A stretch of DNA of 32,570 nt from a virus. Below the pieces are notes generated by a model, which saw nothing but the letters and a program-made list of their open reading frames with translations, ran no database searches and was not told the origin of the DNA. The DNA is taken from the IMG/VR virus record IMGVR_UViG_3300010885_044924, positions 1-32,570 of that record. One strand, given 5' to 3'. Positions 1 through 32,570 of this stretch are shown piece after piece (the stretch's first letter is position 1; every line of letters begins with the position of its first letter). Made by a program: the position numbers and the translations under genes.

Positions 1-1
1 A

Positions 2-859
2 CGAGCATTGGCAAATGAAAAAAATAGTTATGTACATAGAATAGCAATTGGTAATGGGGGTACTTTTATTGACCCTGCTAATAATATTAAATATAAAACC
101 CCGAATATTAGTAATTATAAAACAAAATTATATAATGAAACTTATTCACAAATATTAGATGGTACAAATAATTCTACTATAGTTAGTACAGAATTAGCAT
201 CATATTCAAAAACCGTCGTCACTATATATTTAAATAAAAATGAACCATCAAATGAATATTTGACTCAAAGCTATAGTATACCTACTGAGAGTTCATATAC
301 GTTTGATGAAATAGCATTATTTTCATCAGGTGTTTCTGATGATTCCCCAACCAGTGGATATCAATCTGCTGTGTTTAATACACCGAATATTACAGTTGAT
401 ACTGGATTATTAAAAGATACTGCGTATGTTTTTTCTATTTTCGTAGATGGTACGAAATTTGATTATACATTAAATATTCCTAGTACCGATGTAAGTGTTA
501 TATCTTTTGCAAAATTAATTAATTATATTAATGCAATTTCTGATTTTGGAAGTTATATTAATGTAAATATGGTGCAAGGAAAGATGACATTTACCAGTAA
601 AAAAACATCTTCATTATCCTCTATAAAAATAGTGGATAATTCAGATAATGCGTTATGGTTATTCAAAAATATATCAACATTTCAAAAAATAGATACTGCT
701 GTAAATGGTAGGGATGCTGGGTTGCAAAACAATCCAAATAATCCAGATGCTGAATATGCAAGAATGATAACACATTTGATATTCAATCCGATTACCAAGC
801 CGTATGATAGAATTTATACAGTAGATTACATTTTAAATATAAATGTCGTACAAGCATGA
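2..859 (+). CDS. Tail-collar-like fibre family protein, 5'-truncated by window edge
   Basis: The reading frame is open to the first bases. The codons before the TTG at 8 read R-A, which gives RALANE; this aligns with RILAHE and RGLAHE inside the two neighbouring paralogues, so the true start lies upstream and TTG is not the start. Visible features shared with the next two genes are the GNGGT/GDGGT segment, the YNETYS motif, the FDEIALFSSG motif (typical of phage tail-collar fibre proteins) and a C-terminal block with NNPNNPD and THLIFNP. About 55 residues appear to be missing at the N-terminus. The gene ends in an ATGA overlap with the next gene, so they are translationally coupled. The inferred role is a tail fibre or baseplate-attached virion protein; the exact position in the particle is unknown. 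Confidence 0.7.
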   Translation, partial: RALANEKNSYVHRIAIGNGGTFIDPANNIKYKTPNISNYKTKLYNETYSQILDGTNNSTIVSTELASYSKTVVTIYLNKNEPSNEYLTQSYSIPTESSYTFDEIALFSSGVSDDSPTSGYQSAVFNTPNITVDTGLLKDTAYVFSIFVDGTKFDYTLNIPSTDVSVISFAKLINYINAISDFGSYINVNMVQGKMTFTSKKTSSLSSIKIVDNSDNALWLFKNISTFQKIDTAVNGRDAGLQNNPNNPDAEYARMITHLIFNPITKPYDRIYTVDYILNINVVQA

Positions 860-3165
860 AACTAAAATTACCAATAACAATTTCTGGACATTGTTTAATT
901 ACTGATGATTTAGGTAATACACATTTAAACCAAACTAATGCTATTCATCCTGCTAATATGTCTAGGATTATTGGTAGAATTTTAGCACATGAAGATAATT
1001 GTTGGATTGATAGAATAGCATTTGGTGATGGTGGTACATATTATGAAACTCAAGCTAGTGTGGTATATTTAAAATTAAAACCGGTAAATGATGGTATCGC
1101 TCCAGATACTGCTGAATGGCAATCTAAATTATATAATGAAACATATTCAGAAAAAGTAGCGGATGGTTCTGGAAATGGTACTATTGTTCCTGAATATATT
1201 AATATGGACCATACTTCTTCTGGTATAGGGTGTTCTAGTGTAGATAAGGATAGAATTTCCCAAGTAGTGGTACATGCTAGATTAGATTTAGGTGAACCAA
1301 CTGGACAATTAAAAACTGATTATAATACTAACAATGAATACTATGTATTTGATGAAATTGGTTTGTATTCTCGTGGAATAACTAATAAACCTACACATGG
1401 TTATCAAATTATAAAAATGGATAATCTGTCGGATACTACCGGATTATCAAAAAAAATATATGATTTTTTAATATCTATTGATGGTAAAAAACCCATATCA
1501 ATAAGAATAGTACCAACTGATTCTAAATTATCATCATTAGTAACAGCATTACAAAATGTATTAAATGTTCATAATGTTAATGTAGTATTAGAATATGGTA
1601 ATATAAAAGTTGAAAGTAGAAAAGAAGGTAAAGATTCTAAAATTAATATTATTAAACAGTCTAATCCTACCAAAACATGGTTATTTGATAAAATAACCAT
1701 GTTTAATGGGATAGAAAAACCTGTTGATGGTAAGTATATGGGGTTCCGGAATAATTCATGTGATGGTAGTTTAGAACAAGAAAGATTATTAACACATTTG
1801 ATATTTTCACCAGTATTAAAATCTGCTAATAGAATTTTTAATATTGTTTATACATTGACAGTATATGTAAATCGTACATATGAAAAACCAGCTATTGACA
1901 TTATATTGCCACCTAATATTATTACTACGACAAAAGCACCGACTACAACGACTACTAAGGCCCCAACGACAACAACGACTAGAAGACCAATAACAACTAC
2001 AACAAAAGCCCCAACGACTACTAAGGCTCCAACAACTACTAAAGCCCCAACGACCACTACAACGTATCATGGTCCATCTACAACTACGACTAGAATACCA
2101 TTAACAACGACTACTAAGGCTCCAACAACTACTAGGGTACCAACAACCACTACTACCAAAGCAGCTACTACGACTACTGCATATGTTGGTCCATCTACTA
2201 CTACAACTAGAAAACCAATAACTACTACGACTAAAGCACCAACGACTACTACAACAAAGGCCCCAACGACCACTACAACAAAAGCACCAACTACAACGAC
2301 TACTAAGGCCCCAACGACAACAACGACTAAGGAACCAACGACAACGACTACCACTACTAAAGCACCAACTACTACAACTACTAGAGTACCTACTACAACG
2401 ACTACTGCTATTCCAGATTCACCAGGAAATCCAGTATTAACAGAAAAAGGTATCGATATTGTATTCGTAGTAGATTATACCTCTAGTATGGGTGGGGTTA
2501 TTGAAAATATAAAAACAAATATTACTAATATTGTTAATTTAATTTCTAGTAAATCTAATATTAATTATAGATTAGGATTAGTATTATTTGATGAATATAC
2601 TACAACGGATTATGGGAACCGTGTAGGATGTCTACAAAGTAGTGATTATCTAGCATTACCAACATCCCAACGTTTTGTAAATAGTAGTACTGCATTGGGT
2701 GGTAGAGTACAAGTTATTACTGCTATGGAAATGATGCAGACTAATAATAAAACATCTTTCATAACACAATTGAATAAAATTAATAAACCCAATACAACAT
2801 CAAGTGCATTTGTTCTTGGTTACGGGGTTGGAGGACCAGAACCAGGGGATATTGCATTAGATAAAACTTATAATAATTTCGCAGGAACGTGGCGAGATAA
2901 TGTTGCAAAAATGGTAGTTTTGATTACCGATGCTTTACCTAGTGGTGATGATGATACTAATACTTCAGCATATACTGTGGTTATGACAGCACTTACACAA
3001 CAATATTATAATAAAAACATAAGGGTACTGTTATTAACTACAACAAATATAAAAAATAATACAGAACAATCTTACGTTAATATGGCTGTTCACACCGGAG
3101 GAAGTGTATCAACCCCAATCACTGATATATCATTAGTGACTAATGCAATTAATGCCATTCCATAG
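856..3165 (+). CDS. Fibre protein with Thr-rich stalk and C-terminal von Willebrand A domain
   Basis: The protein has 769 residues in three parts. Residues 1-350 are a complete member of the local collar-fibre family (NAIHPANMSR, GDGGT, YNETYS, FDEIGLYSRG, LTHLIFSP). Residues about 356-520 are a low-complexity stalk of TTTTTKAP-like units. Residues about 531-769 look like a vWA domain: a hydrophobic strand leads into D540-Y-T-S-S544-M, a MIDAS-like DxTxSM (canonical DxSxSM), and VLITDALP with D692 fits the later metal-site strand. vWA domains bind ligands through a divalent metal, so a receptor- or surface-binding tip on a stalk is the natural reading, but that is inference. The start ATG overlaps the previous stop as ATGA. 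The stalk is also open in other frames; those Val-rich antisense ORFs are shadows. Confidence 0.75.
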   Translation: MKLKLPITISGHCLITDDLGNTHLNQTNAIHPANMSRIIGRILAHEDNCWIDRIAFGDGGTYYETQASVVYLKLKPVNDGIAPDTAEWQSKLYNETYSEKVADGSGNGTIVPEYINMDHTSSGIGCSSVDKDRISQVVVHARLDLGEPTGQLKTDYNTNNEYYVFDEIGLYSRGITNKPTHGYQIIKMDNLSDTTGLSKKIYDFLISIDGKKPISIRIVPTDSKLSSLVTALQNVLNVHNVNVVLEYGNIKVESRKEGKDSKINIIKQSNPTKTWLFDKITMFNGIEKPVDGKYMGFRNNSCDGSLEQERLLTHLIFSPVLKSANRIFNIVYTLTVYVNRTYEKPAIDIILPPNIITTTKAPTTTTTKAPTTTTTRRPITTTTKAPTTTKAPTTTKAPTTTTTYHGPSTTTTRIPLTTTTKAPTTTRVPTTTTTKAATTTTAYVGPSTTTTRKPITTTTKAPTTTTTKAPTTTTTKAPTTTTTKAPTTTTTKEPTTTTTTTKAPTTTTTRVPTTTTTAIPDSPGNPVLTEKGIDIVFVVDYTSSMGGVIENIKTNITNIVNLISSKSNINYRLGLVLFDEYTTTDYGNRVGCLQSSDYLALPTSQRFVNSSTALGGRVQVITAMEMMQTNNKTSFITQLNKINKPNTTSSAFVLGYGVGGPEPGDIALDKTYNNFAGTWRDNVAKMVVLITDALPSGDDDTNTSAYTVVMTALTQQYYNKNIRVLLLTTTNIKNNTEQSYVNMAVHTGGSVSTPITDISLVTNAINAIP
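1924..2406 (+). repeat. ACN-codon repeat encoding Thr-rich stalk
   Basis: About 480 bases of imperfect tandem units, mostly 24 bases long, encode TTTTTKAP with variants such as RRPI, RIPL and TKEP. The third positions of the threonine codons are mixed (ACA, ACT, ACG, ACC). The repeat is therefore kept at protein level while the DNA is degenerate. It separates the collar-like N-terminal region from the vWA domain. Confidence 0.9.
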
Positions 3166-3175
3166 GACATAATTA

Positions 3176-3976
3176 ATGAGTTTAAAAATAAAAGGGCATT
3201 GTATAATTAAAGACCAAGATGGAAATATCATATTAGATAAAACAAATGATATCCATCCAGGTAATATGGCTAGAATGATTGCTAGAGGGTTGGCGCATGA
3301 ATCGAATTATTGGGTTAACAGTATAAAATTTGGTGATTTGGGAACATATAAGGATACTAATGGTACCATTGTTCATAAAACTCCTAATGATGGTATTATT
3401 CCAGATTATTATGGATGGAAATCAGATTTATATCATGAAATATATAGAGAATATTTAGATGATTTACTTCCTACAGTAGTTAGTACCGGTCTTAATGCTG
3501 ATGCACCTAGTGACCCTAGTAGTTTACCAAATGATTTAAATGGTCCTGGCGTTGTGAGTGTTGAGAATGATACCAAAACTACGGTAGTTATTAATGTTGT
3601 TTTAAATAATAATGAACCTAATAAACAATTAACCACTGGTCCAGTTTTTACATTTGATGAAATTGCTTTATTTTCCGGAATATCTAAAACTCCATATTCT
3701 GGGGTACAATATGTAGATGTTAGTAAAAATTTTGATTCTGAAGATACTGGTTTAGAGAATAATAAAACTTATACATTTGATGTAAAATTAGGCTCAGATA
3801 TAAAAACTATAAATATAACGACACCACAAATAGGAACTGGTAATGATGCAAAAATATCTTATCATGATTTGTTATTGTTATTAAATGATGCTATGAAAGA
3901 TGATAATGTTGTAAACACAGTTGTTGTCGATGTAGTAGGATTTAAAAATAATGTCATTACACCAATTAAACTATAG
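3176..3976 (+). CDS. Collar-fibre family protein lacking the usual C-terminal block
   Basis: The 266-residue protein opens with MSLKIKGHCIIKDQDGN and TNDIHPGNMARMIARGLAHE, closely matching the N-terminus of the vWA fibre gene upstream. It also carries GDLGTY, a VFTFDEIALFSG motif and the DTGL segment. It stops after NNVITPIKL, just where siblings continue into the WLF...THLIF block. That missing block occurs, detached, in the gene at 9020-10114. The protein may therefore be the N-terminal half of an interrupted ancestral gene or a naturally short form. It follows the vWA gene after 10 bases and precedes the four-paralogue cluster by 12 bases, so it belongs to the same operon. Confidence 0.7.
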   Translation: MSLKIKGHCIIKDQDGNIILDKTNDIHPGNMARMIARGLAHESNYWVNSIKFGDLGTYKDTNGTIVHKTPNDGIIPDYYGWKSDLYHEIYREYLDDLLPTVVSTGLNADAPSDPSSLPNDLNGPGVVSVENDTKTTVVINVVLNNNEPNKQLTTGPVFTFDEIALFSGISKTPYSGVQYVDVSKNFDSEDTGLENNKTYTFDVKLGSDIKTINITTPQIGTGNDAKISYHDLLLLLNDAMKDDNVVNTVVVDVVGFKNNVITPIKL

Positions 3977-3988
3977 AGAACCTAACCT

Positions 3989-5233
3989 ATGTATATTGCC
4001 TATAAATACAAACAATTAACAACTGCTGCGGATGTAAAAAAAGTATTAGCAGATTTAAAAAAAATCTTAACATATACTGCGGGGTCTTATGACGCAGATG
4101 GGTATTTTAATGATATTTTCAAATCTGAAATGACATCACAATTATCTGATATATGTGATAAAGATTATACGTTAAATACAAAATTAACAACTATTAGTAA
4201 TCCTCCTTTAGCTGACCAAATCATTCCTGCAAATAGTTATATTAAATCATTACCAGGATGGACAGAAACTACAGGCTTAACTAGTACCGATACTGAGATA
4301 TATCTTAGTAGTGATAATGGTAAAAATGTTGTTATTAGTTTATCAAGTCCAGTAACATCTGGTACTGGAACCATCGCTGTAGATAAAGTATCAACTACTA
4401 TAATAATTAAAGCATATGAAAAAACAACAGATGGTAAATTAAATAGTGCGTATGGCTTTGCTGATAAAAATTTTACACAACCAGTTGTTTACGTGGCGGG
4501 TGGAACATTATATATTTCTGCAGATACTTCACATTTATTAATAAGTAGCACTAATAGTAATAATTATGGATGGTCCCCAGGATTAGGTGTAGTTGATTAT
4601 GACCCATATGTATTTGAATATGATGGTGTAAATGTAGGGTCATATATGCAATCGAATCAATATCCTAAATGGGTATATATATCGATGAATGGTGCGACAA
4701 ATATATCTACTCCTAGAACGTATGATGTTAAACATGCATTGGATGTAATTTGGTTTGATGATTCTACCTATATTGGAACTAATAATATACCATCATCATA
4801 TCCTGCTGCAAAAAATTTATTTCAATTAAAAAGCCAATATATTAATTCTGTCTTGTCACCATCCGGAATGACTATTCCTAAGAAAACAATGAATTATAAT
4901 TTCACCCCTGCTATTGTTTGTGCAAGAGTTGGAATTCATAATAAATTGGTAGCGGTGAATAATGACCCTGACAAATATGACCCATTATATTATGATATTG
5001 GTGGTGATGTTTCTACAAAAACTCCTCTTTATATGATTGGATTGGGTAAATCATTAGATACTATTGATATTGTATTACCTAAACAGGATAAAATTGATAT
5101 TACTGCTGCTGAAGATAAGCAAGCATATGATGATTTAAAATATGGTAATTATGTGGTGTGGGATTCAGCATCGTCATCAAAAACACAGTTGAATACATCA
5201 TCAACATTTAAATATATTGTAAGATTAGGTTAA
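3989..5233 (+). CDS. Unrecognised virion-like protein, paralogue family A member 1
   Basis: The product has 414 residues and no family I can name. It begins MYIAYKYKQL and shares with the next three genes a MY-x-x-Y/F start, a central block of beta-strand-rich sequence, and a segment of the form GGTLYISADTSHLLISS followed by a variable loop region. No signal peptide, membrane segment or enzymatic motif is seen. The high Thr/Ser/Asn content and its place inside a fibre operon suggest a structural role, perhaps an adhesin or baseplate-attached component. It is closest to the third member (6518-7528), which also starts MYIAYxYK. Confidence 0.6.
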   Translation: MYIAYKYKQLTTAADVKKVLADLKKILTYTAGSYDADGYFNDIFKSEMTSQLSDICDKDYTLNTKLTTISNPPLADQIIPANSYIKSLPGWTETTGLTSTDTEIYLSSDNGKNVVISLSSPVTSGTGTIAVDKVSTTIIIKAYEKTTDGKLNSAYGFADKNFTQPVVYVAGGTLYISADTSHLLISSTNSNNYGWSPGLGVVDYDPYVFEYDGVNVGSYMQSNQYPKWVYISMNGATNISTPRTYDVKHALDVIWFDDSTYIGTNNIPSSYPAAKNLFQLKSQYINSVLSPSGMTIPKKTMNYNFTPAIVCARVGIHNKLVAVNNDPDKYDPLYYDIGGDVSTKTPLYMIGLGKSLDTIDIVLPKQDKIDITAAEDKQAYDDLKYGNYVVWDSASSSKTQLNTSSTFKYIVRLG

Positions 5234-5237
5234 TAAT

Positions 5238-6515
5238 ATGTATATAGAATTAGTTTTCAATGATTTTGACGGATTTGTGAAGGAACATGGGACTCCGGAT
5301 AACACACCGGAAAATACTGCTGGTAAAATAGTTACACATGCACGAGCATTAGATACTTTTAAAGATATTATTAAATGTTTGACCTGTGTAAGTTTTGATG
5401 GGAGTTCATCCACATTGGGTCTTAGTGCTAATGTGCGTGATACGTCGGTATTTGTACAAGACGATGCAAAAACTCCAGCTCTTACTTCATTTTTAAAACA
5501 TACATCATTTGGTCCAACTTTAACGGAGGGTGCATATGATTATGATGGATGGACAACATGTCAAAATACTACTACCAGAGTTTGTGATACTATTTTGCAA
5601 TTTGATACTCAAGATACGGTGTACAACGAAGATGGTACTGTAGATACCACACACAGCATTCCAGCATATTTATATGTCAAAATGACATATACGATTGATG
5701 AGGTGTACGATTTACCTATTACTATGACATTATCATTATTGAATAATGGGACTACCAAGCCTACCACTTTAGCTCCAGATTTGACCGGAACCATTGACTC
5801 TCATAAAGGTACATTGTCGCCTGGTAATGTTACTTTTGATACCACATCTTTCAAATTGATTATCTCATTATCATCTAATCACCTTTATATGACGGGCATT
5901 TCTAAAAGTAAAAGTATCAATGCAACAGAAACGTCATATGCGCATGCCGCATTGTTATTAACAAAATATAAACCTATGGATGTATGGTATAATACTCCAG
6001 TTACAGCAAATCAAGAATTGATGGCTGGTTGGAAAAAATGGGCATTTATGCGCGTTTATACTCAGGCTCCTAAGTCTGGTCCAACGTATGGTGCCGTATT
6101 AAATCTGTTTAGTAATAAATCAAAAACATTGGTATCTGATGTACCATCATGTAAAATTAAATGGTTATCTACCATGAATATTATGCATTCATCATCATCA
6201 GACCAAGGTAAATTACCAATATTTTTAATTTCTGATGAATCTAAACAACAAGCTATGTATATGCAACATCTTAATATTACTAGTGCTAGTGGTTTAAATT
6301 TTACCGGTGATATAACATCAGAAAATAACATTTATTTGATGCATGGGTTGTCTGGACAGATGGAAGATATCATTACTGATGTATTTGGTCGGTCATATAA
6401 GTTATTATTACTTAATTATGGTAACAGTTCGTCTATGACGCTAACCCCAATTTCTGGAAATCCTGCTGATACTAAAAAAGTTTCATATCCTAAATTAGCT
6501 ATACCAATGTTCTAA
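5238..6515 (+). CDS. Unrecognised virion-like protein, paralogue family A member 2
   Basis: The product has 425 residues and starts MYIELVFNDFDGFVKEHG. Family features are a shorter N-terminal region, a long Thr-rich middle, and FKLIISLSSNHLYMTGIS, equivalent to the GTLYIS..HL.ISS segment of its neighbours. This is the most divergent of the four. It carries several cysteines (KCLTC, CQNTTTRVC) that its siblings lack at those positions. It starts 4 bases after the previous stop and ends 2 bases before the next start. The function is unknown; a structural role is inferred from context only. Confidence 0.55.
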   Translation: MYIELVFNDFDGFVKEHGTPDNTPENTAGKIVTHARALDTFKDIIKCLTCVSFDGSSSTLGLSANVRDTSVFVQDDAKTPALTSFLKHTSFGPTLTEGAYDYDGWTTCQNTTTRVCDTILQFDTQDTVYNEDGTVDTTHSIPAYLYVKMTYTIDEVYDLPITMTLSLLNNGTTKPTTLAPDLTGTIDSHKGTLSPGNVTFDTTSFKLIISLSSNHLYMTGISKSKSINATETSYAHAALLLTKYKPMDVWYNTPVTANQELMAGWKKWAFMRVYTQAPKSGPTYGAVLNLFSNKSKTLVSDVPSCKIKWLSTMNIMHSSSSDQGKLPIFLISDESKQQAMYMQHLNITSASGLNFTGDITSENNIYLMHGLSGQMEDIITDVFGRSYKLLLLNYGNSSSMTLTPISGNPADTKKVSYPKLAIPMF

Positions 6516-6517
6516 TT

Positions 6518-7528
6518 ATGTATATTGCTTATCAGTATAAAGCAGCCTTACCACCTGACCCTTATAATAGTGATGCCTTAACTATTACGAGGGTTAAAAA
6601 TCTTATTGTTCAAGATTTGGCTAATATGATAACTACCATGGTATCTAAATATGATTTATCAGATGCTTGTGTAAATGTTAATTATTATGGTTCTGATAGT
6701 GGGTGGGTTACTGATACTGATAAAGAAGATATTGATTATGAATATCATATTAAATCTAATAATAGTGAAGAATATTATAAAAAATTCATTACTATTAGTA
6801 CATTAGATGATACTGCTACTGATACTTATGGTTTTACAAAAATTAATAACGGTGATGGTACTATCTCATATTCTGACGCTAAAAATTTAGTAACATTAAA
6901 TTTAGTATTAAAAATGTATGATAGTACAGATACATTATGTACACAATCAAAAACTAGACCATTAAAAATATATGCTGAAGGTGGAACGATACATATCCAT
7001 CTAAATAAAAATCATTTGATGATGAGTAGTATTAATACATCAAATGATAAGTATTCTTCTCCTATAGGTGTTGCAGATATTGATTCTACTGATATATTAC
7101 AACAAGCATTTCCTAGATTTATATTTTTTACATGTAATACTTGGGATTATATTGTTAATCCAATAAATCCAGTATATTGTACTAGAAAATCATCTACTAC
7201 TACATATGGTGCAGCAATATCTAATGATAATGAATATCAAGTAAATATTTATGATAGTGAAGGAATTATAAATTTTTATAACCCTGATTCGGCATCCCAT
7301 AAATGGTATTATGGTAATCATATATATGTTAGTGATAAAAATTCAGCAAATTATTTATTTGGTGGTTCAATATCAGAATTAGGTAAATTTTATGCATTAC
7401 CTAAAAAAACCATTTCTGCAAAAATATATGATGAAATTTCTATGAATGGTAAAACATATATAATATGGCCTATAAAAAATGATGATTTTTCTACAACCTA
7501 TATGCGATTACTATTATTAAAAGGTTAA
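6518..7528 (+). CDS. Unrecognised virion-like protein, paralogue family A member 3
   Basis: At 336 residues this is the shortest of the four. It begins MYIAYQYKAALPPDPYN and contains EGGTIHIHLNKNHLMMSS followed by GVADID, directly comparable to GGTLYISADTSHLLISS and GVVDYD in member 1. It ends YMRLLLLKG. The codon choice is strongly A/T-ended like the surrounding phage genes. No catalytic or membrane motifs are visible. It is probably part of the same particle substructure as its paralogues, but the sequence does not say which. Confidence 0.6.
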   Translation: MYIAYQYKAALPPDPYNSDALTITRVKNLIVQDLANMITTMVSKYDLSDACVNVNYYGSDSGWVTDTDKEDIDYEYHIKSNNSEEYYKKFITISTLDDTATDTYGFTKINNGDGTISYSDAKNLVTLNLVLKMYDSTDTLCTQSKTRPLKIYAEGGTIHIHLNKNHLMMSSINTSNDKYSSPIGVADIDSTDILQQAFPRFIFFTCNTWDYIVNPINPVYCTRKSSTTTYGAAISNDNEYQVNIYDSEGIINFYNPDSASHKWYYGNHIYVSDKNSANYLFGGSISELGKFYALPKKTISAKIYDEISMNGKTYIIWPIKNDDFSTTYMRLLLLKG

Positions 7529-7532
7529 AATA

Positions 7533-9020
7533 ATGTATACCGAATATCAATTTAATAGCATATATGATAGTACCATTACTGGTGATGAAGTAGGGGCATT
7601 ACCAAAATTAAAAAACAATACAACTATTGGGGCGTGGGTTGCCGACAACGATTATGCTTTTGATGGTACCATTCCTGATAAAGTAACTGGTACCGGAACC
7701 CCTACATGGTATAAAGTATATACCAGAATTGGTTTGGGACAACCAAAGTATAATTTTATGGTTAAACGAGATACCATTCCTGACCCAATGCCAAGTTTTC
7801 TAAAAGTTGATATTGTAAAAGTATGGAGTGCAACCTGGGTAGATGTAAAGATTAGTTTTGCAGTAGCTTACCAAACAGTAGAAAAAACATCAAAATATAA
7901 TGATACCATTCAAATGAATGCTGATTCTATTAATAATTTATTATCTGATATTACTAATATTTTATCAAATAATAATTCATTATCATCCCAAGCTATTGTA
8001 AATAATAAAACTAATACTGTTCCATGTACGTGGACAAAAGTTAGGGAAGAAACATATACGGCAAGTTCCCCGCAATATGGGAAATCTGTAACAACAAAGT
8101 ATACTTATTCTGAAACTGTTATGGAAGATTGGCCAACCGTTAAATCTACGTATCCTATAATACCATATGATGCTGGTGTAGAATATGCACCAGTACCTGG
8201 AAAAAAATACACTGCTTTAACGCAGACATCATCTACACTATCTGGTAAAACTGCATCTACCGTTACTAAAAAAATAACAGTAAAAAACAGCTCATCAAAC
8301 TTATATTTAAGATATTACTACAAATTAGGGACATCAACAGGGTCAAACATTGCTTCATCTGGTTCACAACATACTTTATATATTGAAGCATGGGATGGTG
8401 ACCCTACCAGTACAAGTAGTAAACAATTATATGCTGATACTACTAATTATCCTCAATACATGCCTAATATTGGTGGAAATTCTACATTAACTAAAACTAA
8501 TCAAGATACCGGCACATTATATATTAGTGCATCTGATAATCATGTAGCAATTACCAGTAAATGGAAAAATTTACCGACATCTATCACCAATTATTATTAT
8601 ACCTATTTAATTTCGAAATTTGCTCATACTTGCCCATGGCTGGACACTAATTCAAAACCCTTAGTTGGTATTAAGATTTATCCACAATTAGATTCTAGGG
8701 CATATGCTGGCCGTTTTTACAACCCTTTTGATAATACCACAACATATGCATCATCTGCATATTTTGATACATATAGTCAAAAAACATTAGGCGATACTAC
8801 ATTAATTTATATGGATAGTACCAATACTAAGCAATTCATATTGTTACCAATATTCATAAAATCTGATGATACTGGGGTTTTTGGTAATGTATCAACATAT
8901 AGTAATGTATATAATATTGTGGGGGTTGGACAAAGTACCATAAAAGATGGTACCGAGATAACATTAGCTGATGGTAGTAAATATATAAAGTTTAAATATC
9001 ATGCAGTGAAGGTGGAATAA
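7533..9020 (+). CDS. Unrecognised virion-like protein, paralogue family A member 4
   Basis: At 495 residues this is the longest member. It starts MYTEYQFNSIYDSTITG and has the family segment DTGTLYISASDNHVAITSK around residues 325-345. Compared with its siblings it has an expanded N-terminal half rich in Thr, Ser, Tyr and Lys. The last base of its TAA stop is the first base of the next ATG (TAATG), and a GGTGGA-like ribosome site lies inside its last codons, so the LGIGI-repeat gene is coupled to it. The function is unknown; a virion role is inferred from operon position. Confidence 0.58.
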   Translation: MYTEYQFNSIYDSTITGDEVGALPKLKNNTTIGAWVADNDYAFDGTIPDKVTGTGTPTWYKVYTRIGLGQPKYNFMVKRDTIPDPMPSFLKVDIVKVWSATWVDVKISFAVAYQTVEKTSKYNDTIQMNADSINNLLSDITNILSNNNSLSSQAIVNNKTNTVPCTWTKVREETYTASSPQYGKSVTTKYTYSETVMEDWPTVKSTYPIIPYDAGVEYAPVPGKKYTALTQTSSTLSGKTASTVTKKITVKNSSSNLYLRYYYKLGTSTGSNIASSGSQHTLYIEAWDGDPTSTSSKQLYADTTNYPQYMPNIGGNSTLTKTNQDTGTLYISASDNHVAITSKWKNLPTSITNYYYTYLISKFAHTCPWLDTNSKPLVGIKIYPQLDSRAYAGRFYNPFDNTTTYASSAYFDTYSQKTLGDTTLIYMDSTNTKQFILLPIFIKSDDTGVFGNVSTYSNVYNIVGVGQSTIKDGTEITLADGSKYIKFKYHAVKVE

Positions 9021-10114
9021 TGAGTGATGGTTTTATAGTTAATTTACCGTACAAATTTGAATTATTTGACGGTACAATAACCCCATTTAGTCTACACGAA
9101 CCATCAAGTTATTTGGGTATTGGTATAATTGATTTACCCATAATTCAAAATAGTACATCAATAGTAGCTGACCCTCATTTAGGTATTGGTGTTGTTGATT
9201 CTCCTATCAATCCTTTAATACCTGCTAGAATAGCTGCTAATAAATTAGGTATTGGTATAGTAGATGCGCCTATTGTTGATACTAATATATGTGAAATAAC
9301 ACCACCGTATTTAGGTATTGGTATTGTTAATTTACCAACACCAAACAATAATATTGCATCATTAGCACCAGCCTATTTAGGTATTGGTATTGTTAATGCA
9401 CCAACAGCAAATAATAATATTGCATCGTTAGCACCAGCATATTTAGGTATAGGTGTTACTGATAAAAAAATAACAGGAAACAATGTATCATCATTGGGTC
9501 CTAGATTTTTAGGTATTGGTATTGCTGATAATAAATTGGTATATGATATCCATTGTGGTACTAATACATCTGCCAATAATTCTAAAAAATTAAGATTTGT
9601 ATGTGCTCAAAATACAATAGATATACAGGTACCTAAAGTTACTCCTAACAATTGGTTATTTAAAAATTTAAATGCCTTCACTATTGTGGAGAAACCTAAA
9701 AATGTGAAAAATAAAGATAATTGGATTGCTGATGATTTAAGAAAGGATAAAAATAATCCTAATAATCCTGATAAAGAAGCACCACGATTATTAACACATT
9801 TGATTTTTGACCCAATAGATAAACCTGCAGTTAGTACATGGTATCTAACATATACTTTAGAAATTGAAGTTGAAAGAACTGAAAAATTAGAATTTTCACA
9901 TATTGCGTCACCATCGACCACCAATATTTTTGAATATAATTCTACTATATCTTCTACTGTGTGGACTATTCATCATCAATTAGGATTTATTCCTAAAGTT
10001 GAAGTGTTTATTAATAATATTATCTATATTCCAAAATCAATCACTCATATTGATACTAATACTACTGTTATAAAATTTGATACTGCAAAAATGGGTATGG
10101 CTAGATTTTATTAA
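9020..10114 (+). CDS. Fibre protein: seven LGIGI repeats, collar-family C-block and fibre tip domain
   Basis: The 364-residue protein has three parts. Residues about 30-185 are seven 22-residue repeats with the core YLGIGIVDxPI. Residues about 190-285 match the C-terminal block of the collar-fibre family (NWLFKNLNAF, NNPNNPD, PRLLTHLIFDP), here without the family's N-terminal half. The last 70 residues (TVWTIHHQLGFIPKVEVFI and a final FDTAKMGMARFY) resemble a small beta-sandwich found at the ends of many phage fibre proteins. It lies last in the plus-strand operon, directly before the bidirectional terminator. The origin looks composite. Confidence 0.68.
   Translation: MSDGFIVNLPYKFELFDGTITPFSLHEPSSYLGIGIIDLPIIQNSTSIVADPHLGIGVVDSPINPLIPARIAANKLGIGIVDAPIVDTNICEITPPYLGIGIVNLPTPNNNIASLAPAYLGIGIVNAPTANNNIASLAPAYLGIGVTDKKITGNNVSSLGPRFLGIGIADNKLVYDIHCGTNTSANNSKKLRFVCAQNTIDIQVPKVTPNNWLFKNLNAFTIVEKPKNVKNKDNWIADDLRKDKNNPNNPDKEAPRLLTHLIFDPIDKPAVSTWYLTYTLEIEVERTEKLEFSHIASPSTTNIFEYNSTISSTVWTIHHQLGFIPKVEVFINNIIYIPKSITHIDTNTTVIKFDTAKMGMARFY
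9113..9574 (+). repeat. Seven tandem 66-bp repeats (22-residue LGIGI units)
   Basis: Copies of TTaGGTATtGGT begin at 9113, 9179, 9245, 9311, 9377, 9443 and 9509, a spacing of exactly 66 bases each time with no indels. Copies 4 to 6 are most alike at DNA level (the stretch encoding NNNIASLAPAYLGIG). The constant period suggests a structural repeat, such as a beta-stranded stalk, that has grown by in-frame duplication. Confidence 0.93.
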
Positions 10115-10123
10115 AGTATTGAC

Positions 10124-10160
10124 ATAATAAAAAGCCCCGCTATGCGGGGCTTTTTATTAT
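10124..10160. terminator. Bidirectional intrinsic terminator between convergent arrays
   Basis: Perfect inverted repeat: 17-base arms (10124-10140 and 10144-10160) around a TAT loop, with the GC-rich core AGCCCCGC / GCGGGGCT. A-rich and T-rich flanks give a T-run on both strands, so it can end both the plus-strand operon (stop at 10114) and the minus-strand array (stop at 10176). Confidence 0.92.
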
Positions 10161-10175
10161 TAACTGTTTTAATTA

Positions 10176-12251
10176 TTAGTACGGTTCTCGTCGAATAGCT
10201 CTAACATGACTAACGGTTTCTTTAACCTCTGTTACTGCAGAAGATGCATAATTACGACAATCTACTCTTAGTGCAGTGGAAATCTTACCATTGTCTGTAG
10301 ATGACCAATAAAAACCTCCTGAATATGCGGTAAAACTTCCAGAACCTCCAGTAAAAGTGGTAAACCATTCTAATTTATTTGGGCCGGTTATAAAGGTTTT
10401 CCGGTTAATACTCATTACCACTAATTCATCTGCTGCAGGTAAATACCAATCAGAATATCCATTTATGTCTAATTTTGAACAATACCATGCGGCTGAAAAT
10501 CCATCCAGTACATTTTGTGATGTAATTCTCGTATTTTCTGGACCATTAGTATATGATGGTGTGTTATTAGTCCTATTTCCTACTGAACCCGATTTATTAA
10601 TAATATATTGCATATTAAGTTCAGTTGATTTTGGTGATAGAATTAGTTTATATTTAACCCCACCATCGGTGATATCTCCGATGTAAAATCCACCAGCTAA
10701 TGCATCTCCAACCACCGCCTTTGCTATTGTGGTGGTAGTGGATGTAGCAACAGATGTAGAACTAGTTGTTGTACTAGTAGGCGATATACCTGCCGTAGCA
10801 TTAGTTGTGGTGGTACTAGTAGAAGATGTACCTGACGTAGCACTAGTTGTGGTGGTACTAGTAGAAGATGTACTTGATATGCTTGGGGTACTTGAGGTAC
10901 TTGAGGCAGACCCAGTAATAGTAGCATTACCTACAAATTCCATGATAGTCATTGATGAGGTGGATTTGTTAATAGTATCGGCAGATTGATTCACAAACCA
11001 TTCGCTACTTACCGCATCACCACTAACCTTTACAGTATACGTAACAATATCGGTAGACGATACGCTATCGATAAAAGATACTGAATATGGTAAGGAATCA
11101 AGATTAGTGCCATCAACAATACAAAAATTATTTAAAAGTATTATATTATTTTTATATAACGACCCCATTGCGGTACCCGTTTTAGTTCCATTAGATAATG
11201 ATAATGATACGATTATTAAAAATTTTGAATTTGCTGATTGTGGGGTTATACTAAGAGTTAATCCGGTAGCTACTGTCGTAGTCCCCTTACCATTCTTAGC
11301 ATCACTGTCAGTGATATTGTAAGATTTTAATGTTGGCGCAGTGGGAGCAGTAGGTGCATCTGGTGCTTTTATTAAATCATCTATTCTGGATGATATTGCA
11401 TTAGTTAAACCAGTAGAATTTTTTAATACATTCATTAATGATTCTGACGATGTTTTATCATCAGCATATTTTTTATTAATGACATCACTATTATCTACCA
11501 CTACATCAATACTGGCTTTAGTAATAGCTTTTACTGTATTCGTAAAGGTAACATCATTACCTTCCATAGTTATTGGTGATGCAATAACTAACGGGACATA
11601 TTCTGAAACTTCTGGTAACAAACTAGGGTCAGTATCATATCCAATACCGAAAGGACTATCATCAAATCCTGGTGAGTTTGGTGGTATGAAATTCTTTGCA
11701 AATTCTAAAACAAACCATTTTAAATATTCAATACTGACAACTTTATTTTCATCATTTAGTTTTGCTTTATCATAAAAAGCAGCATATGATGATATTTTTG
11801 GAATATACAACTTTCCAGATATTGTGCCACCGCTTAATGGTAATAAGTATTTGTTTAATTCGGTAATGAATGCCACAATTGCTGGATTAGTATCATCATA
11901 TAATGCTTCTGATAATTTTTTAATTAATCCTTCTATACCTCCAGCACCATATAAACTATCCAAATATTGACTATCGACAATAGGAACCCATTTATTAGTT
12001 TTATATAATGTTAAATTGGTGGAATAATTATTATACCATAATTGACCCTCTACGGGTTTAGATGGTCCTGGATTATTAATACCACCACTACATGAATTAT
12101 CTAACAATTTTATTAAATTTATCCACAGTTCGGCACCATAATTAATAGAACTTTTACCATATAATCTTAATATGGTATCATCATTAATAGAATTTTGTTC
12201 TATTGATATGGGTGTTTTTGTAGTATCTGTGAATGGAATTGTATATTTCAT
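10176..12251 (-). CDS. Array fibre 9: EGQLWY-module fibre with Lcl_C (DUF1566) tip
   Basis: This 691-residue protein is the last of nine paralogues. The N-terminal module is present: SINYGAELWINLIKLLDN followed by PVEGQLWYNN. An LSGGTISGKLYIP segment follows near residue 140. Residues about 327-437 form a beta-sandwich-like block also seen in array fibres 7 and 8 (SKFLIIVSLSLSNG ... FIDSVSS ... NQSAD ... TIMEF). Residues about 445-508 are a Ser/Thr linker. The last 180 residues look like an Lcl_C/DUF1566 domain (DINGYSDWYLPAADEL, YWSSTDNG, VRAIRREPY), a family with a C-type-lectin-like fold. A tip-located receptor-binding role is inferred. The gene ends just before the shared terminator. Confidence 0.72.
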   Translation of the reverse strand: MKYTIPFTDTTKTPISIEQNSINDDTILRLYGKSSINYGAELWINLIKLLDNSCSGGINNPGPSKPVEGQLWYNNYSTNLTLYKTNKWVPIVDSQYLDSLYGAGGIEGLIKKLSEALYDDTNPAIVAFITELNKYLLPLSGGTISGKLYIPKISSYAAFYDKAKLNDENKVVSIEYLKWFVLEFAKNFIPPNSPGFDDSPFGIGYDTDPSLLPEVSEYVPLVIASPITMEGNDVTFTNTVKAITKASIDVVVDNSDVINKKYADDKTSSESLMNVLKNSTGLTNAISSRIDDLIKAPDAPTAPTAPTLKSYNITDSDAKNGKGTTTVATGLTLSITPQSANSKFLIIVSLSLSNGTKTGTAMGSLYKNNIILLNNFCIVDGTNLDSLPYSVSFIDSVSSTDIVTYTVKVSGDAVSSEWFVNQSADTINKSTSSMTIMEFVGNATITGSASSTSSTPSISSTSSTSTTTTSATSGTSSTSTTTTNATAGISPTSTTTSSTSVATSTTTTIAKAVVGDALAGGFYIGDITDGGVKYKLILSPKSTELNMQYIINKSGSVGNRTNNTPSYTNGPENTRITSQNVLDGFSAAWYCSKLDINGYSDWYLPAADELVVMSINRKTFITGPNKLEWFTTFTGGSGSFTAYSGGFYWSSTDNGKISTALRVDCRNYASSAVTEVKETVSHVRAIRREPY
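10756..10881 (-). repeat. Three 42-bp tandem repeats in the Ser/Thr linker
   Basis: Three in-frame copies (10756-10797, 10798-10839, 10840-10881) encode a 14-residue Ser/Thr/Ala-rich unit containing STSTTTT. The second and third copies differ at few positions; the first is more diverged. The stretch lies between the conserved sandwich block and the Lcl_C tip. Confidence 0.88.
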
Positions 12252-12270
12252 ATGTGTTATCTATATTGTA

Positions 12271-15081
12271 TTATGGTTTTAATGTGGCAATTTTTAAATA
12301 TCCACATTGACCATCTTCATTAATCCCTACTGTGGCAGCAACCTGTGTTGCACTAGTTTTAGCAATACCACCATATCCTGGAGTACCTTTAGCAGAAGGA
12401 TACATAGTTTGTGTTACTGTGACAAAATCTGTATTTATATATGATTTACCTTCACGGCCTCCTTCTCCATAAGTATTTGAGTCCGCATTAACTGCAGTTA
12501 TTTTTCCACCTAAACCAATACCTTTACCATCAGTAGCATATCCACCGCCACCACCGCCACCGCCACCCCCATCTACATTAGCCCCAGGTGTACTACCATT
12601 TCCAGTATCGGAATAAGTATCAGTAATAGTTTTTGGAATACCATTAATTATTAATCCGGTAGGAATACCATTCACATCGGCACCGCCACCCCCACCGCCA
12701 CCGGCAGCTACTATTAATACAGTACCATCGGCTTTAACAATAGCAGAGGACCCACCACCATATCCACCTTCACCACTAAATCCATTTGGTCCAGAAGTAC
12801 CACCAACACCACCATTATTAAAACCACTACTGGTTTCTCTAATATCTAAAGCCATACCTCGTGGACCACTCGAATTATAACCATATACGGTAATCGCATG
12901 ACTACCTTTCGATAATGTAGTACATTTTGAAAACACATTTTTATATCCGGGTACATCTACAACTAGTACACTATCAAGTTTTATACTACCGTAATTATCT
13001 ATACTTGATGAAACAATATATGATGTGGTTCTTGGGAAGGTAACATTAAAAGTTTTATTATCGATTTTATTACCAAGACTAGAAGTCCAAAAATTATTTC
13101 TACTAAGGAATGATACCCAATTAGAATTAGTTTCTCCCGTACCAGTAAATACCCCAGAATCAGCTAATGATTTTTTATTAACTATCACTGGTAATATAGA
13201 ATCATTTGGATTTCTAAAAATACTTTTTTGAGTAGTCTTAAAATCTTTATTTGATGTTCCACCACCAACACCACCACATCCTACATATATTCTTAATATT
13301 TCATTTGGTGTTACTGTAATAGTAGCCGACATTTTAACCCCATGTCCACCGTTTCCACCGACTTTAGAACCACCATCATGACCACCAGCTCCACCACCAG
13401 CACCAACAATATCAACAGAAATTTTGGTAATACCATCTGGAACGGTATATTCGTAATATTCTGCCGTAGGATTAGGAATCTTATATTCTACTACTTTACT
13501 AACATATGCTACTGTTGTTGTAGTAGTTGGTTTTAAAGTGGTTGTAGTAGTTGGTTTTAAAGTGGTTGTAGTAGTTGGTTTTAAAGTGGTCGTAGAAGTT
13601 GGTTTACCAGTTGTGGTTGTTGATGTGTTACCAGGAAGTAAAGTAGTTGAACTAGTTATCTGCTGTGCTGTAGTTGTTGTAGTTGGTAAGGTAGTTGATG
13701 ATGTAACATCATTACTAGGAACAAAATCAGAAAACTCAGATGACACAAAATTTGTATCTTGATATTCTAAAATGGTCATATATGACATCCCACTTGTGGT
13801 GCCATCTGCAGATTGATTTGTATACCATTTACCAGTAGCTAATTCATTATAAATTCTAATATCATATGTTACAGGAGTTATGTCGGTAACAGCATCTATG
13901 AAAGTGGTACATGATGCAATCATGTCAGAATCTGTTCCTCTATCAATAGCACTAAATTTTTCAATCAATGCATTTCCATTTTTATATAATCCACATATCG
14001 AAGCACCCGGCGTAGTACCATTAGATAACAATAACGAAACATTAATGTAAAATTTAGAATTTACTGATAATGGTGTAATATTGATGCTTAATGGTGTGGT
14101 ATATAATGAAGTTGATGAAGTACCAGATTTTTCACATAAGGCATATATTGACATATATGACCCAACTTCGCCAATATTAGTATATGCTGTTGATTCACTA
14201 GATGAACTTTCTGTAGTATTGGCTGATGTTGCTATATTATCAATAGCTTTTTTAAATTCCGTAGTATCTTTTATTTTATCCCATAAGCTGCTTTCCGTTA
14301 CTAGACTATCAGCATATTCTTTATTGATTGCACAATTTGCATTTACGGTTGTTGGTACAGTTGCTTTTTTAAAATATACTTCTGATGATATATTTAAGTT
14401 TTCTCCTGTTATGGTGGTACTTTCTTCCGTTTTTATAGGTAAGAAATCACCAATGTTACCTGCATTTATAGTACCATCATCAAATCCTGTACCAAACCCA
14501 CCATCATCAAAACCAGCCGATAATGGTTTTTCATAATGCGTCATGAAATCATCAGTAAACCATTCTAAAAATCCAGCAGTAACAACCTTTTGGGTATAAT
14601 TTGGTAATGTTTTATAATTAGCATATTTCTCAGATGGTAAATATAAATTACCTGTTAATGTTCCACCAGTTAATGGTACAAATAATTTAGATAATTCATC
14701 TATTAATTTTTTTATATTATCACTAGGTGGTGATTTTTTTAAGGCATCTGTTATTTTAGATATTAAACCATATATATCAGAACCATATTGTTCTTCGTAT
14801 TTTTCTAAATCAAAAATCTCTGACCATCCAGTAGCTTTAAATATGTTTAAAACTTTTTCACTATTATTATACCATAACATACCCTCTACTGGGTTTAATA
14901 AAGTAGAACCATCGCTGGCATAATTTTCTAATAAATGTAGTAAATTTGTCCACAATCCTTCCCCATAGTTACTATGATTATAACCATAAAATATTAATGG
15001 TAAAGAATCATCAATACTATTAGGGAGGATAGTTAATGAGGTTTTAGTATCATTAGAATAATTAATTTTATACGACATCAT
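12271..15081 (-). CDS. Array fibre 8: polyglycine tip with inserted PA14-like domain
   Basis: At 936 residues this is the largest gene in the window. N-terminal module: NYGEGLWTNLLHLLENY, then PVEGMLWYNN (Q replaced by M). VPLTGGTLTGNLYLP is near residue 135 and the shared sandwich block is at about 340-445. A Thr-rich linker at about 457-525 includes three LKPTTTTT units. The tip is glycine-rich (for example VDIVGAGGGAGG, AAGGGGGGGADV), like polyglycine adhesin domains. It is split at about 650-750 by a block containing NWVSFLSRNNFW, SIDNYGSIKLD, VYGYNSSGPRGMALDI, resembling a PA14-like carbohydrate-binding sandwich. The start ATGATG lies inside the end of array fibre 7 (14-base overlap). 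Confidence 0.72.
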   Translation of the reverse strand: MMSYKINYSNDTKTSLTILPNSIDDSLPLIFYGYNHSNYGEGLWTNLLHLLENYASDGSTLLNPVEGMLWYNNSEKVLNIFKATGWSEIFDLEKYEEQYGSDIYGLISKITDALKKSPPSDNIKKLIDELSKLFVPLTGGTLTGNLYLPSEKYANYKTLPNYTQKVVTAGFLEWFTDDFMTHYEKPLSAGFDDGGFGTGFDDGTINAGNIGDFLPIKTEESTTITGENLNISSEVYFKKATVPTTVNANCAINKEYADSLVTESSLWDKIKDTTEFKKAIDNIATSANTTESSSSESTAYTNIGEVGSYMSIYALCEKSGTSSTSLYTTPLSINITPLSVNSKFYINVSLLLSNGTTPGASICGLYKNGNALIEKFSAIDRGTDSDMIASCTTFIDAVTDITPVTYDIRIYNELATGKWYTNQSADGTTSGMSYMTILEYQDTNFVSSEFSDFVPSNDVTSSTTLPTTTTTAQQITSSTTLLPGNTSTTTTGKPTSTTTLKPTTTTTLKPTTTTTLKPTTTTTVAYVSKVVEYKIPNPTAEYYEYTVPDGITKISVDIVGAGGGAGGHDGGSKVGGNGGHGVKMSATITVTPNEILRIYVGCGGVGGGTSNKDFKTTQKSIFRNPNDSILPVIVNKKSLADSGVFTGTGETNSNWVSFLSRNNFWTSSLGNKIDNKTFNVTFPRTTSYIVSSSIDNYGSIKLDSVLVVDVPGYKNVFSKCTTLSKGSHAITVYGYNSSGPRGMALDIRETSSGFNNGGVGGTSGPNGFSGEGGYGGGSSAIVKADGTVLIVAAGGGGGGGADVNGIPTGLIINGIPKTITDTYSDTGNGSTPGANVDGGGGGGGGGGYATDGKGIGLGGKITAVNADSNTYGEGGREGKSYINTDFVTVTQTMYPSAKGTPGYGGIAKTSATQVAATVGINEDGQCGYLKIATLKP
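13525..13596 (-). repeat. Three 24-bp repeats encoding LKPTTTTT
   Basis: Three tandem copies (13525-13548, 13549-13572, 13573-13596). The first two are identical and the third differs at two bases. They lie at the junction between the sandwich stalk and the polyglycine tip. A more degenerate Thr-rich flank extends to about 13710. Confidence 0.9.
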
Positions 15082-17533
15082 ATGGTTCTCTTCTTACTGC
15101 GCGAACATTATATACATTAGTTTCGGGATTTGATGTATGTGCATTATCAGATAACAAATGAACTTCCCATGCTGCTCCGTTACTACTTTCTGATGATGAC
15201 CAATGAATAGAACTATCACTACTTGCAAAACCATTATTAGTTGCAAAAGGTTTAGCTGCATGATTTTTATACATTACTTTTAATTCATCATGTGCTGGTA
15301 AATACCAATCGGAATATCCATTAACTTCTAATTTTGCACAATAATCTGCAGCGAAATGTATACCAGGTACTAATGTTAATTTCGCGGTATTCCCTGGGCC
15401 ATCGGTTAACGATGTAACACCCATAGTAGTATTACTTGCAGTTGAACTTCTCCATTTTTCCCGACCTTCCGAAGATTTGGGAGATACCACAATTCTATAT
15501 TTCACACTATTATCTATGATATCACCTAAATAAAAACCACCTTTATATTCTTCACCAATTTTAGGCATATATATTGTTGTAGTCGTAGTAGTTGGTGCTT
15601 TAGTAGTCGTAGTAGTTGGTGCTTTAGTAGTCGTAGTAGTTGGGGTTTTGGTAGTAGTGGTAGTTGGTTTTAATGTGGTTGACGTAGTTGTAGGCCCTGC
15701 GTTAGTAGTTGTAGTAGTTGGTGACCCAGTAGTAGTGGTAGTAGAACCAGCGACGGTAGTTGTAGTTGTTGACCCAATTGTAGTAGTGGTAGTAGTTGAA
15801 TCAATGCATTGAATGCCAATATGTTTAAAGGTATTTAAAATTGTTGGATATTCTGCAGGAGCATTAAAAATATTATTATTTACCGTAAAGGTACAAATAA
15901 TATTACCATTACTGGGTACTATTTTACCGGTAATACCAAATATTATTTCCGTATCGGTACTAGATTTTTTGGTGGTAATTACATCAGATACTGTATATGA
16001 ACCAATTGGGTCAATAGTAAAAATGTTACCCACATTAGAAACAAAATTGAAAGTATTATTGATAGTGCAGTTTATGCACGATAGTTTTATACTACCAGAG
16101 AATACGTCATCATTAGTAGCTAGTTCAGTTAAATCTGAAACTACTGTCCACACTAGTGATGGTTGAGATACTTGCTTGTATTCTAAGATGGTCATAGTAG
16201 ATGTAGCATAATTCTTTTTATTTGCTGATTGATTTACTAACCAATTATCGGCACCAGGTTTGGTACCATATACTTTAATAGAATATGTTGTTTCATTAGT
16301 ATTAGTAGTAGAATCCACAAAGGAAAAGAACGATGAAAAAGCATCATTATCGGTTTTTTCTACTACTGCAAATTTATCTACTAATGCAACATCATTTTTA
16401 TACAGTCCTGCTACAGCTTGTCCAACCTTAGAACCATTAGATAAAATTAATGATATGGTGATTAAAAATTTGGAATTTAAACTTTTTGGGGTAACTTTTT
16501 GTGATAATACCGTTTGTGGTGAAATATTATTTCCTGATAATGGATTAGAATTTACTACACATGATGATGATAATACAGCGGGTACCGCTGTCAATGTAAC
16601 CTGCGCATTTTCTGGTTTTGCAAGTTCTGCTGTTACATCATCTGTTATTAATTTTTTAAAATCCGCATTATTTTTTATTTTATCGATAATAGCAGAAGGT
16701 GTTAATTCATTATCATAATCCATCTTTCTAACTAAATCAGTATCTACCGTAGCCGATGGAACTTCAATACTATTGTCAAAATTGACGGTATTGTTAATAG
16801 TTAATTTATTTCCAGATATTGTTTTTGCATTATCTAAATTCAATGGAACATAGGTACCTACCGTATCATCTACCCTAGATTCATTTCCAAAAATATCAAA
16901 ATATCCCTCCTCCGGTTTATATGTTTTTGCAAAATTATCTAAATAACTTTTTAAATATCCTACTGAGAAGGCTTCATATAATTCGGGTGGATTATTATAA
17001 ACAACATATGGGTCATTAGATAAGTATAATTGTCCCGTTAATTGTGCGCCAGTATACGGAACATAATAAAGTTGTAAAACAGTTAATAAATCTGTACTAT
17101 TTTTTATTGAATCTACAATTTTACCAATAACACCATCAATACCATCAAAACCGAAAAGGTTTTCTAAATATTCCATATCAACAATAGATACCCAAATAAA
17201 TTCATCTTTAGTAGATATATTGGTATTATCTGGTGTAGCAACAGTTAATGCTAATGGAGATTTATTTACCTTTTTATAAACTTTTAAGACTTTGTTATAA
17301 CTATCATACCACAATTGACCTTCGGTAGGATTATCCGGACCAGTATAATTAGGGCTACCATTAGCAAAATTTTCTAATAAGTGTAGTAAATTATTCCACA
17401 ATCCTTCAGCATATTCTTTTCTACCTTGCCCATATAATACTAACGATGTACTATTATCAACTTCATCAAATGGGATATTAAAAGATGGTTTGTTTAAACC
17501 ATCTGTATAATTAATATAATATGTTTTTTTCAT
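15068..17533 (-). CDS. Array fibre 7: EGQLWY-module fibre with Lcl_C (DUF1566) tip
   Basis: The 821-residue protein has the N-terminal module YAEGLWNNLLHLLENFANG then NPTEGQLWYDS, and VPYTGAQLTGQLYLS near residue 160. The sandwich block at about 344-452 contains SKFLITISLILSNG and STMTILEYK. A further beta-rich block follows at about 455-575. A Thr-rich linker spans about 577-654 and an Lcl_C/DUF1566 tip about 655-815 (EVNGYSDWYLPAHDEL, IHWSSSES, VRAVRREPY). Array fibre 9 ends at the same REPY, but here three extra residues (DVV) are read through the overlap with the next gene. I see no Shine-Dalgarno before its ATG. The tip is diverged from that of fibre 9, so this is not a recent duplicate. 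Confidence 0.72.
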   Translation of the reverse strand: MKKTYYINYTDGLNKPSFNIPFDEVDNSTSLVLYGQGRKEYAEGLWNNLLHLLENFANGSPNYTGPDNPTEGQLWYDSYNKVLKVYKKVNKSPLALTVATPDNTNISTKDEFIWVSIVDMEYLENLFGFDGIDGVIGKIVDSIKNSTDLLTVLQLYYVPYTGAQLTGQLYLSNDPYVVYNNPPELYEAFSVGYLKSYLDNFAKTYKPEEGYFDIFGNESRVDDTVGTYVPLNLDNAKTISGNKLTINNTVNFDNSIEVPSATVDTDLVRKMDYDNELTPSAIIDKIKNNADFKKLITDDVTAELAKPENAQVTLTAVPAVLSSSCVVNSNPLSGNNISPQTVLSQKVTPKSLNSKFLITISLILSNGSKVGQAVAGLYKNDVALVDKFAVVEKTDNDAFSSFFSFVDSTTNTNETTYSIKVYGTKPGADNWLVNQSANKKNYATSTMTILEYKQVSQPSLVWTVVSDLTELATNDDVFSGSIKLSCINCTINNTFNFVSNVGNIFTIDPIGSYTVSDVITTKKSSTDTEIIFGITGKIVPSNGNIICTFTVNNNIFNAPAEYPTILNTFKHIGIQCIDSTTTTTTIGSTTTTTVAGSTTTTTGSPTTTTTNAGPTTTSTTLKPTTTTTKTPTTTTTKAPTTTTTKAPTTTTTTIYMPKIGEEYKGGFYLGDIIDNSVKYRIVVSPKSSEGREKWRSSTASNTTMGVTSLTDGPGNTAKLTLVPGIHFAADYCAKLEVNGYSDWYLPAHDELKVMYKNHAAKPFATNNGFASSDSSIHWSSSESSNGAAWEVHLLSDNAHTSNPETNVYNVRAVRREPYDVV
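15571..15802 (-). repeat. Thr-rich linker repeat with 24-bp TTTTTKAP units
   Basis: The 3' part of the linker (low plus-strand coordinates) holds near-identical 24-base units encoding TTTTTKAP, the same unit that builds the stalk of the plus-strand vWA fibre at 1924-2406. The upstream part is more degenerate (TTTTTVAGS, TTTTTGSP). Confidence 0.85.
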
Positions 17534-17606
17534 GAGGTGATATTAATAGAATCAATAATGTAACACCATTCCGATAATCCAAAATGCATATATGATATTT
17601 TCATAA

Positions 17607-19268
17607 CTATTTTGGTTTTCTTCTGATATAAAATGGCCATATTGTATTGTCCGCCGCAGTACCATTAGCAGGATTGAATTCTGTCGTACTTGCGGGGGGT
17701 CCCCATAGGAATATTTTATACCAATAATTGACGGAATCCATATCAACAACCCACCATCCTGTACCAAAAGACCATCCAGTAGGTAATACGGGATGAGACG
17801 CAATATACGTCGATAACATATTACTTTCTGATAATGTGGGAATTACTAAATTATAAGATAGTGAGTTTGTAGTTTTAATAGTATCTGCTTGGGCTAGTGC
17901 TTGAGCATACGTCATTCTTGAAAAATTCTGTGGATAATAGTAATAATCATAAGCTACATCTGACCCAAAATAGTAAGAACCTTCTACTGCTACAGGAACT
18001 GATGAAGTAGTCGTAGTGCTGGTTGGTACTACCGTTGTTGGTGCTATTGTAGTAGATGATGTAGTACCTGATGCCACAGCGGTGGTAGTTGACGTAGTTG
18101 GTGTTATGGTAGTAGTTGTATTTGGTGTAGCAGAAATAACATTAGTTGTATAAGACAATGAATCTGATGCTAAATTACCACCAAGACCAGTGATTTGTGA
18201 GCTAGAAATGCTAAATTTTGATACTAATTTATTAATTGTTGTTGTACCACTAAACGAAATAGTTATTACATCGTTAGAAGGATTACTATTAGCATACATA
18301 ACGGCATCAGATAATGTTGGTGACATTACCACGGTGGGTGATGCAATATAATTAAAACCTGATGGTAGTTTTGCTGTTAGTGTACCAGTAATTTTATTAT
18401 TAGAAATATCGAAGGTATCAGTCCATATAATTTTTGTTACTAACGCTTGCATATATTCTTTAATTTTTAAATCTACATAATCACGGGACGCTGCAAATTT
18501 ACCATTAACAATGTCTGGATTATATGTAGGTAATATAATGTTAGCTTGTGATAATTGCGCACCTGCTAACGAATTATCAACATTTGTAGAATCTATAGCT
18601 TTTTTTAAATAATAGCCACCATAACCAGCATCTAAGGTACTATCAAATGGTGGAATATCAAACCCTATTAATGTTGATAAATCTAATGTAGTAAGTTTGT
18701 TATTAATATAACTTTTTAAATATGCTACTGATACTGCTAATTGGTCATTTTGTAAAGGGTCATTATCAGCATTTGTATTATATGGGTAAATATTCAACGG
18801 ACCAGTTAATGTACCACCAGTGATGGGTAAATATGAACCACCCAATGCTGATAATAATGTTGCTGTTGCTGGATTGCTTGGATTCGCTAAAGCAGCCGTT
18901 AATCCATTAATAATACCATTAATAACGTTTGGGTTTGATAATGAGTCAACATCTAACAATATAGACCAATGATATGTTTTTGGTGATGTTGATGGTAAAA
19001 TTTCTTTATATACCGATAACACTTTATCAACATCATTATACCATAATTGACCCTCTATTGGATGATTTGGACCAGGCCCGGCACTACTGAAATTTTCTAA
19101 TATGTGTACTAGATTATTCCATAAGTCTTCACCATAATCAGAATTTCCTTTACCATGTAATACCAAATCAGTATGACATCCGTCAAGACTACCTGGACCA
19201 TCTTTCTTTAATTCTGCAATGGTAAAATTTGGTTTATTGGTATCAGAAAATTTAATAGTATATGTCAT
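17607..19268 (-). CDS. Array fibre 6: EGQLWY-module fibre with lectin-like tip
   Basis: The 553-residue protein has the module SDYGEDLWNNLVHILENFS and HPIEGQLWYND near residues 50-85, then LPITGGTLTGPLNIYP and AVSVAYLKSYI units. A Ser/Thr linker spans about 379-423. The 130-residue tip contains YAQALAQADTI, YNLVIPTLSESNML and GTGWWVVD and ends PFYIRRKPK. The layout (helix with small residues, then LVIPTLSE, then a Trp-rich strand) suggests a C-type-lectin-like fold, and the RRKP end recalls the RREP ends of the Lcl_C tips; this is an eye-level inference. A late promoter octamer lies about 30 bases upstream. Unlike most array genes it does not overlap its neighbours. Confidence 0.68.
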   Translation of the reverse strand: MTYTIKFSDTNKPNFTIAELKKDGPGSLDGCHTDLVLHGKGNSDYGEDLWNNLVHILENFSSAGPGPNHPIEGQLWYNDVDKVLSVYKEILPSTSPKTYHWSILLDVDSLSNPNVINGIINGLTAALANPSNPATATLLSALGGSYLPITGGTLTGPLNIYPYNTNADNDPLQNDQLAVSVAYLKSYINNKLTTLDLSTLIGFDIPPFDSTLDAGYGGYYLKKAIDSTNVDNSLAGAQLSQANIILPTYNPDIVNGKFAASRDYVDLKIKEYMQALVTKIIWTDTFDISNNKITGTLTAKLPSGFNYIASPTVVMSPTLSDAVMYANSNPSNDVITISFSGTTTINKLVSKFSISSSQITGLGGNLASDSLSYTTNVISATPNTTTTITPTTSTTTAVASGTTSSTTIAPTTVVPTSTTTTSSVPVAVEGSYYFGSDVAYDYYYYPQNFSRMTYAQALAQADTIKTTNSLSYNLVIPTLSESNMLSTYIASHPVLPTGWSFGTGWWVVDMDSVNYWYKIFLWGPPASTTEFNPANGTAADNTIWPFYIRRKPK

Positions 19269-19297
19269 CGTTTTTCTATATTTCTAAAGGAAATCTA

Positions 19298-19305
19298 TAT
19301 TTATC
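19298..19305 (-). promoter_or_regulatory. Candidate T4-type late promoter (GATAAATA) before array fibre 6
   Basis: The minus strand reads GATAAATA 30 bases upstream of the fibre 6 start, overlapping the stop of fibre 5. It fits the NATAAATA late consensus of T4-like phages. Such octamers also occur by chance in DNA this AT-rich. Confidence 0.4.
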
Positions 19306-20029
19306 ATTGGCAGAACCCTAATACACAAAAATCTATTTCTGTAGTAGTGGTAAGAGATTTATCTAACACTATGGTAAAATAATTTAACCGTTTATCAGTA
19401 ACATAATAATAATATTTGTGGGCTGATGCTGTACTTTCTGTTGATGATGAGGACAATATTACTGTATAGGTATTATTTTGCATAACTTTAGGTAAGGCTA
19501 TAACAATTTTACCATCTATCATATCACTGCTTTTAGTAACCCCATTAATAGTAATAAATTTATTAAATGCTGTAACATTATATTGATATTTTTCATTAAT
19601 ACCACTAAATGATGTTGGTGCATGATTATTAACATAATCTACCGTTGCCGCATGGTTATCATCAGTAATTTGACCAGATATTTCTAATGTATTGTGTAAT
19701 GTCCCACCAGATTTTGTCAACAATCCATCTACCGAAATTTCATCATGGGATACTACTACCCATATTGGAGTATCATAATTTTTTCCAGTATTAATTTTCA
19801 TCACATTATTTTTACTATCGTACCATAATTGCCCTTCCATCGCATTTTCTGGTGCAGTAGCATTAGAAAAGTTTTCTAATTTTCGTAAAATATTTGTCCA
19901 AAATGATGGTCCAAAATTAGAAACATTTTTTCCAAATAATGTTAAACAGGTATTAAAATTATATTCACCATCCATTAAAAATAATGATGGTTTTGATATA
20001 TTGGTAAAGTCTACTTTAGTATAACTCAT
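19304..20029 (-). CDS. Array fibre 5: short EGQLWY-module fibre
   Basis: This 241-residue minimal member starts MSYTKVDFTNISKPSLFLM, with SNFGPSFWTNILRKLENFS and NAMEGQLWYDS. A single GGTLHNTLEISG segment and a HAATVDYVNNH unit follow. The C-terminal 90 residues (NTYTVILSSSSTES ... FTIVLDKS ... FCVLGFCQ) resemble the gp53-like tip seen at the ends of many phage side fibres. There is no Thr linker. Its ATG overlaps the stop of fibre 4 (ATGA), giving translational coupling. Confidence 0.7.
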   Translation of the reverse strand: MSYTKVDFTNISKPSLFLMDGEYNFNTCLTLFGKNVSNFGPSFWTNILRKLENFSNATAPENAMEGQLWYDSKNNVMKINTGKNYDTPIWVVVSHDEISVDGLLTKSGGTLHNTLEISGQITDDNHAATVDYVNNHAPTSFSGINEKYQYNVTAFNKFITINGVTKSSDMIDGKIVIALPKVMQNNTYTVILSSSSTESTASAHKYYYYVTDKRLNYFTIVLDKSLTTTTEIDFCVLGFCQ

Positions 20030-20709
20030 GATGAGAATCCCATAACAACAAAGGCTAATGAATCATATTCACTATCAACAACCGTTTTAAAGCCATTAAC
20101 CGTCTTAGCATATGAATTATAATTCAATGCTGTGCTATCACTTCCGGTACTATTTAATGATAATAAGATAACATAATTAGTATTGCTCATAGACATAGGA
20201 AATGATACCGATGATGTTAATGCACCAGCTTCTGGATATATTAAACCATGCATAATAGTGTATCCAGTATCATATTTAATAAATGAAATACTTCTATTCA
20301 ATTCTGATGGGAAAATATATTTTTTAGTATCTACATAACTTCTGGTAGCTGCTAATTTATAATTAGTGGTGGATGTAGTTTCAGGTAATTTTAAAGTGCC
20401 TGTCATAGTATCACTAGATGATACATATAAAGATACATTAGGTATAGCAGGATTAAATTCTTTCCATATAGTACCATTATAGAATTTTAATACTTTATTC
20501 TTATTATCGTACCATATTTGACCCTTAGTGGGTTTATATGGTGCATATGGTCCTGCAAAATTTTCAACCATATGCGCTAAATCAGTAAAAAATAATTTCC
20601 CTACCTCTGTATTATTAAAAACAAATAATGATAAAGAGGTATCTTCATTTACTACACCACTCGTAAGAATTAATTGTCTACCATCAGCATGTTTTAAAAT
20701 ATATTTCAT
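20026..20709 (-). CDS. Array fibre 4: short EGQLWY-module fibre
   Basis: I chose the ATG at 20709 (MKYILKHADGRQ) because it forms an ATGA overlap with the stop of fibre 3; an in-frame ATG further upstream would add eight residues lying inside fibre 3. The product has 227 residues. Module: VGKLFFTDLAHMVENFAG and KPTKGQIWYDN, a variant of EGQLWY. One YKLAATRSYVDTKK unit follows, then a gp53-like end (NTNYVILLSLNSTG ... LAFVVMGFSS). It is a minimal fibre with a short stalk. Confidence 0.7.
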   Translation of the reverse strand: MKYILKHADGRQLILTSGVVNEDTSLSLFVFNNTEVGKLFFTDLAHMVENFAGPYAPYKPTKGQIWYDNKNKVLKFYNGTIWKEFNPAIPNVSLYVSSSDTMTGTLKLPETTSTTNYKLAATRSYVDTKKYIFPSELNRSISFIKYDTGYTIMHGLIYPEAGALTSSVSFPMSMSNTNYVILLSLNSTGSDSTALNYNSYAKTVNGFKTVVDSEYDSLAFVVMGFSS

Positions 20710-21362
20710 TTTTTCCACCCTAAAAGTAACCAAGCATTCCCATCTACGGTAAATGATGATGTTGTTTTATTTGTTATAGAATATACCTTTGTAGAGTTGG
20801 TATTATTTGTGGTTACTACTACATAATTAGTATCTTTCATATCAAATGGTATAGTAACATTACCACTATTAGAACCATTAATAATTACATATTTGTTAGG
20901 ATATATTTGCCAATTACAATAATCGTTACTACCGGATACTATTCCACCATGAAAATTATCTACATATTTTTTAGTAACTGCATCATCACTATTTTTATTG
21001 TCACCATCATATATGGTAGCACCGGAAACATCATCGACGAGTAGTAATGATGATACTACATTAGAACTATATACATTTAAATATTTTTTAGTATTGGTAT
21101 TATCCGCAGCAACTACTTGATTCCATGATGAAGCATTATTTTCTGGTGCGATATTTAATGTTTTAGTATCAGAATTGTACCATAATTGACCTTCTAATGA
21201 AGGATATGGCATTTTATAATTACAATAATTTTCTGTTAAATGTACGATATTTTGCCAAAATGGATAATTAAAACTATAATCCTCTTGGTAAATATTATTC
21301 ATATCGAATAATTCTGTAACATCATAAGCAGATTTAGAGGTATCTGAAAGTGTAATTTCCAT
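20706..21362 (-). CDS. Array fibre 3: short EGQLWY-module fibre
   Basis: The start is the ATG at 21362 (MEITLSDTSKSAYDVTELF), which overlaps the stop of fibre 2 by one base (TAATG) and has a GGTGGAAA site upstream. A longer reading would run 20 residues into fibre 2 and lacks family similarity. The product has 218 residues. Module: SFNYPFWQNIVHLTENYC and PSLEGQLWYNS; here the usual LxLxGxG segment before it is lost. A VTKKYVDNF unit follows, then a gp53-like end (TNYVVVTTNNTNS ... SFTVDGNAWLLLGWKK). Confidence 0.7.
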   Translation of the reverse strand: MEITLSDTSKSAYDVTELFDMNNIYQEDYSFNYPFWQNIVHLTENYCNYKMPYPSLEGQLWYNSDTKTLNIAPENNASSWNQVVAADNTNTKKYLNVYSSNVVSSLLLVDDVSGATIYDGDNKNSDDAVTKKYVDNFHGGIVSGSNDYCNWQIYPNKYVIINGSNSGNVTIPFDMKDTNYVVVTTNNTNSTKVYSITNKTTSSFTVDGNAWLLLGWKK

Positions 21363-23344
21363 TATTTCCACCGTCCAATTGCTGTGAAGTTGCAGGCAAC
21401 AAAATTTCTCCAGAATATACATGACATTGAATGTGGGCCTAATGCGGATATTCTAAATCCATCAATTTCTTTTTCGAATACATTAAATGTAACTGGGTGT
21501 ATTGCTTCTAATTTACCCCCTGGATTAGCCTTATCCATGTCAGCCCAATGTTTATCCCACTGTGAAGTATTTGCAAAATTATAATTTTCGGTAACTGGTT
21601 GATTATATTTGTTAGGAACATAAGTTGTCTTTAAATCAGCCTCTTTATTTAAAATTTCAGCACCTCTAAATTTATAAAGTCCAACATATTTTGCATTAAA
21701 ATCCGACCATAATCCACTTCTTCTTATTGTATCACATGATTTGTACGTGGTTGGTTGTATCGCTGCTTTTCCAGTAGGGGCTTGTGGACTCATGGTAACG
21801 GTGGGAATTTCTTCAGTGACCGTAACAGCATAATAATTATTAGTAAATTTAATACCATCAGGGAATGTAATTTTTGACAATGATGATGCCCAATATCCAT
21901 TGTCTTTATATGAAACACCAAAATTTCTATAAAAACCATATACAATTAATGTACCATCAGGAAATTTTGTATATGATATTAATTCTCTATCTTTATTATT
22001 TAATTTTTCGGCATCTGTAAAAGTTTTATTTGGTGGTGAAATAATATCTGTCGTTACTGTAGTAGATGTTGATGTCGATGTCGATGTAGAAGTTGAGGTG
22101 GATGTAGTAGAGGGTAACCCAGCTATTTTATTATCCACGTACTCTTTAGTAGCATATGTAGTGTTTGTTGTAGACGGTGCGGATGTAGGTATTGACGATA
22201 TTGCATCTGCTAACATTTCACTAACATAACTTTTAGTAGCATAATCAGGAGTTGTTGTATCGGCTGATGTTACGGTAGTAGACTCAGATAAACCTAATAG
22301 TTGGGCATCAACATATGCTCTAGTAGCAGCTCTAGCTTTATTAACATCAGTGTATCCCGTTTCATCTGCAGTTAAATATAAATTACCAGATAATGTCCCA
22401 CCCGCTAATGGTAAATAACTTGCAGTGCTAGATGTACTACTAGATGTACTACTGGTAGAACTGGTATTAGTTGAAGTTACCGTGCTTTTTGCAGTTGACA
22501 ATACAGCTCTAACATATCCTTTTGTTGCTGCGAAATTATCATCACCATCAACTACTGCTGTAGTTTGTGTAGGTAATATTAAACTGTTATACATTGTCCG
22601 AGATTCTGCTGGGCTATTAGCAGCTCGCCTAATATATAAATGATTACTTCCCAGCGGTGAACCAGTGGTATCATAATCCGATAATGCTAATGCTACACTA
22701 TCCGCAGAAACACTACTAGTGGTATTAGTGGAACTACTTGAACTACTCGCCGGTACTGCTGCTAACGCAGTAGTAATTTTTTCAGTAACAACCGTATCTA
22801 CTTTAACATTTACATATCGTACTGATGCTGCATAATTTCCGGGAATACTAACATTAGTATCTAATCGTACTTTACCATCAACTGTGGTGTACCATGAATC
22901 ATTATTCAATAATACCAAATTACCGGTCAATTGTGATGATACTTCTGGTGTCAAATATCCAACTAAATCGCTTTTTGTCAAATATTGAACAGCCGCTGCA
23001 CCCGTACCGGCATTATTACTAAAATCATAATTAGAAACAATATTCTTCCAACCATGGTTAGATTCGGTATCATCTTCCCCCACATATATTAATAATGATT
23101 TTTTACCTGCATTGTACCATAATTGCCCAATGGTTGGATGTGCTGGAGCATTAGCGGTTGATGAAAAATTCTCCATAATATGAAGCATATTTTCCCATAA
23201 TCCTGCACCATAATCTTTATGACCATAACCATATAATGTTAATGATGTTTTATTATCATTTACTGTATTCTCACCAACAGATATATTACTTTTCCCTGTT
23301 AAGGTACTATCAGTATATTTTAATGTATAATCTTTTAATGCCAT
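21362..23344 (-). CDS. Array fibre 2: long-stalk EGQLWY-module fibre
   Basis: The 660-residue protein has the module KDYGAGLWENMLHIMENFS and HPTIGQLWYNA. The stalk has at least four AAT-x-x-YV units (FAATKGYVRAV, RAATRAYVDAQ, YATKSYVSEM, YATKEYVDNK) and LPLAGGTLSGNLYLT, a pattern common in trimeric phage fibres. Two Ser/Thr stretches interrupt it near residues 285-300 and 410-430. The 220-residue tip ends GFRISALGPHS ... CNFTAIGRWK. A strong AGGAG site lies in the last codons of fibre 1. Confidence 0.7.
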   Translation of the reverse strand: MALKDYTLKYTDSTLTGKSNISVGENTVNDNKTSLTLYGYGHKDYGAGLWENMLHIMENFSSTANAPAHPTIGQLWYNAGKKSLLIYVGEDDTESNHGWKNIVSNYDFSNNAGTGAAAVQYLTKSDLVGYLTPEVSSQLTGNLVLLNNDSWYTTVDGKVRLDTNVSIPGNYAASVRYVNVKVDTVVTEKITTALAAVPASSSSSSTNTTSSVSADSVALALSDYDTTGSPLGSNHLYIRRAANSPAESRTMYNSLILPTQTTAVVDGDDNFAATKGYVRAVLSTAKSTVTSTNTSSTSSTSSSTSSTASYLPLAGGTLSGNLYLTADETGYTDVNKARAATRAYVDAQLLGLSESTTVTSADTTTPDYATKSYVSEMLADAISSIPTSAPSTTNTTYATKEYVDNKIAGLPSTTSTSTSTSTSTSTSTTVTTDIISPPNKTFTDAEKLNNKDRELISYTKFPDGTLIVYGFYRNFGVSYKDNGYWASSLSKITFPDGIKFTNNYYAVTVTEEIPTVTMSPQAPTGKAAIQPTTYKSCDTIRRSGLWSDFNAKYVGLYKFRGAEILNKEADLKTTYVPNKYNQPVTENYNFANTSQWDKHWADMDKANPGGKLEAIHPVTFNVFEKEIDGFRISALGPHSMSCIFWRNFVACNFTAIGRWK

Positions 23345-23348
23345 TTAT

Positions 23349-24695
23349 TTAAACTCCTACCGTATAAACCATAATGCCCCAATCTGTAGGGAATGTTGTC
23401 ATACCACCAGTATTATGATTTAATACACATTTAATAGTTTGTTTATCAGATTCTAATTCTACAAATTGTAATGAATACTCAAATATTATACCCGTTGGGT
23501 TTATTAAAGTTAATGAACAATGTAATAATGCAGTATATGCCTTCGGTAACAATATTCTGATTAATTTATTATTATCGTCATTGTTAACCATCCAATTTTT
23601 ACCAGTAGAAAATACTGCAGTAGCTGAATAATTTTGCAATGTCCCACTATCAGAATTAATTTGTAAATTCATCCATTGTGTTAACACAGAATTCATGAAA
23701 GTGGGTAATTTAAAATACCCTATTCTTGTATCTGTATTATAATCTTTACCGTTTGCCGTAAATACTGATGCTAAATTAGAATTATTACTTTTTATTTTAT
23801 CTTCAACAAATTCTCTGGATGCTGCATTTAATTTAGCATCCCCAGCCGTAATAGCCACACTAGTATCATATCCAGAATATCTAGGCAATACTAATTGCTC
23901 AGTCATCGCATTCGACCCATCTACTAATACTACTTTTGTTTTATTATATACATTATCACCTGTTGGAATTTTTCCATCTACATAATCTTTGGCAGCCTGT
24001 TTAGCTGCTGACGCATATTCAATTACATATCTTCTAGTTGCAGCATTATTGAAATTGCTTGTAGAATCCGCAGCAACTAAGGTCAATGAACTTGTACTTA
24101 CAAATTCTGATGGTAATATTAATGATTTCAACATGGTTCTATTCTCTGCAGTTGCAGTAGAACTTCTATCAATATAGGGTAAATCTGTAGCAGCATTATT
24201 CAATATTGCTTTATCAACATATTTTCTAGTAGCAGCAAAATTTTGATTAGAACTACCAGTAACACTATTTAAAGTATCATTAGTATATTCTGAAGGTAAT
24301 TTTAATGGTTGGGTCAATACAGGAGTAGTTTTATTAACATAATTTTCTAATTCTAATTTTAAATCGTCATTAGTTAATAATCCAGTTGTAGTACCATCAA
24401 TCAATATTTTTTTCCAAAAGTATGAATTATTTTCTCTAATTCGTAATTGTAATGTATTATTTGATGGTTTATACCATAATTGACCTTCCGTGGGATTAGT
24501 AGGCTCATTATTGGAACAAAAATGCTCCATTATTTTTATCATATTGCCCCATAAATCAGAACCATATGTCAATGAACCAATTCCATGCAATCTTAATGAT
24601 GTCGAAGTATTAGTTTCAGTAGCCGATATTGAAATATCATTTTTATTGGCTACTGAACTATCAGTAAATTTAATATTAAGTATAGGGTCTGTCAT
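23349..24695 (-). CDS. Array fibre 1: EGQLWY-module fibre, first of nine
   Basis: The 448-residue protein has the N-terminal module LRLHGIGSLTYGSDLWGNM (residues 35-52) and NPTEGQLWYKP (EGQLWY at 70-75). It then has several AAT-x-x-YV units (NFAATRKYVDKA, NNAATRRYVIEY, NAASREFVEDK) separated by LPSEY/LPSEF strands. There is no Thr linker. The C-terminal 120 residues are beta-rich and end WGIMVYTVGV; I cannot assign a fold. A late promoter octamer lies 34 bases upstream. It is probably the promoter-proximal gene of the array transcript. Confidence 0.68.
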   Translation of the reverse strand: MTDPILNIKFTDSSVANKNDISISATETNTSTSLRLHGIGSLTYGSDLWGNMIKIMEHFCSNNEPTNPTEGQLWYKPSNNTLQLRIRENNSYFWKKILIDGTTTGLLTNDDLKLELENYVNKTTPVLTQPLKLPSEYTNDTLNSVTGSSNQNFAATRKYVDKAILNNAATDLPYIDRSSTATAENRTMLKSLILPSEFVSTSSLTLVAADSTSNFNNAATRRYVIEYASAAKQAAKDYVDGKIPTGDNVYNKTKVVLVDGSNAMTEQLVLPRYSGYDTSVAITAGDAKLNAASREFVEDKIKSNNSNLASVFTANGKDYNTDTRIGYFKLPTFMNSVLTQWMNLQINSDSGTLQNYSATAVFSTGKNWMVNNDDNNKLIRILLPKAYTALLHCSLTLINPTGIIFEYSLQFVELESDKQTIKCVLNHNTGGMTTFPTDWGIMVYTVGV

Positions 24696-24728
24696 ATTTT
24701 TACAAAGTATAGGTTAGTTAACTTTGTA

Positions 24729-24736
24729 TATTTATG
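24729..24736 (-). promoter_or_regulatory. Candidate late promoter (CATAAATA) at head of the fibre array
   Basis: The minus strand reads CATAAATA 34 bases before the fibre 1 start, overlapping the end of the preceding gene. Seven-base inverted arms ACAAAGT / ACTTTGT (24700-24706 and 24721-24727) lie between octamer and start codon and could form a leader hairpin. Confidence 0.5.
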
Positions 24737-26234
24737 TAAAATTATTAACCCCTACAATATCTATAGTGAAATCATCAATATCATGTCTAGCACTATTCAC
24801 CGTGCTTTGCTGATATGCTGTTAAATGTAAAGAAACACCATTTAATTTAGTCGGTGGCACACCATATAATGAACCAGTATTCTGGTCTAATTTCAACCAT
24901 ACTAAACCTAACTTATCATTATCAACAATATAAAATTTATCATAATTATACTTTAATAATGATAATGTATTATTTTTACCACTATTCCAATATACATTAG
25001 TAATATCATTTTTTATCGTATTATCAACTATAATATGCATAATATCATAATTTACAACACCATCACATTCACCTTTAATATATAATTTATTATCCGATGA
25101 TGTTTTAGGCGTTAATCCTTTTAACGAATATCCATCATATGTTAACCATGATGGTAGATTTTCAATAGTCATCTTAACAGCTCTATTAGGTACACTATAA
25201 ATGTTAGTCAATACATAAGATACTAGTTGATTTGCAGCATATTTTAAATCCGGTGGCGGTTTAACCACCATATTATTAACACTATATGATAGATTAGGTG
25301 ATTCTGTTGTAGGATAAGTAGGAACCGTAATAGGAATCGGAACCGATGCTTTATAATTCAATAATGAAAATATATAAACCATATCAGATGATGCATTTTT
25401 ATATACATCCTCAGTAGATAATAAATGAGCATCTAATATTTTTATAGTACTATTATCAATAATATTATCCTTACCTACCGCATTATCAATAACCATTGCA
25501 TTTTTACCTGACCCGGAAACACATATTGCCCCACCACCGCCATAACCAGATTTATTATATAAAAATACAATATCCCCAACATTTATTAAATTCTTCCAAT
25601 CACCCTTCGGGTGATTGCCATCATATTTAAGTATCCAATCACCATTCCCAACCATATTAGCATTCGAATTAATGCTCATTAATGGTAAGGATGTTTTATT
25701 AATAGTCGCAATAGTATCCATCAATGACCAATAATTATCTATACTCCAAGTCTTACCAACAAATGATTTAGCAACATCTACGATATTCTTAGAATTATTA
25801 ATATAATCTGGTTGTGTTGCTATGGATGCACTATACTCAGTTAAATTTAAACTATTCAAATATATAGATAACCAATCTAAAGAATTTGCATATGCGGTAC
25901 TAAATGTATTAGATACACCAACCGTCAAGACACTCAAATTATTCTTAACATCACTAGTGTGAAATTTTAAATTTGTTAAATATCCATAGGTAGAATTATA
26001 ATATGCACCATTATTATACGTATATAAAATACTACTAGATTTAATATTATTAGGAAAGGGTGATGGTGTTATCTTAGTACCATTATATGTAAAATATCCA
26101 TATGTATCAGATTCTTGATTACATACATTAATTATTAAATACTTCTCAGCACTCTTACTAAAATCAAATATATCTGTTATCTTTATATCTTTAACAGCAT
26201 TAAGTACCATGCCATAATTCTTTACATTTATCAT
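24732..26234 (-). CDS. Virion-associated repeat protein with He_PIG-like domains and degenerate peptidase-like domain
   Basis: The 500-residue protein begins MINVKNYGMVLNAVKDI. Residues about 1-140 resemble the sensory or adhesin-type repeats of large secreted bacterial proteins. Residues about 150-280 resemble a papain-like (NlpC/CHAP-type) domain: SFVGKTWSIDNYWSLMDTIA, then GDIVFLYNKSGYGGGGAICV and AMVIDNAVG. Where I would expect Cys (DNCW) and His (GGGHI) there are Tyr and Ala, so it is probably catalytically inactive. The last 190 residues hold two putative Ig-like (He_PIG) units (NLPSWLTYDGYSLKGLTP; VWLKLDQNTGSLYGVPP). A GGTGAAAG site lies 3 bases or so before the ATG. The location between terL and the fibre array suggests a virion protein. 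Confidence 0.5.
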   Translation of the reverse strand: MINVKNYGMVLNAVKDIKITDIFDFSKSAEKYLIINVCNQESDTYGYFTYNGTKITPSPFPNNIKSSSILYTYNNGAYYNSTYGYLTNLKFHTSDVKNNLSVLTVGVSNTFSTAYANSLDWLSIYLNSLNLTEYSASIATQPDYINNSKNIVDVAKSFVGKTWSIDNYWSLMDTIATINKTSLPLMSINSNANMVGNGDWILKYDGNHPKGDWKNLINVGDIVFLYNKSGYGGGGAICVSGSGKNAMVIDNAVGKDNIIDNSTIKILDAHLLSTEDVYKNASSDMVYIFSLLNYKASVPIPITVPTYPTTESPNLSYSVNNMVVKPPPDLKYAANQLVSYVLTNIYSVPNRAVKMTIENLPSWLTYDGYSLKGLTPKTSSDNKLYIKGECDGVVNYDIMHIIVDNTIKNDITNVYWNSGKNNTLSLLKYNYDKFYIVDNDKLGLVWLKLDQNTGSLYGVPPTKLNGVSLHLTAYQQSTVNSARHDIDDFTIDIVGVNNFT

Positions 26235-26291
26235 ATTCTTTCACCATTATTAAATTCTTAAATTATTAAATTATTAAATTATTGTAACCAT

Positions 26292-26324
26292 TTAACCAAG
26301 CCTCCCGCAGGGAGGCTTGGTTAA
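26292..26324 (-). terminator. Hairpin terminator after the large terminase gene
   Basis: Perfect 15-base arms (26292-26306, 26310-26324) with a 3-base loop and the core CCAAGCCTCCC / GGGAGGCTTGG, directly after the terL stop. The T-tract is weak (TTGGTTAA), so it may act as a processing or partial termination site. The rest of this 96-base intergenic space is AT-rich with AAATTATT repeats (about 26250-26283). Confidence 0.7.
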
Positions 26325-26330
26325 TCATTA

Positions 26331-27977
26331 TTAAATATATGGATTGTTAAATAAACTATTACCATATGTTTCATGGAATTCTGCTGACTCATCTTTCCAT
26401 CCGGTTTCCATTTTACCCCAAGGATTCCGATAATCAATAAAATCTTCACCATCACCACTTCCTACAATCGCTGGTGGTAAATCATAAGATTCTTCATTCT
26501 CAAATTCATTAACAAAATCATCTTCATACATTAAAGCATATGCTTTATCTTCATATTGTACTAATTCTTCTAATATTCTTAATAATATAATATGTGCAGA
26601 GATTGTATCATCGGTACTACCATTCCTAGCAGAATATGAACCATTTCGTCTAATAAAATGTTTCATCTCTGTAACGGTTTGGGCTGACCGTACTTTAAGT
26701 TTACCACCTTCAAAAAGATTTTTCAAGTTCATACAGTGTTTTGGTTTAGATTTACCAGTAGTTGCAAAACCCATTCGCTTCTTACCAGATTCTGATAATA
26801 ATTCCCCACAATCTACAGGATTCTCATCAGCTTCATATAATGCAATAATAGATTCACCCAATCCATTATTTTCAAAACTCCAATAAACATTCTCAATCCT
26901 CTTAGCCATTAAACATTTTAACATATATTTCAAAATGTTATAGACTGCAGAGGTTGAAGTAGTATTAGACCTAAACTCAGCAACCTGTTTTAATTCTGGA
27001 AAACTATACATAACTATAACAGTAAAATCTGACCCTGACCCGGTGGCAGGGTCCATAGCTATTAAATATGTATTATTCCTCTCCAATTCTTCATACCACA
27101 ATATTCCCCTAGCATCTGGTGAAGGTTGGGTTGGTACCTTATATGATGCTACAAATATAGAGGAGAATAAGAGAGGGTCTGAGGAGATGAATTCACATTC
27201 ATATTCTTGGCGGAATTTTACTTCCCCAATTTTAGCAATTTCTTGTTGTCTGAAGGTTTCATCTCTGCCTGGGGTACGTTCCCAAGTTAATAATAGGCTA
27301 ACAAACCCATTTGCCTTATTTTCTGCACCGCGATATAACTCAGCAAATAAATTATCAGAACCATTTGGAGTAGAGGTGATGATAATTTTACCACCGGAGG
27401 TAATTACGGGAGATATAGATGTCCAAAATAAATCAGCAATATTTTGATTAACGAATGCAAATTCGTCCATATATACCATACTGATAGATAACCCACGACC
27501 AGAATTTTCGGTAGTTGCTTCCGCAATAATTTTACTACCATTATCAAATGCAATAGATGTTTTATTCCAATTATTTTCATTAATTCCCGGTTTTAACCAA
27601 TGTGGTAAATGTTCGTACATGAATATGATACGATTAATCATTTCTTTACTACCAGCAGATTTATTAGAAACAATTAAAATGGTTTTATGTTGATTAAAAA
27701 TAGCATACCAAAGCAAATATGCACATGACGTCTGTGATTTCCCGCTTTGCCTTGAGCTATTACAAATAGAATATCTATTTTCATGATACATGTTTACCAA
27801 TTCTTGTTGATAATCATACAGTTTAAAGGGCACTAACCCTCTGACTGGATGCACAATTTTACAATAATTTTCTATGAAATATATTGGGTCCGTAGCACAT
27901 TGATACATCTCTAGCATTTGGTTATGTGAATATTCGTCAACGATGCCGGACTTTTTTAGCATATTATTAGTTGCCAT
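26331..27977 (-). CDS. terL: Terminase large subunit (T4 gp17-like packaging ATPase-nuclease)
   Basis: This 548-residue protein powers DNA translocation into the prohead and cuts concatemers. Visible motifs are an adenine-binding region FKLYDYQQEL (51-60), Walker A SRQSGKS (75-81, compare SRQLGKT in T4 gp17), Walker B MVYMDE (167-172) and coupling motif TSTPNG (201-206). The RNase-H-type nuclease domain has MDPATG (D309), FENNG (E369) and STDDT (D456/D457), which fit the three acidic metal ligands. All key residues are present and no intein is visible. The ATG is preceded by AAGGA and a perfect TATAAATA octamer. Small terminase is normally adjacent in T4-like phages; here the HNH gene lies between. 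Confidence 0.95.
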   Translation of the reverse strand: MATNNMLKKSGIVDEYSHNQMLEMYQCATDPIYFIENYCKIVHPVRGLVPFKLYDYQQELVNMYHENRYSICNSSRQSGKSQTSCAYLLWYAIFNQHKTILIVSNKSAGSKEMINRIIFMYEHLPHWLKPGINENNWNKTSIAFDNGSKIIAEATTENSGRGLSISMVYMDEFAFVNQNIADLFWTSISPVITSGGKIIITSTPNGSDNLFAELYRGAENKANGFVSLLLTWERTPGRDETFRQQEIAKIGEVKFRQEYECEFISSDPLLFSSIFVASYKVPTQPSPDARGILWYEELERNNTYLIAMDPATGSGSDFTVIVMYSFPELKQVAEFRSNTTSTSAVYNILKYMLKCLMAKRIENVYWSFENNGLGESIIALYEADENPVDCGELLSESGKKRMGFATTGKSKPKHCMNLKNLFEGGKLKVRSAQTVTEMKHFIRRNGSYSARNGSTDDTISAHIILLRILEELVQYEDKAYALMYEDDFVNEFENEESYDLPPAIVGSGDGEDFIDYRNPWGKMETGWKDESAEFHETYGNSLFNNPYI

Positions 27978-28019
27978 ATTTTAATTCCTTTTTGTAATAT
28001 ATTGATTTATATAAAATAA

Positions 28020-28027
28020 TATTTATA
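28020..28027 (-). promoter_or_regulatory. T4-type late promoter (TATAAATA) for terL
   Basis: The minus strand reads TATAAATA, the exact T4 late consensus, 42 bases before the terL start. That would leave a leader of about 35 bases with an AAGGA ribosome site. Confidence 0.72.
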
Positions 28028-28074
28028 TGGCATTTTGTTGAACATATTTTTTTGAAAGTTGTACTTTTACCGAT

Positions 28075-28102
28075 TTGACAAAACAAAAAATAATGGTATA
28101 AT
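28075..28102 (+). promoter_or_regulatory. Consensus sigma-70 promoter for the HNH gene
   Basis: Exact TTGACA (28075-28080), a 16-base spacer and exact TATAAT (28097-28102) preceded by TGG, an extended -10. The predicted start of transcription is near 28108, about 25 bases before the ATG at 28134. An in-frame ATG at 28059 lies upstream of this promoter and can be discarded as the start. Confidence 0.88.
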
Positions 28103-28133
28103 ATTGTTTTTACTTTTTATGAGATTTAAGATT

Positions 28134-29621
28134 ATGAAAAAAATTGCAAAAGAATTACCATCAGTAGAATTTATTCACGAATGTTTTGATTATGATAAAA
28201 ACACAGGCATTTGCACATGGAAAGAGCGTCCATTACATCATTATGCGAATGAACATGTTATGGAACGTGAAAATAAAAAACGTGCTAATACGGTTATTGA
28301 TGTTCAACCACATACCAATGGTTATGTACACATTGTATTAAACGGACAACGGTATTCATTACATAGATTGATTTGGAAATATGTGACACATAGTGAGCCT
28401 ACTGATAGTATCGACCATATTGATAACGACCCATTAAATAATAAATGGGATAATTTGAGAGAAGCGTCATCATCTAATAATAACAGTAATAGAAATACTC
28501 AATTAAATAGTGATAAAAAGAAAGGGGTAACATATAAACAATCTACTAATCGTTATCGTGCCCTGATAAAAAATAATGGTGTTGCCTACGAATTAGGCAC
28601 TTATCGCACCGAAGATGAAGCCTATGCAGCATATTGTACTGCTGCGCGGGAATTACATGGTGACTTTGCGAATTATGGGAATCATACGCCAATATTTAAT
28701 GAAAATGCAGGTAGTATTTTTGATAAAAAGAAAAATACCGCCAATGAATTATCATTAGATTATATAAATGAATGTGTAGAATATAACAACGAAACTGGTG
28801 AATTGGTATGGAAAACGAGACCAGCACATCATTTTAACACTGTTGGTAAATGTAATGAGTTCAATAATAAGTATCCTGGAACCACCATTACTGGAATTTC
28901 TGGAAATGGATTTATTAGTTTTAAAGCGAATGGTATAAAAAATTATGCACACCGTGTTGTTTGGAAATTGATGACTGGAGAATATCCTAAACAAACTATT
29001 GAACATATTGATGGTAACAAATTGAACAATAGATGGGAAAATCTTAGAGAACTCACTATTAGTAAAAAATCTACTGATAAAACTGAATTGGCTGATTTAT
29101 CATTAGAATACTTAAAAGAATGTATTGAATATAATCCGGAAACTGGTATTGCGATATGGAAAGAAAGACCACTACATCATTTTAAAAATACCAGTAATAT
29201 GATTTCTACCAATTCTCAAACTGCGGGAAAAGAAATTAATACCATTAATTCTCATGGATATTATAGATTTACTATTAATTATAGCACATATCTCTTACAT
29301 AGAGTTATTTGGAAATTAATGACAGGTAAGGACACTGATAAATTTATTGACCATATTGATGGTGATAAACTTAATAATAAGTGGGAAAATCTGAGAGAAG
29401 CTACCCCTCGTCAAAATGTCCAAAATATTGGTAAGAAATCACATAATACCACAGGATATAAAGGTGTCCAGAAAGTTGATAATAATACTTGGAAATCTAC
29501 CATTAGAGATAATAATGGAAAAACAGTAAGTCTAGGATTCTTCCCAACTCCTGAAGATGCTCATAAAGCCTACTGTGAGGCTGCTTCAGCATATCATGGA
29601 GAGTTTGCAAATTATGGATAG
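28134..29621 (+). CDS. Triplicated HNH endonuclease with AP2 domains (homing-type)
   Basis: The 495-residue protein starts MKKIAKELPSVEF. It holds three tandem units, each opening with a motif like CxxYxxETGxxxWKxRPxHHF and continuing into an HNH core: LHRLIWK...DHIDNDPLNNKWDNLRE, AHRVVWK...EHIDGNKLNNRWENLRE and LHRVIWK...DHIDGDKLNNKWENLRE. Units 1 and 3 end in an AP2 DNA-binding domain (GVTYKQSTNRYRALI...HGDFANYG; GYKGVQKVDNNTWKS...HGEFANYG); unit 2 (about 28749-29075) lacks one. Single-unit relatives are usually 150-200 residues. The gene is antisense to its neighbours and sits between terS and terL, as free-standing homing endonucleases do in T-even phages. It has its own promoter and a hairpin after the stop. 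Confidence 0.88.
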   Translation: MKKIAKELPSVEFIHECFDYDKNTGICTWKERPLHHYANEHVMERENKKRANTVIDVQPHTNGYVHIVLNGQRYSLHRLIWKYVTHSEPTDSIDHIDNDPLNNKWDNLREASSSNNNSNRNTQLNSDKKKGVTYKQSTNRYRALIKNNGVAYELGTYRTEDEAYAAYCTAARELHGDFANYGNHTPIFNENAGSIFDKKKNTANELSLDYINECVEYNNETGELVWKTRPAHHFNTVGKCNEFNNKYPGTTITGISGNGFISFKANGIKNYAHRVVWKLMTGEYPKQTIEHIDGNKLNNRWENLRELTISKKSTDKTELADLSLEYLKECIEYNPETGIAIWKERPLHHFKNTSNMISTNSQTAGKEINTINSHGYYRFTINYSTYLLHRVIWKLMTGKDTDKFIDHIDGDKLNNKWENLREATPRQNVQNIGKKSHNTTGYKGVQKVDNNTWKSTIRDNNGKTVSLGFFPTPEDAHKAYCEAASAYHGEFANYG

Positions 29622-29648
29622 TCTAAAATGATGGATAGTCTAAAAATG
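29614..29648 (+). repeat. 17/18-bp tandem duplication over the HNH stop codon
   Basis: ATGGATAGTCTAAAATG (29614-29630) is repeated as ATGGATAGTCTAAAAATG (29631-29648). The first copy contains the TAG stop of the HNH gene. It looks like a recent slip or insertion scar. Confidence 0.85.
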
Positions 29649-29652
29649 ATGA

Positions 29653-29679
29653 GAAAGCCACCCCGAAGGGGTGGCTTTC
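29653..29679. terminator. Hairpin terminator between HNH gene and terS
   Basis: Perfect 12-base arms GAAAGCCACCCC / GGGGTGGCTTTC with a GAA loop. On the minus strand the loop reads C-TTCG-G, a stable UUCG tetraloop, followed by T-rich sequence. It lies between convergent stops at 29621 and 29692, so it can serve both strands, probably better for the minus-strand terS transcript. Confidence 0.85.
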
Positions 29680-29691
29680 CTAAAGATAATT

Positions 29692-30102
29692 TTAATCTTT
29701 CAACAACTGTTTCAATAGTTCATTACGGTCAATGATAAGATTATTATTGGTAATATTTTTGGTAGATGATGCGATAATATTTTTATCTTTGGATTTTTTT
29801 AATTCTGCTTTAGCTTTGGTAGATTCTAGTGCAGTTTTTAAAAAGTTATTGGCAACATCTAATACTTTATGATTAGTAGAAGGGTCACCACCACGTTCTA
29901 CTGCTACAATTTGATTGGAATATGCCTGAAGGGCAGCATTAAAGATAATTTGATATTGTTCTTCTATTTCAGAATCTTTATCATCGTATAGTTCACATTC
30001 AGTATTATGGATTACTGGTAGAGATTCTTGTTCGATGATGGTGGTACCTTCTTCAATATCAAAGATAGATTCAAAAGAATGAGATACGAATTGTTCAGCC
30101 AT
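29692..30102 (-). CDS. terS: Terminase small subunit (T4 gp16-like)
   Basis: The 136-residue acidic-to-basic protein has a central stretch rich in helix formers (YQIIFNAALQAYSNQIVAVERG, then VLDVANNFLKTALESTKAKAELKKSKD), consistent with the oligomerisation coiled region of gp16-type small terminases. A basic Lys/Asn-rich tail ends ELLKQLLKD. Length is close to the T4 protein (about 160). Sequence similarity alone is modest; position after gp4 and upstream of terL on the same strand supports the call. I see no good Shine-Dalgarno; a CATAAATA octamer lies 24 bases before the ATG. Confidence 0.72.
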   Translation of the reverse strand: MAEQFVSHSFESIFDIEEGTTIIEQESLPVIHNTECELYDDKDSEIEEQYQIIFNAALQAYSNQIVAVERGGDPSTNHKVLDVANNFLKTALESTKAKAELKKSKDKNIIASSTKNITNNNLIIDRNELLKQLLKD

Positions 30103-30125
30103 AATAATATTTTAAGTAAAAATAA

Positions 30126-30133
30126 TATTTATG
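30126..30133 (-). promoter_or_regulatory. Candidate late promoter (CATAAATA) for terS
   Basis: The minus strand reads CATAAATA 24 bases before the terS start, in the 40-base gap after gp4. The predicted leader is short (under 20 bases). Confidence 0.55.
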
Positions 30134-30142
30134 GTGAAAAAA

Positions 30143-30577
30143 TTAAGAAAACATATTTTTTTCGGTGACTATTTGAAATTCTAAGCCATGTTGTTTGCAG
30201 AAGTCTTTGGCGGCAGCCCATTTTGCAAGATTGACACTATATTGAACATTTTCATATATTCTATTTTTTTCGGACCGTGCTCTAGTTTTTCTAGTTTGAG
30301 CATGGGGTTTCACTTCTATGATGATTCTTCTAATTCTATTAGATTTATCAACATATTCTACGAAATAATCTGGATAATATTTGTGGATTTTATTATCGGT
30401 AGGTTTTATATAGGGTATGGCAATGGTTTCTGAAGACCATTTTAAAATTCTAATATTATTATCAAGGAATTTATGCATGGATAATTCCCATGATGACATA
30501 TATCTAATTTTTGTAACATCACCAATATATTTTTCAGGATTTTTAGGTACGTATAGACCTTGTTGGAACCGTGCCAT
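30143..30577 (-). CDS. 4: Head completion protein / nuclease (T4 gp4-like)
   Basis: This 144-residue protein is nearly the same length as T4 gp4 (150). It keeps the gp4 pattern: FVPKN-like LYVPKNPEKYIGD, ITYRSSWE-like IRYMSSWELSMHKFLD, IPYIKPTDNKIHKYYPDYFVEY, IIIEVKPHAQT, NLAKWAAAKDFCKQHG and a final IVTEKNMF. The SSWE, YPDY and EVKP residues match the metal-binding core of a restriction-endonuclease-like fold. In T4 the protein acts late in head maturation before tail joining. Its ATG overlaps the stop of the upstream gene by one base (TAATG), so it is translationally coupled. Confidence 0.88.
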   Translation of the reverse strand: MARFQQGLYVPKNPEKYIGDVTKIRYMSSWELSMHKFLDNNIRILKWSSETIAIPYIKPTDNKIHKYYPDYFVEYVDKSNRIRRIIIEVKPHAQTRKTRARSEKNRIYENVQYSVNLAKWAAAKDFCKQHGLEFQIVTEKNMFS

Positions 30578-31785
30578 TATCTGGTTTTATAGTTTGTGAA
30601 TTTACTATCATATTGCGCACCGTGGAATGTTTTTTCTTGTGGTGCTAATACTTTTAATTCTGGGACATCTAATGCACTGGTTGGTAATTCTGCTTTGGTA
30701 CCGGTAGATAGATAATAATTATCATAAACCATAGTTAATGTAATAGAGCTTCCGGTAGATTCAGCCATATTTAATTCTGACATGGTAGCTTTTTCAATTT
30801 TTGGATTATTGAAAGTATGTTTATCCATGGTATTGCTTAGATTATAAAGATGATAAACATTAATAGATTGGATAATATTAGTATTATTTTCTGTTGTAAA
30901 TAAACCATAAGAACTTGAAGTATTTTCAGGATTCATTCCATTGAGTTCAAGATTATTAGCGTATTCTTGATTAAATAATGGGCTGATTCTTCTGAGATAA
31001 GATACTAAGAAATTCATACCTTCATTTTGAACATCATCATGTAATTCAAAAGATACTGGACCATAATTTGTTTTTTTAGGAATATTGGTTCGGAAGTTAT
31101 ACATATTAACTTCTTCATATTCTACTGAAATTTCTGGTCTATCAAATTTATGTATTAAGAATGTAAAATTATGTGGTACGTTGCTGGTATATTCTGCATA
31201 AAATATAAATTCTACAATATATAAGAATTTAGATTTTGGTGCATAAATATTTAAAATTTGTGCATAGTTTTGGTCACTAGATAATAATGCTATTGAATCT
31301 GGTGATTGTGTTGTAGTATCTGTAGTAGGTGGTAATGCTCCATTGGAATATGCTAATGGTGAAACATTAGATTTTATTAATGCTGCTTGGGAATCAGATA
31401 ATTCATTAACATTAGCTGCTAATTTACCTATTGGTGAATTACTATATTTTAAAGATTCATTACCATTATAATTAGATAATTCTTTAACATTTTTATCAGT
31501 TAATGTACCATCTAATTTTGCATTGACAATTTCGGTAGCTGCTGCGTGAGCATTATTGACTATAGATTGTTGGGAGGTTGTTAATAATTTGGCGTTGTCA
31601 ATATGTATTCCGGTAGTTTCTAATAATTCTTTAGATACTGTTTTAATATATGTTGGTTTATCAGTTTCTAGTAATTTTTGAGAATTATCGATAAGAGTAT
31701 TATTAACAACGCCAGAAATAGCGGCATTGGTAGTTTTTTGAACATAGTCCTTTTCGGCTATGTTTAGTAAACTATAAGTGCCCAT
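30577..31785 (-). CDS. Tail-tube-fold structural protein, possibly baseplate tube initiator or cap
   Basis: The 402-residue protein has a helical, Asn/Thr/Lys-rich N-terminal half (residues 1-150). Its C-terminal half (about 180-385) reads like the phage tail-tube fold: FLYIVEFIFYAEY, FLIHKFDRPEISVEYEEVNMYN, YGPVSFELHDDVQNEGMNF, then INVYHLYNL and SSITLTMVYDNYYL. The neighbouring 219-residue protein is a standard tube subunit, so this longer form is a good candidate for the tube initiator or cap (gp54/gp48 role in T4). Which of those, if either, cannot be decided from sequence. It starts 10 bases after the tube gene and overlaps gp4. Confidence 0.5.
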   Translation of the reverse strand: MGTYSLLNIAEKDYVQKTTNAAISGVVNNTLIDNSQKLLETDKPTYIKTVSKELLETTGIHIDNAKLLTTSQQSIVNNAHAAATEIVNAKLDGTLTDKNVKELSNYNGNESLKYSNSPIGKLAANVNELSDSQAALIKSNVSPLAYSNGALPPTTDTTTQSPDSIALLSSDQNYAQILNIYAPKSKFLYIVEFIFYAEYTSNVPHNFTFLIHKFDRPEISVEYEEVNMYNFRTNIPKKTNYGPVSFELHDDVQNEGMNFLVSYLRRISPLFNQEYANNLELNGMNPENTSSSYGLFTTENNTNIIQSINVYHLYNLSNTMDKHTFNNPKIEKATMSELNMAESTGSSITLTMVYDNYYLSTGTKAELPTSALDVPELKVLAPQEKTFHGAQYDSKFTNYKTR

Positions 31786-31795
31786 GTGATAATAA

Positions 31796-32455
31796 TTAGG
31801 CTAATGTGGTTGTTGGTAACGGTGTTACTGGAGTATTACCACCTTGTGCCATAGCAAAACCACCGAGAGCCGACATTCCACGTTGGCCATCAGAATCCAG
31901 AATATCACCAAACAGTTGTTGAGCATGGTCAATACTTAAGGTAATATCAATAGTTACTACACCGCCATCAGAATAATCCATATCTCCCCAATTAATTTGT
32001 TTGAACCAGCATCCAGAGAGTGCCCATTTTTCTACGTAATTGGTACCACCGTCTAGCATTTCAAAATCACAAGAGAATTTATAATCGCTAGCTGTTCTTG
32101 CGGTCTTCATTAAAGGGTTATCAACTTGCCCAATCAAACGTTGCTGGTTTTCGAACATAACTTGTAATTTACCGGCAGCATAGTTGGTAATATCATCTTC
32201 TAATGTCATAGTAATATCACCAAAAGAATATTTCGATTGTGCTACTTTAACTACTGAATTGTATCTATGTAATTGTATTTCTTCCATGGATACAGTAGGT
32301 CTACTAAATTTTGTACATTGCATGGTAAATGCATCACGTATAGATGCATTACTTTGGCCAGCATTATAAAAAATAGCTTTCCATCTATTTTTCATTTTTG
32401 GGTGATAAACACCCATGTTATTACTATCAATACCGATATCGAGTATAGTTGCCAT
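31796..32455 (-). CDS. 19: Tail tube protein (T4 gp19-like)
   Basis: The 219-residue protein has the gp19 pattern of contractile-tailed phages: WKAIFYNAG near the start, MQCTKFSRPTVSMEEIQLHRYN, FGDITMTLEDDITN, then EKWALSGCWFKQINWGDMDYSD and VVTIDITLSIDHAQQ. It forms the inner tube of the tail. The last 30 residues (SALGGFAMAQGGNTPVTPLPTTTLA) are an unusual small-residue tail. The start at 32455 has an AGGAG site 10 bases upstream and a CATAAATA octamer 38 bases before the ATG, as expected for an abundantly made late protein. Confidence 0.82.
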   Translation of the reverse strand: MATILDIGIDSNNMGVYHPKMKNRWKAIFYNAGQSNASIRDAFTMQCTKFSRPTVSMEEIQLHRYNSVVKVAQSKYSFGDITMTLEDDITNYAAGKLQVMFENQQRLIGQVDNPLMKTARTASDYKFSCDFEMLDGGTNYVEKWALSGCWFKQINWGDMDYSDGGVVTIDITLSIDHAQQLFGDILDSDGQRGMSALGGFAMAQGGNTPVTPLPTTTLA

Positions 32456-32492
32456 ATTAAAAAAACTCCTGAAAATATAATTATATAAATCA

Positions 32493-32500
32493 TATTTATG
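32493..32500 (-). promoter_or_regulatory. Late promoter (CATAAATA) for tail tube gene
   Basis: The minus strand reads CATAAATA 38 bases upstream of the tail tube start codon. It forms an inverted pair with the plus-strand octamer at 32509. Confidence 0.6.
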
Positions 32501-32508
32501 AAAAATTG

Positions 32509-32516
32509 CATAAATA
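32509..32516 (+). promoter_or_regulatory. Late promoter (CATAAATA) for the divergent plus-strand gene
   Basis: CATAAATA on the plus strand, 42 bases before the ATG at 32559, the same spacing as the TATAAATA before terL. Confidence 0.58.
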
Positions 32517-32558
32517 AGTAATATTAAAAATTGTACAATTTTTTTCAGGAGTTTTATT

Positions 32559-32570
32559 ATGGCATTATTA
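32559..32570 (+). CDS. Start of a divergent gene, cut by window end
   Basis: ATG with a strong AGGAG (32547-32551) seven bases upstream and a late octamer further up. Only four codons (MALL) are inside the window, so the product cannot be identified. It probably is a highly expressed virion gene, judging by the signals. Confidence 0.55.

Follow-up and report, generated by a model that had tools for sequence, protein, structure and literature searches.

The window analysed here is an IMG/VR virus record of 32,570 bases, taken in full. Positions 10176–24695 are filled by nine consecutive minus-strand open reading frames (ORFs), all intact and tightly packed, with several overlapping by a few bases. 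The first, f1 (23349–24695), encodes an N-terminal module, a stalk and an unclassified tip, and f2 (21362–23344) encodes the module, stalk repeats, a Ser/Thr linker and a putative gp53-like tip. These are followed by three short fibres with gp53-like tips, f3 (20706–21371), f4 (20026–20733, with an alternative ATG at 20709) and f5 (19304–20029), which align with one another over their full length. The start of f3 most likely lies at 21371 or 21362, rather than at the mechanical ORF start at 21422, and comparison with its relative G001 (a 74-kb contig with an 87% identical terminase) agrees. f6 (17607–19268) combines the module with a body and a fast-evolving, unclassified tip. The three longest products, f7 (15068–17533), f8 (12271–15081) and f9 (10176–12251), have ~450 residues of body in common, which f6 matches over about 250. 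They continue with a Thr-rich linker and an Lcl_C tip in f7, a Thr-rich linker and a glycine-rich tip with an unclassified insert in f8, and a Ser/Thr linker and an Lcl_C-like tip in f9.

A strong hairpin at 10124–10160, a GC stem flanked on either side by T runs, lies between the array and a convergent plus-strand cluster and is likely to be the terminator shared by both. Promoter-like sites were no more frequent than in shuffled sequence. Most or all of the fibre products would come from one operon-like gene run. In the plus-strand cluster, 3989–9020 holds four consecutive genes of unknown family, three starting with MYIxx and one with MYTxx; they are 82–91% identical in G001, gave no PHROG match and, for the three tested, nothing in Pfam. 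Directly upstream of the array, a minus-strand gene (24732–26234) encodes a 500-aa protein that is 71% identical in G001, shows a weak He_PIG match and, by eye, a stretch that resembles NlpC/P60 or CHAP. Contig L211 has, at this position, a gene whose start and size are similar, and its terminase large subunit gene is apparently split in two by an intervening ORF (L211:3198–6794). A protein with three HNH endonuclease units, encoded at 28059–29621 (plus strand), runs opposite to its terminase-side neighbours and is 91% identical in G001. Two adjacent tail-tube-like paralogues lie at 30577–31785 and 31796–32455 (minus strand); their G001 counterparts match phrog_4542.

The original prediction described the array as nine tandem paralogues with one N-terminal module, and the alignments bear this out. 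The module spans ~90 residues. Aligned locally over their first 100 residues, the nine proteins showed 27–54% identity across the 36 pairs (z 9.1–36.4 against shuffles), and hmmsearch found the module in 9/9 proteins at E 4e-13 or better. Among the motifs said to occur in all nine, GQLWY contributes the sole invariant residues of the nine-sequence alignment (G, W and Y); LxLxGxG is absent from f3 and altered in f4. Pfam holds no family for the module. In PHROGs it matches phrog_15511 and phrog_14394 (virion structural protein), and the array agrees with this family both in its N-terminal module with a GQLWY core and in its tandem module genes with differing C-terminal tips. The AlphaFold2 model of the reference copy (f5 residues 1–96; 19742–20029, minus strand) is confident, with a pLDDT of 93. 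Foldseek comparison of this fold with the PDB returned a best E of 2.2 and nothing usable, and VIA matched residues 44–96 at only Z 2.0–2.2 to the N-terminal part of Mtd and to collagen XV/XVIII trimerisation domains, which is too weak to use; a T4 gp10-type fold was not among the structures listed. A PDB sequence search with the module, the stalk and the f6 tip yielded no convincing match, and profile comparison of the module against the single T4 sequences gp8–gp12, a weak test, yielded none.

The tips differ along the array. Gp53-like ends had been proposed for f2–f5. The predicted structure of f5 shows a folded module, a stalk and a tip of the AP22 gp53/R2 pyocin fibre type, which resembles the AP22 gp53 fibre (4mtm; Z 9.8, 2.5 Å over 90 residues) and 6cl6 (Z 9.3). 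The likeness to R-type pyocin fibres and Acinetobacter phage AP22 gp53 lies in the tip fold; those proteins differ in having another N terminus and a single fibre type. f3 and f4 join f5 through full-length alignment, f4 also through a sub-threshold Pfam match for a gp53-like end, and f2 is assigned to this class by eye and by conservation with its counterpart h2. The f7 tip is Lcl_C (PF07603; 45.3 bits against a Pfam cut-off of 34.9), as predicted; that of f9 falls below this cut-off at 27.0 bits but is homologous to the f7 tip (38% identity). We considered DGR or A-specific variation in these similar tips and rejected it: the mismatches are spread over all bases, as in ordinary paralogy. For f8, the polyglycine assignment stood, with Gly_rich_2 above the Pfam cut-off, and the PA14-like insert found no match to PF07691. 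The lectin-like end proposed for f6 likewise lacked a match to PF00059 (C-type lectin), and searches returned no phage or PDB relative of this tip. Missing Pfam matches do not exclude lectin-like (f6) or PA14-like (f8) folds, and the f6 tip, the f8 insert and the f1 tip, on which the original prediction was silent, are left here without a class.

Comparison with relatives separated the array into positions that keep their tip and positions that do not. Contig L109, 99.96% identical over 15.7 kb, carries f1–f7 in order as far as it reaches, and G001 matches the window in all nine genes and in their order. The nine window–G001 orthologue pairs have dN/dS values of 0.12–0.29, comparable to those of tail-tube genes (0.22–0.25) and terminase (0.11), and are under purifying selection, so that the degradation in relatives that the original prediction had allowed for is not seen. 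Over the first 60 residues the fibres are 73–98% identical between window and G001; f6 has 83% identity there and only 33–50% in its tip. In two lineages further removed, G008 (terminase 60% identical; near copies L110 and L126) and L211, the array comprises six genes and keeps the long-long-short-short-short-long layout. Modules are conserved at all six shared positions (z 8.8–55), as are the tips at positions 2–5 (z 5.8–37). By contrast, the tips at positions 1 and 6 are unrelated (z −1.2 to 1.4) in the window–G008, window–L211 and G008–L211 comparisons alike: the f1 tip is unrelated to h1 and k1, and the f6 tip to h6 and k6. In these three lineages, on which the slot rule is based, four of the six common slots, those of f2, f3, f4 and f5, thus keep their tip, and at least two, slots 1 (f1) and 6 (f6), swap it. 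f7–f9 are confined to the window lineage; because the G008 and L211 arrays end at gene six, these three genes are either additional in it or have been lost from both other lineages. A tree could not date their origin, since the module alignment is too short.

A second locus in G001 adds seven modules, bringing its total to 16, and here module and tip have been recombined. Gene s1 shares 56% identity with s2 in the module and 53% with s6 and s7 in the tip; s6 and s7 in turn share 71% identity in their tips and 42% in their N-terminal parts. A Thr-rich linker marks the module-side joint of the exchanged tips. Linker length differs between the window and G001 in f2, f7, f8 and f9, where short tandem repeats sit. 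Exact DNA matches between linkers reach at most 15 bases among array members and at most 23 to the plus-strand gene, with no long homology, and the idea that linker DNA homology provides the recombination site is suggestive only. Also in G001, three module proteins (L104:14033–15073, L105:7251–8519 and L105:8525–11104) have one common tip, which in one of them shows a TerD match under the Pfam cut-off. Together with the slot comparison, the mismatch of module and tip supports the predicted combination of a shared docking module with exchangeable tips. The further suggestion of a reservoir for tip exchange proved too loose, given the four locked slots. That the array is a silent reservoir or a set of decaying duplicates is highly improbable: tip exchange does happen, which speaks for it, but all nine genes are intact and under purifying selection, with their order conserved in G001 and, for f1–f7, in L109.

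The module extends far beyond this lineage. An IMG/VR search gave at least 530 confirmed relatives, and more than 500 viral contigs carry the module, most often as three tandem genes; a run of three was the commonest state among sampled loci (54/81 and 43/64 loci). Isolated jumbo phages have one to six module genes (per whole record, one in RaK2, one in 121Q, five in PA5oct, six in XacN1 and six in RAS14), and named carriers also include K64-1, PBECO4, CBB, GAP32, Atu_ph07, cyanophages and many Vibrio phages. Among the other carriers, the C-terminal end is a tail collar domain or, going by protein names, a Gp10-C, collagen or gp53-like domain. The module itself is thus already known, being widespread and annotated as tail fibre or virion structural protein, and 'an undescribed system' was too strong a term; we found no paper describing it as a family.

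Two sets of arrays are among the closest known systems. The three-gene arrays of marine T4-like phages (phrog_15511/phrog_14394; first member with a tail collar tip) share the module, the tandem order and a tip that differs per position, as well as the order of giant protein, phrog_11259 gene and array. They differ in gene number, three against nine, and in tips that are positionally stable except at position 2. Xanthomonas phage XacN1 (ORF232–237; L005:11505–20561) and Stenotrophomonas phage RAS14 each have six tandem module proteins, largely one-to-one orthologous between both phages; theirs is a separate expansion in the module tree, with other tips and not beside the terminase. XacN1 was reported to lack tail-fibre homologues, and its authors saw no tail fibres by electron microscopy (PMC5852040). 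Six module genes in a phage without visible fibres count against a rack of fibres, and it may be that their products are short or fold back. For Atu_ph07, T4-like fibre genes were reported absent, although short fibres were observed (PMC6102473). As both phages carry the module, the family may account for their missing fibres.

Gene order points to the tail baseplate. A ~200-codon phrog_11259 gene directly precedes a module gene in five marine contigs, RaK2, 121Q, Vibrio 2.275, Atu_ph07 and PA5oct, and in several such loci a gene for a giant virion protein (phrog_10938) precedes both. phrog_11259 was found in 18/19 records tested, the record without a match being a 35-kb fragment. Against the baseplate reading, it lies far from the module array in XacN1 and RAS14. 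Profile comparison of phrog_11259 with T4 revealed no homology. One copy per record is the rule; the window, G001 and G008 are the exceptions, with three or four paralogues, whether partial or complete. In the window these lie on the plus strand, at 8–859, at 856–3165, at 3176–3976 and at 9020–10114, the last made up of LGIGI repeats and, after them, the C-terminal portion of phrog_11259. The product of 856–3165 has ~160 residues of Thr-rich TTTTTKAP repeats between its phrog_11259-type part and a VWA tip, the same N-module/Thr-linker/tip plan as in the array but with a different N-module. In G001, the second module cluster comes after a gp25-type wedge gene and a hub/lysozyme gene. This arrangement supports, without proving, a probable baseplate location of the module proteins, the part of the proposed docking on the same baseplate site that the gene order favours. 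Virion evidence comes from relatives. All five module proteins of PA5oct, gp316–gp318 and gp358–gp359, are flagged ESI-MS/MS in the record annotation, and CBB_231 was detected in the virion with 12 peptides and 53% coverage (PMC5259590). PA5oct resembles the present system in having module proteins in two clusters and differs in its five copies and other tips. Its co-present paralogues lend the predicted display of several fibres per particle support from a relative.

A peripheral position would also suit proteins that do not bind receptors: pins of the baseplate or decorations of the tail comparable to T4 gp10/gp11, or whiskers on the sheath. T4 gp10, gp11 and gp12 are baseplate trimers encoded by consecutive genes, for which a common ancestral fold has been proposed (PMC3004832), although they have no detectable sequence relation to the module; PA5oct gp358 is annotated as a T4-like gp10 tail pin, and the module carriers CBB (PMC5259590) and Atu_ph07 (PMC6102473) bear unexplained whiskers. 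However, slots 1 and 6 have exchanged their entire tips and the f6 tip shows the fastest evolution, as expected of receptor-facing parts, and the f5 tip has the fold of known fibre tips. We regard such a structural role as unlikely. A similarly low likelihood attaches to the modules competing for one type of site, so that each particle would carry one fibre type or a random mix. The presence of a single module type on all nine proteins would permit this, but slot-wise orthology and a distinct tip constraint at each position fit distinct sites better, as do the positionally conserved tips of the marine three-gene set, in which positions 1 and 3 are similar in 406/406 pairs.

The original prediction also likened the array to branched multi-receptor complexes. 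Nine is the number of RaK2 long-fibre proteins (PMC10253068), and CBA120/Ackermannviridae TSP1–4 and RaK2 gp526–534 resemble the array in that several receptor-binding proteins of one phage have common N-terminal parts. Those complexes differ in their enzymatic tips and in branching through other, T4 gp10-like N-terminal domains (PMC10253068), for which reason a branched architecture is not our default reading. In RaK2, gp526–534 are separate from its single module protein, and phages with one module gene (RaK2, 121Q and Atu_ph07) show that a module protein does not depend on contact with a different one. It is therefore improbable that the modules bind one another or a carrier fibre.

Instead, with a probability of roughly 60%, we favour a large T4-like (jumbo-type) phage whose tail baseplate carries several different trimeric fibres, each mounted through the common module. 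T4 provides a precedent in its neighbouring gp10, gp11 and gp12 with their common fold (PMC3004832). Each protein would comprise the module, a fibre stalk, a Ser/Thr-rich linker in the long ones and a receptor-facing tip. The array would form a rack with position-specific slots, in which slots 2–5 are fixed and bear gp53/R-pyocin knob tips, slots 1 and 6 take exchangeable tips and f7–f9 are additional long fibres of this lineage. The data establish homology, intactness, purifying selection, the slot pattern of kept and replaced tips and, in a relative, tip swapping at the linker; trimerisation, baseplate docking and receptor binding in this phage are what we infer, and the products would probably be displayed together on one particle, giving it several receptor specificities. 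More tentatively, array order might correspond to distinct baseplate sites, with up to 16 fibres per phage (nine plus the seven at the second locus of the relative), locked slots alongside slots open to exchange at Thr-rich linkers, and the co-expanded phrog_11259 proteins as matching adaptors for subsets of fibres.

The array enlarges a fibre set that is already widespread in giant and marine phages. It singles out a confidently predicted docking module, for which a PDB match was not found, common to the host-recognition proteins of many jumbo and marine phages, and its slot pattern makes it testable which baseplate positions bear variable specificity.
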